Origin: Blautia glucerasea
Lineage (GTDB): Bacteria; Bacillota; Clostridia; Lachnospirales; Lachnospiraceae
Length of the DNA stretch: 64,000 nucleotides
Direction of reading: 5' to 3'
Assembly: GCF_013304385.1 (NCBI RefSeq)
Contig: NZ_JAAITU010000008.1
Coordinates: 1-64,000 of the forward strand
Under the pieces are notes generated by a model that worked only from the letters and a program-made list of their open reading frames with translations, ran no database searches and was not told where the DNA came from. Each line of letters starts with the position of its first letter. Position 1 is the first letter of the stretch. This document shows positions 1 to 64,000 of the stretch, in pieces. Made by a program: the position numbers and the translations under genes.

Positions 1-54
1 GCTTTTGACGTCTGCTCTTGACATGCCCGAAATCATGTCGTATATATATAGCAA

Positions 55-87
55 GAGCTGGAAGCTCCAATTTAGCGCTTCCAGCTC
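55..87. other. Inverted repeat, possible terminator
   Basis: Perfect 11-bp inverted repeat (GAGCTGGAAGC at 55-65 with GCTTCCAGCTC at 77-87) around an 11-base loop, about 125 bases beyond the stop of the leftward gene at 212-628. No clear T-run follows on either strand, so a terminator role is only possible. A smaller repeat (GACATG/CATGTC) lies at 20-39. Bases 1-211 hold no gene that I can support. Confidence 0.4.
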
Positions 88-211
88 AATCATTATCATA
101 GAAGATTATTATTTACAGACTTTTCTTCATAGTCTCGTTTGTCTAAGAAAAAAAGATACCAACCATTCTTAAAAATGCTTAGTATCTTTTTTCTTTTGTT
201 CTGTCATTGTC

Positions 212-628
212 CTATGCTGAAAGCTTTTCCACCAATTCCGGCAGGCACTTCTCAAATAATTCCCGATATCTTCGATACCCTTCATCCCGGAGTGGACCTT
301 GCAGTGATGTCAGAGACCAAAGGAGAAGCTCTTCCTCTTCCACAGCATACGGAGAGGTATAGACAAATTTTTTCCCGTCAAAATGCGGTTTTGATAACTT
401 CAGTATTTCCGTAATCTCTCCTTTTGTTTCCGCCTGCATAATCATTTCCACTTTCTTCCGATGGAACTCGCAGACGATGCTCTCCAGAAATCCCTGCTTC
501 AGATAAAATTCCGCCCTTCTATAAAGTTTTACAAGAGCCTCCACTCTTTCATCAAATAACTTGTCCTTTTCACTGACTATCATCTGTGCCAGTGCGTTTG
601 CATGTTCCATAACCAATGCTGTTCCCAT
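212..628 (-). CDS. Hypothetical ICE protein, 138 aa
   Basis: I do not recognise this protein. It is soluble, mostly helical by composition, with many Glu, Lys and Leu and no signal peptide or membrane segment. It is the last gene seen in the leftward element operon, 62 bases after the sortase gene. I chose the ATG at 628 because a GGGAGG ribosome binding site sits seven bases upstream; an ATG ten codons earlier has no such site. The C-terminal half has a regular charged pattern rich in Tyr and Arg. It may be an accessory or regulatory protein of the element, but nothing in the sequence names a function. Confidence 0.55.
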   Translation of the reverse strand: MGTALVMEHANALAQMIVSEKDKLFDERVEALVKLYRRAEFYLKQGFLESIVCEFHRKKVEMIMQAETKGEITEILKLSKPHFDGKKFVYTSPYAVEEEELLLWSLTSLQGPLRDEGYRRYRELFEKCLPELVEKLSA

Positions 629-690
629 TACATTTCCTCCCATAATAAAAGCTGGCATAAGAAATTTCTTCTCACACCAGCACGATTCTT

Positions 691-1473
691 TTATTCCTCT
701 GTGATGATCTCACTGCTTAATTTTCCATGTACCAGATAGCGATAATTCCGTCTGGAATTGACACAGGTAGACAGCGTAACTATCCGATCCGTTGCCGACA
801 GCTCGGTGCCGGTATCATAATCCCTATAAGAAGACACCGTATCCAGAAACGTCTGAAAATCTTCCGCTTCCGGGAAATGATACCTATATCCCTCACTTCC
901 GGTTCTTCCCGCATAGCAGGAAAAGATACGATACTTGAGGATCTTGTCCGGCAAATAGAGATAAAACTCCGGATGTTGTTCAAATAGCTCTTTGTCTTGG
1001 TACTTATCCAGAGTTCCGAACATGCTCCCGTTTTTCATATTATGCCCGTACACAATCGTATTCTGATCCGTAAAGTCCGGCTGATTATGGCAGTCCACAA
1101 AGATGCTCCCGTTGATATTGGATTCTCCCGAAAAAAGGTGATGAAGATAATATGCATTATCTTTCCCCTGTACCACCGGATAACTAATATCCAGTGCCGG
1201 AATCTGAATCCACGCTATGACATCCGGATTAACCGCTTTTAAACCTGCAAAATCAATTTCTAGATACCTATTCTTAGGTTCCTCCTTTTCTTTCTCAGAC
1301 TCCGGTGATTCTTCTTCCTCTGGTTCCTGAACATATTCCTGCAGTTTCTCGTAACTTACGTCCCCTTTCTGATACTTCAGATAAGCACCAAAGAGTTTTC
1401 CTGCCGCTGCGAGAAAAACAAGCAACAGGCAGATAATGAGTCCTGCAAGAACCGTATTTCCTTTTTTTCTCAT
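691..1473 (-). CDS. srtB: Class B sortase
   Basis: Membrane-anchored cysteine transpeptidase that joins surface proteins to the cell wall or to pilus-like partners. 260 aa: a membrane anchor at about residues 8-30, an acidic linker at 45-66, then the sortase domain. Seen: His144 in YGHNM, catalytic Cys237 in TLSTC, and Arg245 as the likely third active-site residue. The start overlaps the stop of the primase gene (ATGA) and has an AAAGGAG site. Known: class B sortases are common in conjugative elements of Clostridia, where they are thought to anchor element-encoded surface proteins. Its substrate is probably encoded left of the window. Confidence 0.93.
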   Translation of the reverse strand: MRKKGNTVLAGLIICLLLVFLAAAGKLFGAYLKYQKGDVSYEKLQEYVQEPEEEESPESEKEKEEPKNRYLEIDFAGLKAVNPDVIAWIQIPALDISYPVVQGKDNAYYLHHLFSGESNINGSIFVDCHNQPDFTDQNTIVYGHNMKNGSMFGTLDKYQDKELFEQHPEFYLYLPDKILKYRIFSCYAGRTGSEGYRYHFPEAEDFQTFLDTVSSYRDYDTGTELSATDRIVTLSTCVNSRRNYRYLVHGKLSSEIITEE

Positions 1474-2690
1474 GATTGTTCTCCTTTCGGAAGAGCCGAA
1501 GTCTGTGCCCCGGTTCCTTCCTTCTGTTTGATGGCGGCTAAATAGTCATCAATCCCCTTGTGTTTCCCGTTCCACTCCCCGCTCTCGTCCATATCCCAGA
1601 CCATCCGGTTCATCGGCAGGGAAAGCTCCCGGCAGATTTCATAGACCTTATTGCAGCCGTTCTGGATAATCCTCCGTTTCTCCGCCTTATGCTGGCAGAT
1701 AACAGGGGAACGCTCAAAACAGACCGCACACTTACTGTCATGCTTATTGCAGGCTACTTTCATCTTCTTATCCATGTCATACGCCTCCAAAAGCTGTTTC
1801 ATCCCATATCCTTTCATCCGCTCCAGCACCGGTTTCAGATTCCGGTACTGGTTCACTCCGGCAACGCACACAAAGGTAGCGCCGGACAGATAATGGGCTA
1901 TGGTCCCTTTTAAGGCTCCTTCGGTCAGATAGACACGTTCTGCGGCAAGATCACCGATCACATGTACCGGACTTCCGGAGGAAACTCCCTGGTCATAATT
2001 GACACTGGACAGCCAGATATATTTTTTCGTGTCAGTCACATGATCTACCCGGATCTGAAAACCCTGGATGAACCCGTCCAAAGAAACTATGGGAATCAGG
2101 ATTCCTGAGTTTTCTGCTTTGAAGTTAATCGTCCAGTTTCCGTCTGTATCCCGGTAGAATCCCGGCACGCCTTTCACCATATATCCTTCTTCTGCCAGCC
2201 TTTTGACCAGCTTCTTCATTCCAAACAGCGGGACACTCCGGTAACGCTGTGCTTCGATCTGTTCCGGTTTTAATCCTCGTCTTTGCAGATCCTCCTGATG
2301 CTTCCTGTTAAGCGTGAGCATGGACAGCATTCTCTGATACGTCCGGTGGATTTCCTCTATGGGTGCAAGCTCTGCCGTTGCCTTTTCTTCCTGTACCGGC
2401 GTTGCTTTGATATAATCCGTCCGGTATTCTCCTTTTCCTAATGCTTCCCGGATCTGCTGATTTGCTTCGGAGAGTGTAACATTGTGCAAATCCGCATAAA
2501 GCTTCAGCATCCCCCCGGACGCATCACAGCGGTTGCACCGGAATACATTCTTTTCCACATTGATATTCAGTTTTCCATGCGTCTCTCCACAAAACGGGCA
2601 GTCATAATAGTTTCCCCGCCGCTTTCTGAGATGCAGCACCTGCACCACATCCAGTATTCCATAATCAAACCCAGACATATCATAATACAT
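1470..2690 (-). CDS. DNA primase-like protein (CHC2 zinc finger, TOPRIM)
   Basis: 406 aa. An N-terminal CHC2-type zinc finger uses Cys31, Cys34, Cys52 and Cys55. A TOPRIM core follows, with the TEG-x-x-KG type motif near residue 256 and an acidic D-x-D motif (YDMDKK) near residue 305. It lacks the helicase-binding tail of chromosomal DnaG, so it is a short primase of the mobile-element type. Inference: it primes replication of the excised or transferred element. A second Cys/His cluster at about 315-335 may bind another metal. It lies between the annealing-protein gene and the sortase gene in one operon, with its stop overlapping the sortase start by four bases. Confidence 0.85.
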   Translation of the reverse strand: MYYDMSGFDYGILDVVQVLHLRKRRGNYYDCPFCGETHGKLNINVEKNVFRCNRCDASGGMLKLYADLHNVTLSEANQQIREALGKGEYRTDYIKATPVQEEKATAELAPIEEIHRTYQRMLSMLTLNRKHQEDLQRRGLKPEQIEAQRYRSVPLFGMKKLVKRLAEEGYMVKGVPGFYRDTDGNWTINFKAENSGILIPIVSLDGFIQGFQIRVDHVTDTKKYIWLSSVNYDQGVSSGSPVHVIGDLAAERVYLTEGALKGTIAHYLSGATFVCVAGVNQYRNLKPVLERMKGYGMKQLLEAYDMDKKMKVACNKHDSKCAVCFERSPVICQHKAEKRRIIQNGCNKVYEICRELSLPMNRMVWDMDESGEWNGKHKGIDDYLAAIKQKEGTGAQTSALPKGEQS

Positions 2691-2744
2691 CCCGGTCTCT
2701 TCCTCCTTTCCCCCGCAGAAAAAAGCTCTCTGCGGGGTTCTTCC

Positions 2745-3692
2745 TTAACCAGCCATCGGCATTGCTTTTTGTAAAATTACCTTTGCTGCCGCCGGAACCA
2801 GATTGTTCGGTCCGGAATATTGCTCGGCAAACCACTGGATCGTTGACGGGCTTTCAACTGCCACCTGTCCCATGGTCTTTCCGCCGTATTTTCCCTTTCC
2901 CGGAATCACAGTCCCGACTGCCATTTCATAGTTCATGTGTTTCATCAGTTCTTCTACCGGAAGGGACGTATCCAGATTCTGTAATGCTCCCTGCAGCATC
3001 TGTCCGGTCTTTGGCGGCGTAGAGGCAGCCGGAGCGGAACCGTAGCCAGGCATTTGTCCACTGCCATGGTAAATGGTGCTTCCCGCCGCCTGTGCCTGCT
3101 GATAGAACTGATTCATCATCTGCTGGTCTGCATATTCCGGCTGACCTGGCATCTCTCCATAAGTTGGCATAGGGGCATTTGGCATGACACCCGAATCCGG
3201 CATGGCTGCATTTTCCATGGCACCTGAATCCGGCATCTGTGGATTCTGATATGGAATTCCGGCATCTACCTGTGCAGGATCATTTTCCTCTCCCACATCC
3301 GCAAACTGCACACCATATCCGGCATCCGATAATGCCCTTCCTACGGCTGCTGTTTCTGCCATTTCCAGAAATTTGTCTCCAAACTTCGGGTCATCGCTCC
3401 GGAATTTCTGCGAAAAGGAATTGGCTACATAATTGTCTTCCTGATCACATTTATCCAGATAGATACGTGCTTCCACAACTGCCATGTTCTCTGTGAAAGT
3501 GATAATCCGGCTGATGATCTTTCCTGCCGGATTGACCAGACGAAACCATAGCTTCCGGTATTTCACATCCAGATAAAGCTGCTCCTCCTGCCCTTCTTCT
3601 CCAATCTTTCTTGCCAGTTCCATCGGATGGAAGCCATCCACACGGTTCAAAGCGGCAACTGCCTCTGATTTCTTATACAATAATTCTTTCAT
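2745..3692 (-). CDS. Probable single-strand annealing protein (Rad52/Sak-like, inferred)
   Basis: 315 aa. The first 130 residues form a compact domain containing ETAAVGRALSDAGYG, a pattern I associate with phage-type annealing proteins of the Sak/Rad52 class. The middle (about 135-235) is low-complexity, rich in Pro, Met, Gln and Gly. The C-terminus carries a GKYGGKTMGQV...W module, of the small GKY-GKT type found behind some recombination proteins. Its neighbours support this: a YqaJ-type exonuclease and a RecD2-like helicase share the operon. The start has an AAGGAG site. The family call is inference from motif and context; the alternative is an element-specific protein of unknown role. Confidence 0.55.
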   Translation of the reverse strand: MKELLYKKSEAVAALNRVDGFHPMELARKIGEEGQEEQLYLDVKYRKLWFRLVNPAGKIISRIITFTENMAVVEARIYLDKCDQEDNYVANSFSQKFRSDDPKFGDKFLEMAETAAVGRALSDAGYGVQFADVGEENDPAQVDAGIPYQNPQMPDSGAMENAAMPDSGVMPNAPMPTYGEMPGQPEYADQQMMNQFYQQAQAAGSTIYHGSGQMPGYGSAPAASTPPKTGQMLQGALQNLDTSLPVEELMKHMNYEMAVGTVIPGKGKYGGKTMGQVAVESPSTIQWFAEQYSGPNNLVPAAAKVILQKAMPMAG

Positions 3693-3775
3693 TCTCTGCT
3701 CCTTTCATTTAGAAAAGCAGACGTTCCCCTATATAAGAGTAATAGTCCGCTTATTTCAAAAATTGAAAAATATTT

Positions 3776-6013
3776 TTAAACAACAAGTTTTAACTGCTCC
3801 ATTTCCGGTTTCTGTTCACTCTGATACTGATCGTAATACTGTACGATCCGCTCACTCAGAATGGTGTTCCTTGTCCCGCTGTCATCCGTATGGATTGCCT
3901 GACAGACTGCAGCCCATTCCCCTACCAGATAAACCTTGCTTTTCGCTCTGGTCACTCCGGTATAGAGAATATTGCGCTTCAGCATCATATAAAAGGCTTT
4001 TACCCAAGGGATGATGACAACCGGACATTCGGAACCCTGTGCCTTATGGATGGTTGTTGCGTTAGCATGTTCGATCATTTCCATCTGGTCAGCTTCATAT
4101 TGCACCTGCCGCCCATCCGGGAATCCGATCACTGCCCTGGCATTTCCATCCTCATCCGTGATACAGTCCAGTATCCTGCCCAGATCGCCGTTACTCGCCA
4201 TCTCGGTATTTTTATTCTGTAAAATCTTATCGCCAACCCGGAACACCTGACTGCCGATATGCAGTTCCTTCTTCCCTGCGATTGGCGGATTTACAAAATC
4301 CTCCAGAGATTTGTTCAATTCATCCACTCCGGCAGCACTGCGTTTCCGATACGGAGTCAGGATCTGTACCTGATCCATGCCGTTTTTTGCAATCTCGTCC
4401 AGATAAATCCTCCGGACAATCTCTGCCGCTTCATCTGCTCCTTTACAGGCAATGAACTGAAAATCCTCCCCAAAGCTCAGATTAGTCTTATTCTCCTGCA
4501 TCAGTTTTGCATTATAAGGTATGCTGCTCAAAGCGCCCTGCCGGTAAACCAGATCCAGTACCGTGACCGGAATCAGCCCGCAGGCAATCAGTTGCCGGAA
4601 CACATCCCCGGCTCCTACGGATGGAAGCTGGTTCTTATCCCCGACTAAAAGGACTCTGGCATGTCTGCTAACCCGCCGGAAAAATTCATAGGCAAGATGC
4701 ATGTCCACCATGGACACCTCATCTACATTTAGAAATCCGGCAGACAGGTACTCAAAATCCGGTTCAAAATCCGTATCATCTCCCAAAAGCCCCAGGGCCA
4801 GATGCATCGTGGATGCATTTTCACAGCCGGTACTCTCCACCATACGTCTTGCCGCACGTCCGGTCGGAGCCATAAGCTGTACCTCTGACCTGCATAACGC
4901 CTGATGGATATAGAGAATCACCTTGAGAACCGTTGTCTTTCCGGTTCCGGGACCTCCGGTAATAATACTGATGGGATGTGCAAACACCATCCGCACTGCC
5001 TGTTTCTGTGTTTCTGACAGCGTGATCCCCAGTGTCTTCTGTGCCTTTTCCAGCTCCGGTTCAATGGACAGCAAAACCGGCTTCTCCAAAAGCCGTCTGG
5101 CTATCATGGAAGCGGTCTGTGTTTCTTCTTCATACTGCCGGATAGAATAGATCCGTTCTTCCTCCACAACAATGCTTTTTTGCAGCACCAGCCGGTAAAG
5201 CACCTGACTGACATCCTGCTCCGATACTGCCATGACCTGCAGATCCCGGTTCAGCATTTCCAGTGCTTCCCTGATAACCTCCTGACGCTGCTTAAACAGA
5301 TGTCCTTCTTTCATTGCCTGATTCATGATATGTCCGATGCACCCGGATATCCGCATGGGATCATTGAGTGCACAGCAGCACTGTCTTCCGATCGCATCCA
5401 CAGTCAGAAACCCGAAGCCTTTGACTGCACTCAGCATGTAAGGGCGGTGCCGGATAATATCCACCGATTCATTTCCGAATTTCTTCAGAATCATATTCAC
5501 TTTTTTGGGTGTTACCTTAAAAGGCGCCAGAAACGTCATCAGTTCCCGGAACACCTGGTTTTTTCCATAGGACTCCACAATAGCAGCCAGCTTCTTCTCG
5601 GAAATTCCACGGATCTTCAAGAGTTCCTGCGGGTTGTTTTCCATGATTTCCAGTGTCTGAAGCCCAAACTTCCGGAAAATAGTATCTGCCATCTTGGGAC
5701 CGATACCTTTGATTGCACCGGAAGAAAGGTATCCTAAGATACCCTCCTTTGTCCGTGGTACAACCTCCATGAAATTTTCCACCTGATACTGAGTTCCATG
5801 CTCTCCGCTCTCCCATCTGCCTTCCATCTCAAGCTCAATCTCGTCTGTAAGCGGAAGACCGAATCCAATCGCTGAGAAGCCGATGATATTCCGGGATGCC
5901 AGATATTTGTCTCTGGCTGACAGGGGGACAGACGTATCCTGTGTGGTGAATATGGCAATCGTATACCCATTCTCCTCATTCTGGAAAATCTTATGTTTAA
6001 ATCTGCACCTCAT
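3776..6013 (-). CDS. recD2: RecD2-like ATP-dependent DNA helicase
   Basis: 745 aa superfamily 1B 5'-3' DNA helicase. An N-terminal OB-like region leads into helix-hairpin-helix motifs at about 95-210 (KGIGPKMA, KIRGISEKK, VKGFGF). The Walker A motif GGPGTGKTT is at 353-361 and the Walker B-like DEVSMVD at 431-437. The C-terminal motor domain contains the ATTIHKAQGSE motif. This architecture is that of RecD2, which acts without RecBC. The start is supported by GGAGGG nine bases upstream. Inference: it processes or unwinds element DNA during recombination or transfer. It may duplicate a chromosomal recD2. Confidence 0.93.
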   Translation of the reverse strand: MRCRFKHKIFQNEENGYTIAIFTTQDTSVPLSARDKYLASRNIIGFSAIGFGLPLTDEIELEMEGRWESGEHGTQYQVENFMEVVPRTKEGILGYLSSGAIKGIGPKMADTIFRKFGLQTLEIMENNPQELLKIRGISEKKLAAIVESYGKNQVFRELMTFLAPFKVTPKKVNMILKKFGNESVDIIRHRPYMLSAVKGFGFLTVDAIGRQCCCALNDPMRISGCIGHIMNQAMKEGHLFKQRQEVIREALEMLNRDLQVMAVSEQDVSQVLYRLVLQKSIVVEEERIYSIRQYEEETQTASMIARRLLEKPVLLSIEPELEKAQKTLGITLSETQKQAVRMVFAHPISIITGGPGTGKTTVLKVILYIHQALCRSEVQLMAPTGRAARRMVESTGCENASTMHLALGLLGDDTDFEPDFEYLSAGFLNVDEVSMVDMHLAYEFFRRVSRHARVLLVGDKNQLPSVGAGDVFRQLIACGLIPVTVLDLVYRQGALSSIPYNAKLMQENKTNLSFGEDFQFIACKGADEAAEIVRRIYLDEIAKNGMDQVQILTPYRKRSAAGVDELNKSLEDFVNPPIAGKKELHIGSQVFRVGDKILQNKNTEMASNGDLGRILDCITDEDGNARAVIGFPDGRQVQYEADQMEMIEHANATTIHKAQGSECPVVIIPWVKAFYMMLKRNILYTGVTRAKSKVYLVGEWAAVCQAIHTDDSGTRNTILSERIVQYYDQYQSEQKPEMEQLKLVV

Positions 6014-6064
6014 TGTTTATATCCCTCCAGCTTTTTATCCGCATCCGTTCATTTGGTTTTCTCA

Positions 6065-7105
6065 TTACGCCGCCTCCTTCTTAATTCGGAAAGTACGGCT
6101 CTCCGTTGTTTTTGTATATTCCTCATAGATATCCGGATGCTGGTTTTTCAGCTTCTCCATCTGGTCTTTCCCAACCGAAGTACGTCTGGTCGGATTATAG
6201 GTAATACGGTAACGGTTCGTACCGTCCTCCAGCACTGCCTTGCAGCCCTGCCCCAGCTGTTCCACAAAAGGAACACTGATTGCCCGCTGTTCTGCTTCGA
6301 TTTCCTTTTTCCGTTTTTCCAACTGTGACTTTTCCTCCGAAAGGGTAAGATACTTCTCAAGATTTTTTGATTCCAGACCGGAAAGCACAATTTCCGGAAT
6401 AGATTTGTCTGCAAAACCACCATAATTACGGATATTTGCCAGAACCAGATCGGAATTCCCGTTATGCGGCGGTACTACATTTTTCAATACATGTTCCTGC
6501 CAGAAATACGTTTCCTGATCAATGATGTCTTCTTCCTCAATCAGATCACGCTCAATGGTGCGATACACAAACTCATTCTCGTTATTTCCATACAGGCATG
6601 CGATAAAGGCTTTCTGCATATTCATCACAGACAGATAATGCCTTACCTGCAGCACATAATGAGCTGGAATACCCTCATCAGCCCACTTATCTTTCGCATT
6701 ATAATTGCAGGTTTTACATTCCAGAATCGCAAATGTCCCATCCGGCATACGAACAAAAAAATCCACATCTGCAAGCATGAACGGATATAATGGATGCCGG
6801 AACATGACACGTACCGGAAATACTTCCAGTCCGGTCTTTTTGGAAAAGATTTCTGCCACCAGATCTTCCAGCCGGTGTCCGACTTCCTTGGCAACCCAGT
6901 TGCTTTCCTCTTCCTCCTGAATGACCGGCTGCACACCTGTTTTGTTGTAAAACAGATCCCGGATAGTGGCAAATGGAGAGATCCCCATGATTGCCGCTAC
7001 ATCACTGCCGCCGATTCCTTTTTTGCGGTATTCCAACCAGTCTTCTCTTGACAGGTTACTGATATCCACAACCTTTTCCGGTGTATACTCTGCTTTGTTA
7101 TTCAT
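6065..7105 (-). CDS. YqaJ-type viral recombinase exonuclease
   Basis: 346 aa. The N-terminal GGSDVAAIMG motif and the later DVDFF...ILECKT residues (D, then E-x-K) match the PD-(D/E)XK nuclease core of YqaJ/lambda-exonuclease enzymes, which resect double-stranded ends to give 3' tails for annealing. A charged helical stretch at about 265-285 precedes a short C-terminal domain. I chose the ATG at 7105, since the earlier ATG at 7123 overlaps the AGGAGG binding site itself. It starts 11 bases after the 379-aa gene stops. Together with the probable annealing protein it would form a RecET-like pair. Confidence 0.88.
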   Translation of the reverse strand: MNNKAEYTPEKVVDISNLSREDWLEYRKKGIGGSDVAAIMGISPFATIRDLFYNKTGVQPVIQEEEESNWVAKEVGHRLEDLVAEIFSKKTGLEVFPVRVMFRHPLYPFMLADVDFFVRMPDGTFAILECKTCNYNAKDKWADEGIPAHYVLQVRHYLSVMNMQKAFIACLYGNNENEFVYRTIERDLIEEEDIIDQETYFWQEHVLKNVVPPHNGNSDLVLANIRNYGGFADKSIPEIVLSGLESKNLEKYLTLSEEKSQLEKRKKEIEAEQRAISVPFVEQLGQGCKAVLEDGTNRYRITYNPTRRTSVGKDQMEKLKNQHPDIYEEYTKTTESRTFRIKKEAA

Positions 7106-7116
7106 TCCAATTCCTC

Positions 7117-8256
7117 CTAACATTTGACTGCTCCATAAACGTCATATTTTTTCCAGTCTTTTATAAGCGCCTTCGTAATATCCTCCTCCAGCTTCAGGAT
7201 GCCCTGTCCGGACATTCCTTCACAGGCTGCAAAAAAGGAGGCTTCATTCATGGCATAATAAAGATCATGTGCCGTACAGGCACCTTCCCCGTTCTGGGAT
7301 ACAAATAGCTCCACCACCTCATTCCGGATCTTCTGTTTAATGCCAAGTTCCTTCATCAGCAGCTTCAGGCAGTTCACCGGATTACGGATCTCAATGTCCA
7401 TAAGCTGAGTAAGATTCTTCATCGCATCCACATAGCGGGCGCATACCTGCTCCAGATTTTTCCGGAAGTCCAGAATCGTTGCCCCTTTATCGTGAGCCAG
7501 CTTGATTGGACTTCCCAGACTGATAACGCCGTTTGGTCCGTCTGTCAAAAGCATCGGATACAGATTTGCACCGCTCGCTGCCACGTCAGATGTGGTAAAA
7601 CGAAGTGCCGGTGACAGGATCTTCTCATCCATTCCGTGTGCATCCAGTGCTTTTCGGTAAGTATCCAGAAGTTCCTGACTTCCTCCGAGCTTCCACATGG
7701 CAGATACAATGGAATGGTCATAGATACCAGAGCCCTCCATGTAAACACTGCCTTTGAAATTCAGATTCAGATATTCGCAGGTTGTCTCAAACATGGCTTT
7801 CATATCAAGGATGCAATAATCATGTTTATCCCCGCCATGTACTGCGGAAACCTTTCCGTCCGCAATCTTAATCAGGGCATCCCCTTTTGCAACCCGCAGG
7901 CAGTAATTGACTACCTTCGCATATGTTGCCTTATCCAGCTTGCGAAGCCCGTCTCCATTGACACCTGCGCGGCTTAAAATGGTGCGGATGGCACAGTCAC
8001 GTACCGGATAGGATTCTCCTCTCATTTTCAGTACAAGCTGCGTATTCTTCTCTGTATCCTCCAAAATTTCTTCCATGGATGCATCTGCCGCATCCAGATT
8101 TTGAGCCTCCTTTTCCAGTGGTGCCAGCCGTAACGTATTCGTTGGCTTTCTGATCCATTTGGCATTTCTTCCTCTCTCTGCCAGAAACTCCAGCAGATCT
8201 TTTACTTCTGCAAAGGATCTCTCAAATCCATCTGCATACACTCTTGCTTCATTCAT
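7117..8256 (-). CDS. Conserved ICE protein of unknown function, 379 aa
   Basis: I do not recognise a named family with certainty. The protein is soluble, with no signal or membrane segments. Notable stretches are WIRKPTNTLR near the N-terminus, a GGDKHDYCILDM segment near residue 150, and TTSDVAASGANLYPML near residue 230. It is the first gene after a long structured leader, and YqaJ, RecD2, annealing protein and primase genes follow, so a part in DNA processing or replication of the element is plausible. It loosely recalls the phage/plasmid DUF932 type. The start has GGTGG nine bases upstream. Confidence 0.7.
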   Translation of the reverse strand: MNEARVYADGFERSFAEVKDLLEFLAERGRNAKWIRKPTNTLRLAPLEKEAQNLDAADASMEEILEDTEKNTQLVLKMRGESYPVRDCAIRTILSRAGVNGDGLRKLDKATYAKVVNYCLRVAKGDALIKIADGKVSAVHGGDKHDYCILDMKAMFETTCEYLNLNFKGSVYMEGSGIYDHSIVSAMWKLGGSQELLDTYRKALDAHGMDEKILSPALRFTTSDVAASGANLYPMLLTDGPNGVISLGSPIKLAHDKGATILDFRKNLEQVCARYVDAMKNLTQLMDIEIRNPVNCLKLLMKELGIKQKIRNEVVELFVSQNGEGACTAHDLYYAMNEASFFAACEGMSGQGILKLEEDITKALIKDWKKYDVYGAVKC

Positions 8257-8347
8257 GTTCTTATTCCACCTTTCTTAAAATAATATTTATCCATCAACAG
8301 CCGAAGCTGGTTGTGGCATGCAACTATGCCGAAACCTAAATGTAAGC

Positions 8348-8391
8348 ACAAAAAAAGAATGAAAAGAGAGTCTTTTCTCTGTTCATTCTTA
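8348..8391 (-). terminator. Intrinsic terminator 2 in the leader
   Basis: On the minus strand a 9-bp stem (AAGAATGAA/TTCATTCTT) with an inner AGAG/CTCT extension is followed by seven U residues. It lies between the promoter at 8577-8605 and the first gene at 8256, so it would act as an attenuator rather than an end-of-operon terminator. Confidence 0.75.
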
Positions 8392-8410
8392 AAAGTCTGG
8401 TTTCTTCCTG

Positions 8411-8456
8411 AAAAAACAAAAGTGCCACGCAGCCAAAAAAGGCATACCGTGACACT
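8411..8456 (-). terminator. Intrinsic terminator 1 in the leader
   Basis: On the minus strand AGTGTCACG pairs with CGTGGCACT (nine pairs, one G-U), with an inner GCC/GGC stem, followed by TTTGTTTTTT. It stands 20 bases before terminator 2, making a tandem pair inside the leader. Confidence 0.72.
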
Positions 8457-8576
8457 CACTACAAACATAAACTACTTATGCCAGGAATCAGCTCCTGCTG
8501 TTTCCTGTAAGTTTGGAGATTCTTATGAATCCCGAAACTCCCCAAAAAGGGTGTGCATAAAATAAACTATATCAGT

Positions 8577-8605
8577 ATACTAGCACAAGATATTCCTCAT
8601 GTCAA
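8577..8605 (-). promoter_or_regulatory. Promoter of the leftward ICE operon
   Basis: On the minus strand TTGACA (8600-8605) and TAGTAT (8577-8582) are separated by exactly 17 bases, a near-consensus vegetative sigma-A promoter. Transcription would begin near 8570 and run into the structured leader. Confidence 0.8.
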
Positions 8606-8654
8606 TTCAGGCTTATACTATATATGGTGTTTATATTTGTTCAAAATACTACAT

Positions 8655-8849
8655 CTATTTTTCTACTACGAATTCAATCTTCTCTTTCAGATACTCCCGG
8701 CAGCCAAACCGAACCGTTCCACACTGCTTTGACTCCTCTTTCGCCTTTTCATTACAGCAGTCCAAGTAGGGACAATCGTTACATTGATTCCGCAGTGCTT
8801 CCTTCGCCCATTCAATTTCCTGCTCATTTCCTATAATCCGCACAGACAT
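8655..8849 (-). CDS. Small cysteine-rich protein, 64 aa
   Basis: A short protein with six cysteines in a C-x2-C-x4-CC and later C-x5-C arrangement, suggesting a metal-binding knuckle. No signal peptide. An AAGGAAG ribosome binding site lies five bases before the ATG. It sits between the operon promoter and the XRE gene, transcribed away from the latter. I do not recognise a family; similar small Cys-rich proteins are common in phages and ICEs of Clostridia. The cysteine spacing and good binding site make it likely to be a real gene. Confidence 0.6.
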   Translation of the reverse strand: MSVRIIGNEQEIEWAKEALRNQCNDCPYLDCCNEKAKEESKQCGTVRFGCREYLKEKIEFVVEK

Positions 8850-8927
8850 CCACTTCCTTTGCTATCATCATACCCCAAAATCCATTTTCTATCATCCATA
8901 ATTTCTTTTTTTGTATCATTTTAGTAA

Positions 8928-8989
8928 ATTACGGTTATATTACGGAATAATCACTATATTTCAAATATATCTCTATTTTATTCCGTAAT
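8928..8989. promoter_or_regulatory. Probable operator: repeated ATTACGG and 12-bp inverted repeat
   Basis: ATTACGG occurs at 8928-8934 and 8939-8945, 11 bp apart (about one helical turn), and in reverse as CCGTAAT at 8983-8989. The second and third copies form a perfect 12-bp inverted repeat, ATTACGGAATAA at 8939-8950 with its complement at 8978-8989. The site lies 47 bases before the XRE gene and between two divergent genes, as expected for an autoregulated repressor. Confidence 0.6.
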
Positions 8990-9035
8990 TTGCTGTAAGT
9001 AAATAGTTTAAAATGTGGAAGAGAGGTGTAAATGT

Positions 9036-9353
9036 ATGGATAAAAACTTTATTGGAGAACGCATCAGCGAACTGCGTTTAAAGAAAAATGTATCTGAATA
9101 TCAGATGAGTCTGGATCTTGGCAAAAATAAAAGCTACATCCAGTCCCTCACTTCCGGACGTTCTCTGCCTACCATGCAGAGCTTTCTGGATATCTGTGAC
9201 TATCTGGAAGTCACTCCTCAACAGTTCTTCGATTCAGAGCTGCACAATCTTCCTCTGATTGACAAAGCAACTGATCTGATGAAACAACTCGATGACGAGG
9301 ATATGCTTGCGCTCATTTCCATGCTGAATCGTCTGGCTCTAAAACGCAAATAG
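9036..9353 (+). CDS. XRE-family transcriptional regulator
   Basis: 105 aa. An N-terminal Cro/CI-type helix-turn-helix covers about residues 5-62 (GERISELRLKKNVSE, then MSLDLGKNKSYIQSLTSGRSLP), followed by a short helical tail likely used for dimerisation. I chose the ATG at 9036, which has GAGAGGTG eight bases upstream, over an earlier GTG at 9015 that precedes the binding site. Inference: it represses element genes, probably through the ATTACGG repeats just upstream. It is followed by a clear terminator. Confidence 0.88.
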   Translation: MDKNFIGERISELRLKKNVSEYQMSLDLGKNKSYIQSLTSGRSLPTMQSFLDICDYLEVTPQQFFDSELHNLPLIDKATDLMKQLDDEDMLALISMLNRLALKRK

Positions 9354-9361
9354 ATTTCCGT

Positions 9362-9390
9362 AGCTGCCAAATCAAGGCAGCTTTTATTTT
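9362..9390 (+). terminator. Intrinsic terminator after the XRE gene
   Basis: AGCTGCC (9362-9368) pairs with GGCAGCT (9376-9382) around a seven-base loop, followed by a T-rich run. It begins eight bases after the XRE stop codon. Confidence 0.85.
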
Positions 9391-9734
9391 TATCATTTTT
9401 TCTCAAAATTTTTCAATCTTAAAGAAAAGTCCCCTATTCCTTAATTGAATGGGTAATATATCCATTCGCCGTACCTTGAAAACAAAAGAAATCTTTCGGG
9501 AGATTGATATAGGTGACTGCAGATAGTTTGCATCTTCGCACGCCTGCAGCTTAATAGTTACAAAGTAACACCGTTTTACGTGGCCGGAACGGGCATAGGA
9601 ACTGGCTTCTGAAAGAATAACATAGACTTTTGGGATTTTAGCTTATAGCGCTTTTATTAGAGAACTTTTACTCAAAATTTGATATAATAATAGACAGGTA
9701 TCAAGTTGATTCCCTGTCTGTGGAAAGGAGATTC
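9391..9734 (+). promoter_or_regulatory. Non-coding region and promoter before the excisionase-like gene
   Basis: No gene is seen in this gap of about 340 bases. It holds a small GTTAC/GTAAC hairpin near 9556, a CTGCAG pair near 9519 and 9551, and an extended -10 promoter element TGATATAAT at 9680-9688 without a good -35. Just after the predicted start point, GACAGG (9693-9698) and CCTGTC (9713-9718) form an inverted repeat that could be an operator or a leader hairpin. An AAAGGAG site at 9724-9730 serves the next gene. Confidence 0.55.
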
Positions 9735-9929
9735 ATGATAACTGTAACAAAAAGGGATTTGATTGAATTAGGCTACGGTCCTTCCTTTGCTGCTGATATT
9801 ATAAAAAAAGCAAAGGAACTTATGGTAGAAAAGGGGCATACCTATTATCAATCCAGAAAATTAGACAGGGTTCCAAAAGAAGCCGTTGAAGAATTATTAG
9901 GGATTACTTTGCCCGATAAGCAAGAATGA
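9735..9929 (+). CDS. DUF3173 family protein, probable excisionase
   Basis: 64 aa. The sequence (TVTKRDLIELGYGPSFAADIIKKAKELM, read in two halves) matches the DUF3173 type usually found just upstream of ICE integrases in Firmicutes. It is small, basic and helix-turn-helix-like, so a recombination directionality factor is the likely role, though this is inference for this member. I chose the ATG at 9735 with AAAGGAG upstream over the GTG at 9720, which overlaps that site. It ends 34 bases before the integrase start, in the same transcript. Confidence 0.82.
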   Translation: MITVTKRDLIELGYGPSFAADIIKKAKELMVEKGHTYYQSRKLDRVPKEAVEELLGITLPDKQE

Positions 9930-9963
9930 TCGTGCTTTTTGCATTTTAGTAAGGAGTGAAATC

Positions 9964-11145
9964 ATGGCAAAAGATCCAATTAAAAAAGCAGAAAACGGCA
10001 CTTATTATTTTCGAGCCAATCTCGGATATCATCCTGTAACCGGAAAACAGATTCAAAAATACCGCAGCGGATTCTCAACAAAAAAAGAAGCCCGTGCCGA
10101 GTATTCCAAATTGATTCTTGCATCAACGGAAGAATTAGCTGATAAGAAGGAAGACATTACCTTCAAAAAGTTTATTGAAGAAATCTATCTTCCGTGGTAC
10201 AAAACTCAGGTGAAAGAAAGTACCTACAAGAATCGTTACTCGACCATTCAAAAACACTTTGCCTATTTCTACAAGAAGAAAGTGTCCGAAATAGAAGCGA
10301 TAAATGTACAGACCTGGCAGCTCAAGTTGGCAAAACAATTCAGTCCAAACTATGTACGCATTGTTCAGGGAATGTTATGTTTAGCTTTTGACCGGGCGAT
10401 TATCCTCGGACTTGCAAAGAAGAATCCTGCCCGCATGATCGGCAATATCAAATCTAAAAAAGTAAAGATCGACTTCTGGACTTTGGAGGAGTTTCAGAAG
10501 GTAATATCCCTGCTGTACAAAGGTGACTACTACGAGCACTATCTCTTCATCTCGTTCTGGCTTTTATTTATGACTGGAATGCGTATTGGAGAGGCTGCCG
10601 CCTTACAGTGGGATGATATTGATTTTGAAACAGGTATGCTGATTATTAGTAAAACACTGTACTATAAAACAATGAATGACTACAAATTCGTTGAACCTAA
10701 GACGCAGGCAAGCAACCGTACCATTTATATTGATGCTGATACCATCAAGGAATTACAAGAATGGAAGGCGGTTCAGGCAAAGGTTTTACCAAATTGTGGA
10801 TTCGTCCTGAGTTATAACAGTACACCCACCAGCAAAACAACACTTCCAAGAGCATTGGAGAAATTGGCAAATTTAGCTGGTGTTCACAGAATCAAAATTC
10901 ATGCCCTGAGACATTCGCATGCTTCCCTGCTTATCAGCATGGGCGAAAATCCACTGCTGATTAAAGAGCGTCTTGGACATGAAAAAATACAGACGACACT
11001 AGGAACTTATGGTCATCTGTATCCAAACACCAATATTGAGATTGCAAAGAAGCTGACCGGGGTTCTCAGCTACCAGTCAGCTTCTCAAAGTATTGCTAAT
11101 TATACCAGTAATCAGCATACTGCAATGTATCACAAAGAAATATAA
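9964..11145 (+). CDS. int: Tyrosine recombinase / integrase of the ICE
   Basis: 393 aa. An N-terminal AP2-like arm-binding domain (about 1-50), a SAM-like core-binding domain (about 62-165) and a C-terminal catalytic domain. Catalytic residues seen: Arg207 (TGMRIGE), Lys246, His313 and Arg316 (HALRHSHAS), His339 (LGHE) and the nucleophile Tyr349. All are present, so the enzyme should be active. This is the phage/Tn916 integrase type. It integrates and, with the upstream small protein, excises the element. It converges on guaA, whose 3' end is the likely attachment site. Confidence 0.95.
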   Translation: MAKDPIKKAENGTYYFRANLGYHPVTGKQIQKYRSGFSTKKEARAEYSKLILASTEELADKKEDITFKKFIEEIYLPWYKTQVKESTYKNRYSTIQKHFAYFYKKKVSEIEAINVQTWQLKLAKQFSPNYVRIVQGMLCLAFDRAIILGLAKKNPARMIGNIKSKKVKIDFWTLEEFQKVISLLYKGDYYEHYLFISFWLLFMTGMRIGEAAALQWDDIDFETGMLIISKTLYYKTMNDYKFVEPKTQASNRTIYIDADTIKELQEWKAVQAKVLPNCGFVLSYNSTPTSKTTLPRALEKLANLAGVHRIKIHALRHSHASLLISMGENPLLIKERLGHEKIQTTLGTYGHLYPNTNIEIAKKLTGVLSYQSASQSIANYTSNQHTAMYHKEI

Positions 11146-11183
11146 AAATGCAATGATAATGCAATTTCAAACACCCAAAGCCG

Positions 11184-11208
11184 CAAAGCCCCGTGGTTAC
11201 GGGCTTTG
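11184..11208. terminator. Hairpin between int and guaA
   Basis: CAAAGCCC (11184-11191) pairs with GGGCTTTG (11201-11208) across a nine-base loop, between two convergent genes. T-runs are weak on both strands, so it may be a bidirectional terminator of modest strength or part of the element end. Confidence 0.55.
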
Positions 11209-11222
11209 TAGCCCAGCGTCAA

Positions 11223-12767
11223 CTATTCAAACTCAATCGTTGCAGGGGGTTTTCCGGTACAGTCGTACAATACGCGGTTTACATTTTTTACTTCATTCAC
11301 AATACGGCTGGTGGTTTTTCCGATGATCTCCCAGGGAATTTCGGCAAATTCAGCGGTCATGAAATCGGTAGTAGTAACCGCACGCAGGGCAACTGCATAA
11401 TCATAAGTACGTTCGTCCCCCATAACGCCTACAGAGCGCATATTTGTGAGGACTGCAAAGTACTGATTCACTTTTTTGTCCCAACCTGCATTGGCGATTT
11501 CCTCACGCCAGATCGCATCCGCATCCTGAACCATTTTAACTTTCTCAGGTGTAATATCACCAATGATACGGATGCCAAGTCCTGGTCCCGGGAATGGCTG
11601 ACGATAAACCAAATAGTCCGGAATGCCAAGCTCAAGACCTGCCTTACGAACCTCATCTTTAAACAGGTTTCTTAACGGCTCGATAATTTCTTTAAAATCT
11701 ACGCAGTCCGGAAGTCCGCCTACATTGTGATGGGATTTGATCACTGTGGATTCTCCTCCTACACCACTTTCCACAACGTCCGGATAAATCGTTCCCTGTA
11801 CCAGGAAATCTACAGCACCGATCTTCTTTGCCTCTTCTTCAAAAACACGGATGAACTCCTCACCGATGATCTTTCTCTTTCTTTCCGGCTCTTCTACGCC
11901 TTTCAGCTTTTCGTAAAATCGTTCCTGTGCATTTACACGAATAAAATTCAGATTATATGGCCCTTCCGGTCCGAACACAGCTTCTACTTCATCGCCTTCA
12001 TTTTTGCGGAGCAGACCGTGGTCTACAAAAACACAGGTAAGCTGATTGCCTACTGCTTTTGATAAAAGGACTGCTGCCACAGACGAATCCACACCACCTG
12101 ACAAAGCACAGAGAACCTTGCCGTTTCCTACTTTTTCACGAATATTTTTAATGGATTCTTCTACAAAGGAATCAATTTTCCAGTCTCCGGAACAACCACA
12201 GATGTTGTATACAAAATTGGACAGCATCTTACGTCCTTCTTTTGTATGAAGCACTTCCGGGTGGAACTGTAATGCATACAGGCCTTTCTCCACATTCTGT
12301 ACTGCTGCCACAGGACAGTCATTGGTCCATCCACAGATTTCAAAACCTGGTGCCTGTTTTGAAATGTAGTCATTATGGCTCATCCAACAGATGGTTTTGG
12401 GTGAAACATCTGTAAACAATCTGGAGGCCGTATCAACATTTACTTCAATTTTTCCGTATTCACGAACTGGTGCTTTTTCAACCTTGCCGCCTAACAGGTG
12501 CATCATAAGCTGTGCACCGTAACAGATTCCAAGAACCGGTACACCCAGTTCAAAGATTTCTTTTGTATAAGTAGGGGCATCCGCCGTATAGCAGCTGTTA
12601 GGACCGCCAGTAAAGATAATCCCCTTTGGCTGCATTGCTTTAATCTTCTCAATATCTGTCTTGTAAGAATAAATCTCACAGTATACGTTACATTCTCTGA
12701 CACGACGTGCGATCAGCTGATTATACTGTCCACCGAAATCAAGTACAACGACTGTCTCTCTGTTCAT
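11223..12767 (-). CDS. guaA: GMP synthase (glutamine-hydrolysing)
   Basis: Converts XMP, ATP and glutamine to GMP in purine synthesis. 514 aa: a class I glutamine amidotransferase domain with the nucleophile Cys in GICYGAQ and the HPE motif (QFHPEV), the ATP pyrophosphatase domain with SGGVDSS, and the C-terminal dimerisation domain ending in KPPATIEFE. The length is normal. I chose the ATG at 12767 because AGGAGG lies just upstream; the ATG at 12788 precedes that site. A sigma-A-type promoter lies at 12850-12878. The element inserted beside its stop codon has left the coding sequence whole. Confidence 0.97.
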
Positions 12768-12849
12768 TGGTTTCCTCCTATGGTCCATATTGGGGACTTA
12801 TTGGCTTTTACCGAAACCTTTTCTGTCCTCGAAGCTTTATCCGTGTCAT

Positions 12850-12878
12850 ATTATAAAAGAGTATAGAGCGTTTTACAA
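12850..12878 (-). promoter_or_regulatory. Promoter of guaA
   Basis: Minus strand TTGTAA (12873-12878) and TATAAT (12850-12855) with a 17-base spacer. The leader to the ATG is about 75 bases and shows no purine riboswitch core that I can recognise. Confidence 0.75.
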
Positions 12879-12889
12879 TATCTAAAATT

Positions 12890-12941
12890 CAATGAGAAGC
12901 CTAAAATTTATAAGTTTTTTAGAATTTTCTCATTGTTTTTT
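12890..12941. other. Inverted repeat with T-run upstream of guaA
   Basis: CAATGAGAA (12890-12898) pairs with TTCTCATTG (12927-12935) and six T residues follow on the plus strand. It looks like a plus-strand terminator, but no plus-strand gene is seen before it. Confidence 0.4.
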
Positions 12942-13338
12942 CAACGATTCCTCACAGTTCCATCACAATTTACAGGTATATTAATAAGCAAATAAAGCGA
13001 AAGCTTTTTCATCATATAGATAAACTTTTTCTTTTTCATACTCGCCGGGCCATGTGGTCCGGCCCTCCTTCTTTTATAGGAAAAATATCCTCAGCTTTTA
13101 TATGCTTTTGTCTTTCTTCTTGCAAAGATCCGCAGGATCCCGGCCACAGCCCCAGTGAACAGAAAAGCCTGCAGCAAAGGCATGTAATTATAACTTTTTT
13201 ACAGAGCTTATTATATCAAATCCATATGAAGATACTATATTTTTACTATATAAGTTCCAGATTACAAATACAGTTAACCATTGTGGATGTGTCACAGGCG
13301 CATAGCAGTTGGTTTTCATATATGTAACCGCTAAGATT
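12942..13338. other. Intergenic region with a GC-rich hairpin
   Basis: No supported gene in about 400 bases. A stem CCGGGCCA/TGGTCCGG at 13045-13062 (one G-U pair) is followed on the plus strand by a pyrimidine and T-rich run, so it resembles a plus-strand terminator with no gene in front of it. An unannotated small plus-strand transcript from about 12960 is possible but unproven. Confidence 0.4.
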
Positions 13339-14073
13339 TTAGACCAGCATGATCAGACGCATCACGCCAAGCAAAAGCAGATGGGCAGGATAAAAAATAT
13401 AGAAAAACCACCTGGAAAATTCACTGCCGGAGGAACCCTTCTCTCCATTATAAAGATACACGATCACAATTCCTGCCAGCAGAACCGCACTGCACTCCCA
13501 AAAGGCATATAATATACGGATTCCCGCAGCCCCAGCTGCTTCCATATATCCTTCTTCAAACAGTACCAATGACGCAATGAAGAAATCTCTCATCCGTTTT
13601 TTCTGATTCATACGTGAGTTTCTGAAAAGGATCACCATAAGCGGCGCTGACATTCCCCAATCGCAAAAGGCAGTAAGGAAGATAAGAGCTGCAGCCGGAA
13701 GCACATGTCTTTCATCCAGACATACCAGTATGAGAAAACATATAAATAATGTAAGGATCATATTTCCCCGCACAAGTCTCCAGCTCTGCCCCTCTCCAAA
13801 TGCGATCTGAAAAGGGCTCTGGGAGAGCAGTGCAAAAAGCAGCAGCCTTTGTCCATACTGTTTTCTGGAATGAGTGTAATAATAGCCTTCCACCAGAAAA
13901 TAACACATTACAGGGGCTGTAAAGTATCCCAGGTTACGCAGCAAAAGGAAAGGTACTGTTCCTTCCTTTAAGAATATGTTGGCAATATGATTCAGCGCCA
14001 TTAAAATCACTGCAATATATTTGATCTGATCCCGGTTCAGCACCTTTCCCTTTGTCCGCCTGATTTCTTCCAT
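13339..14073 (-). CDS. TraX family membrane protein
   Basis: 244 aa, very hydrophobic, with about seven or eight membrane segments. The N-terminal pattern (RDQIKYIAVILMALNHIA, then YFTAPVMCYFLVEGYYYT) is that of the TraX family, named for the F-plasmid protein that N-acetylates pilin; these are related to acyltransferase-3 membrane enzymes. In Firmicutes chromosomes the substrate is unknown. It lies alone between guaA and a secreted protein, and I see no sign that it belongs to the nearby ICE. The start codon has only a weak AAAGGGG site, so the exact start is less sure. Confidence 0.85.
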   Translation of the reverse strand: MEEIRRTKGKVLNRDQIKYIAVILMALNHIANIFLKEGTVPFLLLRNLGYFTAPVMCYFLVEGYYYTHSRKQYGQRLLLFALLSQSPFQIAFGEGQSWRLVRGNMILTLFICFLILVCLDERHVLPAAALIFLTAFCDWGMSAPLMVILFRNSRMNQKKRMRDFFIASLVLFEEGYMEAAGAAGIRILYAFWECSAVLLAGIVIVYLYNGEKGSSGSEFSRWFFYIFYPAHLLLLGVMRLIMLV

Positions 14074-14142
14074 ACGCTAAATCTAAACCCCTTTTACGAT
14101 ACAAGCCCCGAACTGCTGTGAGCCCACCATACACATTATTCC

Positions 14143-14904
14143 TTAATAAAAAGTAATATTCAGCTTTGAATACAATGGTGACGGCATATAATTTTTCAAA
14201 TACAGATTCGTACTAACATACGTACTGTCCGGCCTCTTGTAATATCTTGGTCTGTTCTTTGTATGATAAACTACATCTAAACATACAATATTTTTCAGTG
14301 AAACATTGGATCCGTTTTTATATTTTTTTAACACATTTCTGCCATTCTTCGTATACCAGGCGATTATGCAATCCACTTTGTAACCTTTTGCAGGAGTAGC
14401 CTTAACCTTTATCTTTTGCGATTTGAAACGCAAAACAGAAACAGCTGAAAATCCTTTGAACGAAGAATCATACTCTCTGGATCCCATCTTAAAGGCTTTG
14501 AACTTTCTTTTCATATTCTTAAAGGTTACATCACAGTACAGCCTGTAGGATCGGCCGTTCTGATACACCATAAAGCTGATCCTTGTCCGTTCTCCGGCTT
14601 TCAGCACATGGGGTTTACTTTCCACATAAATCCCATTGATCCCCTTTTCTTTTCTGGCCTGAAAATTGCTGTTTGAAGATCTTACCTGATAGACTTCTGC
14701 ATCCTTTGCCAGATTTCCAATGTAGATCCACCCTTCTGCACCTGTCATTCCCATACTTCTCAGGGGACGGCAGATATAGATCTCCATGGTCTGCCTTTTG
14801 GCGCACACTGGTGCTGCCCCGTCTGCCTTTGCTGTTACCGGAACCAGCATAAGCAATGCCAGCATCAGAACTATGCCGGCCAATCCTTTCTTCATTGCTT
14901 TCAT
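14143..14904 (-). CDS. Secreted protein of unknown function, 253 aa
   Basis: A signal peptide at residues 1-28 (basic start, hydrophobic core, cleavage after AKA) leads into a beta-rich basic protein with many Lys, Tyr and Ser residues. I see no anchor motif, so it may be released or bind the wall by charge. Its style is like the Ig-like secreted proteins at 36243-38725. The region 50-130 resembles a repeated beta-sandwich segment. The start has a GGGAGG site upstream. No family can be named with confidence. Confidence 0.7.
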   Translation of the reverse strand: MKAMKKGLAGIVLMLALLMLVPVTAKADGAAPVCAKRQTMEIYICRPLRSMGMTGAEGWIYIGNLAKDAEVYQVRSSNSNFQARKEKGINGIYVESKPHVLKAGERTRISFMVYQNGRSYRLYCDVTFKNMKRKFKAFKMGSREYDSSFKGFSAVSVLRFKSQKIKVKATPAKGYKVDCIIAWYTKNGRNVLKKYKNGSNVSLKNIVCLDVVYHTKNRPRYYKRPDSTYVSTNLYLKNYMPSPLYSKLNITFY

Positions 14905-14937
14905 AATCCTCTTCCTCCCTCGTTTTTATAACAAGAA

Positions 14938-15069
14938 AGAATCCTGCAAAGCAGGATTCTCCGACTGCGGCGGGTCGCCTTAAGCGACATCTACCCTTCC
15001 GCCGCAGTGCGATCCTGCCCGGTCAGGCTTTTTTATGTACTGGGAAATTCCAACGGAATTTCCCAGTAC
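14938..15069. repeat. Compound palindromic intergenic element
   Basis: Four perfect or near-perfect hairpins stand in a row: AGAATCCTGC/GCAGGATTCT at 14938-14960; ACTGCGGCGG/CCGCCGCAGT at 14964-15008 enclosing GTCGC/GCGAC; CCTG/CAGG near 15014-15027 followed by TTTTTT on the plus strand; and a 15-bp stem at 15037-15069, extended by flanking T and A runs. It lies between the secreted-protein gene and tRNA-Lys. The modular, GC-rich build suggests an interspersed repeat or a structured RNA; some stems could end transcription from the tRNA side. Confidence 0.6.
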
Positions 15070-15125
15070 ACAAAAAAACACCATCCCCGCGGCAATCACT
15101 TTGTCCGCAAAAACAGTGCTTTCAA

Positions 15126-15198
15126 TGCGCCTTCAGGGGCTCGAACCCTGGACACCCTGATTAAGAGTCAGGTGCTCTACCAGCTGAGCTAAAAGCGC
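15126..15198 (-). tRNA. tRNA-Lys (anticodon CTT)
   Basis: A 73-nt cloverleaf on the minus strand. The acceptor stem is GCGCTTT with AAGGCGC (one G-U pair), then a D-stem GCTC/GAGC, anticodon stem CCTGA/TCAGG with loop CTCTTAA (anticodon CTT at 34-36, decoding AAG), a five-base variable loop and T-stem CAGGG/CCCTG with loop TTCGAGC. The discriminator base is A and CCA is not encoded. The promoter is at 15257-15285. Confidence 0.97.
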
Positions 15199-15256
15199 AT
15201 AGCGTCTTGGGTGATTCTGTTTTCTCTCAGAACTCCATTTGTTCAACGCAAGGGAT

Positions 15257-15285
15257 ATTGTACATGAGCCGACAGAAAAAGTCAA
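15257..15285 (-). promoter_or_regulatory. Promoter of tRNA-Lys
   Basis: Minus strand TTGACT (15280-15285) and TACAAT (15257-15262) separated by 17 bases. It points at the tRNA gene about 60 bases downstream. Confidence 0.8.
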
Positions 15286-15313
15286 GGGAATTTTTATATT
15301 TTTTTTATTTTTT

Positions 15314-15472
15314 TTAATTTTCCTTTTTTTCTGCTTTTTTCCCACCCATATGCTCCAGCATATTTGTTAATTCCTCTGTGGATCGCCTCATCTTATTCAT
15401 GTGACTGTCCAGCTTCTTATGCTTGTAACTGAACTGACTAAGGGACTGTTTCAGACGATTTCTTGACTTCAT
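15314..15472 (-). CDS. Small basic protein, 52 aa, unknown
   Basis: A short open frame starts at an ATG preceded by AGGAG five bases upstream. The product begins MKSRNRLKQSLSQF, is very basic, has no cysteine or membrane segment and looks helical, with heptad-like spacing (KKLDSHMNKMRRSTEELTNML) and a Lys-rich tail. It lies between trmB and tRNA-Lys on the same strand. The binding site is inside one arm of a perfect 12-bp hairpin (15477-15516), so translation may be controlled. I know no family name; a nucleic-acid or ribosome-associated role is only a guess from charge. Confidence 0.65.
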   Translation of the reverse strand: MKSRNRLKQSLSQFSYKHKKLDSHMNKMRRSTEELTNMLEHMGGKKAEKKEN

Positions 15473-15476
15473 ATCT

Positions 15477-15516
15477 GCTCCTGGGCATTCTTTCTATATA
15501 TAATATGCCCAGGAGC
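15477..15516 (-). promoter_or_regulatory. Hairpin covering the RBS of the 52-aa gene
   Basis: GCTCCTGGGCAT (15477-15488) and ATGCCCAGGAGC (15505-15516) form a perfect 12-bp inverted repeat with a 16-base AT-rich loop. On the minus strand the downstream arm contains the AGGAG binding site of the small gene. No T-run follows, which argues against a simple terminator. Confidence 0.6.
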
Positions 15517-15540
15517 AAAATACGTTCTGTCCTTTGGGTC

Positions 15541-16194
15541 TTATCTGCTGATCACCATTTTGCAGATAGGATTACCTGCCTTGGAAAACTTCTCTTCATA
15601 TTCTGTCATAACATTTCCCTTCACCATCTCTTCATCATGATGAAGATCAAAGGAGTGAGCCAAAAGCTTCCAGCCTGCTTCCTGTACTTCCTCCAGGGAA
15701 AAATCAAATAAAGGACGGTTATCTGTCTTAAATTCCAGGGTCCCGTCTTTTTTCAGGATCTGGTCATACCTGGCCAGAAACTCTCTGGATGTAAGACGGC
15801 GTTTCCCATGTCTTGCCTTTGGCCACGGATCTGAAAAATTCAGATAAATCCGTGAAACCTCCTCTTTTTCAAAAATATCCGGCAGATTACTGGCATCCAC
15901 ACACATAAACAAAAGATTTGATAGTGTCTCTCCATTATTCTCAAGTTCTTCTCGTTTTTGCAGAGCACGCAGCAGCACGCTGTCATACATCTCGATTCCT
16001 ACATAATTAATCTCCGGATGAAGTCGTGCCATATCCATCAAAAAACGGCCTTTCCCCATCCCCACTTCTATATGAATCGGCTGATCTGACGCAAACGCCT
16101 GCTTCCACCGGCCTTTCTGCTGTTGGGGCTGATGCACCACATATTTGCTTTCCTGGATTGCTTCTTTTGCGCCAGGGATATTCCTCAGTCTCAT
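15541..16194 (-). CDS. trmB: tRNA (guanine-N7)-methyltransferase
   Basis: Methylates G46 in the variable loop of tRNAs using SAM. 217 aa, the normal size. Seen: IEVGMGKGRFL as SAM motif I, VGIEMYDSVLLRA as motif II, NFSDPWPKARHGKRRLT as the family signature, and FKTDNRPLFDFS near the C-terminus. The frame continues 43 codons upstream, but that part is low-complexity and basic; the ATG at 16194 with AGAGGA upstream gives the canonical MRLRNIPGA start. It lies beside a small gene and tRNA-Lys, a fitting but probably incidental neighbourhood. Confidence 0.95.
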   Translation of the reverse strand: MRLRNIPGAKEAIQESKYVVHQPQQQKGRWKQAFASDQPIHIEVGMGKGRFLMDMARLHPEINYVGIEMYDSVLLRALQKREELENNGETLSNLLFMCVDASNLPDIFEKEEVSRIYLNFSDPWPKARHGKRRLTSREFLARYDQILKKDGTLEFKTDNRPLFDFSLEEVQEAGWKLLAHSFDLHHDEEMVKGNVMTEYEEKFSKAGNPICKMVISR

Positions 16195-16483
16195 ACTTTC
16201 ATTTTCCTCTTTCTCTTTATTTTTCTTATTTCTTTTACCATGTTTACTTTTCTTTTCCCGACCGCCTCTTCCCGGCAATCCGGATTCCTTCCATATCATA
16301 CATGCTTTCCGACATTGCCGCAACTACATTGTTTCGCTGATACTATTTTTATATTACAGGCATATCAAATATACTTTTTACATTTTTGTAACTGCCAATT
16401 ATACTGACCCTTGAAAAAATTTGGTCTTATGACTATACTGAAACTATCCATTCCATAGACAAAAATCACAAATTGAATTTCTG

Positions 16484-16514
16484 TTTTACAATCCATTTTG
16501 GCCATTTGTAAAAT
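16484..16514 (+). promoter_or_regulatory. Promoter and inverted repeat of the V-ATPase operon
   Basis: TTTACA (16485-16490) and TAAAAT (16509-16514) are 18 bases apart. The same stretch holds a perfect inverted repeat, TTTTACAA (16484-16491) and TTGTAAAA (16506-16513), with half-sites 22 bp apart centre to centre, that is, on the same DNA face. A protein bound here would overlap both promoter elements. Confidence 0.6.
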
Positions 16515-16571
16515 AGTTTTTCTCAGATTTTAGGTGTATGATATATGGAAATTTTATGGAGGAGGATGCCG

Positions 16572-16883
16572 ATGGAACAAATTTTAAGAAAGCTGTCGGA
16601 AATCGAAACCACCGCAGATGAGATTCTGAAAGATGCGGAGAGGAAAAAGCGGGCACTTTCCGAAGAGACGGAGAGACAATGTAAAGAGTTTGATGCCGTC
16701 CTGGAAAAAGAAACCGACGCAAAAATCCGAGATATACGTAATGAACTGGAAAAAGAAAAGGATTCACGCCTGGCAGCATTAAAGGAAGACACAGAGCAGC
16801 ATCTGGTGCATCTGGATTCTTTCTATAAAGAAAATCACCAGCGTATTTCCGAAGAACTTTTCAAAAAAATTATTACAGCTTAA
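16572..16883 (+). CDS. ntpF: V-type ATPase peripheral stalk subunit (G/H type)
   Basis: 104 aa, almost entirely a charged alpha helix (residues 5-85) with heptad-like spacing, as in the G/H stalk subunits that pair with subunit E. It holds the catalytic head still against rotation. It is first in the operon, the usual place for this subunit. I chose the ATG at 16572 with GGAGGAGG eight bases upstream rather than the ATG at 16545 before that site. The family is poorly conserved in sequence, so the call rests on length, coiled-coil character and position. Confidence 0.85.
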   Translation: MEQILRKLSEIETTADEILKDAERKKRALSEETERQCKEFDAVLEKETDAKIRDIRNELEKEKDSRLAALKEDTEQHLVHLDSFYKENHQRISEELFKKIITA

Positions 16884-16925
16884 TTCAGATGAATGAAGAT
16901 TTCAAAAGAAAGGAAGTGAATTGAA

Positions 16926-17969
16926 TTGGGAAGTGTTTTTTCCTATAGCGGACTTTCTACCAAAATAAGGGCTCTGCAAAGCAAGCTTATGACCGAGGAA
17001 GAGCTTTCAGAAATCGTACAGCTTCCGAATGTACCTCAGATAGTGGCCTATTTAAAAAGAAAACCGGAATATTCCCGGGCATGGGCCAACCTTGATGAGA
17101 ATGACCTGCACAGGGGCCAGATTGAAAAGCTTCTGAAGCAGTCGATCTTCCGAAATTTTTCCAAAATTTACCACTTTGCAAACAAGGAACAGAGACGTTT
17201 TCTGTCTTTATATTCAAAAAGATATGAGATCCTTGTTTTAAAGGCGATCATGGCCAATCTTTTTGACCACAGAAATACAGACCCTGTAGACCTTAGTCCT
17301 TACCGTGACTTTTTCCTTCATCATTCCAAATTAGATCTGGATCGTCTAGCCGCCACCACAAATATGGAAGAGTTTGTAAATGCCCTGAAGGGTAATGAAT
17401 TTTACGGACCTCTTTCCAGGGTAATGGAACACGGCAACGGTCTTCTTTTTGATTATGGGATGGCACTGGATCTTTACTATTTCACCCAGATCTGGAACCT
17501 TCGGAAAAAGCTTTTCAAAGGGGATGACCTGGAAGAAATAACAAAAGCCTACGGTGAAAAATTTGATATGCTGAACCTGGAATTTATCCAGCGTTCCAAA
17601 CGCTATTACCATATGGATCCTGCCGCTATATACAGCCTGCTGATCCCTATGAATTATAAATTAAAAAAAGAAGAGATTACCGCCCTTGTAGAGGCTTCCG
17701 GCCATGATGAGTTTGTGGCTGTTATGAACCGCACATATTACGGACGGAAATATCCTCAGATCACACCAGTCAACCTGGAGGAATTCTACAATTACATTCT
17801 CCGTACTGTTCTTGAAAAAGAATCACGGAAGGATCCTTATTCTGTAGCAGTGATCTATTCTTACTTATATCATAAAGAACACGAAGTAAACCGCCTGACC
17901 ATTGCTCTTGAATGTGTACGTTACAAAGTAGGCCAGGAGGAAGCTATGCGTTATATTCGCAACAATTAA
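16926..17969 (+). CDS. ntpC: V-type ATPase subunit C
   Basis: 347 aa, all-helical V-ATPase C/d-type subunit that links the rotating central stalk to the membrane K ring. The start (GSVFSYSGLSTKIRALQSKLM) and the C-terminal pattern (EVNRLTIALECVRYKVG) fit the family, and the length is normal. Translation begins at a TTG with AAGGAAG upstream; no ATG fits. It lies 42 bases after the stalk gene and 20 before subunit I. Confidence 0.93.
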   Translation: MGSVFSYSGLSTKIRALQSKLMTEEELSEIVQLPNVPQIVAYLKRKPEYSRAWANLDENDLHRGQIEKLLKQSIFRNFSKIYHFANKEQRRFLSLYSKRYEILVLKAIMANLFDHRNTDPVDLSPYRDFFLHHSKLDLDRLAATTNMEEFVNALKGNEFYGPLSRVMEHGNGLLFDYGMALDLYYFTQIWNLRKKLFKGDDLEEITKAYGEKFDMLNLEFIQRSKRYYHMDPAAIYSLLIPMNYKLKKEEITALVEASGHDEFVAVMNRTYYGRKYPQITPVNLEEFYNYILRTVLEKESRKDPYSVAVIYSYLYHKEHEVNRLTIALECVRYKVGQEEAMRYIRNN

Positions 17970-17989
17970 AGAACCCGGAGGACAACATA

Positions 17990-19951
17990 GTGATTGAAAA
18001 AATGAAATTTGTGAGTATCACCGGGCCAAAAGCGGATATTGACAGAGTGGTAAACCGGTATCTCAGTAAATATGAGATCCATCTGGAAAATGCTCTTTCT
18101 GAGCTGACCACTGTCCGTCACCTTACTCCGTTTCTGGAAATCAATCCTTATAAAGATATGCTGTCAACTATCAGCAGCTTTTATGAGGAACTGGATACTC
18201 CTGAACAGATCCCGGAAAAGGATCTGACCATTGAACAGGCTCTGGATATTGTTTCCGGCCTGAAAAGCGAATCTGACCGGATCGCAGACAGGAAATGCCA
18301 GCTGGAAGAACAGCGTACGTCCCTGACTGAATCCATGCGGATCATCGCTCCCTTCCGAAATGTGGAATTTGATGTTTCTTCTATCCTGAATTTCCGTCAC
18401 ATCCACTATCGTTTCGGACGTATTGAAAAAGAGTATTTTTACAAATTCAAAAAGTATATTTATGAAAATCTGGATACGATTTTTATCAAATGCAACGAAG
18501 ACGACCAGTATTTCTGGGGCATCTACTTTGTTCCGGAATGCGAGGCTGCCAAGATCCATGCAGCTTATGCTGCCATGCATTTTGAAAAAGTCTTTATCCC
18601 GGATCAATATCAGGGTACAGCAAAAGAAGCTTACGCTGCCCTGGATAAAGCCATTCACAAAAATGAAGCTGACCTGGCTGATGCTAATGACCAGATGAAG
18701 AAGCTTTTAAAGGATAAGGCTTCTGATATTGTTTCTGCATATCAGACTCTTTCCCAGCTTTCCAGGAACTTTGATGTCCGCAAGCTGGCTGCCTGCCTGC
18801 CAAACGGAAGCAGCAAAGACCAGGCAAATGATTCAGAAAATGCCAATACCTTCTATATTTTATGTGGATGGATGACAGAAGCAAATACCAGAAAATTCCA
18901 AAATGACATTAAGAATGATTCTAATATCTTCTGTCTGGTAGACGATGATGAATTGAACATTAAGAAACAGCCGCCTACCAAATTAAAAAATCCAAAGCTT
19001 TTCAAGCCCTTTGAAATGTACATTAAGATGTATGGCCTTCCGGCCTATGGAGAAATGGATCCTACCTGGTTTGTGGCAATTACCTATTCCTTTATCTTTG
19101 GTGCTATGTTCGGAGATGTAGGACAGGGACTTCTGCTTCTTATCGGCGGACTGCTTCTCTACAAGATCAAGCATATTGACCTTGCAGGTATCATAAGCTG
19201 TGCAGGCGTCTTTTCTACCTTCTTCGGATTTATGTTCGGTAGCTTCTTTGGATTTGAGGATATCCTGAAGCCTATATGGCTGCGCCCAATGAATGCCATG
19301 ATGAACGTACCGTTTATTGGAAAACTGAATACTGTATTTATTGTAGCCATCGGCTTTGGTATGGGACTGATCTTGTTATGTATGATCTTTAATATCATCA
19401 ACTCTGTAAAGTCCCACGACATCGAAAAAACCTGGTTTGATACAAACTCTGTTGCAGGTCTTGTATTCTATGGTTCAGCAGTTCTTGTAATCGCACTGTT
19501 CGTATCCGGTAAAAGCCTTCCTGCCACAGTCCTTCTTCTGATCATGTTTGTACTGCCTCTTATTATCATGTTCCTGAAAGAGCCTCTTACAAACCTGGTC
19601 AACAAGAAACCACACCTGATTGAAGGCGGTGTGGGCATGTTTATCACACAGGGATTATTTGAAATGTTTGAAGTCCTTTTAAGTTACTTCTCCAATACAC
19701 TTTCATTTGTGCGTATCGGAGCCTTCGCAGTAAGCCATGCAGCCATGATGGAGGTTGTATTGATGCTGGCAGGTGCAGAAAGCGGTTCCCCTAACTGGGT
19801 GGTGGTCGTTCTCGGAAACCTGTTTGTCTGCGGACTGGAAGGACTGATCGTTGGTATCCAGGTTCTTCGTCTGGAGTATTATGAGATTTTCAGCCGCTTC
19901 TATAAAGGTACCGGAAGGCAGTTTGTTCCTTTTGGTTCCAAGAAGCAGTGA
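17990..19951 (+). CDS. ntpI: V-type ATPase subunit I
   Basis: 653 aa. The N-terminal half (about 1-340) is the cytoplasmic arm with coiled-coil stretches that contact the stalks. The C-terminal half has about seven or eight membrane helices forming the ion half-channels. The conserved Arg in SFVRIGAFAVSHAAM is the likely residue facing the K-ring carboxylate. The frame is open upstream, but the GTG at 17990 has GGAGG eight bases upstream and follows the subunit C stop, giving MIEKMKFVSITG as the start. Good match to family length. Confidence 0.95.
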   Translation: MIEKMKFVSITGPKADIDRVVNRYLSKYEIHLENALSELTTVRHLTPFLEINPYKDMLSTISSFYEELDTPEQIPEKDLTIEQALDIVSGLKSESDRIADRKCQLEEQRTSLTESMRIIAPFRNVEFDVSSILNFRHIHYRFGRIEKEYFYKFKKYIYENLDTIFIKCNEDDQYFWGIYFVPECEAAKIHAAYAAMHFEKVFIPDQYQGTAKEAYAALDKAIHKNEADLADANDQMKKLLKDKASDIVSAYQTLSQLSRNFDVRKLAACLPNGSSKDQANDSENANTFYILCGWMTEANTRKFQNDIKNDSNIFCLVDDDELNIKKQPPTKLKNPKLFKPFEMYIKMYGLPAYGEMDPTWFVAITYSFIFGAMFGDVGQGLLLLIGGLLLYKIKHIDLAGIISCAGVFSTFFGFMFGSFFGFEDILKPIWLRPMNAMMNVPFIGKLNTVFIVAIGFGMGLILLCMIFNIINSVKSHDIEKTWFDTNSVAGLVFYGSAVLVIALFVSGKSLPATVLLLIMFVLPLIIMFLKEPLTNLVNKKPHLIEGGVGMFITQGLFEMFEVLLSYFSNTLSFVRIGAFAVSHAAMMEVVLMLAGAESGSPNWVVVVLGNLFVCGLEGLIVGIQVLRLEYYEIFSRFYKGTGRQFVPFGSKKQ

Positions 19952-19982
19952 AAATAATAAATTAAAATTATTTTAACGAAAG

Positions 19983-20019
19983 GCCCTGACTACATTTATA
20001 AAAACTTTCATTTCAGGGC
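19983..20019 (+). promoter_or_regulatory. Intergenic hairpin before the K-ring gene
   Basis: GCCCTGA (19983-19989) pairs with TCAGGGC (20013-20019) in the 89-base gap between subunits I and K, the largest gap in the operon. It is not followed by a T-run. A role in mRNA processing or stability that raises K output is plausible, since several K copies are needed per enzyme. Confidence 0.5.
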
Positions 20020-20040
20020 AATTGAAAGGAGAACATTATT

Positions 20041-20472
20041 ATGACAGCTATGACTCAGATCGTATTAGCAGCAGCACTTGTATTAAGTATCATTATTCCC
20101 TTTGGTTATTATCTTCTGGGCGAAAAAAGCCGCGGCCGTTACAAAACTGCTATCGGTGTAAATGCATTCTTCTTCTTTGGCACCATGCTGATCGCAGCAG
20201 CTGTTATGTTTGCAGGCAGTGCATCCGTACAGGCAGCTACCGGTTCTGACGCAGGTCTTGCAACCGGACTTGGATACATCGCAGCAGCACTTGTTACAGG
20301 TCTTTCCTGTATCGGTGGTGGTATTGCCGTAGCCAGTGCGGCAAGTGCAGCCCTTGGCGCTATCAGTGAAGACCAGAGCATTCTTGGTAAATCCCTGATC
20401 TTCGTAGGTCTTGCAGAAGGTGTTGCCCTTTATGGACTGATCATCTCCTTCATGATCATCGGTAAATTATAA
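20041..20472 (+). CDS. ntpK: V-type ATPase subunit K (proteolipid ring)
   Basis: 143 aa with four membrane helices, a duplicated hairpin. Only the last helix carries the ion-binding carboxylate, the Glu in GLAEGVALYG, as usual for V-type proteolipids with duplicated hairpins. The GGGIAVASAASAALGAISE segment is the conserved third helix. The ring of these subunits rotates as Na+ or H+ passes. I cannot settle Na+ versus H+ from the sequence alone. A GAAAGGAG site precedes the ATG. Very high Ala and Gly content. Confidence 0.95.
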   Translation: MTAMTQIVLAAALVLSIIIPFGYYLLGEKSRGRYKTAIGVNAFFFFGTMLIAAAVMFAGSASVQAATGSDAGLATGLGYIAAALVTGLSCIGGGIAVASAASAALGAISEDQSILGKSLIFVGLAEGVALYGLIISFMIIGKL

Positions 20473-20473
20473 T

Positions 20474-20782
20474 ATGAAAATATTCTTAATCAGCGACAAT
20501 ATTGACACCTATACAGGGATGAGACTGGCAGGTGTGGAGGGCGTCGTTGTCCATGAACGGGTTGAGCTGAAGGATGCGCTTGAGAAAGCCATTTCCAATA
20601 AAGAGATCGGGATCATCCTGCTGACTGAAAAGTTCGGCAGGGAATTTCCCGCCATCATTGATGATGTAAAGCTGAACCACAAAACGCCCCTTATCATCGA
20701 AATCCCTGACAGGCATGGTACTGGCCGCAAACCGGATTTCATTACCTCATATGTAAATGAGGCAATCGGACTGAAATTGTAA
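20474..20782 (+). CDS. ntpG: V-type ATPase subunit F
   Basis: 102 aa, Rossmann-like small subunit that binds subunit D in the central rotor. The start MKIFLISDNIDTYTGMRLAG and the IGIILLTEKF segment are typical. It begins one base after the K stop codon, so translation is probably coupled. In Enterococcus hirae naming this is NtpG. Length is normal for the family. Confidence 0.93.
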   Translation: MKIFLISDNIDTYTGMRLAGVEGVVVHERVELKDALEKAISNKEIGIILLTEKFGREFPAIIDDVKLNHKTPLIIEIPDRHGTGRKPDFITSYVNEAIGLKL

Positions 20783-20796
20783 CAAGGAGGCACCCA

Positions 20797-21381
20797 ATGA
20801 CAATCGAAGAAAAACTGCAGCATTTCTATGATGTTTCTGTAGAAGAAGCTTCCGGCTCTGCAAGCCAGGCCCTGGAAGAACACAAGAAGCATCTGGCGAA
20901 AATGTTTTCTGATCATAAACAAACCCGACAGCAGGATGCCCAGGCTCAGATCAAGGCTGAAACAGAAAATGCAAAACGGGAAGTAAACAAAGCGCTTTCC
21001 GCACAGCAGCTTACACTGAAACGGAATCTGACTGCCAGGGAAAATGAACTGAAGGACGAGCTTTTTGTAGAGGTTAAAGAACGTCTTACCCAGTTCATGT
21101 CCACCACTGAATACGAGGATTACCTTGTACGCAAGATCAAAGAAGCTATTGATTTTGCAAAAGATGATGAACTATTTATATTCCTTTCCCCTGAAGATGA
21201 AGGCCTGAAACACACCATGATGGCACGCACCGGATTCCCGGTACAGATCTCCAAAGAGCCTTTTATCGGTGGGATCCGTGCAACCATTCCAAGTAAGAAT
21301 ATCCTGATCGACAATTCTTTTATGGAATCATTGCATACACTGCGAAAAGAATTCAGTTTTGACGGAGGGCCGAAAGCATGA
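20797..21381 (+). CDS. ntpE: V-type ATPase subunit E
   Basis: 194 aa. A long N-terminal helix (about 1-95) pairs with the G/H subunit in the peripheral stalk, and a C-terminal globular domain (about 110-190, with IGGIRATIPSKNILIDNSF) caps the head. AAGGAGG precedes the ATG. The stop overlaps the subunit A start by four bases (ATGA), so the two are translationally coupled. Confidence 0.92.
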   Translation: MTIEEKLQHFYDVSVEEASGSASQALEEHKKHLAKMFSDHKQTRQQDAQAQIKAETENAKREVNKALSAQQLTLKRNLTARENELKDELFVEVKERLTQFMSTTEYEDYLVRKIKEAIDFAKDDELFIFLSPEDEGLKHTMMARTGFPVQISKEPFIGGIRATIPSKNILIDNSFMESLHTLRKEFSFDGGPKA

Positions 21382-23147
21382 GCAGAACAGGCACGATTTA
21401 TGGGATCAATGGCCCGGTCATTTACTTAAAAGGTGATCCAGGCTTTAAAATTTCCGAAATGGTCTATGTAGGACCTGAGCATCTGGTAGGTGAGGTCATT
21501 GGCCTGAAAAAAGGCATGACCACTGTACAGGTATTCGAGGAAACTACAGGACTTAAGCCAGGCGAAACTGTTACCGGTACAGGAGATGCGATCTCCGTGC
21601 TTCTGGGGCCTGGTATTATTCATAATATTTTTGACGGTATCCAGCGTCCGCTGGAAGAAATTGCAAAATCCTCCGGTAAATATATTTCCAGAGGTGTAAG
21701 TGTTGATTCTCTTGACACTAAGAAAAAATGGGATGTACACGTAACCGTAAAAGAGGGTGATGTGGTAACTCCTGGTACCATTATTGCACAAACCCAGGAA
21801 ACCCCTTCTATCCTTCATAAATCCATGGTTCCGCCAGATATGGGAACTGCCACAGTTATCAAGACAGTACCTGACGGAGCTTACAATATCCTTGAACCCA
21901 TCGTAACAGTCCGCCTTGCTGACGGAAGCGAAAAGGATATTGCCCTGGCACAGAAATGGCCTATTCGTATCCCAAGACCTACTTACAAGCGTTTTCCTGC
22001 AAGCGTTCCTCTTGTAACCGGACAGCGTATCCTGGATACTCTGTTCCCTATCGCAAAGGGCGGTACAGCTGCCATCCCAGGCGGTTTCGGTACAGGAAAA
22101 ACCATGACACAGCACCAGATCGCCAAATGGTCTGATGCAGATATCATCATCTACATCGGCTGTGGTGAGCGTGGAAACGAGATGACCCAGGTTCTGGAGG
22201 ATTTCTCCAAACTGGTTGACCCTAAGTCCGGCAACCTGATGCTGGATCGTACCACACTGATCGCCAATACTTCCAATATGCCTGTAGCAGCCCGTGAGGC
22301 ATCTATCTATACAGGTGTTACCCTTGCGGAATATTACCGCGATATGGGCTATGACGTAGCTATTATGGCTGACTCCACTTCCCGTTGGGCTGAGGCACTT
22401 CGTGAGCTGTCCGGACGTCTGGAGGAAATGCCTGCCGAGGAAGGCTTCCCGGCTTACCTGGCTTCCAAGCTTTCCGCTTTTTATGAAAGAGCCGGCATGA
22501 TGCAGAATCTGAACGGAACCGAAGGCTCTGTTTCCATTATCGGAGCCGTATCCCCACAGGGCGGTGACTTCTCAGAGCCTGTTACCCAGAATACCAAGCG
22601 TTTCGTCCGCTGCTTCTGGGGACTGGATAAATCCCTGGCCTATGCCCGCCATTTCCCGGCTATCCACTGGCTTACCAGCTACAGTGAATACCTGGAGGAT
22701 CTGTCTCCCTGGTACAGAGAGCATGTTTCCCCAAAATTTGTATCTGACCGTAATCAGCTGATGGCGATCCTGAACCAGGAAAGCTCCCTGATGGAAATCG
22801 TAAAGCTGATCGGAAGTGATGTTCTGCCGGATGACCAGAAGCTTACCCTTGAAATCGCAAGGGTGATCCGTCTTGGATTCCTGCAGCAAAATGCATTCCA
22901 TCAGGAAGATACATGTGTCCCAATGGAAAAGCAGTTCCTTATGATGGAAACCATCCTGTATCTCTATGAGAAATGCCGTTCTCTGGTAAACAAGGGCATG
23001 CCTGTTTCTGTCTTAAAAGAAGACAATATTTTTGAAAGAATCATATCTATCAAATATGATGTTCCTAATGACAAACCGGAAATGTTCCAGGATTATATGA
23101 CAGACATCGACCGCTTCTACAATAATGTTCTGGAACGCAACGGCTGA
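21378..23147 (+). CDS. ntpA: V-type ATPase catalytic subunit A
   Basis: 589 aa, the normal size. Catalytic subunit that hydrolyses or makes ATP. Seen: an N-terminal beta-barrel starting [14 protein letters not shown], the family's non-homologous insert (about 110-200), the P-loop GGFGTGKT, the [14 protein letters not shown] helix with the catalytic Glu, and [12 protein letters not shown]. Three A and three B subunits alternate in the head. It is followed 29 bases later by subunit B with its own AAGGAGG site. Confidence 0.98.
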
Positions 23148-23176
23148 TAAACAGGACAATAAGGAGGAATGCTTTT

Positions 23177-24559
23177 ATGGCAATAGAATATTTAGGCTTA
23201 AGCGAGATCAACGGCCCTCTTGTAGTCCTGGAGGGCGTTAAAAACGCTTCCTACGAGGAGATCGTCAAATTCCGTATGGATGACGGAAAAGAAAAGATTG
23301 GCCGTATTATTGAAATCTATGAAGACAAGGCTGTGATCCAGGTGTTTGAGGGCTCTGATGGAATGTCCCTCAGCAACACACATACCAGCCTTTCTGGACA
23401 TCCTATGGAGATCGGGCTTTCCCCGGAGATCCTGGGACGTACCTTTAATGGTATCGGACAGCCCATTGACGGGCTGGGTGATATCACACCGGAAGTTAGC
23501 CTGAACATTAACGGACTTCCGCTAAACCCTGTAACAAGGGAATATCCACGAAATTATATCAACACCGGTATTTCTGCCATTGACGGACTTACCACACTGA
23601 TCCGCGGCCAGAAGCTTCCCATCTTCTCAGGCAACGGACTTCCCCATGACAAGCTGGCAGCCCAGATCGTGCGTCAGGCTTCCCTTGGTGGTGACTCTGA
23701 CGAGAACTTCGCCATTGTTTTTGCAGCCATGGGCGTTAAATACGATGTAGCTGAGTTCTTCCGCAGGACCTTTGAAGAAAGCGGTGCATCTGACCATGTA
23801 GTTATGTTTCTTAATCTTGCAAACGATCCTACAGTGGAACGTCTGCTTACCCCGAAGATCGCATTGACAGCAGCAGAATATCTTGCCTTTGAAAAAGGAA
23901 TGCATATCCTTGTAATCCTTACAGATATCACTTCCTTCTGTGAGGCAATGCGTGAGGTTTCCTCCTCCAAAGGAGAAATCCCCTCCCGTAAAGGATATCC
24001 TGGATATCTGTACAGCGAGCTGGCTACTCTTTATGAGCGTGCCGGTATTGTCCGTGGCGGTACAGGCTCTGTTACACAGATCCCGATCCTGACCATGCCA
24101 AATGATGATATCACTCATCCCATCCCTGACCTGACCGGTTATATCACTGAAGGACAGATCGTTCTTGACCGTCAGCTTCACGGCCAGTCCGTATATCCGC
24201 CGATCAATGTACTGCCCTCTCTTTCCCGTCTGATGAAGGATGGTATTGGTGAAGGCTTTACAAGAGAAGACCATCAGGATGTGGCAAATCAGCTGTTTTC
24301 CTGCTACGCAAAGGTTGGAGATGCAAGAGCACTTGCTTCTGTTATCGGTGAAGATGAGCTTTCGCCAATCGATAAGAAGTATCTGGCATTCGGTAAAGCT
24401 TTTGAAAGTGAATTTGTAGGACAGACTGATACAGAAAACCGCTCCATCATCCAGACCCTGGATAAGGGCTGGGAGCTTCTTGGAATGCTGCCTAAGGAAG
24501 AACTGGACCGTGTAGATACCAAGATCCTGGATAAATATTATCACGAGACTGCAAAATAA
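23177..24559 (+). CDS. ntpB: V-type ATPase regulatory subunit B
   Basis: 460 aa, non-catalytic nucleotide-binding partner of subunit A. It lacks a P-loop, having [13 protein letters not shown] at that place, as all B subunits do. Other conserved parts are [39 protein letters not shown] and [16 protein letters not shown] precedes the ATG. Length is normal. Long open frames on the opposite strand here are shadows caused by codon bias. Confidence 0.98.
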
Positions 24560-24575
24560 AAAGTGAGGTGATTTC

Positions 24576-25196
24576 ATGGATCCAAATACATTTCCCACCA
24601 AAGGAAATCTGATCCTTGCAAAGAATTCCCTTGCCCTCTCCCGTCAGGGCTATGAACTGATGGATAAAAAAAGAAATATCCTGATCCGTGAGATGATGAA
24701 CCTGGTGGATCAGGCTAAGGACATTCAGACTCAGATCGATGAAACCTTCCGTGCCGCTTATGCAGCCCTGCAAATGGCAAACATGGAAATGGGTATCGCC
24801 TTTGTGGAACAGGTTTCCCACACTGTGCCCATTGAAAATTCCATCCGCATCAAAACACGAAGCGTTATGGGTACCGAGATCCCTCTGGTAGAATATGATA
24901 AAAACAAAAATACACCTACCTACGCTTACTACAGCACCCGAATGTCCCTGGATCAGGCCAAGGCAGCCTTTGAACGGGTAAAAGAGCTGTCCATACAGCT
25001 TTCCATGATCGAAAATTCTGCGATCCGCCTTGCCAATAACATCAAAAAGACCCAGAAGCGTGCCAATGCCCTGAAGAATATCACAATTCCAAAATTTGAA
25101 GCATTGACAAAGGATATTTCCAATGCACTGGAAGAAAAAGAGCGTGAGGAATTCACAAGACTGAAAGTTATCAAACGTATGAAGCAAAGCGCCTGA
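24576..25196 (+). CDS. ntpD: V-type ATPase subunit D
   Basis: 206 aa. Central rotor shaft made of two long helices, at about 15-75 and 120-200, forming an antiparallel coiled coil; the start PTKGNLILAKNSLALSRQGYELMDKKR is typical of the family. It connects the A/B head to subunits F and C. It is the last gene of the operon and a hairpin terminator follows within about 90 bases. Confidence 0.95.
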   Translation: MDPNTFPTKGNLILAKNSLALSRQGYELMDKKRNILIREMMNLVDQAKDIQTQIDETFRAAYAALQMANMEMGIAFVEQVSHTVPIENSIRIKTRSVMGTEIPLVEYDKNKNTPTYAYYSTRMSLDQAKAAFERVKELSIQLSMIENSAIRLANNIKKTQKRANALKNITIPKFEALTKDISNALEEKEREEFTRLKVIKRMKQSA

Positions 25197-25226
25197 TCTT
25201 AACAGGCGGATATATGAAAATGCAGA

Positions 25227-25285
25227 AGGAGACTGTCACAGCTGCCTGAAAATCACTTTTCTGGTACTGTGTCGGTCTCTTTTCT
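25227..25285 (+). terminator. Terminator of the V-ATPase operon
   Basis: GAGAC...CACAG pairs with CTGTG...GTCTC across a loop of about 24 bases, with small internal mismatches, and is followed by TTTTCTC. It starts about 30 bases after the subunit D stop. Confidence 0.7.
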
Positions 25286-25616
25286 CTTGTCAATAGTTTT
25301 TCCCTTTTTTTTCGTATTTTTTACAATTTTATGATATATAACCAAAACATTTGTTTTTTCTTTTTTTATGTAAATCAAGTCATCCACATACTATCCATGT
25401 GGACAATGTGGATAATTTTGTGTATAACTTTATTTTTCAAGGTTTTTTACATGTTTAAAAAGTGGAAAACTTTTGCACCTATTTTCATACAATCCACATT
25501 TCTCGACAAACTTTGTGCAATGTGCCAAAAATATATTTTTTTCCGACAATTTATCCCCTGTCATAGAACCTTCCCTCTGCCAATAGGATAGTAAAAACAG
25601 TTTTGAAAGGCTATCT
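25286..25616. other. AT-rich intergenic region with a DnaA-box-like cluster
   Basis: No gene is seen. A perfect DnaA box, TGTGGATAA (25407-25415), directly follows a one-mismatch copy, TGTGGACAA (25398-25406), and another one-mismatch copy in the other direction, TCATCCACA, lies at 25380-25388. A weaker ATCCACA lies near 25492. The tract also provides the 5' region of the next gene. Confidence 0.5.
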
Positions 25617-27386
25617 ATGCGTTCCAGACTAACCCAATTATCCAAGCGACACAGATATACTCTCACGGCCCTGTTTCTTTCTCTTATCTTCCTCCTTGGC
25701 ATGGGTATTGGCTGCCTGTCCGGCCACGGATTTTCAGAAAACAGTAAATTTCAGTCTTTTACAAAAGAACTGTTTAAAAAAGAAGTGTCCGGAAATACTC
25801 TTACCCTTCACTACACGCTGGCCGATCCGGAAACCTTTGGGATTTCCGGTCAAAAGGCTTCACTTGGAACAATGGATACAGATACAGACAGTACCCGCAA
25901 GCTTTGCAAGGATTATCTCCATAAGCTGAAAGCCTTTGACTCCCATCGTCTTTCAAGACAAAACAATATAACCCAGGATACCCTGCTGCTTTATTTCCAT
26001 ACGCAGCTGGAAGGCCTGAAAACCCCTTATTTAGATGAGCCTCTTGGCCCAAGCCTTGGCATACAAGCCCAGCTGCCTGTGCTGCTTGCTGAATATGCCT
26101 TTCATCAGGAGCAGGATATTACAGACTATCTGAATCTTCTTGCGGATATCCCCTCTTACTTTAACAGTATCCTGGAATATGAAAAACAAAAATCCCAAAA
26201 AGGTCTGTTTATGAGTGATGCCATGCTTGACCGGATCCAGGCACAGTGCCGCTCTTTTATCCAGGATCCGGATTCTAATTACATGCTGTCGATCTTTGCC
26301 CAGAAGCTGGATGCCCTTGAAGCGCTCTCAGATGCCGATAAAAGCCATTTAAATCAGGTGCATAGGCAAATCCTTATCCACAAGGTTATTCCGGCTTATC
26401 AGGCCCTTATAAACGATTTAGAGGCATTTCGCGGCACAGGCCGGGAAAGCTGCGGACTTTCCCATTATCCTGGAGGAACGGATTATTACTGTTATCTTCT
26501 GAAAAGCCAGACCGGGGTCTATGAACCGATCGCCCGGATCCGTAAACGGCTGCTTACCCAGCTTCAGAAGGATTCTGCTGAAGTTTCCGCTTTGGCAGCC
26601 ATACATCCATCACTTCTTACCGACTATGCCAAAGGAACTGATCTCCCCTCTTTGGCACCCCAAAAGGCTCTACTTTTTCTTCAGGACTGTATGCAAAAGG
26701 ATTTCCCCTCCCTGGGCCAAACATCCTATCAGATACGCTATGTACATAAATCCATGGAAAAATACTTAAGCCCGGCATTTTATCTTACTCCTCCCATTGA
26801 CACCAAAGAGCCTAATGTGATCTATATCAATCAGGCCGCTTCCACCACACAGCTGGAGCTTTTTACCACGCTGGCACATGAAGGCTTTCCCGGGCACCTG
26901 TATCAGACACAGTTTTTTTCCCAGCTAGATCCGGATCCTGTGCGCTCCCTTTTTGATTCCGGCGGCTATGTGGAAGGCTGGGCCACTTATGTAGAATCCT
27001 ATGCATACCAGTATGCAGCCACACTGATAAACCATGAGGATGCCGAAAGCCTGACCCGTCTGGCAGCTCTGAACCGCAGCATTAATCTATGCCTATATTC
27101 TCTGGTTGATATTGGAATCCACTATCAGGGCTGGTCTTCTGCGCAAACCGCTGATTTTTTAAAAAATTTCGGTATCCGAGACGCATCTGCTGTAAGCCAG
27201 ATCTACCAATATATTACGGAAACTCCTGGAAATTACCTGAAATACTATGTTGGATACCTGAATTTTCTGGATCTGAAAGACGAAGCCCAAAAAGAGAATC
27301 CAGAAGCTTTTGATCTGAAACAGTTCCATTCCCAAGTTCTTCAGATCGGCCCGGTTCCGTTTCCTGTGCTGAAGAAATACCTGTAA
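25617..27386 (+). CDS. DUF885 family membrane-anchored peptidase-like protein
   Basis: 589 aa. A basic N-terminus and a hydrophobic segment at about 16-33 suggest export with a membrane anchor; the Cys in GIGC could be a lipid-attachment site, but the preceding residues fit poorly. The rest is the helical DUF885 fold, with a zinc-type HEGFPGH motif near residue 421 and a GGYVEGWATYVE segment carrying a likely third metal ligand. Known members are poorly characterised and thought to be metallopeptidases. Single gene with a GAAAGG site and its own upstream region. Confidence 0.85.
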   Translation: MRSRLTQLSKRHRYTLTALFLSLIFLLGMGIGCLSGHGFSENSKFQSFTKELFKKEVSGNTLTLHYTLADPETFGISGQKASLGTMDTDTDSTRKLCKDYLHKLKAFDSHRLSRQNNITQDTLLLYFHTQLEGLKTPYLDEPLGPSLGIQAQLPVLLAEYAFHQEQDITDYLNLLADIPSYFNSILEYEKQKSQKGLFMSDAMLDRIQAQCRSFIQDPDSNYMLSIFAQKLDALEALSDADKSHLNQVHRQILIHKVIPAYQALINDLEAFRGTGRESCGLSHYPGGTDYYCYLLKSQTGVYEPIARIRKRLLTQLQKDSAEVSALAAIHPSLLTDYAKGTDLPSLAPQKALLFLQDCMQKDFPSLGQTSYQIRYVHKSMEKYLSPAFYLTPPIDTKEPNVIYINQAASTTQLELFTTLAHEGFPGHLYQTQFFSQLDPDPVRSLFDSGGYVEGWATYVESYAYQYAATLINHEDAESLTRLAALNRSINLCLYSLVDIGIHYQGWSSAQTADFLKNFGIRDASAVSQIYQYITETPGNYLKYYVGYLNFLDLKDEAQKENPEAFDLKQFHSQVLQIGPVPFPVLKKYL

Positions 27387-27483
27387 CAAAAATTTAAAAA
27401 AATTTTAAAATGACTTTCCATAGAAAAAAGAATTTGCTATAATTAAATTTAACATAAAATTATTGATAATAAAGGACAGTCCA

Positions 27484-28920
27484 ATGAAAAAGAATGAAAA
27501 TGTACCATTGAATTTCAGGGAAAAGAGCATTTCACGCATCAGTTTCTATGTATCCATCGGTGTGCTGGCTGTTTTATTTCTCATATTCAACCAGATAGAC
27601 TACAATATGATCCGCAAGCCTGCACAGCAGGCCCAGAAAGAAGCCCAGGCTAAGAAAGAACAGGAACAAAAGGAAGCTGAGACAGCGCCTGAAGTGACTA
27701 CAGCCTCCGTGATCGCAGTAGGTGATAACCTGGTGCAGCCCAGTCTTCTGAATTCCGGCAAATACGAAAGCGGAGCCTGGAACTACGATCATGTATATAC
27801 CAATTTTACCACCATGCTCCAGAATGCAGATATTGCCATGGTCAATCAGGAGACCCCCTTTACAGACAGTCATGATTCTGTCAGCGGTACAGCACCTTAC
27901 GCTACCCCTACAGAGATTGGAGATGCCCTTGTAAAGGCTGGCTTTAATGTGATCACCTCTGCCACACAGCTGATCGATGACAATGGTTCAACGATGCTTA
28001 CGCAGACTTTGGATTACTGGAAGAACCAGCATCCGGACACAATGATTTCAGGCATACACGACACAACCGACAATGGGGGGGCCAATATTCTTGAGATCAA
28101 TGGTATCAAGATCGCTTTTCTTGATTATACCTTCCCTTCATCTGCGGTTTCGGAAGAATCCGGGGACACAGGTATGGTGAATACCTTTGATTCACAGTCA
28201 GTAGCTGATGCCATTAAAACAGCGAAATCATCTGCAGATTGTGTGATCTTTTCTGCCAACTGGGGCAAAACAGAAGAGCCTATGCCTACCGAATACGAGA
28301 AGGAATGGGCCAATTTCCTGATGAAGCAGGGCGTGGATGTGGTGATCGGCACCCATCCCAATGTATTGCAGCCTTATGGTTACCTTACAGATGATGAAGG
28401 CCACAATATGCTGATCTATTATTCCCTTGGCAACTTTGTATCCGGTCAGGAGACCTTGAAACAGCTTCTGGGAGGCATGGCAGGCTTTACCATTGAGAAG
28501 ACAGTTACCGGTGATCAGACTTCTGTTAAGATCCGCGACGGAGCACTTACCCCACTTGTCATGCATTACAGCTATGAGGATGGCGAATATCAGCCCTATC
28601 TTCTTTCTGATTATACTGACGAGCTTGCTTCCAGGCACAGTGTGCGGGACATTATCGGGGATGAATTTACCTTAGAAAATCTTCAGACAAAATACGATGA
28701 GATCATGTCCATGAACGTGACACCGTCCACCAAGACCACACTTTTGGATGTTACCTTTGATTCAGATGGCAATATGCTTGATGAGTCCGGCAATATGGTA
28801 ACAGACACGGATTCTATCACTTCCAGCCAATATTACCAGAACCTTTCCTCAGCAGAAAATAATGATGGCAGCAACGACGGTGATTCAGACAGTGATAGCG
28901 GTGATTCAGAACAGCAATAA
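27484..28920 (+). CDS. CapA family protein (PGA_cap metallophosphatase-like)
   Basis: 478 aa. A single N-terminal membrane helix (about 18-35) is followed by a Gln/Glu/Lys-rich linker and the CapA domain from about residue 70: VIAVGDNLVQPSLL, NQETPFTD, FLDYTFPSS, SANWGKTEE and GTHPNVLQP. This domain is a metallophosphoesterase-like fold found in poly-gamma-glutamate capsule loci and in many stand-alone proteins. The acidic C-terminal tail (about 450-478, Asp/Ser/Gly-rich) is unusual. I chose the ATG at 27484 with AAAGGA upstream. No other capsule gene is adjacent. Confidence 0.87.
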   Translation: MKKNENVPLNFREKSISRISFYVSIGVLAVLFLIFNQIDYNMIRKPAQQAQKEAQAKKEQEQKEAETAPEVTTASVIAVGDNLVQPSLLNSGKYESGAWNYDHVYTNFTTMLQNADIAMVNQETPFTDSHDSVSGTAPYATPTEIGDALVKAGFNVITSATQLIDDNGSTMLTQTLDYWKNQHPDTMISGIHDTTDNGGANILEINGIKIAFLDYTFPSSAVSEESGDTGMVNTFDSQSVADAIKTAKSSADCVIFSANWGKTEEPMPTEYEKEWANFLMKQGVDVVIGTHPNVLQPYGYLTDDEGHNMLIYYSLGNFVSGQETLKQLLGGMAGFTIEKTVTGDQTSVKIRDGALTPLVMHYSYEDGEYQPYLLSDYTDELASRHSVRDIIGDEFTLENLQTKYDEIMSMNVTPSTKTTLLDVTFDSDGNMLDESGNMVTDTDSITSSQYYQNLSSAENNDGSNDGDSDSDSGDSEQQ

Positions 28921-28952
28921 CGGAAACATGTGTCGCTAGGCACACATAGCAA

Positions 28953-28993
28953 GAGCCATGTACCCCAGATCAAAGGGCACATGGCTCATTTTT
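28953..28993. terminator. Terminator after the CapA-like gene
   Basis: GAGCCATGT (28953-28961) pairs with ACATGGCTC (28979-28987), followed by ATTTTTAT. A smaller ATGTGT/ACACAT stem precedes it. It separates two convergent genes. Confidence 0.82.
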
Positions 28994-29021
28994 ATCTCAG
29001 TCGAGAAAACTCCCACCTCTT

Positions 29022-29798
29022 TCAAGTGGTGAGTAACAGCTTTTGGGCATTTGCTTCTGTAATAGTAATCACTTCTTCAGGAGTGGTGTCTTTCAGCTGT
29101 GCAACAGCAGCCGCCACATAAGACAGATTCAATGAAGAATTTCTTTTGCCACGATTTGGCTCCGGTGCCATATAGGGGCAGTCTGTTTCCAAAAGGATCT
29201 GTTCCAGCGGTGCCTGCCTTACCACTTCCTTCAGCTTTTTGGCATTTTTGAATGTAACAACACCACCGATTCCCAGATACAGCCCCATTTTCAAGTATTC
29301 TGCTGCAATCTCCGGACTGTAGGAAAAGCAGTGGATGATGCCGCCATACATGCCGCCTTTCATATACTCCTGGATGATCTCCAGTGTATCCTCTGCCGCA
29401 TCCCGGCTATGGATCATAAACGGAAGCTTTTCCTGTCTGGCAATATCCAGCTGGGCACGAAACATTTCCTGCTGTTTCCTGTGTTCTTCCTTTTCCTTGT
29501 GCCAATAGTAATCCAGGCCGATTTCGCCAATGGCTACCATCTTGTCCATCCTGGAAATCCGGGCGATCTCATCCAATGTATCCTTGGTCATCTTGTCTGC
29601 ATCATCCGGATGCACACCTACTGCTCCATATATGAACGGATATTTCTCTGTAAGCTCTACTGTACGGTGGAATTGTCCTATGGAAGCACATACATTCACA
29701 ATATGCCCTACACCCTGCTTCTCCATCTGGCCTAGAAGGTCTTCCCGGTCAGAATCAAAAGCTTCATCGTCATAATGGGCATGTGTATCAAAGATCAT
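29022..29798 (-). CDS. tatD: TatD family metal-dependent hydrolase (DNase)
   Basis: 258 aa, TIM-barrel metal-dependent nuclease. Seen: N-terminal IFDTHAHYDDEAF with the metal-binding His pair, AIGEIGLDYYW with the Glu ligand, PFMIHSRDA and IIHCFS with further His ligands, and LETDCPYMAPEPNRGKRN near the end. Known: TatD proteins are 3'-5' exonucleases or DNA repair enzymes. Its placement downstream of metG is common in Firmicutes. Its start overlaps the MOSC gene end by 11 bases, so it is in the same operon. Confidence 0.93.
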   Translation of the reverse strand: MIFDTHAHYDDEAFDSDREDLLGQMEKQGVGHIVNVCASIGQFHRTVELTEKYPFIYGAVGVHPDDADKMTKDTLDEIARISRMDKMVAIGEIGLDYYWHKEKEEHRKQQEMFRAQLDIARQEKLPFMIHSRDAAEDTLEIIQEYMKGGMYGGIIHCFSYSPEIAAEYLKMGLYLGIGGVVTFKNAKKLKEVVRQAPLEQILLETDCPYMAPEPNRGKRNSSLNLSYVAAAVAQLKDTTPEEVITITEANAQKLLLTT

Positions 29799-30249
29799 CT
29801 GTACTGCCTCCTGCTTCTTCTGCCTGGATCCTCAGGTCATCTCCCACACGGATCGTTCCGCCTTTCAAAACACGGGTGAACACCCCTTCTCTTGGCATGA
29901 TACAATCTCCCATTTTCTGGAAAATAATACATCCATGATGACACTCCTTCCCCACCTGAGTCAGCTCCAGCACCACATCTTTACAGCAAAATCTGGTGCC
30001 AACAGGAAGAGTAGCAAAATCAAACCCTTCCACTACCAGATTTTCTCCAAACGCACCATCTTCTACTTCTGCGCCTCTGGAACGAAATGTCTGAATCTTA
30101 TCATAGGATAAAAGGCTTACCTGCCTGTGCCATTTCCCGGCATGGGCATCTCCTTTGATTCCCCAGTCCTCTATAAATTCAGCCTCAGGGATACTGCGTT
30201 TTTGTGTACCCCTTTTTTCACTGATACAGATTGCCCGTATTTTACCCAT
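29788..30249 (-). CDS. MOSC domain protein
   Basis: 153 aa. A stand-alone MOSC domain: GIKGDAHAGKWHRQVSLLSYD, GAFGENLVVEGFD, and the conserved Cys in GKECHHGC. Known: MOSC domains handle sulfur and molybdenum cofactor chemistry, as in molybdenum cofactor sulfurases and YiiM. I chose the ATG at 30249 with GGAGG upstream; the frame is open earlier, but that part overlaps mog. It starts one base after the mog stop, which supports joint function in cofactor handling. Confidence 0.9.
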   Translation of the reverse strand: MGKIRAICISEKRGTQKRSIPEAEFIEDWGIKGDAHAGKWHRQVSLLSYDKIQTFRSRGAEVEDGAFGENLVVEGFDFATLPVGTRFCCKDVVLELTQVGKECHHGCIIFQKMGDCIMPREGVFTRVLKGGTIRVGDDLRIQAEEAGGSTDDL

Positions 30250-30250
30250 G

Positions 30251-30739
30251 TCAGCCTCCACAATTCCCAGTCTCTCCGGTAAGGATCTCAATCCCATGCC
30301 CAAGAGCGCTAATAATATATTCCAGACTTTCCCGTACAGCCTTAGGGCTGCCCGGCAGATTAATGATCAGTGTCTGCCTGCGTATCCCGGCTGTGGCCCG
30401 GCTGAGCATTGCCCTCTTGGTAATGGTCATGCTGTATGCACGAATCGCCTCAGGGATCCCCGGTACCCTGCGTTCTATCACATCTTCGGTAGCTTCCGGC
30501 ATCACATCCCTTGCAGAAAATCCGGTGCCGCCTGTGGTAAGGATCAGCTCTGCCAGGTTTTCATCAGCAATCTGAGCCATACGTCTGGCCAGCATATCCC
30601 GGTCATCCGGAAGAATATCCATGGATACCACCTGATATCCTTCTTTTTCTGCAATTTCTTTTATTGCAGGACCACTTTTGTCTTCCCGCTCTCCTGCATA
30701 ACCAGCATCACTGGACGTTATGATCGCTACTCTCTTCAT
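30251..30739 (-). CDS. mog: Molybdenum cofactor biosynthesis protein MogA/MoaB
   Basis: 162 aa. The MoCF-binding fold: [41 protein letters not shown], and [19 protein letters not shown]. The enzyme adenylylates molybdopterin before metal insertion. I cannot separate MogA from MoaB by eye; the length suits either. It overlaps the end of moaC by 32 bases and is followed at once by the MOSC gene. moaA, moaE, moaD and moeA are not in the window. Confidence 0.92.
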
Positions 30740-31211
30740 AATAAAAATCCCCGCTTTTACCGCCTTTTTTCTCTACAAGATGAATGTCTGTCATCACCAT
30801 ATGCTTGTCAATGGCTTTACACATGTCATAGATGGTAAGAAGTGTTACCTGTACACCGGTAAGTGCTTCCATTTCCACACCTGTCCTGCCCTCTGTCTTT
30901 ACTGTACAGAAAACCTGGATCCAGCTTCTCTCACCATCAATCTGATAATCAATGCTGCATTTCTGTATAGGAAGAGGATGACACATAGGCACCAGCTCTG
31001 ACGTTCTTTTCACCGCCATGATCCCTGCCACCCGTGCCACGCCCAGAACATCTCCTTTTTTCACTGTACCAGCAGTAACCGCCTCCAGGATCTCCCTGCC
31101 AACCAAGATAGATCCTGTGGCTACTGCAGTGCGGCAAGTAATGGCCTTTCCGGACACATCCACCATGATCGCATTGCCTTTTTCATCAAAATGGCTTAAT
31201 TTACCTTCCAT
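30708..31211 (-). CDS. moaC: Cyclic pyranopterin monophosphate synthase
   Basis: 167 aa. Works after MoaA in the first step of molybdenum cofactor synthesis. Seen: MVDVSGK near the N-terminus, [24 protein letters not shown] with the conserved CHPL motif, [16 protein letters not shown], and DMCKAIDK with the catalytic Lys region. Length is normal. It starts two bases after the metG stop, a tight and unusual junction between a tRNA synthetase and cofactor genes. Confidence 0.96.
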
Positions 31212-31213
31212 GA

Positions 31214-33169
31214 TCAGCAGATCTCAGCTCCTGCAGGCATTTCTCTTTCAGGAACCATAAGGGAAAGCTTGCCTTCCTCATCTTCAGCGCAAAGGATCAT
31301 TCCCTCACTTAAGATACCTGCCAGCTTGGCCGGCTTCAGATTGGTAACAACCATAACCTTCTTCCCAACCATCTGCTCCGGTGTATAATGTGCCTTGATA
31401 CCGGACACGATCTGGCGCACCTGGCTGCCGATCTTTACCTGAGAGCACAGAAGCTTTTTAGATTTCTTCACTGCTTCACAAGCAATGATCTCCCCTACCT
31501 GGAACTGAAGCTTGGAAAAATCATCAAAAGTGATCTCCGGCTTTGCTTCAAGATCAATGCCTTTCTCTTCTTCTTTTGCAGGCTCTTCCGGCTTGGACGG
31601 ATGAAGCACTTCTACCTTTGCCATAACCTCTTTCAGGTCCAGACGTGCGAAAAGGATCTCCGGCTTTTCTGTTACTTTATTGCCTGAAGGATACAATCCA
31701 AAGGTCTTAAGATCTTCCAGTGTACGCTCTTTTGCATTTAACTGGGCAAGGATCCTTGCTGCAGTATCCGGCATAAAGGACTGAAGAAGTGTAGCACCCA
31801 TGCAGATCCCTTCAACCAGATTGTAAAGGACTGTTGCCAGACGATCCTGCTTTGTCTCATCCTTTGCAAGTGCCCATGGCATTGTTTCATCAATATATTT
31901 GTTACATCTCTTGAACAGTGTAAACACCTCCGTAATAGCATCTGCTACACGAAGCTTCTCCATTTTGGCATCTACTTTTCCAGGTATGGACAGGATAAAA
32001 GATTTCAGATCCTCATCTACAGGCTCTGCAACTCCCTTATTCTCTACAACACCGCCAAAATACTTATTTGACATGGAAATAGTACGGTTGACCAGATTGC
32101 CCAGTGTATTAGCCAGTTCAGAATTAAGGCGCTCCACCATCAGTTCCCAGGTGATCACTCCATCATTGTCAAAAGGCATTTCGTGGAGTACGAAATAACG
32201 GACAGCATCCACGCCAAAGAAATCTACCAGCTCGTCTGCATAGATCACATTGCCTTTTGATTTACTCATTTTACCATTGCCCTGCAAAAGCCATGGATGT
32301 CCAAATACCTGCTTTGGAAGCGGCAGATCCAGAGACATCAGGAAGATCGGCCAATAAATAGTATGGAAACGGATAATATCCTTTCCGATCAGATGCAGAT
32401 CTGCAGGCCACATTTTATTAAACTGCTCTGTACTGTTGCCGTCACAGTCATAGCCGATCCCGGTAATATAGTTTGTCAGTGCATCCAGCCATACATAAAC
32501 AACATGTTTCGGATCAAAATCAACCGGAATTCCCCACTTAAAGGAAGTTCTGGAAACGCAAAGATCCTGAAGTCCAGGAAGCAGGAAGTTGTTCATCATC
32601 TCGTTCTTTCTGGATTCCGGCTGAATAAAATCCGGATGTGTATTAATGTAATCGATAAGCTTGTCTGCATATTTGCTCATTTTGAAGAAATATGCCTCTT
32701 CCTTTGCGGGAACGCAAGGCCTTCCACAATCCGGGCATTTACCGTCTACCAGCTGGGATTCTGTAAAGAATGACTCACATGGAGTACAGTACATTCCCTC
32801 ATAATGTCCTTTGTAGATATCTCCCTTTGCATACATTTTCTTGAAAATCTTCTGTACCTGCTTCTCATGATCAGCATCTGTTGTACGGATGAATTTATCA
32901 TAAGAGGTATTCATCAAATCCCAGATCTCTTTGATCTGACCGGAAACATTATCCACAAATTCCTTAGGTGTAACTCCTGCTTCAGCTGCTTTCAGCTCAA
33001 TCTTCTGGCCATGCTCGTCAGTTCCGGTCTGGAAAAACACATCATACCCCTGCTGTCTTTTGTATCTGGCAATGGCATCTGCCAGAACAGCCTCGTAAGT
33101 ATTGCCGATATGAGGTTTTCCGGATGTGTACGCAATGGCTGTTGTAATATAATACTTCTGTTTTTCCAT
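31214..33169 (-). CDS. metG: Methionyl-tRNA synthetase
   Basis: Charges tRNA-Met. 651 aa. Seen: the HIGH-type motif in [12 protein letters not shown], zinc-binding cysteines in CTPCESFF and CPDCGRPC, the KMSKS loop in GKMSKSKGN, a helical anticodon-binding domain, and a C-terminal Trbp111/EMAP-like domain (about 545-651) used for dimerisation. The frame runs 55 codons farther upstream, but the ATG at 33169 has AGGAGG at the right distance and gives a normal N-terminus. A short leader with an intrinsic terminator lies in front. Confidence 0.97.
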
Positions 33170-33195
33170 TTCTTGATTCCTCCTCTTTCTACAAC

Positions 33196-33240
33196 AAAAA
33201 ACGCCTTCCCAACCTACCATTGAGAAGACGAGTCCTTGGG
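33196..33240 (-). promoter_or_regulatory. Possible attenuator in the metG leader
   Basis: On the minus strand CGTCTTC (33224-33230) pairs with GAAGGCG (33202-33208), followed by TTTTTTG, an intrinsic terminator placed between promoter and gene. An upstream CCCAA (33236-33240) could instead pair with TTGGG (33208-33212), which shares a base with the terminator stem, giving a possible either/or switch. No T-box core motif is seen. Confidence 0.55.
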
Positions 33241-33259
33241 TTTTCTTCTTTATGAATGC

Positions 33260-33288
33260 ATCGTAACACACTTTGCCGTTTTTGTAAA
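33260..33288 (-). promoter_or_regulatory. Promoter of the metG operon
   Basis: Minus strand TTTACA (33283-33288) and TACGAT (33260-33265), 17 bases apart. The leader to the metG ATG would be about 85 bases. Confidence 0.7.
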
Positions 33289-33447
33289 CACAGTTTTGCC
33301 GTATTTTCTGCCTGTTGCTTGTTCCAATACCCAAATTATGATAGGATAAAATAAGGTTATAAAACCATGAAATGGTACCTGTCTTTTCTTGCAGGATACT
33401 ATTGGTAAACAGTTGAAACTATTAAAAAAATAAGGAGTGTGAGCAAA

Positions 33448-34812
33448 TTGAAATATGATGTGATTATTGTTGGTGCCGGTCCTGGCGGTATTTTTTCTGC
33501 CTATGAGCTGATCCACCGAAACCCTGATCTGAAAATCGCAGTTTTTGAAGAAGGCCATCCTCTTTCCCGACGTCACTGTCCCATTGACGGAGATAAGGTA
33601 AAAAGCTGTATCAAATGTAAAACCTGTGCCATTATGAGTGGTTTTGGCGGCGCAGGCGCTTTTTCCGATGGAAAATATAATATTACCAATGATTTTGGCG
33701 GCACTCTGTATGAACATATCGGCAAAAAGCAGGCCATTGACCTTATGGAATATGTAGATTCCATCAATGTTTCCCATGGGGGAGAAAAAACAAAAATGTA
33801 TTCCACTGCGCAGACGAAATTCAAAAAGCTTTGCATCCAGAACAAGCTTCGTCTCCTGGACGCTTCTGTCCGCCATCTGGGTACAGATATCAACTATATT
33901 GTTCTTGAGAACCTGTTCAATGAGCTGAATAACAAAATGGATTTCTTTTTTGATACCTCAGTAGATCATATTGAAGTTCTGGATACAGGCTACCGCATCT
34001 ATCATGGTGATTCCTATGACGACTGTGAGAAGTGTATCGTCTCAGTAGGACGAAGCGGCAGCAAATGGATGGAAAAAATATGTAAAGAACTGGATATCCC
34101 TACCAAATCCAACCGTGTGGATATCGGTGTGCGTGTAGAGATCCCTGCTGTGATCTTCTCCCACCTGACAGATGAACTGTACGAAAGCAAGATCGTATAC
34201 CGCACAGAAAAATTTGAAGATAATGTACGTACCTTCTGCATGAATCCCTATGGGATCGTTGTAAATGAAAATACAAACGGAATTGTCACTGTAAACGGCC
34301 ACAGCTACGAAGATCCTCAGAAACAAACAGAAAATACAAACTTTGCACTTCTTGTTGCCAAGCACTTTTCCCAACCCTTCAAGGATAGTAACGGCTATGG
34401 CGAAAGCATTGCCCGTCTCTCCAATATGCTGGGCGGTGGTGTGATCGTTCAGCGCTTTGGCGATCTTGTCCGAGGCCGCAGAAGTACTGTCAGCCGTATT
34501 GATGAGGGCATGGTTCGTCCAACCCTGGCTGCTACTCCCGGAGATCTGAGCCTTGTACTTCCCAAGCGAATCCTGGATGGAATCATTGAGATGATCTATG
34601 CCCTTGACAAAATCGCTCCAGGTACTGCCAATGATGATACCCTGCTTTATGGTGTGGAAGTTAAATTCTATAACATGGAAGTAGACATCAATGAAAATCT
34701 TGAAACCAAATATAAAGGATTGTATGTGATTGGTGACGGCAGCGGCGTTACACACTCTCTTTCCCATGCTTCTGCCAGCGGTGTATACGTGGCAAGACAG
34801 ATCACACAGTAA
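33448..34812 (+). CDS. FAD-dependent oxidoreductase (COG2509-like)
   Basis: 454 aa. The N-terminal dinucleotide-binding motif VIIVGAGPGGIFSAYEL binds FAD. A cysteine-rich segment (RHCPIDGDKVKSCIKCKTCAIMSGFGG, seen in two parts) and GAGAFSDGKYN are typical of a family of predicted FAD dehydrogenases. The C-terminal YVIGDGSGVTHSLSHASASG is the second FAD contact. The substrate is unknown. The TTG at 33448 sits ten bases from AAGGAG and is preferred; the GTG at 33439 is too close to that site. Confidence 0.85.
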   Translation: MKYDVIIVGAGPGGIFSAYELIHRNPDLKIAVFEEGHPLSRRHCPIDGDKVKSCIKCKTCAIMSGFGGAGAFSDGKYNITNDFGGTLYEHIGKKQAIDLMEYVDSINVSHGGEKTKMYSTAQTKFKKLCIQNKLRLLDASVRHLGTDINYIVLENLFNELNNKMDFFFDTSVDHIEVLDTGYRIYHGDSYDDCEKCIVSVGRSGSKWMEKICKELDIPTKSNRVDIGVRVEIPAVIFSHLTDELYESKIVYRTEKFEDNVRTFCMNPYGIVVNENTNGIVTVNGHSYEDPQKQTENTNFALLVAKHFSQPFKDSNGYGESIARLSNMLGGGVIVQRFGDLVRGRRSTVSRIDEGMVRPTLAATPGDLSLVLPKRILDGIIEMIYALDKIAPGTANDDTLLYGVEVKFYNMEVDINENLETKYKGLYVIGDGSGVTHSLSHASASGVYVARQITQ

Positions 34813-34904
34813 AGATCGGATCAAACAAATCATACATTCAATAATAACTAAAACAGTACATGTCATCGACAACGAATAAATTCGTAAATTCTGTTAATTA
34901 CTTA

Positions 34905-34960
34905 TTGACATACAGAAGAAAATAGGTTATATTAATTTCAGTAACAGTTATCATTATCAG
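34905..34960 (+). promoter_or_regulatory. Promoter and Fur/PerR-like box of the regulator gene
   Basis: TTGACA (34905-34910) and TATATT (34928-34933) with a 17-base spacer. Immediately downstream, at about 34942-34959, lies an imperfect palindrome whose right half ATCATTATC matches the Fur/PerR box style. This suggests autoregulation. Confidence 0.7.
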
Positions 34961-34975
34961 AAAGGAGCTAGTTTT

Positions 34976-35368
34976 ATGGCAGCCATGAAATTCAGCCGCC
35001 AGCGAGAATCCATCAAAGAATTCCTGCGAGGACGTACAGATCATCCTACTGCTGACACTGTATATGAGAATGTAAAGCTTATATATCCAAAGATCAGCCT
35101 TGGAACTGTGTACCGCAATCTTTCTCTTCTTTCTGATATTGGAGAGATCCAGAAGCTTGCAAGCTTTGGCGGTTCAGACAGATTTGACGCCCGGATCGAT
35201 CCCCACTGTCACTTTATGTGCACCAGATGCGGCAGAGTCCTTGATATGGATGAGGAGCATTTTGACAAGCTTATGGCAGAGGCGGCTATCCATTTTACAG
35301 GCGGTGAGATCACTCATTATAACGCCAGTTTTTACGGGATCTGCAAGGATTGTAAGGGAAAAGAGTAA
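34976..35368 (+). CDS. perR: Fur family regulator, PerR-like
   Basis: 130 aa. An N-terminal winged helix (about 1-80, with SLGTVYRNLSLLSDIGEIQKL) and a C-terminal dimerisation domain. The structural zinc site is present as CTRC and CKDC. The SDRFDARIDPHCHFMC segment carries the Asp and His residues of the PerR regulatory metal site, and Asp residues follow in LDMDEEHFD. PerR senses peroxide through iron-catalysed His oxidation. Its place directly before a rubrerythrin gene with a PerR-like box supports PerR over Fur or Zur, but this is inference. Confidence 0.88.
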   Translation: MAAMKFSRQRESIKEFLRGRTDHPTADTVYENVKLIYPKISLGTVYRNLSLLSDIGEIQKLASFGGSDRFDARIDPHCHFMCTRCGRVLDMDEEHFDKLMAEAAIHFTGGEITHYNASFYGICKDCKGKE

Positions 35369-35375
35369 CTATTCC

Positions 35376-35421
35376 TTATTAAAAGCCAAAAATTTTACTT
35401 ATTAAAAACCAAAAGTTTTAC
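35376..35421 (+). repeat. Tandem 23-bp repeat before the rubrerythrin promoter
   Basis: Two copies of an AT-rich 23-base unit (35376-35398 and 35399-35421), each starting TTATTAAAA and ending TTTTAC, differ at two positions. They lie directly upstream of the -35 element, where an UP element or activator site would be. Confidence 0.6.
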
Positions 35422-35472
35422 TTGACAATTCAGCAATTACATGTTACATTAAAACAGTAATAATTACTATTA
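35422..35472 (+). promoter_or_regulatory. Rubrerythrin promoter with a PerR-like box
   Basis: TTGACA (35422-35427) and TACATT (35445-35450) are 17 bases apart. Bases 35458-35472 match the Bacillus PerR box (TTATAATNATTATAA) at 11 of 14 defined positions, and GTAATAATTAC at 35457-35467 is itself a palindrome. The box lies at the start of transcription, suited to repression. Confidence 0.7.
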
Positions 35473-35515
35473 TTAAAAATTAAATAATTAAATTATAGAA
35501 AAGGAGATATGAATT

Positions 35516-36064
35516 ATGGCAAAATGGGTATGTAGTGTATGCGGTTATGTTTATGAAGGCGAGAATCCACCAGAAGCCTGTCCACAGTGTAAAGCACCAG
35601 CATCTAAGTTCACTAAGCAGGATGAAGGAAACCTTACATGGGCAGCTGAACATGTTGTAGGTGTTGCTCAGGGCGTGAGCGAAGACATTCTTGCAGACTT
35701 AAGAGCAAACTTCCAGGGTGAGTGCTCTGAGGTTGGTATGTATCTTGCAATGGCAAGAGTAGCTCACAGAGAGGGATATCCGGAGATCGGCCTGTACTGG
35801 GAGAAAGCAGCTTATGAAGAAGCAGAGCATGCTGCTAAGTTTGCAGAGCTGTTAGGTGAAGTTGTTACAGACAGCACCAAGAAGAACCTTGAGATGCGTG
35901 TAGAAGCTGAGAACGGTGCTACAGCTGGTAAATTCGACCTTGCGAAACGTGCGAAAGCAGCTAATCTGGATGCTATTCATGATACTGTTCATGAAATGGC
36001 TAAGGATGAGGCAAGACATGGAAAAGCATTCGCTGGTCTTCTTAAGAGATACTTTGGAGAATAA
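35516..36064 (+). CDS. Reverse rubrerythrin (NADH peroxidase type)
   Basis: 182 aa. A rubredoxin domain comes first (residues 1-40: [10 protein letters not shown] and CPQCKAP bind one iron), followed by a ferritin-like di-iron domain (about 45-182) with Glu ligands in [20 protein letters not shown] and [11 protein letters not shown] and later [12 protein letters not shown]. In classic rubrerythrin the order is the opposite. Known: reverse rubrerythrins reduce hydrogen peroxide in anaerobes and are PerR targets in Clostridium. An AAGGAGAT site precedes the ATG. Confidence 0.95.
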
Positions 36065-36102
36065 TTTCTTCCAGAAATTCGCATAGAATACAGATTATTA
36101 CA

Positions 36103-36137
36103 AAGGGGTTGCCGCACTTGCGACAGCCCCTTGTTTA
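36103..36137 (+). terminator. Terminator after the rubrerythrin gene
   Basis: AAGGGG...CGCA pairs with TGCG...CCCCTT (36103-36132) with two small mismatches, followed by GTTTAT. It lies about 40 bases after the stop codon. Confidence 0.78.
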
Positions 36138-36242
36138 TAGCGTTGAAAACACATTTACTAATTCACATACCTTCTTGTAACTCCATAAAAGGAATTCAAT
36201 TGATTCCTACCAATCTTCATATACCCTTTCTTATTGTTATAT

Positions 36243-36929
36243 CTAATAATATCTTCTGTTTCCGCCAAAGTGAATATCTAATTTGTATTCTACTCCTTTA
36301 GAATCCTTCACACGGATCTGAAGCCAGCTTCCTTTTTTCGTGTTGGGTACATATTTTCCATTTTTAAAAGACCGGGCTGAGTCATACCAGATCCAGTTCT
36401 CCTGATCACTGTATTTGGCAAATACCAGCTTCCAGCCCTTGGCTAATTTCCAGGAAACCTTATGTTTGCTTTTCTTATCTTTGACTGTGAAAAAGCCATG
36501 ACGATCTGTATCAAAAATATTTTTTCCGTCAACCTTCAAATACTGAACAGGCTTTGCGTCTTTTACGATAAGGGTAGTTTTCAAAGTGTAAACTTTTTTA
36601 TTCTTTTTTACCTTTATGGTTATATTGGATACTCCATTTTCATAAGGAATATACTCAAAATCATCCCGTCCTGAACTTTCAATCTCTACCACATCCGGGT
36701 TGGAAGACTTTACGGAAATGATCTTACCCTTTCCCACATTTTTAACTGTTACTTTTTTATCATCTGTCCAGGTAGACCTGTAATATACGATCTTTTTCGC
36801 TACTTTTGGTGCTGCACTTGTTGCTGCCTTAGCCTGTGCAGGTGCAAAACACAGCGATACCATAAAGCAGGCAATCCATAAAAACAGCCCCTTCTTTATA
36901 AATCCTTTTCTCATTATCTTTTCTTTCAT
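36243..36929 (-). CDS. Secreted Ig-like protein, 228 aa
   Basis: Signal peptide at residues 1-35 (cleavage near AKAATS). The next 80 residues look like a bacterial Ig-like (Big_2-type) domain: KKVTVKNVGKGKIISVKSSNPDVVEI, then NITIKVKKNKKVYTLKT. The C-terminal half is basic and Trp-rich (NWIWYDSARSF). There is no anchor motif. It stands downstream of two related genes on the same strand. AGGAG lies seven bases before the first ATG. Function unknown; a cell-surface or wall-associated role is inferred from its type only. Confidence 0.75.
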   Translation of the reverse strand: MKEKIMRKGFIKKGLFLWIACFMVSLCFAPAQAKAATSAAPKVAKKIVYYRSTWTDDKKVTVKNVGKGKIISVKSSNPDVVEIESSGRDDFEYIPYENGVSNITIKVKKNKKVYTLKTTLIVKDAKPVQYLKVDGKNIFDTDRHGFFTVKDKKSKHKVSWKLAKGWKLVFAKYSDQENWIWYDSARSFKNGKYVPNTKKGSWLQIRVKDSKGVEYKLDIHFGGNRRYY

Positions 36930-36984
36930 TACTGGTCTCCTCTTGAGATTTCTATTTTTTCCTTCATCGTATGCATGTTATCCA

Positions 36985-37794
36985 TTACTCAAACGGCAGC
37001 AATATGGAAAAGAAATCCATAAAATTAAGCCCTTTTTCGTAGTAATTTTTCATCATATAATTATCCAGTTCTTTTATTAACTTACAGTTAGAAACGCGTC
37101 TTCGTTTCAGGGTTTCATCATTACGATACTGGATTTTTGTTATTGCATCTTTCTTAATAAAAGTTAAGGTTCCTTTTGCACGGGTGGGGGTAATCACCAC
37201 ACTGCTAAGATCATACTCAAGATTTTCCAGAAAGTTACTCTCCGTGGTTATGTTCATCGTCCGTCTTCCGTCCTCGGTATCATAATCAATCTGTATATTG
37301 TACTCTACTGCAAAATTTTTTGTTGAAAACAGGTACCATCCATTCAGATCCTTTGCTCTCCAGAAAATTCTGTAACCATTGGGGTCTCCCCATGTACTAT
37401 CATAAGACCTAACGATTTCAGGGGCAAAATACTGTGAAAAGTTAGACATATTCAAATCTGCTGTTTTAAAATATGATTTAACACCTTTCACCGGCTTTTT
37501 AACTGTTACTTTGCATGTAAGTTTTTTCTTTCCGTATTTGGCGGTGATAACAGCTGTTCCCTTCTTTCTCGCCTTTACAACTCCGGTCTTGGAAACCGTT
37601 GCCACACTCTTTTTACTGCTTGTCCAGGTGATTTTCCTTTTGATTCCCTTTGCCTTTAACTTATAACTTTTACCTACATTCAATGTAATGCTTTTCCTGT
37701 TCAGTGCTGCTGCCTTGGCTGAAACCGGCATGGCCAGCATGCTCACCAGCATGCAAAGAAACAGGATCCCTGACATTTTTTTGAATCTCTTCAT
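36985..37794 (-). CDS. Secreted Big_2-type Ig-like protein A, 269 aa
   Basis: Signal peptide 1-28, cleaved near AKAAA. Residues 30-102 form a bacterial Ig-like domain (ITLNVGKSYKLKAKG, ITWTSSKKSVATVSKTG, TAVITAKYGKKKL) as found in surface adhesins. The remaining 165 residues are a unique beta-rich domain. The first 102 residues differ from the neighbour at 37886-38725 at only three places while the C-terminal parts diverge strongly. There is no sorting motif; Lys-rich stretches may bind the wall. Function unknown. Confidence 0.8.
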   Translation of the reverse strand: MKRFKKMSGILFLCMLVSMLAMPVSAKAAALNRKSITLNVGKSYKLKAKGIKRKITWTSSKKSVATVSKTGVVKARKKGTAVITAKYGKKKLTCKVTVKKPVKGVKSYFKTADLNMSNFSQYFAPEIVRSYDSTWGDPNGYRIFWRAKDLNGWYLFSTKNFAVEYNIQIDYDTEDGRRTMNITTESNFLENLEYDLSSVVITPTRAKGTLTFIKKDAITKIQYRNDETLKRRRVSNCKLIKELDNYMMKNYYEKGLNFMDFFSILLPFE

Positions 37795-37885
37795 TTCCTA
37801 TCCCCTCTTGTTTTATAAAGTCTCTTTTGTTTTTATAAAATCTCTTTTATGGATTCTCTTTTGCTATGCCTTTTGTAAAAGGAGC

Positions 37886-38725
37886 TTACTTATGTGGCTC
37901 AAATGGCTGTAGGGTGTAAGACGGAATAGAAAAACTACTGTATTTCTTATGTACGTATTCCGCTACTTTATCATTGTATTCAAAATAAGTGAATTTTTTC
38001 ATCTTCAGGTATGTGTCATATGGGCCATATTGGATACTCTTTACAGCTTTTTTATTCACAAACACAAGCGTTCCCTGTGCCCTGGAGCATACTTTATCTG
38101 TAATGCTTACATTCGTATGTTCTTTTGTCCAGTAAGCATCTGTGGCACTTCCGGCACCAGATATCTGAAGCTTTGCCTCCCTGGTCGCTCTGGTTCCGTC
38201 CTCATCATTGTAAACAATGTTAAAAACAAATTCCGCCGCATAGTTTTTTGCGGTAAGCAGATACCAGTTAGGATCCTTACACTTTAACATAATGTAGCAT
38301 CCGTCTCTTTCTCCCCACATATCATATCTTGGAATAGTTACATAGGTGAAATACTGTGAAATATTAGACGCATTCACCTTGACAGTTTTAAAATATGATT
38401 GAGGGAATTTTGTATCTTTCACCGGCTTTTTAACTGTTACTTTGCATGTAAGTTTTTTCTTTCCGTATTTGGCCGTGATAACAGCTGTTCCCTTCTTTCT
38501 CGCCTTTACAACTCCGGTCTTAGAAACCGTTGCCACACTCTTTTTACTGCTTGTCCAGGTGATTCTTCCTTTGATTCCCTTTGCCTTTAACTTATAACTT
38601 TTACCTACATTCAAGGTAATGCTTTTTCTGTTCAGCGCTGCTGCCTTGGCTGAAACCGGCATGGCCAGCATGCTCACCAGCATGCAAAGAAACAGGATCA
38701 CTGACATTTTTTTGAATCTCTTCAT
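37886..38725 (-). CDS. Secreted Big_2-type Ig-like protein B, 279 aa
   Basis: Paralogue of the gene just downstream: signal peptide 1-28 and one Ig-like domain at 30-102, almost identical to its neighbour, then a different C-terminal domain with weak similarity (both contain a YFKT...SQYF segment and a later ARAKGTL or SRAQGTL strand). I chose the ATG at 38725, with GGGGGAAG upstream; the frame begins five codons earlier. The pair looks like a tandem duplication whose 5' halves have been kept alike. Confidence 0.8.
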   Translation of the reverse strand: MKRFKKMSVILFLCMLVSMLAMPVSAKAAALNRKSITLNVGKSYKLKAKGIKGRITWTSSKKSVATVSKTGVVKARKKGTAVITAKYGKKKLTCKVTVKKPVKDTKFPQSYFKTVKVNASNISQYFTYVTIPRYDMWGERDGCYIMLKCKDPNWYLLTAKNYAAEFVFNIVYNDEDGTRATREAKLQISGAGSATDAYWTKEHTNVSITDKVCSRAQGTLVFVNKKAVKSIQYGPYDTYLKMKKFTYFEYNDKVAEYVHKKYSSFSIPSYTLQPFEPHK

Positions 38726-38923
38726 TTCTCTTCCCCCCATAATGATATACTATATTTTTTGCCTGAATCAGGCATTCATTTCTATTATAAATATTAGCAT
38801 TTTCAAACACAATTACCCTGCTGCATAGTATCGTAATTCGTCTTGCAGGAGGTGCCTCATGAACCAGTGGCCTGATTTTGCTGCACATCTTTGCAATCCT
38901 GCCAGAAACTATTCATCTGCATA

Positions 38924-40171
38924 TTATTGAAAAGCTGCCTTGGCTGTATCTACAGGATGCTCCGCTTTATTGTCAATGTCTGTATCATTTCCTGCGAATA
39001 TGCTTCCTGCAAAATCAAGCACTTCTGTTCCCGGCAGATTGTTGATACAGACAGCCGTTCCGTTATCAGTAAACGTATTATTTAAATAGTTTGGCGCAGA
39101 GCCATAAGAAGTGCTGCTGTTAAATTTCAATGCCGTTATATTATTTGTAAAAGTACAATCCATTGCATTGACCCATGCCCCATTTTGTGCAAACGCTGCA
39201 GTATCCCATCCGTCAAAGCTGCACTGGGAAAGAAGTACCAGACAATACGCATTCAGACCGGTTCCTGAATTTCCAGCAAAATGTACGCCGGATATATCAG
39301 CATAATTTCCATTCATTCCTCTCATACTTACGGTTCCGGTAAAGGTAGTGGTGATGTCCTCTTCTGTGCTTCCATAAATCCCCCATACATGATCTCCGAA
39401 AACAATATCTCCATCATAGGTCACTGCCGGAAGATGAAGATATACTGTGGTATCTGATGGCACTTCTTCCTCAATGGAAGCCAACAGTGCCTTTAATTGA
39501 TCGGTTGTTTCCATCGGAGTATCCTCGAAATAATAAGTAACTGCTTTCTGCTTTTCCAATGTAAGCTTTGTACGTAGGGAAATCGTATCTCCGTTTTCCA
39601 TAGTCAGCATCCATTCAATGTCATTGGTGCCGCTGTCCGCATGAAAAAGGATATCCGATACATATGCTGCATCTGGAAAGCTTTCATTATGAGTTGGTTC
39701 CACAAACTCCATCTTCTGAGAATTTTCATAAGGCTTTGTATTTACCTGGCAGGACTTAACCTTTTCTGTAAATTCTTTCCATGCCAGCTTCCCGGTTTTC
39801 TGATCAAGAACATACAGCTGACAAGGCAGTGCACTGTCCATCCCCTCAGACAGTGTATCGGTACGCTCTCCCTGTGCATGTCCTGTCACACCATCTTCCT
39901 GGGAAAAAGTCAGCAGAACCTTATATGATTTATCTTTATCCTGATAAACGATCTGCGCGCCGCCTTCGTATTTTTGGGGCTTGTGATGCATAAAAAAAAC
40001 AGTCCCCACAACTGCACTCAGGATCAGGATAGTCAGAATGATCAACGCTTTCTTCTTCCATCGTCTGGGTGGTTTTATCTCCTTTTTTTCTGTCTGAACT
40101 GCTGTACAATGCGGACAAAAGGATGCTTCATCCGGTATCAGCTGTCCGCATTTTATACACTTTTTGCTCAT
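38924..40171 (-). CDS. Zinc-ribbon membrane protein with beta-helix-like outer domain
   Basis: 415 aa. Residues 1-25 are a zinc ribbon (CIKCG, CPHC). A Lys-rich linker and one membrane helix (about 41-61) follow, so the ribbon is cytoplasmic and the large C-terminal part is outside. From about 245 the sequence has short repeated Asn/Gly-rich turns (YADISGVHFAGNSGTG, CTFTNNITALKFN, NYLNNTFTDNGTAV) like a right-handed parallel beta-helix. It starts 20 bases after a Ser/Thr kinase gene, so the cytoplasmic ribbon may be a kinase partner or target. Function unknown. Confidence 0.78.
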   Translation of the reverse strand: MSKKCIKCGQLIPDEASFCPHCTAVQTEKKEIKPPRRWKKKALIILTILILSAVVGTVFFMHHKPQKYEGGAQIVYQDKDKSYKVLLTFSQEDGVTGHAQGERTDTLSEGMDSALPCQLYVLDQKTGKLAWKEFTEKVKSCQVNTKPYENSQKMEFVEPTHNESFPDAAYVSDILFHADSGTNDIEWMLTMENGDTISLRTKLTLEKQKAVTYYFEDTPMETTDQLKALLASIEEEVPSDTTVYLHLPAVTYDGDIVFGDHVWGIYGSTEEDITTTFTGTVSMRGMNGNYADISGVHFAGNSGTGLNAYCLVLLSQCSFDGWDTAAFAQNGAWVNAMDCTFTNNITALKFNSSTSYGSAPNYLNNTFTDNGTAVCINNLPGTEVLDFAGSIFAGNDTDIDNKAEHPVDTAKAAFQ

Positions 40172-40190
40172 TGATTTTCCCTCTTGTTAT

Positions 40191-40895
40191 TTATAAAATC
40201 TCCATCAGATGAAGAATATTTTTGTATCTTTTTTCCGGACTGACCATTGTACATCTTTGTACGATCCTTCCCATTCTGCCACCAGCAAGCTTTCGTGATG
40301 GATGCTCCCCGGTAAGCATAATATTAAGCAAAATGCCCAGCGCATAAATATCTGCACGCCCATCAGATTGTGACAGACCATACTGTTCAGGTGCTGCATA
40401 TCCGGTAGTGCCAAGGATCTGTGTGTCTTCCCGGTTATTGTTTTTATAGATCCTGGAAGCATCAAAATCAATGAGAACTACTTCTTTTCCACGTATGATA
40501 ATGTTCTCTGGTTTTACATCCCTATGTACTACCCCCATAGAATGGAGCACCCACAAAGCCGAACATAATTTCCTGGTGATCTGTCTTGCCTCTCTGCTTG
40601 TAAGAAGGCCTCCTTCCAGAAATTCCCCCAGATTATCTCCCTGTACATACTCCTCCAAAAGAGCTGTCCTGCCCTCCTTCTCACCAACTTCCATGATCTG
40701 CGGCAAATTGGGACAGTATATGGCAAGAAGCTTTCGATATACCTCACTATTTCCTGAAAAATGCTTAAAAACATACAGGGTGCCACTGCTTTTGTGACGC
40801 ACAAGAGAAACTTCCCGTTGTTCACTTTTTTTAAAAAATCGGATAGTATCATATTCATAATGGACTGCTTCCAGAAGATTGTCATAAAGATTCAT
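40191..40895 (-). CDS. Eukaryotic-type Ser/Thr protein kinase, soluble
   Basis: About 234 aa, essentially a bare kinase domain. Counting from the longest start (GTG at 40913): Lys50 in YVFK, HRDVKPEN at 130-137, DFD at 149-151 instead of DFG, the APE motif as AAPEQYG and the RADIYALG helix. A glycine-rich loop is not evident in the usual place, and no PASTA or membrane segment is present, unlike PknB/PrkC. The start among three candidates at 40913, 40904 and 40895 is unsure; I prefer 40895, which has GGGATGG upstream. It is followed by the zinc-ribbon membrane protein. Confidence 0.85.
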   Translation of the reverse strand: MNLYDNLLEAVHYEYDTIRFFKKSEQREVSLVRHKSSGTLYVFKHFSGNSEVYRKLLAIYCPNLPQIMEVGEKEGRTALLEEYVQGDNLGEFLEGGLLTSREARQITRKLCSALWVLHSMGVVHRDVKPENIIIRGKEVVLIDFDASRIYKNNNREDTQILGTTGYAAPEQYGLSQSDGRADIYALGILLNIMLTGEHPSRKLAGGRMGRIVQRCTMVSPEKRYKNILHLMEIL

Positions 40896-40953
40896 TGTTT
40901 CCATCCCTGTCACTATGCCATGTACATATATTTCTATTACTATTTCATGTGCA

Positions 40954-41035
40954 TATTGTTTTTTTTATCAATTTATTGTACATTTAAAGTTATATGTATT
41001 GTTAAAAATATTGTAACTTATAATAAAATTATTGT
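40954..41035. promoter_or_regulatory. Repeated TATTGT motifs between kinase and XRE genes
   Basis: TATTGT occurs five times on the plus strand, at 40954, 40974, 40997, 41009 and 41030, with spacings of 20, 23, 12 and 21 bp, close to whole helical turns. A TATAAT at 41020-41025 could serve the XRE gene. The region is very AT-rich, so chance is not excluded. Confidence 0.4.
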
Positions 41036-41048
41036 AAAGGTATGGACA

Positions 41049-41474
41049 ATGAAAAAAAGAACCACAGATCATTTGCAGCAAGAGCTTATGGATTCACCAG
41101 ATCTGGCACGTTTTCTGACTAAGAATGAGAATTTATTTGTGAATAAAAGTATCGCTGAATTATTAAACCAGCTGTTTGAAAGGAAAAATATTTCAAAGGC
41201 TGCACTTGCCAAACAATCAGGAATGAGTGAGATTTATCTGCACCAGATTTTTGCAGGCCGCAGGAATCCCTCCAGGAACCGTCTTTTATGCCTGTGTTAC
41301 GGTCTGGGTGCAAGCATAGAGGAAGCCCAGGAGCTATTGAAGCTGTGCGGCATGGCTCAGCTTTATCCAAAGCTGAAACGAGATGCTATCATTTATTATG
41401 GGCTGCAACATGGTCTTGGGCTTTTTGAGATCAATGATAAATTGTTTGATGAAAATGAAGAAACCTTGTTCTGA
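41049..41474 (+). CDS. XRE-type helix-turn-helix protein, 141 aa
   Basis: Residues 30-95 hold a Cro/CI-type helix-turn-helix (SIAELLNQLFERKNISKAALAKQSGMSEIYLHQIFAGRRNPS). The C-terminal part (LKLCGMAQLYPKLKRDAIIYYGLQHGLGLFEIND) is conserved in small XRE proteins of Lachnospiraceae found near kinases, as far as I can judge. I chose the ATG at 41049 with AAAGG upstream; the frame is open much farther but AT-rich. It is divergent from the kinase gene, so it may regulate it or be its target. Confidence 0.8.
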   Translation: MKKRTTDHLQQELMDSPDLARFLTKNENLFVNKSIAELLNQLFERKNISKAALAKQSGMSEIYLHQIFAGRRNPSRNRLLCLCYGLGASIEEAQELLKLCGMAQLYPKLKRDAIIYYGLQHGLGLFEINDKLFDENEETLF

Positions 41475-41528
41475 TTTCATATCCTGAAATCACAGGGATA
41501 CAGAAAAAAATGCAAAAGAGAGAATATC

Positions 41529-42690
41529 TTATTTGCAATTCATTAAGATATTTTTTACATCAGGCACCTGAAGCTTTACATAAGCTCTTGAGGCGATTCC
41601 GCTGGTTCTTACTGCTTCCGCTGCCATCTCATCAAATTTTTCTTCTAATACTCCTGCTTCTGAAAGAGTGGAAGGCATTGCAAGGGACCGATTGAACTGT
41701 CTGACCTTTTCAATCCCAAGCCTGGCTGCTTTTCTGTCATCAGCTTCCCCTACTCCGAATACTTCTCTTGCAAATCTTGCAAATCGAGGTGCTGTCTTAT
41801 CAGACAAAACATATTCCATCCACGCAGGTGTCAGTATGGCAAGCCCGACTCCATGTGTGATGTCATAATAAGCACTAAGCACATGCTCAATGGGATGAAC
41901 GCTCCAGGCTCCACCCTTTCCTACAGTAAGCAGATGATTTAACCCGATTGTTGATGCCCACATCAGATTAGATCTGGCCTCATAATTTTCCGGTTCATCC
42001 ATTGCTTTGCGGGCATATTTCACCACGGTTTTCATTACCGCCTCGCTGAGCACATCTGTAATATAGGCCTCATCATTTGGCTGGAAATACTGCTCCATTA
42101 CGTGGGAAAGAATATCAACCGCACCTGCTGCCGTCTGTTTGGAAGGCAATGTATACAGATATGTAGGATCACAGAAGGATAACCTGGGATACAACAGAGG
42201 ATGGTTTATCTCCAGTTTCTCATGGGTCTTCTCATTGCTGATGACTGCTCCGGAATTCATTTCAGAACCGGTAGCACATATTGTAAGAACCACTGCAACA
42301 GGCAGCGCTCCTGCCACAAGACTTCTGTCCTTAACCAGATCCCAGGGCTGGCCATCATAACAGGCTGATGCTGCGATATGTTAAGATGCATCGATGGTAC
42401 TTCCACCTCCCACAGCCAATATGACCTGTATCCCCTTTTCTTTGCAGATCGCAGTGCCCTTTTCCACAGAGGTAAGCTTTGGATTAGGTTCTATCCCAGG
42501 CAGTTCTGACACTTCAAAATCCTTAAAAAGCTCCCGAATCTTGTCATAAAGGCCACTCCTTTTAATGCTCCCGCCACCAATATACAAGCAAAACCTTCTT
42601 TCCGTATTTTGCCAGTTCTTCAAGCAGACACTGTATCTGATCCTTACCAACTCTGATATCTGTTGGGATATGAAATGTGAAATTATTCAT
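41529..42690 (-). pseudogene. Iron-containing alcohol dehydrogenase, disrupted
   Basis: Read together, the frames give a full-length iron-containing (BdhA/YqdH-like) alcohol dehydrogenase from [19 protein letters not shown] to the C-terminus, with VGGGSTIDAS, ATGSEMNSGAV and the metal-binding HVMEQYF, HPIEHVLSAYYDITHG segments. Two lesions break it: an extra base near 42580, in the codons for the YGGGSIK loop, and an in-frame TAA at 42381-42383 just after GGGSTIDAS. The start at 42690 has AAGGAG upstream. Two independent lesions make a real pseudogene more likely than a read error. Confidence 0.85.
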
Positions 42691-42740
42691 TCTGATCTCC
42701 TTCTTTATCCTGCATCTATTTCTTCAAAATCACAAAACAG

Positions 42741-43171
42741 TTAAATCTTTGCCTTATACCGGTCATAATGTAAGGCCTGGATATCCACATCTGTTTTTCC
42801 TGTGACAATAAGCTTTGCAAGCTGCTCTCCCACTGCCGGCGCAATACCAAAACCATGACCGTTAAAAGCACAAGCCACGTACAATCCTGGGATTTCATCC
42901 ACTGTTCCAAGGGATGGGACGCCATCTGAGGAAGCATCCATCCAGCCTGCCCAGGTCCTTACGATCTTGGCATTGGCAAGATCCGGAAAGTACTTCATGA
43001 TTCCACGGCAGATACAAGGTGCTGTTTTGGATGAATTTACCGGTGTTCCGTTATCCTTATTATACCTCTCCAGGCGGAAGAACCGCCAAATACAAAGGAG
43101 CCATGCTTTGTCTGATGTCCATAAAAGTCTGCCTCTGCAGTACCCCCACAGCTTCTCTTGGGACCATTCAT
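42741..43171 (-). pseudogene. C-terminal remnant of an FAD-dependent amino acid oxidase
   Basis: About 140 codons of the C-terminal part of a DAO-type FAD oxidoreductase. Seen: GGTAEADFYGHQTKHGSFVFGGSS in one frame, then ERYNKDNGTPVNSSK onward to RTWAGWMDASSDGVPSLG and GLYVACAFNGHGFGIAPAVGEQLAKLI in another. The frames switch near 43075. The N-terminal two thirds, with the FAD motif, are missing; the remnant begins right after the stop of the Rpn-type nuclease gene. Clearly not functional. Confidence 0.85.
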
Positions 43172-43180
43172 GGATGTGAT

Positions 43181-44197
43181 TTAATCAATTCCGTACTCTT
43201 CACAAAGCTTTTGACGGAACGCAGGATCATCAAGTGCCCGTTTCAAATCATCAAGCCGATTATCTCCTAGCAGGGATCTTGTAAGCTTCTGCTCGCGCTG
43301 TATCCCGGCAGACACTCCCTCTGCTCTTCCTTCTGCTCTTCCTTCTTCTCTTCCTTCTTCTCTTCCAGCTGCTCTTCCCTTTTCCTCTATGCCAAGAATC
43401 CCTTTACAAACATTCACCTTTTCTCCCCTGGCTTCCTTTTCTATCTTCATTCCCGTCATCTCCTCCATCACTCGAACAGCTTTTCTGTCCACAGTTGCAA
43501 ATGCGGCGTTCGCTTTTACAAGCCTTTCCAGTTTTTCTGCATCCTCAGAATACTTAATAAACTGCATCACTTCCCGAAAATTAGAGGTAAAGTGCTCCAG
43601 CTCCTCTTCGCTCATTTCCCCTGGTGCAATTAGATTGATCCGATAATCCGGAACCAATGACAAAATCTTTTCATCCTGCACTGCCAGCATCTCATGGAGA
43701 GACCTTGGTGCCTCCCAGTTGTCAGCCCCAAAATACACCACAACTGTTATGATTGGGAGCAATCTGTCTTCCTTGTAAAAGCCTGAAAGGAACTCTGCCG
43801 GATCCGGTTTCTTCTCCTTTGGATTCTTCTTCCGCAATGCCTCTCTGTGGGAAGACTCCGCTTTCTGTACCTGTGCCGCATATTCCAGAGAATCATAAAC
43901 CATGTTTTTCACTGGCATTGCGTAATGGACATTTGACTGGTTTTCCACTCCCAGGAGCAGATACACCGCATTTTCATCCTTCATCGCACACAGAATCTTG
44001 AACACATCCCGGTATTTCTGATAAGGCACCTCCGCCCCGTCAGCTCCATAAGGGATCACCACACTGGCCGTATCCAGTTCCTTTAAATTCTTAGGGTCAA
44101 TGACCTTTTCTCCTTGGTAGATCATATGGTTGAACACATCCGCAAAGACCTCTGTGTCTTCCATGTACTCTTTTGTGATGATATCCTTTCTTCCCAT
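43181..44197 (-). CDS. Rpn family recombination-promoting nuclease / putative transposase
   Basis: 338 aa. The N-terminal two thirds match the Rpn/YhgA-like PD-(D/E)XK proteins: FADVFNHMIYQGE near the start, LGVENQSNVHYAMPVKNMVYD with the nuclease Glu, and PIITVVVYFG. A basic-acidic repeat tract near 270-295 (GREEGREEGRAEGRAEG) is coded by a 12-bp repeat at about 43319-43382. Known: Rpn proteins are DNA endonucleases that promote RecA-independent recombination and occur in many copies. I chose the ATG at 44197 with GGTGG upstream. Its end truncates the neighbouring oxidase remnant. Confidence 0.85.
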   Translation of the reverse strand: MGRKDIITKEYMEDTEVFADVFNHMIYQGEKVIDPKNLKELDTASVVIPYGADGAEVPYQKYRDVFKILCAMKDENAVYLLLGVENQSNVHYAMPVKNMVYDSLEYAAQVQKAESSHREALRKKNPKEKKPDPAEFLSGFYKEDRLLPIITVVVYFGADNWEAPRSLHEMLAVQDEKILSLVPDYRINLIAPGEMSEEELEHFTSNFREVMQFIKYSEDAEKLERLVKANAAFATVDRKAVRVMEEMTGMKIEKEARGEKVNVCKGILGIEEKGRAAGREEGREEGRAEGRAEGVSAGIQREQKLTRSLLGDNRLDDLKRALDDPAFRQKLCEEYGID

Positions 44198-44402
44198 GGA
44201 TTCACCACCTTCTATGATTTGTTTTTCAGAAGAGCTTATGTAAATCAAAATCTCCTATGATATATATAGGATAACATACTGTTTCCTATTCCGAAAGAAA
44301 AATATACGGAAAATGTATAAAATTCATTTCATAAGTTTTTAATCGTATTTTTAGGAAATCCCTCATTAACAGATCATAAATCCAGGAATGTGTACCTTTT
44401 AT

Positions 44403-45221
44403 CTATTTCCATTTAATTGAATACATTCCCGAAACAGATGGTTTCTTCCTCACAACCTTCAGATAATAGGTTCCTGGCTCCAGGCTGTGCTCATATTTAT
44501 CTCCCATCCAGTCCGTATATGTAGTATCATAGCTCCACATATAAGAATCTTTTGTACGAATTCCAGGTCCTATCAGATATATCCACATTGCTCCTGTACC
44601 ATATGAAGTAAAACTCAGCTTGATCTTCTTTCTCTTTGTCAGCTTCAGCTTATACCAATGCGTTTTTTTCTCATTCTGATAGAAAAAGCCAGAAACGCTT
44701 TTCCTAGCTTTTACAGGCTTCGCTCTATTTTTTGAAGTTGCAGGCTTCCGGGAACAATATTTATAATCCAGATGAAGTTTGTATCCATCAAATCCAATAT
44801 ACCTGAGATAATAAGTTCCAGGCTTTACCAGAAAATAAGAATAATCCCAATAACCATGCTTATCCTCTTTTTCACTTTCACTGTAATCTTTAATATTCAT
44901 GATTACTTTCTTGTCACTATTACAAAGTGCAAAGTCCCCATGCATTTTATCAGCCCAATATGATCCTGCGAAATAGTAGGAATCTCCATAAATTTCAATT
45001 AGTGCTGTTTTGGACACTGAAAATTTATGATATACCACATAATCCTCTATATCAGAATAATCAGCCATATCTTCCCCATTGAAGAAATACTTTCCTTCTG
45101 CAATTTTCTGCATATCAACAGTTTTGTTAAATGCATATGCATGGGCTGTAAATGGCATAAAAACAAGCATCGCAAACAGTACCAGCAATGAATATCCTAT
45201 TTTTTTGAAATGTATTTTCAT
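44403..45221 (-). CDS. Secreted protein with PPC-like domains, 272 aa
   Basis: Signal peptide 1-28 (cleavage near AHAYA). Two similar beta-sandwich segments follow, each ending in the pattern PGTYYLR or PGTYYLK: residues about 35-155 and 170-272. This is the style of bacterial pre-peptidase C-terminal domains, which bind substrates or ligands at the surface. No catalytic domain or anchor is seen. It lies just left of the glycan locus but is separated from it by about 50 bases and a different gene style. Function unknown. Confidence 0.75.
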   Translation of the reverse strand: MKIHFKKIGYSLLVLFAMLVFMPFTAHAYAFNKTVDMQKIAEGKYFFNGEDMADYSDIEDYVVYHKFSVSKTALIEIYGDSYYFAGSYWADKMHGDFALCNSDKKVIMNIKDYSESEKEDKHGYWDYSYFLVKPGTYYLRYIGFDGYKLHLDYKYCSRKPATSKNRAKPVKARKSVSGFFYQNEKKTHWYKLKLTKRKKIKLSFTSYGTGAMWIYLIGPGIRTKDSYMWSYDTTYTDWMGDKYEHSLEPGTYYLKVVRKKPSVSGMYSIKWK

Positions 45222-45272
45222 AACCTCTCACTCCATTCTGATTATATAAAGCGATATCATAAGCTCTTTTGT

Positions 45273-47786
45273 TTATTTACATTTTTTTCTGCCATACCTG
45301 ATCAGCATTACAAATAATACAATCACATATAAAGCAGATATTGCTCCCCCGATAAACCATTCTTTCGGACGGAATTTCATGACGATCGTATGCGTTCCCT
45401 TTGATACATGAAGTCCCATAAAACAGTTATTAATTGTGGCAATTTCTGTTTTCTCGCCATCTACATAAGCTGTCCATCCTTTATGCTTCGCCTGAAGAAC
45501 TGTAACATAACCTTCTGTTGGCGCATCAACCGTCATCTGGATACTGTTAAATCCAAACCAGGAAACATCCACAATATTATCTGTGGTCATTCTTTCTGTC
45601 TGAATCAATTCTGCATTAGCAGGAACCTGCCCATCCATAGTAACACTGGCCTGCTGATACACTTTATCCAAAGATGGGAAATAAATATCTGTATAGAAGC
45701 GGCCATCTTGTTCAGTCAATGTATAATCCCCGCTGACTGTCTGATGATTACCCTCACTGTCCATGAAATCAACAGCCATCGAAATGGTATCCGTTTCCTT
45801 TGTATCCCAATAAAGTCTGACTCTTCCTGTTTGATTCTCTCCAGCTTGCATGTTCCCATCTACTGCAAATCCATTGTCGGTCTGTGTCAGATTTAACGCA
45901 TCCTGTGCTGTAATCTTAGGATTTAATGTCTGATATTCCCGAATTTGTTCCTCCAGCCCCTGATCCGTATATATCTGCTCCGATGTATTTCCACCTCTTG
46001 AAACCCATTCATCATAACTTATATTATCTGGCGTGATCACATGATTTGAGAAATATACTTCCGGGTTCTGCTCTATGATATTTCTGAAATATGTCTGTTT
46101 AAAATCATTTGTGGCTTTTAGAAGAAATGAACAGTATCCTTCCTCATCAAAGGTCTGGTTAAATACAACCTGCTGACTGTTCAATCCGCTGGTGCTTCTG
46201 GTATGCCCTGCAAAATTCACACCTCTCTTACGTTTTTCATACAAATTGAATTCACGATCAATATTCTTTTGCGTTGCCACATCCCAGCTATACTGCCCCT
46301 GTGGATATCTGGCGATCGTAATCGGCAATTCTCCAAGAAAACATGTAAAAACCTCTATCACTACAATGCCTGTAACCAGAATCTTTCTCCAGATCATAAC
46401 AACCTGTCTGGTATATACCATATAAAATACACCCAGATATACAAGTAATATTACCCCAAGACGCATCATTGTTTCCGCAAAAGTCTTAATATTAGCCGCA
46501 TCCTGCATCCCATCTACATTATGAAGATATTCTGTTACCGCAGCTGCACTTCCTACCCCAATGATTATGATCATCAGCCCAAAAGTAAATAGCAATACCT
46601 TTTTTGCAATTTTTCCTGTCTGAAGTATATCCTGTAATACAGGTGCAAGACAAAGCAAAACAAACATTGCAACAAAAATCCTGTTCAATGTTGGAAATCG
46701 AAAACTGGAATACATTGGAACAAATCGGTACAATAAAGCGTGCAAAAACGAATTTTCGCCAAAGCATAATAAAAAAGCAGCTACAGCCAAACTCAGATAA
46801 ACTTTTTTATTCTTTTGCTTTCTGTCAAAAATCATTGGCATTAATAAAACCGTGATAATACCCATATAATAATTGGTCATGCTTGGCTCGCCAATATTAA
46901 TGTAACTATAGGTCTTCGGTAAAATGAATGAGAGATAAGCCATGGAAGAAAAGCCGGAAGGTTGAACCCCTAACCCATTGCCTCTGGTAATTAACGACAT
47001 ATTGCTTAGAAATGGTAGCAGGATAACTGCTCCTGCCAAAACAGTAAATATACATACCAATATAAACTTTTTAAATGCTGTAAATAGGTTTTTAATTACT
47101 GTCTGATCTTTAGAATACGAAAAATACAATGTATAAGGAACCAGAAACAAAAACAGATCCATAAACATCTCCGGATATCCGCCCATAAGAAGTTGGGCAG
47201 CACAAAAACCAGCTGCCAGAGCAAATACGACCTGCTTTTTTTCAAGATAAGAACGTACAAACAGAAATACATATGGGATCCATGCAGCAGAAATAATAAT
47301 CATAATATGCTGGGCATTTCCTATAAACACACCGCTGCAGCAATACAACAGCCCGACCAGGAATCCTGCCCACTGCTTTCCTGACGATTTCTGACCATTT
47401 TCACTTAATTCCTGCCCTGCAAGAAGAAACATTCCAAAACCGCCAATAGCGATATGGATTGCATATGAAAAAGCTACTGTTGTTGGCGTATAACCAAACC
47501 ATGCCAAAATGAGGGTAATAAAATACCATACCGGTGTTCCCAATACAGCATAAGCCGGAGTCCCATAACGCATTAGGGGATTCCATAACGGCAACGTATG
47601 GTTAGCTATTGCCTCTGACATTAACACCTGAGAAGGATATTCTGCATCCCAAATATCATATTTCATCAGGTTTTCCCCTATCAGCAGAGACCAGTTCAGC
47701 AAAAAACTAACTGCCAGGAACAGTAAAAAGATTCCCGCATAGTTCCATGCCTTTCCTTTAAAAGCTATCCCCTTATTTTTTTCCAT
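45273..47786 (-). CDS. YfhO family membrane protein (GT-C type glycosyltransferase-like)
   Basis: About 837 aa, with 12 or more membrane helices in the first 480 residues, a large outside domain at about 490-800, and a final helix near 815-832. The start (GIFLLFLAVSFLLNW, then DAEYPSQVLMSEAIANHTLPLWNPLMRYG) has the acidic first loop of GT-C enzymes that use polyprenyl-phosphate sugars. Bacillus YfhO and CsbB-linked YfhO are known to glycosylate teichoic acid outside the membrane. The GtrA and GtrB-like genes upstream fit that system. Start at 47786 or 47801 is uncertain. Confidence 0.88.
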   Translation of the reverse strand: MEKNKGIAFKGKAWNYAGIFLLFLAVSFLLNWSLLIGENLMKYDIWDAEYPSQVLMSEAIANHTLPLWNPLMRYGTPAYAVLGTPVWYFITLILAWFGYTPTTVAFSYAIHIAIGGFGMFLLAGQELSENGQKSSGKQWAGFLVGLLYCCSGVFIGNAQHIMIIISAAWIPYVFLFVRSYLEKKQVVFALAAGFCAAQLLMGGYPEMFMDLFLFLVPYTLYFSYSKDQTVIKNLFTAFKKFILVCIFTVLAGAVILLPFLSNMSLITRGNGLGVQPSGFSSMAYLSFILPKTYSYINIGEPSMTNYYMGIITVLLMPMIFDRKQKNKKVYLSLAVAAFLLCFGENSFLHALLYRFVPMYSSFRFPTLNRIFVAMFVLLCLAPVLQDILQTGKIAKKVLLFTFGLMIIIIGVGSAAAVTEYLHNVDGMQDAANIKTFAETMMRLGVILLVYLGVFYMVYTRQVVMIWRKILVTGIVVIEVFTCFLGELPITIARYPQGQYSWDVATQKNIDREFNLYEKRKRGVNFAGHTRSTSGLNSQQVVFNQTFDEEGYCSFLLKATNDFKQTYFRNIIEQNPEVYFSNHVITPDNISYDEWVSRGGNTSEQIYTDQGLEEQIREYQTLNPKITAQDALNLTQTDNGFAVDGNMQAGENQTGRVRLYWDTKETDTISMAVDFMDSEGNHQTVSGDYTLTEQDGRFYTDIYFPSLDKVYQQASVTMDGQVPANAELIQTERMTTDNIVDVSWFGFNSIQMTVDAPTEGYVTVLQAKHKGWTAYVDGEKTEIATINNCFMGLHVSKGTHTIVMKFRPKEWFIGGAISALYVIVLFVMLIRYGRKKCK

Positions 47787-47822
47787 ATCTCTTTTCCTCA
47801 TTTCCCATTTATCCTACTATTC

Positions 47823-48332
47823 TTACTTTTTGAATGCCCAGAATTTATTCATAATAAAATTCAACGGTACACTGATCAGCAAATTGACGATTGGAGCGAT
47901 CATCTTTGAAATTCCCAGGATCTGAACCCATAAAACAGACAAAACCGTATTCAGGAACAGTCCGGTAAATGCATATGAAATATATGTCTTTATCAGTGCC
48001 TTATACCAGGACACTGCCTCGCCATCCTCGCTGTTAAACACATATTTACGATTCCAGTAAAACGACCAAAGCACACTAAGCACAAATGCAATGACCTGTG
48101 CGATCAAATAGTCTGTCTTCACAAACCATCCGTTTTTTTGGAAAAGAAGCAGCGAAATCACATATATCACATAAGATACAAACGTATTGCTGAGTCCCAC
48201 AATTCCAAATTTAATAAATTGCAGAAATCCCTGCCATTTTTCTTCACTTATATGAAGGTGGAGTATCTTAAACACAACAAACCCTGCTGCTTTCTCAATA
48301 AATTTCCATACACTGCCTGCGATTTTCTCCAT
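47823..48332 (-). CDS. gtrA: GtrA family membrane protein
   Basis: About 170 aa with four membrane helices (LQFIKFGIVGLSNTFVSYVIYVISLLLF, read in parts, then three more). GtrA proteins are thought to move undecaprenyl-phosphate-linked sugars across the membrane, working with a GtrB-type transferase and a GT-C enzyme. Both kinds of partner are in this operon. Start uncertain: ATG at 48332, or GTG at 48356 with a poor binding site. C-terminus NLLISVPLNFIMNKFWAFKK is typical. Confidence 0.9.
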   Translation of the reverse strand: MEKIAGSVWKFIEKAAGFVVFKILHLHISEEKWQGFLQFIKFGIVGLSNTFVSYVIYVISLLLFQKNGWFVKTDYLIAQVIAFVLSVLWSFYWNRKYVFNSEDGEAVSWYKALIKTYISYAFTGLFLNTVLSVLWVQILGISKMIAPIVNLLISVPLNFIMNKFWAFKK

Positions 48333-48395
48333 AACCAAACTCTCTTTTTCCTTCACTCTCTTGTATCTAACTGAATGCTTCTACTGCACATTCCC

Positions 48396-48950
48396 TTACA
48401 TCTTTATTTCTTCTGTATATCCATTAACCTCTGTCAGTCTTTTTTCATCGATCCAGATTTCATCTTCGATTCCACCTACCGATGCCGGGTGACTCCCACA
48501 TACCTGGAAGCCAATCTTCAGATAGCTTTTATATGCAGCCTGATTCTCCTGATGAACAGATGCAATGATCTTCTTTAATCCCATTTTTCTAAATGCTACC
48601 ATCATGGCCAATACAAAGCTTTTGCCACCGATGCCATGACCTCTGGCTTCCATATCTCCCACCTGTAGCCGTCCGATCTCAGCCTGTTCTTCCCGAAAAT
48701 CATATAAAGACAGACTTCCCACCATACGGTGTAGATGTTCTGTCTCTTCAATAGCAAATGCAATGGTATCATTATCTTTTAAATAAGATTCATACCACTT
48801 TTCCTGCATTTCTGGCGTAATATGATCAATCTTTCTAAGGAAGCGGGTCTGTGTGGCGTCATTACGCCACACCCGCAGATTCTCGATATCTTTCCGCTCC
48901 AAAGGACGGAGCATAATATTTTCATAAGAAGCATGATACTGATGATTCAC
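48396..48950 (-). CDS. GNAT N-acetyltransferase, probable sugar amine acetyltransferase
   Basis: 184 aa, RimJ/RimL-type GNAT fold. N-terminal RPLERKDIENLRVWRNDATQTRFLRK, the acetyl-CoA loop in EARGHGIGGKSF, and the C-terminal ASVHQENQAAYKSYLKIGFQVCG. It overlaps the aminotransferase stop by four bases, so the product amine is the likely substrate: acetylation of a dTDP-3-amino-3,6-dideoxyhexose. Known pathways (FdtC, QdtC) use left-handed beta-helix enzymes for that step, so a GNAT here would be an alternative solution. Inference from context. Confidence 0.8.
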   Translation of the reverse strand: MNHQYHASYENIMLRPLERKDIENLRVWRNDATQTRFLRKIDHITPEMQEKWYESYLKDNDTIAFAIEETEHLHRMVGSLSLYDFREEQAEIGRLQVGDMEARGHGIGGKSFVLAMMVAFRKMGLKKIIASVHQENQAAYKSYLKIGFQVCGSHPASVGGIEDEIWIDEKRLTEVNGYTEEIKM

Positions 48951-50056
48951 AGTCCTTCACCCTTTCCAAATTCATTCAAACATTTGATTACAAAATCCTG
49001 CTCTTCTTCTGTCATTCCATTATAAAGCGGAATAGACAGCACTTCTTTTGCATACTGTTCTGTAATGGGCAAAGACCCTTCTTTCATTCCCAGATACTGA
49101 TACGCCTCTGATAAATGCGGAGGAATCGGATAGTGGATAATTGTCCCGATCTCTCTTTCATTCAGATATTGGATCAGTTCATCTCTTCTCTCACAATGAA
49201 TCACAAACTGATGCCATACAGTAGTTGCACCTTCACGAATCTTGGGAAGATGGATCAGAGGATTCTTAATTTCTTTCAGATACCTTTCACAAAGGCTAGT
49301 CTTTTCTTTCGTCAATTCTTCCAGGTGGCCAAGTCTTACCCTGAGAAGTCCGGCCTGAAGCTCATCTAATCTGGAATTGGCACCTACCACCTTGTTATGG
49401 TAACGCTTTTCACTTCCATAATTACGGAAGATCCTTACATCCTGTGCAATCTTATCATCATTTGTTACAATGGCTCCTGCATCTCCAAATGCTCCTAGAT
49501 TCTTGGACGGATAAAAAGAAAAACAACCAATATCCCCAAAGGTTCCTGTCATTTTCCCGTCAAAGCAGGCGCCATGAGACTGTGCACAGTCTTCTACCAG
49601 CCGCAGATCATACTTCTTTGCAAGCTCCACAACTGGTTTCATATTGGATGCCTGTCCGTATAAATGAACAACCAGAATGGCTTTTGTCCTATCTGTAATC
49701 TTCTCTTCTATTTTGGACGCATCAATATTGTTGTATTCATCCGGCTCAACAAATATGGGGGTTGCACCGTTAATGGTGATGCCCATAACACTGGCAATAT
49801 AGGTATTCCCCTGCACGATCACTTCATCCCCTTTTCCTATTCCCAGAACACGGAATGCGATCCACAAAGCATCCAGTCCACTTGCCAGACCTACACAATG
49901 TTTTGCCCCTTCATATTGAGCAAATTCATTTTCAAAAGATTTCACTTCATTTCCAAGTACATACCAGCCGGATCTTAACACCTGTAGAGCTTTATCCTCA
50001 AATTCCTGCTGATACATTTCAAATCCACGATCCATTCTATTGGGCATGATCTTCAT
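48947..50056 (-). CDS. fdtB: DegT/DnrJ/EryC1 sugar aminotransferase, FdtB/QdtB-like
   Basis: 369 aa PLP-dependent aminotransferase. The PLP-lysine is in FYPSKNLGAFGDAGAI, and ASGLDALWIAFRVLGIGKGDEVI, VEDCAQSHGA and GANSRLDELQAGLLRVRL are family marks. The FdtA-like gene two genes upstream suggests it aminates a dTDP-3-keto-6-deoxyhexose at C3. Starts one base from the GT2 gene. The substrate is inference; the fold call is certain. Confidence 0.88.
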   Translation of the reverse strand: MKIMPNRMDRGFEMYQQEFEDKALQVLRSGWYVLGNEVKSFENEFAQYEGAKHCVGLASGLDALWIAFRVLGIGKGDEVIVQGNTYIASVMGITINGATPIFVEPDEYNNIDASKIEEKITDRTKAILVVHLYGQASNMKPVVELAKKYDLRLVEDCAQSHGACFDGKMTGTFGDIGCFSFYPSKNLGAFGDAGAIVTNDDKIAQDVRIFRNYGSEKRYHNKVVGANSRLDELQAGLLRVRLGHLEELTKEKTSLCERYLKEIKNPLIHLPKIREGATTVWHQFVIHCERRDELIQYLNEREIGTIIHYPIPPHLSEAYQYLGMKEGSLPITEQYAKEVLSIPLYNGMTEEEQDFVIKCLNEFGKGEGL

Positions 50057-51006
50057 TATTGTTCATTCCTCCCATCTTTATCCACAACCTTATTTTCTTC
50101 TTCCACAATATAAGTGGGTCTGTTCCTGGAAGCATCAAAAGTCCTCCACAAATATCCACCCAGAATCCCCAATGTGACCATAATAATTCCAAAGCTGAGA
50201 AGATTAAAAATAAACAGTGTAGTCCAACCACTAACCTGTATCAATCCCATCAGCTTACAGATCAATACGAGAATCCCCCAGACCACAGCACCTATAAAAG
50301 ATACCGTTCCAATACCTGTAACTAGCGTAATCGGCAGAGTGGAGAAGCTGAATAAGGTATCTGCCACCAGACGCACCTTTTTCTTAAATGTCCATTTGCT
50401 TGTTCCAATCTCTCTTTCCAGACGTACATACGGAATTTCTTCTGTTTTAAACCCACTCCACAGGATCTGCCCGGTAAGAGCGCTGTTTCTCTCATCCAGA
50501 GCCAGAAGCACCTGTATCACCTTCCGATCCAGCAGATACACATCAAAGCCGCCTTTTGGCATGTTGGACAGAGCTGCCTTTCGTACCATCCAATAATATG
50601 TATTGGCAAAAAGCTTAGTTCCAAAGCTTTCATTCCTGTCTTTTCGTACAGCCAGGACTACGTTATTGCCCTTCTTCCAGCTTTCCACCATTTTCAGGAT
50701 CAGTTCTGTAGGCTCCTGAAGATCTGCTGCCTTTACAACTGCACAATCTCCGGTACTTTTCTCAAGCCCGCACAAAATCGCCGCATGAGAGCCGAAATTA
50801 CGAGAAAGGCTTACAATCTTTATATTTGGGTCCTGATCAGCCAGCTTCTGCATCACTCCATAGCTATTGTCTTTGGAACCGTCATTCACCATAACGATCT
50901 CATATTCATAATCAATGGCATCAATAAACTTTTCTTTTATATCCTTATAAAGAGGTATCAGATTATCGTCATTATAATAAACCGGTATTACTATCGAAAC
51001 CTTCAT
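50056..51006 (-). CDS. gtrB: GT2 glycosyltransferase with two membrane helices, GtrB/DPMS-like
   Basis: 316 aa. GT-A domain at 1-220: VSIVIPVYYNDDNLIPLYKDI, EIVMVNDGSKDNS, VVKAADLQEP (the D-x-D-like metal site). Two C-terminal membrane helices (about 232-254 and 263-292) match enzymes that load a sugar onto undecaprenyl phosphate. With GtrA it forms the first two parts of a three-part glycosylation system. Overlaps FdtA-like by four bases. The donor is probably the dTDP- or UDP-sugar made by adjacent genes. Confidence 0.88.
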   Translation of the reverse strand: MKVSIVIPVYYNDDNLIPLYKDIKEKFIDAIDYEYEIVMVNDGSKDNSYGVMQKLADQDPNIKIVSLSRNFGSHAAILCGLEKSTGDCAVVKAADLQEPTELILKMVESWKKGNNVVLAVRKDRNESFGTKLFANTYYWMVRKAALSNMPKGGFDVYLLDRKVIQVLLALDERNSALTGQILWSGFKTEEIPYVRLEREIGTSKWTFKKKVRLVADTLFSFSTLPITLVTGIGTVSFIGAVVWGILVLICKLMGLIQVSGWTTLFIFNLLSFGIIMVTLGILGGYLWRTFDASRNRPTYIVEEENKVVDKDGRNEQ

Positions 51007-51440
51007 GCTTTTTCTCCACCATTACCTTCTGTACGTTTCACGATTTTGACAAACTCATCATAATCACGGATATATTCATCCGGATCGTAATGCTCACTTG
51101 CAAGTACCAGAAGAACAGAATCTTCTGAAAAATCATACATATCTTTCCATACCATCTGTGGAAGATAAATTCCTGTATGCGGGCGGTTCAAGCTGAAAAC
51201 AGCTTCATTCCCAAGTCCGTCCTTAACCTTCACTTTACTTTTCCCTGCAACATTAATCAGTACAAATTGACTTTTTAAATTAGCATGCTGTCCTCTGACT
51301 ACATCTGTATCTGAACCATAGATATAAAAAATACGTTTAATATCGAAAGGTATATCTTTATGCCCTTCAACAATTACAAGATGTCCCCTCTCGTCTCCTT
51401 TTTGCGGAAACTCCAGCATTTTAACACCATTTTCACTCAT
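51003..51440 (-). CDS. fdtA: FdtA/QdtA-type sugar 3,4-ketoisomerase (cupin)
   Basis: 145 aa. WxcM-like cupin: FPQKGDERGHLVIVEG, IKRIFYIYG, VVRGQHANLKSQFVLINVAGKSKV, and VLLVLASEHYDPDEYIRDY at the C-terminus. Known FdtA and QdtA isomerise dTDP-4-keto-6-deoxyglucose to the 3-keto form. In those enzymes the motif is usually RG-x-HAH; here it reads RGQHAN, so the second His is Asn. This may change the chemistry or stereo-outcome. AAAGGAGG lies before the ATG. rmlA and rmlB, needed for the precursor, are not in this window. Confidence 0.87.
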   Translation of the reverse strand: MSENGVKMLEFPQKGDERGHLVIVEGHKDIPFDIKRIFYIYGSDTDVVRGQHANLKSQFVLINVAGKSKVKVKDGLGNEAVFSLNRPHTGIYLPQMVWKDMYDFSEDSVLLVLASEHYDPDEYIRDYDEFVKIVKRTEGNGGEKA

Positions 51441-51469
51441 ATTGGATCCTCCTTTGTTTCATTTATCCA

Positions 51470-53140
51470 TTATACTTCACTTTTGTGTATATCTTTTTTA
51501 TCGTATATGCCTCGATAAATGTAATAATCTCCATCCTTCTGTGGGCTCTCTACAGGATCTAAATAAATGTATTGCTTCCAGCCCACTTTCATTGCACATG
51601 TATCACTGATCTGTGTACGTGAAAATGCAACATAATTCCCATTTTCCTTGTCTACAACCGTAAATAGTTCAGCTGAAGTCGCATACAATTGAAGAGGACC
51701 GGCATGATCAGCCCGAAGCACTGAAATATTTTTCCCCTGCAGCTGTGCATAATCAGTCCAGTAAGAATCATGAACTGCAAGGGTATTATACGCCTGATAT
51801 ATTTCTTTTGAGCAAATCTCTTTTCCATTGTATTCATTTATCGTATCTGTTCTGAAAAGGGCTTCAATATTTTCAAGTCTGGTAAAATCATAATCCATTT
51901 CTCTTGAAAAAATATCATTTTCAAGCTGGATTGCGCAGCCAAGACTAAGAATGCCTACCAGCATCACAACACTAATCACCTTTTTGAAACGAATAAACCG
52001 TGTAAGTCCCCAAACAATATAAGAAAACGCCAAGGTCATAACAAAATAAGAGAAATAAGAAACCGGAAGTGAAATAAATCCCTGCTCCCCTACATTTCCC
52101 TGATACATCTTAGATACTGAAATAGGTAAAAAAGGCAAAACGGCACAACCGAGCAACATTACAAGAATCAGCAAGCTTTTCCCTAATTCCTTTTTCTCTT
52201 TTTCAACTTCTTTTCTGAAGATTTTCCATAATGCATATCCAGCAATCATCAAGATTGCAATCACTCTTATAACACCTTCTGTAGACAACCAGTGTTTATA
52301 ATAGTTAAACAGATATAAATATTTATCTGAAAGGAACAACCCCCCTGGTACAGCGCTGCGCAGCAGATTCTTGATGATCACGAGAGAAGCCTTCAGATTA
52401 AATCCTATCTGTGTACCATCATATTGAGAAGGAAAGATCTTTCCGGTGACTACATAACATGCCAGAAAAACACATCCCACAATAATCGGCACCAGACACG
52501 GCTTTATATTCTCTTTTATTTTTTTCCAGCTGTACATATGCCTTTCGGTAATTCCCAAAAGAAGAAATACCGGTGTGTATGTAATAAAAGCCTCATAACT
52601 ACAGCACACGATCCAAAACAGGATCATAGCTATAATCATATATTTTTTCTTTTCTGTACGGAGATAATAAATATAAAGTAATAAAGATACATATAATAAT
52701 GTAAGCGGTATCCCATATAAAGTCACATAGGCATTCGGAAGTGTGGGTTCGAAAGAAAGTGGCATAAACAATGCCAGTAATACTGTCACTATACCTGTCA
52801 GAGTCTTTTTATGAAAAATCTCTTCTGTCAGTTTTGCAAATAATCCAATATTGGATATAACTGTAAGAACCTGCAAGATTCGAAAGCAATATCTTGATTT
52901 TCCGATATACCCCAGAATCTGTGTCACAGGCACTACCAGGCAAGACATAGCCCGTCCTTTTCCCTGAAGAAGTTCTGTATATGAATGAGTCAAAAATTCC
53001 TTTACCCCTCGCATACTCCAATATCTTGCAAGAAGCTCATCATTATGCATTATTCCTAATGTAAGCAATGGGAAAAAAAGTAAAACGGTACCAACTACCA
53101 TCAAAAAAATGAAGCACTGATTTCTTTTCTTTTCTTCCAT
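51470..53140 (-). CDS. Polytopic membrane protein, GtrII-like GT-C candidate
   Basis: 556 aa with about ten or more membrane helices to residue 430 and a C-terminal outside domain (about 435-556). The first outer loop has acidic HNDELLARYW, as in GT-C glycosyltransferases. The family resemblance (GtrII-like glucosyltransferase membrane proteins) is from topology and loop style, so the exact family is unsure. It is first in its sub-operon behind a promoter at 53280-53308, with AAGGAG before the ATG. It may be the final transferase for the sugar made by the next genes. Confidence 0.72.
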   Translation of the reverse strand: MEEKKRNQCFIFLMVVGTVLLFFPLLTLGIMHNDELLARYWSMRGVKEFLTHSYTELLQGKGRAMSCLVVPVTQILGYIGKSRYCFRILQVLTVISNIGLFAKLTEEIFHKKTLTGIVTVLLALFMPLSFEPTLPNAYVTLYGIPLTLLYVSLLLYIYYLRTEKKKYMIIAMILFWIVCCSYEAFITYTPVFLLLGITERHMYSWKKIKENIKPCLVPIIVGCVFLACYVVTGKIFPSQYDGTQIGFNLKASLVIIKNLLRSAVPGGLFLSDKYLYLFNYYKHWLSTEGVIRVIAILMIAGYALWKIFRKEVEKEKKELGKSLLILVMLLGCAVLPFLPISVSKMYQGNVGEQGFISLPVSYFSYFVMTLAFSYIVWGLTRFIRFKKVISVVMLVGILSLGCAIQLENDIFSREMDYDFTRLENIEALFRTDTINEYNGKEICSKEIYQAYNTLAVHDSYWTDYAQLQGKNISVLRADHAGPLQLYATSAELFTVVDKENGNYVAFSRTQISDTCAMKVGWKQYIYLDPVESPQKDGDYYIYRGIYDKKDIHKSEV

Positions 53141-53485
53141 ATTATTCTCCTTTCATACTATAATAATATCTATCGTAACGAACCTTATTTTACCCATTTA
53201 ATTTAGCAGAATAACCTTAAATATTGTTAATACTATATAAAATCAGTCATACATCTTATACGCTTTCTTATAAAATACTATTATAATCTTAAAATTCACT
53301 TTGGGCAAAACTCGCAAAATATAAAAAAACATATTAAGTTAAACTTAATCCACGCCAAATCCATTAAGATTTTCTCAAAGTTCAATTCTACTAATCTGCA
53401 ATTTATTTTAAATATAGACAAACCTACAAATGGTATTGTTCCAACAATTTGTTCAAATTATTTTTCAGCGTCATTGCAACTCCTG
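53141..53485 (-). promoter_or_regulatory. AT-rich gap with promoter and palindrome inside the glycan locus
   Basis: No gene. On the minus strand TTGCCC (53303-53308) and TATAAT (53280-53285) are 17 bases apart and point at the 556-aa membrane protein. A perfect 8+8 palindrome, ATTAAGTT-A-AACTTAAT, lies at 53333-53349, about 25 bases upstream of the -35, where a regulator could bind. This gap divides the locus into two transcription units. Confidence 0.6.
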
Positions 53486-55105
53486 CTATTTAAATATAAT
53501 TTCATTCACAAGACTACTTTTTTCTCTTTGATCCGCCTCATTTTCATCAGGCATGTAAATACCATTAAATACTATTTTTATATTAAGTATTTCTCCAACT
53601 CTGTATCCATGGGAAGATGATATGTTTCCTTCATACAACCAATTTCTATCATCTTTTAATTCTTTTTCAAACACTTCCTCATCATTTATTTCTATTTTAA
53701 TATCAGTAACCATATCAAATTCTTTAGGAACATAACCGGACATGTATATCTGATTCCAATTACCTTTTTTTACTTCAATACTTCCCTCTTTTGCTATCCA
53801 GCGATAAGTTTCCTCTCCTTGTGGTAGCCATCCTTCATCAAAAATCACATTTTTATTACCTGCATATGGGAATGTTATCTCTAATGATTTCCAATAACCA
53901 ATATATGAAATCGCTATATAGCTCCATATTCCACATAAAAAAAATATGCACATCATCTTGAAAGTATATTGTATTGTTTTGTTACTATTTTCTTCGATTT
54001 CTACAACAGATTTTTCTGCTCTCTTAAATACTCTATTCCATAGTTTTTCCCATCCATTTTTCTTTCCAAGCAAGAAAGAAAAAAAATTATTTTTATTTAC
54101 TATTTTCCATAATTCCATACTAAAAGCCACAGAAAAAACAGTAATAAAAAGCCAATATTTTTTTATTGAATCGGCTGGAGTTGTCAACTGGACTTCTTGC
54201 ATTGTAATTATTCCCAATTTAGCCAATATCAAGAATAATATTTTAAACGCCATAAAGTGAAATACTAAAATTCCGAATGTACTTTTTCCAATTTCGATCA
54301 ACGGTTTTTTCATTCTGTCATTAAGAAGTTTAACCAAACAACACGAAATCACTATTAACAATAAACTTCCCAATACTCCTGAACAATAATTTAAAACAAT
54401 ATTCCCAAATTTTTTGCTCGGATAATCCACTGTTGCGTCAAAATATTTTTGTGCAAAATATAAATATCCGCAAACAGCCACTCCTATTCCCACCAATTTG
54501 CCAGTTGAAATATCATCAATTTTTTTCCCTGATCTCATAATCTGACCAGTAGCAAAAAAGCCTTGTCCTATGAATGCCAAATTAATAGCATTAAACAGAC
54601 TATTTTCTACACAAAAATATCCAAACACAAATAAAGAAAGAGAAAATACAGCATATAAAATTCCGTTTTTATTACCACAAATCATGTAAATAATTCGTTG
54701 ACATATTTCAACTTGCATCAGAACCACTATAAACCATGTAGCCCCAAGCCACCAAACATAGTTCGTTCCTTCACAAACAAAGTTTTTTATTGTATCTATA
54801 AAACCTATATATCCACCATCATAAAAAACACTATAAACAGACGTTGCATTAAGTATTGCCATCAAGGCAGCTCCCATTATAGTCAAAAATAAAAGCGGGA
54901 TATACAACGAGTATATTTTTTTGTATACATAATGAACCGCACTGTCTCTGTCAAAATTGGTCGTATAGCCTGAAATGAAGAAAAAAGCGGCCATATGGAA
55001 TTGGTAAATATAATTATTAAATGCACCTGTTGCATGACCTACAACAACTAATATGATTCCCAGTGCTTTATATATATCTACCCATTCAATTCGCTTTTTC
55101 TCCAT
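53486..55105 (-). CDS. Acyltransferase-3 family membrane protein
   Basis: 539 aa. About ten membrane helices in residues 8-355 with the acyltransferase-3 start KKRIEWVDIYKALGIILVVVGHATGAF, including the conserved His in VGHA. A tail of about 150 residues (385-539) follows one more helix and would lie outside. These enzymes O-acetylate surface polysaccharides. The coding sequence is clearly AT-richer than its neighbours, with many AAA, TTT and ATA codons, which suggests recent acquisition. It sits at the left end of the heptose sub-operon. Confidence 0.88.
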   Translation of the reverse strand: MEKKRIEWVDIYKALGIILVVVGHATGAFNNYIYQFHMAAFFFISGYTTNFDRDSAVHYVYKKIYSLYIPLLFLTIMGAALMAILNATSVYSVFYDGGYIGFIDTIKNFVCEGTNYVWWLGATWFIVVLMQVEICQRIIYMICGNKNGILYAVFSLSLFVFGYFCVENSLFNAINLAFIGQGFFATGQIMRSGKKIDDISTGKLVGIGVAVCGYLYFAQKYFDATVDYPSKKFGNIVLNYCSGVLGSLLLIVISCCLVKLLNDRMKKPLIEIGKSTFGILVFHFMAFKILFLILAKLGIITMQEVQLTTPADSIKKYWLFITVFSVAFSMELWKIVNKNNFFSFLLGKKNGWEKLWNRVFKRAEKSVVEIEENSNKTIQYTFKMMCIFFLCGIWSYIAISYIGYWKSLEITFPYAGNKNVIFDEGWLPQGEETYRWIAKEGSIEVKKGNWNQIYMSGYVPKEFDMVTDIKIEINDEEVFEKELKDDRNWLYEGNISSSHGYRVGEILNIKIVFNGIYMPDENEADQREKSSLVNEIIFK

Positions 55106-55120
55106 CCTAAAACTCTCTCC

Positions 55121-55759
55121 TTAAAAAAATCTCTCTTCCAACATCAAACACAATGCATGATAAACCGGTAAATGAAGTTCCTGAATCTTAAATGTCTCCA
55201 TTTCATTCACAACAATAGCAACATCCACTTTATCTTTCAGTTTTCCGCCGTCTTTGCCTGTCAGTGCAATAGTCTTCATCCCTTTTGCACGTGCAACAAT
55301 AGCTGCATAATTTACGTTTACTGAATTTCCGGATGTGGAAATTCCAAGAAAAACATCTCCCGGGTTTCCGTATCCCTGTACCTCCTGTGCCAGAATCAAA
55401 AGACCATCTACATCATTAAGAAATGCAGTGTTCAAGCCAATATTCATATTCAAGGACAAAGCAGGTAAAGTACCTTCAAGCTTCTCGGCCAATACACTTC
55501 CCATTTCCGGATCCAGCTGGATCATCTTGTTTTTTAAATCTTCTTCCAACGGCCGTCTTTTAATAAAGCTTTTCATAAGCTCGCCAACAATATGCTCCGC
55601 ATCTGCTGCGCTTCCACCGTTTCCAGCCACTAGCAGTTTGTTCCCATTTAGATAGCACTCTTCCAGCACTTTATAAGCCTGGTAAATATCGTCCTTACTG
55701 GATTCCAACACTGGATATCTTTCAATTAAATTGTTGAAAATTTCTTCAATTTTGCTCAT
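55121..55759 (-). CDS. gmhA: Sedoheptulose-7-phosphate isomerase
   Basis: 212 aa SIS-domain isomerase. LLVAGNGGSAADAEHIVGEL is the phosphosugar-binding signature; DVFLGISTSGNSVNVNYA and MKTIALTGKDGGKLKD follow, and ELHLPVYHALCLMLEE ends the protein. It converts sedoheptulose 7-phosphate to D-glycero-D-manno-heptose 7-phosphate. The other three enzymes of the GDP-heptose branch are next to it, which fixes the pathway. It begins two bases after the gmhB stop. Confidence 0.95.
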   Translation of the reverse strand: MSKIEEIFNNLIERYPVLESSKDDIYQAYKVLEECYLNGNKLLVAGNGGSAADAEHIVGELMKSFIKRRPLEEDLKNKMIQLDPEMGSVLAEKLEGTLPALSLNMNIGLNTAFLNDVDGLLILAQEVQGYGNPGDVFLGISTSGNSVNVNYAAIVARAKGMKTIALTGKDGGKLKDKVDVAIVVNEMETFKIQELHLPVYHALCLMLEERFF

Positions 55760-55761
55760 AA

Positions 55762-56331
55762 TTATCTCAGTCCTTTACATACAATATTATTTACTGCATC
55801 ATATAGATCATCTGCTATATATTGAAACAAATGGAATCCTTCCTTTTCCAATTGGCTTCCATATCCAGTTCTTACCAAAATCGTTTTCAAATGGAAATTG
55901 TTCCCAGCCTTAATGTCTCCTATATTGTCACCAATCATCCATGAATCCTCGATATCAACATCAAAGTCCTCACAGGCTTTTTCAAACAGTCCTGTTTCCG
56001 GTTTTCGACAATGACATTTCATTTTATATTTTCCTATGCCTGCATCCGGATGATGTGGACAATAATAAAATCCGTCTATATGTGCTTTATATTTACTCAG
56101 TTGTTCATTAACATATTGATGCAATTTTATTACATCATCTTCTGAATAATAGCCTCTCGCAACACCAGCCTGATTGGACACCACGATTACCTGATATCCG
56201 GCATTATTCAATCTTGCAATAGCTTCCGGAACTTTTGGAATAAATTCAAATTCTTCTGGACGATATAAGTAATTCTTCTCTACATTAATAGTTCCGTCCC
56301 TGTCCAGAAACACAGTTTTTCTGCCACTCAT
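55762..56331 (-). CDS. gmhB: D-glycero-D-manno-heptose 1,7-bisphosphate phosphatase
   Basis: 189 aa HAD-family phosphatase. Catalytic FLDRDGTIN, VVSNQAGVARG with the motif II Ser, the GmhB zinc loop (YCPHHPD...CHCRKP), and SWMIGDNIGDIKAGNN as motif IV. It removes the 7-phosphate. Start overlaps the hddA stop by four bases. In this branch the enzyme should act on the alpha-anomer made by HddA. Confidence 0.95.
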   Translation of the reverse strand: MSGRKTVFLDRDGTINVEKNYLYRPEEFEFIPKVPEAIARLNNAGYQVIVVSNQAGVARGYYSEDDVIKLHQYVNEQLSKYKAHIDGFYYCPHHPDAGIGKYKMKCHCRKPETGLFEKACEDFDVDIEDSWMIGDNIGDIKAGNNFHLKTILVRTGYGSQLEKEGFHLFQYIADDLYDAVNNIVCKGLR

Positions 56332-57404
56332 AATTTGAAATCAAACCGTCCTTCCGGAATCTGAACTTTAATATCCTGGTAATCCCACCGATTACTATCC
56401 ATCGTCCATGCCTGAGCTCCGCGAAGTTCAAAATTCCAGTCTGCCAACTGACCTCCTGCTTTTTCCATTCTTTCAGCAACTTTATGCTTTACATTATACG
56501 GGCAATACATTAAAAGATAACCGCCACCACCAGCACCAAGCAGCTTTCCTCCAAGTGCACCAGCTTTGACCGCTTCCTCGTATAATTCATCGATTTTGGG
56601 ATTGGTAATCTTATTGCTCATACGTTTCTTGCTATTCCAGCCATAGTCCAGTAATTTTCCAAAACTGTTAAGGTTTCCTTTTAATAATTCATCTTTCATA
56701 GCATAAGCTAACGCCTTTACCTCTGTCATGGCAGCCACTGCATCTGTCTCTTTTTTCTTATAATTATTCACCTGATCTGAAATAATATTGGCAGATACAT
56801 GAATGTTCCCAGTATAGCAAAGCAGCAGATTATATTGAAGTTCATGTATAATATCTTTTTTGATTCGAAGTGGATTTACTACCACATCATTTTTCCCATG
56901 AAATTCAATAAAATTAAAACCACCAAAGGTAGCAGCATATTGATCCTGATAACCGCCTGAAATCCCAAGTACTTCTCGTTCCACATGGTATGCCAGATCT
57001 GCCATTTCATAAGCATCCATTGTAACGCCTTTCCACTTTGCCATTGCCATCAGCAAAGAGACCATGACCGTAGAGGAAGTTCCAAGACCAGAGCCTGGAG
57101 GCGCATCACACTGCAAGTAAACCTCGCACCCCTGATTAATATCCAGTGCATTTAAAGCAGCTTTTACTAAATCAAGTTTACCATCATATACATAATTTTC
57201 TTTCGCATTGTATTTAACAGTCATATCAAAATCCAGGGAATGAACTGTGATCTGATCATTTTCTTTGGGCAAGATTGAACAATATGCATATTTGTTAATC
57301 GTACTGCCTATTATGGCTCCACCATGTTCCACACAATATGGTTCCACATCTGTACCGCCACCGCCAAAACTAACTCTGAGTGGTGCTCTTCCTCTTATAA
57401 TCAT
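56328..57404 (-). CDS. hddA: D-glycero-alpha-D-manno-heptose 7-phosphate kinase
   Basis: 358 aa GHMP kinase. N-terminal RGRAPLRVSFGGGGTDVEPY, the ATP loop PPGSGLGTSSTVMVS, and the C-terminal GALGGKLLGAGGGGYLL motif. It makes the 1,7-bisphosphate. Presence of HddA with HddC, rather than HldE, shows the GDP-alpha-heptose branch used for S-layer and capsule glycans. Confidence 0.95.
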   Translation of the reverse strand: MIIRGRAPLRVSFGGGGTDVEPYCVEHGGAIIGSTINKYAYCSILPKENDQITVHSLDFDMTVKYNAKENYVYDGKLDLVKAALNALDINQGCEVYLQCDAPPGSGLGTSSTVMVSLLMAMAKWKGVTMDAYEMADLAYHVEREVLGISGGYQDQYAATFGGFNFIEFHGKNDVVVNPLRIKKDIIHELQYNLLLCYTGNIHVSANIISDQVNNYKKKETDAVAAMTEVKALAYAMKDELLKGNLNSFGKLLDYGWNSKKRMSNKITNPKIDELYEEAVKAGALGGKLLGAGGGGYLLMYCPYNVKHKVAERMEKAGGQLADWNFELRGAQAWTMDSNRWDYQDIKVQIPEGRFDFKL

Positions 57405-57417
57405 TGTTTACTCTCCG

Positions 57418-58128
57418 TTAAAATTCTATGTTTTTTTGTTCTACATCTTTAATAAACTTAAAATAATCGTCCGGCACACCAATGTCAATAAAATATCCTT
57501 CATTTACAACTGCACCAAGTTTTTTCTTTTCAGCCAACATTTGAGGAATAATTTCATTCTCCAGCGAACATTTTTTTCCTTCAGGAATTAAATCCAACAC
57601 AGTTTTCCGCATTAAATAAATTCCTCCATTTATAACCCCGGAAATATGATCACTGACCTTTTCATTAAAACCAATAATCATATGGTTATCCAGTTTTACA
57701 CTGCCGTATCTGGATACATCCGGAACCTTTCTCAAAACCAGTGCCATGTCCATATTTTCACTTTTATACAGATCAATTGCGTCACTGTAAGCAGCCTGAT
57801 AAAATGTATCTGCATTCAAAACAAAAAACTCTGATTCTTTAATATACTGACCAGCATTTTTTATTGCGCCCGCAGTCCCTAACTGCTCTTTTTCGTAGGA
57901 ATATTCAATATGCACGTCCAATTGCTCGCCGTTTCCAAAATACTCCTCCACCATTTCACCTTTGTAGCCAACAGCCAGAACAATATCGGTTATTCCATGT
58001 TTCTTTAACTCCAAAATCAAATATTCCATGAAAGGTTTCCCACATACGTCTGCCATAGGCTTGGGTCTGTCATTAACCACACTTTTCAGTCTCGTTCCAA
58101 GACCTCCTGCAAGAAGTACTGCCTGCAT
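57418..58128 (-). CDS. hddC: D-glycero-alpha-D-manno-heptose 1-phosphate guanylyltransferase
   Basis: 236 aa nucleotidyltransferase. N-terminal MQAVLLAGGLGTRLKSVVND, PKPMADVCGKPF, and the metal site in FFVLNADTFY. It forms GDP-D-glycero-alpha-D-manno-heptose. By sequence alone the base (GDP versus other) is not certain, but the adjacent GmhA, GmhB and HddA genes support HddC. Starts 12 bases after the stop of the 1357-aa gene. Confidence 0.92.
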   Translation of the reverse strand: MQAVLLAGGLGTRLKSVVNDRPKPMADVCGKPFMEYLILELKKHGITDIVLAVGYKGEMVEEYFGNGEQLDVHIEYSYEKEQLGTAGAIKNAGQYIKESEFFVLNADTFYQAAYSDAIDLYKSENMDMALVLRKVPDVSRYGSVKLDNHMIIGFNEKVSDHISGVINGGIYLMRKTVLDLIPEGKKCSLENEIIPQMLAEKKKLGAVVNEGYFIDIGVPDDYFKFIKDVEQKNIEF

Positions 58129-58140
58129 TTTTATGCTCCT

Positions 58141-61100
58141 TTATTCAAAATCCTCTTTTACTATGTTCCAAACTGCTTCAAGACTAAAATTCTGCTTTAC
58201 AAGCTTCTGGTAGTCCTTAACGGTCTGTGCAAGGACAGTCTCATCCTGATATAACCGGATAACTGCATTTGCAAAATCTTCCGCATCATCAGCCACCTTA
58301 ACAACTCTTTCAGGATCTGGAATACCCTCAATACCAACAGAAGTAGTTACCATAGGAGTACCATAGTATAAAGCTTCTACAACTTTGCCCTTTACCCCTG
58401 CTCCATATCGAAGCGGAACAACTACCAACCGACATGTATCATACAATCTGGCCAGTTCTTCTTCAGATACAAACCCTTTTACAATTATGCCATTTCCCTC
58501 TAGTTTTTCAATCTCTGGTGTTACAGAGGAGCCTACAATGTAAAATGGCATCTGAATCTTCTGGCGAATAAGCGGATATATTTCTTTTGCAAACCAAAGT
58601 ACAGCATCTGCATTTGGTGGATGTCCAAACCCGCCTACAAATACAATTCCCTCTCTTTTCGCAAAGTCCATTGGAATGTTATTTCTAAATTGCTCATATA
58701 CATATGCTGTGATGGCTTTCACAGGAATGGTTGCATCAATTTTATGAATTGCTTCTTCCTCAACATAAGAAGGATAATAACTGATATCAGCTTTGCGCAT
58801 AATATACAATTCCTTTTCCAGCCATTCATCAGATTCATTCTTTTTCTCAATGTCACCAGTCAGTTCATATTCCCGCTGAAGTCTTAAAAAATGCAGATCA
58901 TGTCCATAGTATATACACTTAATATCCGTATTTTCTCTGATGAAATCAATATATTTGATTGTAATATGTGGTCTGTTTAAATAAGCAAAATCAATGCACT
59001 TCTTGTTCTCCAAAAGCCATTCCTGCCAATGTTGTGCATACCACGGACCATAAAGTACTTCGATTCCCATTTGCTGAAGAATAGTTGTATAAGGTTCTTG
59101 CTGGTAGAAGTTGTCACCAATAAATTTTACCATATATCCTTTTTCAACAAACATTCTTAAGTACTGGATAGTTGTTTTAGATCCGGCATCTTTGTCAAAC
59201 TGTGGCACATAATGGTCAACCACCAGAATGGTCTTTTTATTTTGACTTCTTTCTCTGGCTTTAAATACAAATTGACCACATTCATATTGTTTGTCCAGTT
59301 CATCTTTCCAGCGCTTCTTCATTTTAATGCTGTTTTCCACCTGATATTGTTTAATCCCCGTATTCAAATCCGTTCCATTTGATTTCCCCTCAAAATGAAC
59401 TACCACGGATAATGGCTGATATACTACCCGATATCCGGCTTTTCTGACTCTAAATGCAAGATCCGAATCCTCACAATACGCAGGTGCAAAATACTCATCA
59501 AAGCCCCCTAATTCTTCCCACAGACTTCTTCTTATCAGGATTGAAGCACCAGAAATGTAATCCACATCTCTGACATAGTTATATTCTGGTTTCGTGGCAT
59601 CATCGTTTCTGCCGTAATTCCACCCACTTCCATCACGCCAGATAATCCCACCGGCTTCCTGGAGCGTTCCGTCAGCATATACAAGTTTGGAGCCTGCCAT
59701 TCCGATCGTTTGATCTTTTTCGCAAAGATCAACAAGCGGCTTTAACCAATTATCCTGTACCTGGGTATCATTATTTAAGAATAAAACATATTTCCCCTTG
59801 GCTTTTTGGGCAGCATTATTGCAATTGCGAAGGAACAACATATTACTTGGAGTTCTGGCAATTATAAGATTCTCAACAACAGAAGCTATCTTTGTTGTCA
59901 AGTCATTCGAGCAATCGTCTGCTAAAATAACCTCATAAGATACGTTTTCACTGTTTTCTAAAATTGATTTTATACAATAATATGTATAAGTAAACTGGTT
60001 GTATGCTGGGATGACAATAGATACTGTTGGATGATCATACTGTGGAAGTTTCAATACTTCACATTCGTGAATATCTGTGATTTCATCATATATTTTTTCA
60101 TCTACATCAACTTTTATCTGTTTCAGTTCTCCCTGGTGATAATCGCGCATTAAGTGTTCATAAGCGCCCTTAATCCCTTCATTCTTTACATAACCATACG
60201 CAATTTTTAATTCTTGCATATTCACATGTGTCATCATGCGACCAAAAGCATAAAGATTTCTTCCGATGAATCTTGGGAATATCATAATACAATCATAAGT
60301 ATGGCAGATGAAGCGCATGATTTTGTACATCTTTGAATGTACGATTGCATCTCGTTCTCTTTCAGCTGGAAGGAGCATCTCAATGTGTCCTTTTTTATTA
60401 AGAATCTCCTGCCTAAGTTCAATCTCCATCTCTTTAAATTGATTTAACTCATGCTCGCTTTTATTCAGTTCATCTTGCAAATCAGTTATTTCACTTAAAA
60501 GTTTCTGATTTTCCATTTTTAATATATGCTCTGTTGTTTCAAGTTCACGTTCCGTTTTTTCTTTTGCACTCTGTAAACATGCTATTTTATTTTTAACTGT
60601 CCATTCATCATTAAAGCGATTGCAATATCCTCCATCCCCATAAAAATCAGTCTGTCTATACAGAACTTTAGACCATATATGGCTTTCAAGAGCATTAAAA
60701 ACCGAAGTTTCTTTTCCAATATTCAAATAATTCCAAATTTCCTGTAAACTAATATCTGTTTTTTCCTGGAGACGTGAATATGCAGAATTCACAGCATAAT
60801 ACAAAATAAAATTAAGCGGAACATTGTCAAAACACCATTCTTGATCATAAAAAATAAACTTACCATTTTCATAAAAGCTATTATAAAATGTCAGATCAAC
60901 AAAACCTTTTTCAAGTATTGGTCCCATTTGATATTCTGAAACATCGATGTTCAATTCATCTACAATACTTTTGTCAAAAACCATGTCACTTGACTTCACA
61001 AGCTCAGTTCTAAATTCTTCCAAGAAAGAGAATAATCCAGAACGATCATTATTTCTCAATAATTTTCCAAAATAATCTTGTGCACTCACGCCGTGATATG

Positions 61101-62214
61101 CATCACATTTTAAGGTGTTCCCTTCACGTACATACCCTAAAATATCAATGCCCCTTTGCTTTAAGAATTCTGTATTATAGTAAATATTATCAATATGTTG
61201 TACTGCTTGTTCATGCATTGGTATTTTATAAATAGATCCATCATTGTACAAAACAGTACTGACTCTATATATTTTTTTCACTTCTCCTTTACTAGAAACA
61301 TAAATCACTTTTCTTTCCTTTTTTTGCTGTAAACTACACTCTACCAAATATGAATTAGCAAAAAAATCCAGCACATTATTTTCCAGAATATCTTTGTATA
61401 AATATTTTTCATTCATAGTTAGCAAACTATTTTTTGAATAAGTAAACGAGACTTTTTGCAAGTTAAGATAATCTGGTTTGTACTCATCTGTTGCGATAAT
61501 TTCAGGAAATTTATAATCGGGCAGAACATAATAAAATCGCTTATTCTTAAAACCTACATTATTCAACAATTGTTCTAATTCACTCTTGGAAAAAGTCCTT
61601 GGAGTATGTTTCTGCTCATATCCTTCCAATCCCACATATGGTTCTTGTAAATGATCCTCAGAGCCACCCACCCAATATTTTAATCCAGTTTTATTCTCAA
61701 TTGCAAACAATAGAACCCCATCAGGTTTCAAAAAGCTTTTTGCCTTCTCAATGAAATCATTATATGGATTTGATGATTCTAAAAACACATCTGCATATTC
61801 AAGCACACCAATAAATACAACATAATCAAATTTTTGAGGACTTTCCCATTTTAAAATATCCTCAGTAACAATCTTAAGATTCTTTCTCTCTGAATAACGT
61901 GCTTTAATAACAGAAGCACGTGCTTCACTCATTTCTACAGAAACAACACTCTTAGCTTTCTCACACAATAAACCAGTCAATGCCCCCATACCTGCTCCGA
62001 CTTCCAGGACATCTGCATCTTTCTTAAAGGGATACCAGTTCAAAATGTTCCATCGAACTGAGGAAAACGTATTATTCACAGTATATTCACTACACTTTCC
62101 AATGTAATCCTGAACTGTATCTTCCGGATATCGTTGAGCGATATCCAACATTTTATTTTCTGTAGTTTCACCATCGGAATATACAATTTTATCATTCTGA
62201 TTTTTTACAATCAT
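58141..62214 (-). CDS. Multi-domain methyltransferase / kinase-like / coiled-coil / GT2 / GT4 protein
   Basis: 1357 aa. (1) SAM methyltransferase at about 60-230: VLEVGAGMGAL at 69-79, VSVEMSE at 91-97. (2) Kinase-like domain at about 290-520: Lys in EVKKIYRV near 313, D440-x4-N445 like a catalytic loop, and Asp457 in FYDQEW like the metal-binding Asp. (3) Coiled coil at about 543-615. (4) GT2 domain at about 728-970: VSIVIPAYNQ, ADDCSN, LNNDTQV, EDSDLAF. (5) GT4-like domain at about 995-1357: GGFGHPPNADAV, VEALYYGTPMV. Domains 1-3 follow the order of WbdD, the cap-adding chain-length regulator of ABC-exported O antigens. It overlaps wzt by four bases. The MTase and GT calls are firm; the kinase call is moderate. 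Confidence 0.88.
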   Translation of the reverse strand: MIVKNQNDKIVYSDGETTENKMLDIAQRYPEDTVQDYIGKCSEYTVNNTFSSVRWNILNWYPFKKDADVLEVGAGMGALTGLLCEKAKSVVSVEMSEARASVIKARYSERKNLKIVTEDILKWESPQKFDYVVFIGVLEYADVFLESSNPYNDFIEKAKSFLKPDGVLLFAIENKTGLKYWVGGSEDHLQEPYVGLEGYEQKHTPRTFSKSELEQLLNNVGFKNKRFYYVLPDYKFPEIIATDEYKPDYLNLQKVSFTYSKNSLLTMNEKYLYKDILENNVLDFFANSYLVECSLQQKKERKVIYVSSKGEVKKIYRVSTVLYNDGSIYKIPMHEQAVQHIDNIYYNTEFLKQRGIDILGYVREGNTLKCDAYHGVSAQDYFGKLLRNNDRSGLFSFLEEFRTELVKSSDMVFDKSIVDELNIDVSEYQMGPILEKGFVDLTFYNSFYENGKFIFYDQEWCFDNVPLNFILYYAVNSAYSRLQEKTDISLQEIWNYLNIGKETSVFNALESHIWSKVLYRQTDFYGDGGYCNRFNDEWTVKNKIACLQSAKEKTERELETTEHILKMENQKLLSEITDLQDELNKSEHELNQFKEMEIELRQEILNKKGHIEMLLPAERERDAIVHSKMYKIMRFICHTYDCIMIFPRFIGRNLYAFGRMMTHVNMQELKIAYGYVKNEGIKGAYEHLMRDYHQGELKQIKVDVDEKIYDEITDIHECEVLKLPQYDHPTVSIVIPAYNQFTYTYYCIKSILENSENVSYEVILADDCSNDLTTKIASVVENLIIARTPSNMLFLRNCNNAAQKAKGKYVLFLNNDTQVQDNWLKPLVDLCEKDQTIGMAGSKLVYADGTLQEAGGIIWRDGSGWNYGRNDDATKPEYNYVRDVDYISGASILIRRSLWEELGGFDEYFAPAYCEDSDLAFRVRKAGYRVVYQPLSVVVHFEGKSNGTDLNTGIKQYQVENSIKMKKRWKDELDKQYECGQFVFKARERSQNKKTILVVDHYVPQFDKDAGSKTTIQYLRMFVEKGYMVKFIGDNFYQQEPYTTILQQMGIEVLYGPWYAQHWQEWLLENKKCIDFAYLNRPHITIKYIDFIRENTDIKCIYYGHDLHFLRLQREYELTGDIEKKNESDEWLEKELYIMRKADISYYPSYVEEEAIHKIDATIPVKAITAYVYEQFRNNIPMDFAKREGIVFVGGFGHPPNADAVLWFAKEIYPLIRQKIQMPFYIVGSSVTPEIEKLEGNGIIVKGFVSEEELARLYDTCRLVVVPLRYGAGVKGKVVEALYYGTPMVTTSVGIEGIPDPERVVKVADDAEDFANAVIRLYQDETVLAQTVKDYQKLVKQNFSLEAVWNIVKEDFE

Positions 62215-63629
62215 ACTTTTTCTCCATTTTTATTAATCCAAGAATGTTTCATCGTTACCAAGCCATATTCTCTTTGCTCTTCTTTATTCACTTTAAATTG
62301 TATTAAACTGTATATATTATCAAATACTTCATCAACTTCACTACGAATTCTTACATCCAGAAAATATATTCCACCAAGCAAATTCAAAGAATCAATAGTG
62401 AACTCTACATCTCCATTTTTCCCAGATAAATAGTAACTTCCTGTTGAATCTTTACTTGTTGCTCCATAGCAATATAGCCAATCATTTCTTGTTATTCCAA
62501 TAATGAAATTAAGTTTAATTCCAATCTGTTCCGCACTATATTTCATTTTAATAACAATTTTCTCTCCCGGGTTAAATTCCAGGCGTTCATTTCCTTTTGC
62601 ATCCAGTAGCTTAACCTCTGTGAACTTTACTTTCCAGTTTCCTTCTCTTCTAGCATCTGGTCCACACTGGGTTGCTATATCATGGCAACTGGCCTTTCTT
62701 TTTTTCTCTTCACGTTTCTTTTCTTCTAATAATTGTTTCTGTTTTTCTTCTTCCTTTTGTTTTCTTTCCTGTAATATCTTCTGTTCTTTTTGTTGCTGTT
62801 CCGTCTCTTTCTTACGCTTCTCTTCTTCTAACTCTCGTTTCTTCTGTTCCTCAAGCTCCATCCTATATTCAAGTTCTGCACGTTCCAACCTGGATTCTTC
62901 CATCTTTTCCAAATATTCCTTGCAAACTTTTCTGGCTGGTCCATCATCACGAATACGTCCCTCATCAATCCAGATAGCACGGTCACATAGTCTTTCCACC
63001 TGTCCTAAAGCATGAGACACAATAACGATTGTTGTTCCTTGATCCTTCAAACTTTTCAGTTTATTAAAGCATTTTGTCTGAAAAGCATTATCCCCAACAG
63101 CCAGGATCTCATCAATCAGCAAAATATCTGCATCTACATTAATGGCAACAGAAAAAGCCAGACGCATATACATACCGGATGAATAAGTTCTGACTGGATT
63201 ATCAATAAATTCCTCTAACTCAGAGAAACGAATTATATCATTCAATCTTTGATCCACTTCTTTTGCTTTAATTCCAAAAATAGAAGCATTAATATAAATA
63301 TTCTCTCTTCCACTCATGTCTGGGTGAAATCCAGCCCCCAATTCAATAAGGCTGCATACACGTCCCTGAATATCTATAGTTCCTCCATTAGGACGCAGAA
63401 TCTTAGTGAGCAGCTTTAAGGTCGTGCTTTTTCCACAACCGTTTTTACCTATCAGTCCAACAGATTCGCCTTTCTTCACATCAAAGCTGATCCCCCTCAG
63501 GACCTCACGCATCTCATATTTATTTCTATTAAGGTGTATCAGCCTTTCACGAAGCATATGCCCTTTATCTTTATATACTTTAAAATGTTTTTGTACATTT
63601 CGTACTTCAATGGCATTGTCTGATTTCAT
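62211..63629 (-). CDS. wzt: ABC transporter ATPase for polysaccharide export, Wzt-type
   Basis: 472 aa. Nucleotide-binding domain at 1-240: Walker A GKNGCGKST at 61-69, signature YSSGM at 149-153, Walker B ILLIDEILAVGD, switch His206. Residues about 240-312 form a long, strongly charged helix of Glu, Lys, Gln and Arg. From about 325 to 465 comes a beta-rich Wzt-C-like domain (NPGEKIVIKMKY, GGIYFLDVRI). Known: Wzt-C domains bind the modified end of O-antigen chains before export. The helix is longer and more charged than in typical Wzt or TagH. Confidence 0.93.
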   Translation of the reverse strand: MKSDNAIEVRNVQKHFKVYKDKGHMLRERLIHLNRNKYEMREVLRGISFDVKKGESVGLIGKNGCGKSTTLKLLTKILRPNGGTIDIQGRVCSLIELGAGFHPDMSGRENIYINASIFGIKAKEVDQRLNDIIRFSELEEFIDNPVRTYSSGMYMRLAFSVAINVDADILLIDEILAVGDNAFQTKCFNKLKSLKDQGTTIVIVSHALGQVERLCDRAIWIDEGRIRDDGPARKVCKEYLEKMEESRLERAELEYRMELEEQKKRELEEEKRKKETEQQQKEQKILQERKQKEEEKQKQLLEEKKREEKKRKASCHDIATQCGPDARREGNWKVKFTEVKLLDAKGNERLEFNPGEKIVIKMKYSAEQIGIKLNFIIGITRNDWLYCYGATSKDSTGSYYLSGKNGDVEFTIDSLNLLGGIYFLDVRIRSEVDEVFDNIYSLIQFKVNKEEQREYGLVTMKHSWINKNGEKV

Positions 63630-64000
63630 TACAATTCCTCCGCAAAATTTCCTTCAAGGTGAGTAAAAACAACTTCACCAATCAGCAAAATTATAATTCC
63701 AAAAGTATACATTCCGATCCATGTTAAGGCAGTCGGAAGCTGATGATAATATAATAAATTGTGATAAGAAGTTATTACCAAAGTCATAGGATTTAACAGT
63801 AAAATGTGTCCTACAAATGCAGGAATTGCGTCAATTGCATACATGATCGGCGTTGCCCAAATCCAGGCTTGCAAAAGTACACCTACAATATATTCCATGT
63901 CTCTAAGGTAAACCGTTACAGCTGAAAAAAACAACGTCAGTCCCAGTGCAAGCAAATACTCTGCCAACATTACGGCTGGCACTAATAACAGGTGCCATGA
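63629..64000 (-). CDS. wzm: ABC transporter permease for polysaccharide export, Wzm-type (partial)
   Basis: Only the C-terminal 123 codons are present; the frame is open to the right edge. Three hydrophobic segments and the YLRDMEYIVGVLLQAWIWATPIMYA motif are typical of Wzm/TagG permeases. The stop codon overlaps the wzt start by one base (TAATG). It would form the transmembrane channel with Wzt for export of the finished glycan. Confidence 0.92.
   Translation of the reverse strand, partial: SWHLLLVPAVMLAEYLLALGLTLFFSAVTVYLRDMEYIVGVLLQAWIWATPIMYAIDAIPAFVGHILLLNPMTLVITSYHNLLYYHQLPTALTWIGMYTFGIIILLIGEVVFTHLEGNFAEEL

Follow-up and report, generated by a model that had tools for sequence, protein, structure and literature searches.

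In the window, that is, the whole stretch of 64,000 nucleotides of Blautia glucerasea DNA analysed here, an uninterrupted ORF of 1357 codons runs along the minus strand from an ATG at position 62214 to a last base at 58141 (Table 1). Frame 1 of the plus strand of the same segment has many stop codons. The start of the gene overlaps with the end of the upstream wzt gene in an ATGA sequence, and the order on this strand is wzm, wzt with a Wzt_C domain, the 1357-aa gene, and then genes of the GDP-heptose type. The adjacency of Wzm/Wzt noted in the original prediction is thus confirmed. Pfam assigned a methyltransferase to residues 57-224, a GT2 glycosyltransferase to 732-960 and Glyco_trans_1_4 to 1189-1324, while the AlphaFold model of residues 1-640 (pLDDT 90) contains a kinase-like domain and a single helix at 540-611. 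A coiled coil had been proposed at 543-615; the long helix was indeed modelled, but at slightly different borders, with GHIEMLL (609-615) at its end. The other domains predicted for the frame were all recovered from the ORF list, Pfam and AlphaFold. As read here, the architecture and the function of the protein are well supported.

Table 1. Features of the locus, in window coordinates
Feature	Position	Strand	Basis
Whole putative cap-ruler-polymerase gene, 1357 aa	58141..62214	-	ORF list; full-length relatives
Class I SAM methyltransferase domain, residues 11-283 (E71-x-G-x-G-x-G)	61366..62184	-	Pfam; AlphaFold/Foldseek
Kinase-like domain, residues 285-518 (K330, D440-x4-N445, D457)	60661..61362	-	AlphaFold; Foldseek; conservation; without a Pfam family
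Catalytic-loop motif D440..W460	60835..60897	-	Conservation in alignment A3
Predicted coiled-coil helix, residues 540-611, putative ruler	60382..60597	-	AlphaFold; heptad score against shuffles; length variation
Helical segment past the ruler, residues 617-639, candidate membrane-associating helix	60298..60366	-	AlphaFold, low pLDDT
GT2 glycosyltransferase domain, residues 726-964	59323..60039	-	Pfam; relatives
GT4-like glycosyltransferase domain, residues 986-1356	58147..59259	-	Pfam Glyco_trans_1_4; relatives
Wzt, ABC ATPase with C-terminal Wzt_C carbohydrate-binding domain	62211..63629	-	Pfam ABC_tran, Wzt_C (E 5.7e-22)
Wzm, ABC permease, 3' part (whole gene L009:3629-4405)	63629..64000	-	Pfam ABC2_membrane
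HddC-like heptose-1-phosphate guanylyltransferase	57418..58128	-	NCBIfam best match, E 5.7e-61, under curated cut-off
HddA-like heptose-7-phosphate kinase	56328..57404	-	NCBIfam best match, E 8e-91, under curated cut-off
GmhB-like heptose-1,7-bisphosphate phosphatase	55762..56331	-	NCBIfam PRK08942.1, 190 bits, cut-off 178 exceeded
GmhA-like sedoheptulose-7-phosphate isomerase	55121..55759	-	NCBIfam best match, E 5.6e-39, under curated cut-off
Probable side-chain genes: YfhO and GtrA families, GtrB-like GT2, FdtA-like isomerase, sugar aminotransferase, GNAT acetyltransferase, 556-aa protein without clear family	45273..53140	-	Pfam/NCBIfam

The probable side-chain genes may belong to the same glycan, as their position suggests, and the GtrB-like name of one of them draws on its position and TM tail. 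The same genome has a second locus in which the Wzm-Wzt-methyltransferase-kinase series is found again.

Relatives of the 1357-aa protein

Full-length relatives (L042, 1403 aa; L043, 1449 aa; L045, 1370 aa) are 43-51% identical to the window protein. The full domain order recurs in L042 and L043, which are two contigs of one assembly, in L045 and in L145. It is partially seen in L051 (cut in the GT4 domain), L044 (whose ORF stops in the GT2 domain), and L091 and L099, where the methyltransferase is separate and kinase, GT2 and GT4 share a single ORF. A chance fusion or an assembly artefact might be suspected, as the methyltransferase and the kinase are separate genes in 31 of the 82 loci (the main methyltransferase being a gene of ~300 aa), but the relatives with the same domain order refute it, and its probability is negligible. 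The family is large: relatives are encoded in at least 405 candidate stretches (405 of the 593 listed in one scan), and 62 of the 295 genomes surveyed from the order have a relative of the N-terminal half. A plasmid search gave two records, both with the methyltransferase part only. In the tree of the loci, made by a quick method, 25 of 79 inner branches are drawn open.

The window protein retains both the SAM-binding motif E71-x-G-x-G-x-G and E173-N174, and it departs from its family at the near-invariant methyltransferase positions 48, 49, 76 and 118; residue 48 is Asn, while most relatives have Tyr. Since 80 loci were chosen via two methyltransferase peptide patterns, the selection itself explains part of the invariance of this domain among them. 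Those patterns do not include the kinase residues.

A predicted kinase-type fold between the methyltransferase and the coiled coil

Pfam gave no family for the region from 290 to 520. It was examined by structure prediction, and the region is predicted to form a kinase-type fold (pLDDT 91.9 for the domain), as had been anticipated. With the kinase-only model, aminoglycoside/macrolide phosphotransferases make up nearly all of the best 50 of 1438 Foldseek matches; the best E value is 6.7e-6, and the TM-scores to the query are moderate (0.34-0.53 in these 50). Neither WbdD nor AmiN, the published nearest structure of the Klebsiella pneumoniae O7 ORF6 kinase, is among the same best 50, and a search with the whole model placed WbdD (4azs) at rank 50 with 513 columns and an rmsd of 16. 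At E<=10, the kinase profile A2 had eight matches to PDB sequences, none of which is a kinase or WbdD. Searching the PDB with the kinase, whether by single sequence or by profile, gave nothing useful; weak matches to OmpH were taken as chance.

The original prediction had named D440-x4-N445 and Asp457. These Asp and Asn residues, like E459 and W460, vary in none of the 69 rows of alignment A3 that cover them, and K330 is kept in 67. A3 comprises the window and 68 of the 80 loci in 95 rows, the remaining 26 rows being methyltransferase-only halves. It omits L049, L057, L059, L061, L064, L077, L081, L087, L114, L115, L117 and L120, and alignment A4 omits L059, L064, L077, L081, L084, L087 and L117, these being near-copies, fragments, odd pieces, or rows left out for brevity. 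Some further relatives have lost the SAM motif and kept the kinase residues, namely L146, which is fused to the same GT2-GT4 pair, and L122, L123, L124 and L127, in which, however, W460 is Phe.

Comparison with known systems

The window protein had been called WbdD-like. However, because the kinase-only model matches aminoglycoside/macrolide phosphotransferases, the nearest described protein is ORF6 of K. pneumoniae O7 and not WbdD; among Gram-positive bacteria it is WsaE. O7 ORF6 unites a methyltransferase, a kinase, a coiled coil and two C-terminal glycosyltransferases in a single polypeptide, and its transfer of methyl-phosphate has been demonstrated (PMC11231755). Its kinase domain is aminoglycoside-kinase-like and was missed by sequence annotation, and the system has an ABC exporter. 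The window protein has the same order in one chain and a predicted fold of the same type with the catalytic Asp (D440 against the published D441). With 18 subtracted from each published residue number, G91, G93, E112 and Y158 of O7 ORF6 fall on G73, G75, E94 and Y140, and Y66 falls on position 48, mentioned above; Y28 would need an offset of 16. In contrast, the O7 product is an O antigen of a Gram-negative bacterium, built from rhamnose and ribofuranose, both transferases of ORF6 are described as GT2, and an extra Ig-like domain lies between the kinase and the coiled coil of that protein (PMC11231755). No extra domain (Ig-like/CBM) was modelled between 518 and 540 of the window protein, while 16 of 17 other aligned relatives have an extra segment past the kinase.

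WbdD of E. coli O9a and K. pneumoniae O3 has the same methyltransferase-kinase-coiled coil order and caps an ABC-exported mannan, but its kinase is described as eukaryote-like and its polymerase, WbdA, is separate (PMC3482155). The kinase profile of the window family does not find WbdD, and the window protein has GT2 and GT4 in the same chain instead of a recruited polymerase. Thus, membership in WbdD proper was rejected.

It had also been stated that no Gram-positive system of this form is described, which is too strong in view of WsaE and of a Clostridioides difficile glycan. WsaE of Geobacillus stearothermophilus has an N-terminal methyltransferase and two glycosyltransferase domains in an overlapping wzm-wzt-wsaE arrangement, and its cap is thought to end chain growth (PMC2943079, PMC3898925). 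The window locus shares with it a methyltransferase and two glycosyltransferase domains in one protein next to overlapping wzm and wzt genes. It 2-O-methylates rhamnose on a rhamnan, and the available parts of these accounts report no kinase, whereas the window protein has a predicted kinase-type fold at 285-518 between methyltransferase and glycosyltransferases. The S-layer glycan of C. difficile Ox247 (SLCT-11) is likewise ABC-exported, and a phosphate-type end group is proposed to terminate the chain; this is a cyclic phosphate on rhamnose, and the capping enzyme is not named in the part of the report available (PMC6254364). The Lcin_0519 family, likened here by description, combines a kinase and a methyltransferase, often with a coiled coil, and has Wzt/Wzm neighbours in some genomes, but its named groups are proteobacterial and the text available mentions no fused glycosyltransferases (PMC9758233). 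In the literature searched, which covers few subscription journals, no Gram-positive methyltransferase-kinase terminator was found.

Linkage to the exporter

Wzm was found at 68 and Wzt_C at 69 of the 82 loci, and Wzt lies directly upstream in 51. Among the 295 genomes, counted individually and irrespective of kinship, Wzt_C is present in 52 of the 62 with the N-terminal half (E<=1e-10) and in 28 of the 233 without it (Wzt_C at 1e-4). Wzm and Wzt_C are the safer counts because the Wzt ATPase profile at 1e-5 can pick up other ABC ATPases (two more at L043). The original prediction had named occurrence of the first three domains in the absence of any ABC glycan exporter as a refuting observation, and this was found in part: a divergent subfamily in flagellar-type islands has no Wzm/Wzt within the 16-20 kb read, and one methyltransferase-kinase twin pair has no exporter within 20 kb and no room for a coiled coil. 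The full-length relative L045 (43%) has no Wzt_C in its genome and has Wzm homologues on other contigs. The exporter linkage is strong but not absolute.

Proposed mechanism

As the original prediction supposed, the best reading of the 1357-aa protein is a single-chain terminator, ruler and polymerase of an ABC-exported surface glycan. I regard this as probable, in view of the predicted kinase-type fold, the domain order, the helix, the transferases in the same chain and the neighbouring Wzm/Wzt. The C-terminal GT2 and GT4 domains would extend a lipid-linked chain, probably of D-glycero-D-manno-heptose supplied as GDP-heptose. By analogy with WbdD and the O7/O12 precedents, the coiled coil of ~70 residues would keep the N-terminal cap enzymes apart from the polymerase, so that only sufficiently long chains reach them. 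The kinase domain, judging from its predicted fold and residues, may then phosphorylate the non-reducing end, and the methyltransferase would probably methylate that phosphate. Finally, Wzt_C may recognise the capped end, and Wzm/Wzt would export the chain.

It is rather unlikely, though worth weighing, that the kinase is active and the cap is not methyl-phosphate, the chain ending in a phosphate or cyclic phosphate while the methyltransferase modifies another site, such as a sugar hydroxyl, or serves simply as a scaffold. The 2,3-cyclophospho-rhamnose end of the Ox247 glycan (PMC6254364) and the relatives that keep the kinase residues without a SAM motif are consistent with such a cap; the intact SAM-binding motif and E173-N174 of the window protein and the methyl-phosphate made by O7 ORF6 (PMC11231755) argue against it.

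The kinase might instead phosphorylate a small molecule, an amino acid or an alcohol, that is later put on the glycan, a route proposed for phosphothreonine in the type A flagellar glycan of C. difficile, and the protein would then be no chain terminator. Its predicted fold is of the small-molecule phosphotransferase type. L122 of the flagellar-type islands has a C-terminal cytidylyltransferase domain, and the C-termini of L123, L124 and L127 are similar by eye, which suggests a CDP-activated product; for the type A glycan, a CTP:phosphothreonine cytidylyltransferase is proposed (PMC10714395). The window protein, however, has no such domain, and its glycosyltransferases, long helix and Wzt_C exporter are the setting of O7 ORF6, which makes this explanation improbable.

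The coiled coil as a putative ruler

The heptad score of residues 530-640, a crude in-house proxy and not a published predictor, is 0.68 and was reached by one of 500 shuffles. The score is not specific because the GT4 region at the C-terminus of the same protein scores higher (0.74), and in relatives up to eight of 60 shuffles reach it (L147). The region past the kinase passes this test in 35 of 70 kinase proteins with Wzt at the locus, compared with nine of 20 without Wzt; the coiled coil is not universal among kinase proteins of Wzt loci. That the score does not separate the two sets might mean that the helix 540-611 is a mere tether and that Wzt binding or the enzyme ratio sets the length; moreover, WsaE methylation was independent of chain length in vitro (PMC2943079). 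Within the GT2-GT4 group, in contrast, the coiled coil accompanies the cap: the score is at least 0.58 in 13 of 14 capped proteins scored, while the two capless proteins read, L150 and L152, have no qualifying heptad window, as the ruler model predicts. However, their spacers are short (84 and 97 aa); these proteins start with a segment resembling that past the coiled coil in others. The length of the putative ruler also varies (92 residues in the window protein, 106 in L042, 137 in L043 and 123 in L044), and GHIExLL occurs twice in L043. A mere tether thus seems unlikely.

A conserved GT2-GT4 unit with different caps

The GT2 domain is 61-68% identical in the seven relatives compared, and the GT4-like domain 44-58% identical over ~370 residues in five. 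The GT2-GT4 unit was found at 12 places in 11 of the 295 genomes, one place being split into two rows, and 11 of the 12 are at most 10 kb from Wzt_C. Nine were read gene by gene (all except G262, the first G193 place and G148), and in them the cap is of four kinds or missing. The four are a methyltransferase-kinase, a kinase whose methyltransferase is dead, a methyltransferase of an unrelated type and a pyruvyltransferase. A pyruvyltransferase is also reported for K. pneumoniae O1 (PMC10629545). The coiled-coil, helix, GT2 and GT4 part is a conserved unit joined to different N-terminal caps or none, which is what is new here. Heptose genes adjoin seven and a mannose gene two of 16 GT2-GT4 loci, and neither was found in the stretch read at the other seven. 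A GmhA-like gene is present in four of eight GT2-GT4 loci versus none of 74 others.

A wider reading has, in my estimate, slightly less than an even chance. Lachnospiraceae and related Firmicutes would share a chassis of coiled coil, membrane-associating helix, GT2 and GT4 that builds chains from a sugar of the GDP-manno type (heptose or mannose) and carries interchangeable end-capping enzymes, giving methyl-phosphate, phosphate only, methyl from another methyltransferase family, pyruvate or no cap. Cap, ruler and polymerase would be one protein, the ruler would be lost together with the cap, and the window protein would be the methyl-phosphate version. Gut Gram-positives may then acquire new surface types by swapping the cap while keeping the chain.

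If the single-chain terminator-ruler-polymerase reading is true, the logic known from E. coli and Klebsiella would extend to gut Gram-positive bacteria. Because the same polymerase unit has several caps or none, the family offers a natural comparison for studying how the length of a sugar chain is measured by a coiled coil, and its enzymes are of a type that is a candidate for making phospho-capped glycans in Gram-positive bacteria.

Gene layout and features of the locus

The gene for the 1357-aa protein lies on the minus strand of the window (62214-58141). In the window ORFs, the stop codon of wzt and the start codon of the 1357-aa gene share a 4-base ATGA overlap, and a single base is shared by wzt and wzm. 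Past the end of the 1357-aa gene, hddC begins after 12 bases and is followed by hddA, gmhB, and gmhA with gaps of at most 13 bases; these heptose gene names are best matches, and GmhB alone passed its curated cut-off. In Geobacillus, wzm, wzt, and wsaE are reported to overlap likewise (PMC2943079). Pfam matches were obtained for Wzt_C in Wzt and for three domains of the 1357-aa protein (methyltransferase, GT2, GT4-like); residues 285-518, the kinase-like region, had no match in the Pfam search.

Some other features were noted (see the table). In the window Wzt, an 81-residue linker rich in E, K, and R joins the ATPase to Wzt_C; the linker is 99 residues long in a relative (L044), and the median over 68 Wzts is 33. 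GtrA, GtrB-like, and YfhO genes lie together with 3-amino-sugar-type genes, and might add side chains to the exported glycan outside the cytoplasm. A guaA-like gene has an integrase-like ORF at its 3′ end, with recombination-type genes beyond, and this region is likely to be an integrated element, judging from the ORF reading.

Coordinates of the features in the window and in the loci of relatives
Feature	Locus	Position	Strand
1357-aa ORF (ORF reading)	window	62214-58141	minus
Wzt with long linker	window	62211-63629	minus
GtrA, GtrB-like, YfhO, and 3-amino-sugar-type genes	window	45273-53140	minus
Likely integrated element	window	1470-12788	
Integrase-like ORF	window	9964-11145	
guaA-like gene	window	11223-12788	
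Second Wzm-Wzt-methyltransferase-kinase locus of the window genome	L010 (G000 contig 21)	8984-13328	
Wzt with 99-residue linker	L044	7421-9004	
Full-length relative	L045	8669-13038	
Pyruvyltransferase-GT2-GT4 protein	L149	1610-5578	
Divergent relative, flagellar-type glycosylation island	L122	9762-12008	
Divergent relative, flagellar-type glycosylation island	L123	8604-10853	
Divergent relative, flagellar-type glycosylation island	L124	8613-10991	
Divergent relative, flagellar-type glycosylation island	L127	9826-12231	
Twin methyltransferase-kinase genes	L125	7890-12097	

The kinase-like domain

A profile of the domain made from 18 relatives matched no kinase among the PDB sequences. AlphaFold models, for which alignments of the window protein and its relatives were the input, had a pLDDT of 90.1 for residues 1-640 and 91.9 for the kinase region alone (285-535). 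With the latter, the best 50 of 1438 Foldseek rows contained aminoglycoside and macrolide phosphotransferases, one capreomycin phosphotransferase, and three RIO/Bud32 entries (best E 6.7e-6; TM 0.34-0.53). With the whole model, methyltransferases ranked first, and WbdD (4azs) appeared at rank 50 over 513 columns with an rmsd of 16. K330 is conserved in 67 of the 69 covering alignment rows, and D440, N445, D457, E459, and W460 in all 69.

Linkage to the exporter and its exceptions

In a set of 295 genomes from the order, the N-terminal half is matched in 62 and Wzt_C in 80; 52 have both, 28 Wzt_C alone, and 10 the N-terminal half alone (Fisher p 3e-27, ignoring relatedness). Wzt_C lies within 10 kb of 48 of the 75 N-terminal-half match rows. 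I examined 82 loci, 80 taken from the scan of named genomes and two from the window genome. Wzm was found in 68, a Wzt-type ATPase in 70, and Wzt_C in 69; in 51, the gene immediately before, in the same orientation, is Wzt. The main methyltransferase and the kinase are in one gene in 48 loci and in two adjacent genes in 31, while three have the methyltransferase alone. Twelve loci have neither Wzm nor a Wzt ATPase, seven of them with less than 4 kb of upstream sequence; L081, one of these loci, holds a Wzt_C piece. In eight genomes whose loci lack both, a whole-genome search found a Wzm homologue in every one. Wzt_C was present in five of ten genomes searched, namely these eight and those of L048 and L054, two loci with Wzm/Wzt and no Wzt_C.

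The window genome has a second Wzm-Wzt-methyltransferase-kinase locus. In a tree of the methyltransferases, the one from this second locus falls with Blautia, so two capped glycans might be produced in one cell.

A divergent subfamily (L122, L123, L124, and L127) has no Wzm/Wzt within the 16-20 kb examined, and L122 adjoins FlaG, FliD, and FliS genes. These proteins have lost the methyltransferase motif and kept T320, K330, D440, N445, D457, and E459. L122 ends in a cytidylyltransferase domain, and the C-termini of L123, L124, and L127 are similar in sequence; perhaps these are kinase-cytidylyltransferases producing a CDP-activated decoration. In L125, a single gene separates twin methyltransferase-kinase genes (571 and 573 aa), whose tails leave no room for a coiled coil, and there is no exporter within the 20 kb examined; a third copy in this genome adjoins Wzt_C. 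On this evidence, the methyltransferase-kinase pair serves as a general module for which the exporter and coiled-coil setting is one use.

A GT2-GT4 chassis with different caps

Eleven of the 295 genomes carry the GT2-GT4 half, at 12 places in total. The window is one of these places, and identity to it is 51-65% for the other 11. Nine loci were examined with their surroundings (the window and L145-L152). The N-terminal cap, the putative end-sealing part, varies: a methyltransferase-kinase in the window and L145, with a split version in L151; a kinase behind a methyltransferase region without the SAM motif in L146; a different methyltransferase without a kinase in L147 and L148; a polysaccharide pyruvyltransferase in L149 (PF04230, E 2.6e-27); and no cap in L150 and L152. 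All nine loci have a Wzt ATPase (about 5 kb away in L152; without Wzt_C in L149), and Wzm was not seen within the L145 and L146 stretches.

The capless proteins begin just past the position of the coiled coil. The heptad score, a crude proxy of my own that also peaks in the GT4 region of the window protein, is at least 0.58 in 13 of 14 capped proteins, and the observed score was reached by 0 to 8 of 60 shuffles. The coiled coil ends with GHI-x-x-LL in the window, L042-L045, L051, L147, and L149, which carry three different caps; the motif is absent from the other six capped proteins compared. Proteins with the GT2-GT4 architecture occupy two branches of the methyltransferase tree. L091 and L099 share 63-64% (GT2) and 44-54% (GT4) identity with the window protein, versus 37-39% in the methyltransferase and 22% or no match in the kinase. 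For L045, of the window's own clade, the values are 42 (methyltransferase), 32 (kinase), 65 (GT2), and 54% (GT4). Since caps diverge faster even within this clade, these sequence comparisons make cap exchange likely rather than proven.

As for the sugar donor, HddA and GmhA types adjoin the chassis in L149 and L150, and HddA and HddC in L151. A mannose-1-phosphate guanylyltransferase gene is beside the chassis in L147 (above the cut-off) and L148 (below the cut-off, the gene being cut by the stretch end). No heptose or mannose gene adjoins it in L145 (at a contig end), L146, and L152. Of the eight loci among the 82 that have a GT4 match, four (the window, L043, L045, and L099) have a GmhA-like gene, which occurs in none of the other 74; L042, L044, L051 (a short contig), and L091 have the match without the gene. 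Over 16 chassis loci, seven have heptose genes, two the mannose gene, and seven neither. GDP-heptose of the manno type is analogous to GDP-mannose, with a sugar of seven carbons, and thus one donor type fits both kinds of loci.

In L149, the pyruvyltransferase is joined via a coiled-coil-like spacer to the GT2-GT4 unit; a pyruvate-capped heptose polymer is a candidate product. The full-length relative in L045 is 43% identical, accompanied by heptose genes, and found in a 1.1-Mb goat-gut genome. A tRNA gene lies shortly before it, and the locus may be an acquired island.

Proposed mechanism and known systems

By analogy with O7 ORF6, WbdD, and O12 WbbB (PMC11231755), the kinase and methyltransferase would close the chain end, the coiled coil would keep the cap at a fixed distance from the polymerase, and Wzt_C would recognize the sealed end. 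The reaction, sugar, chain, and final anchor of the window glycan are all inferred. Klebsiella pneumoniae O7 ORF6 is the nearest protein in form and kinase type (PMC11231755), and Geobacillus WsaE is the nearest Gram-positive counterpart (PMC2943079). A phospho-capped Gram-positive glycan, that of C. difficile Ox247, is already known (PMC6254364). A literature search found no description of a single-chain Gram-positive methyltransferase-kinase-ruler-polymerase or of a heptose/mannose chassis with exchangeable caps.
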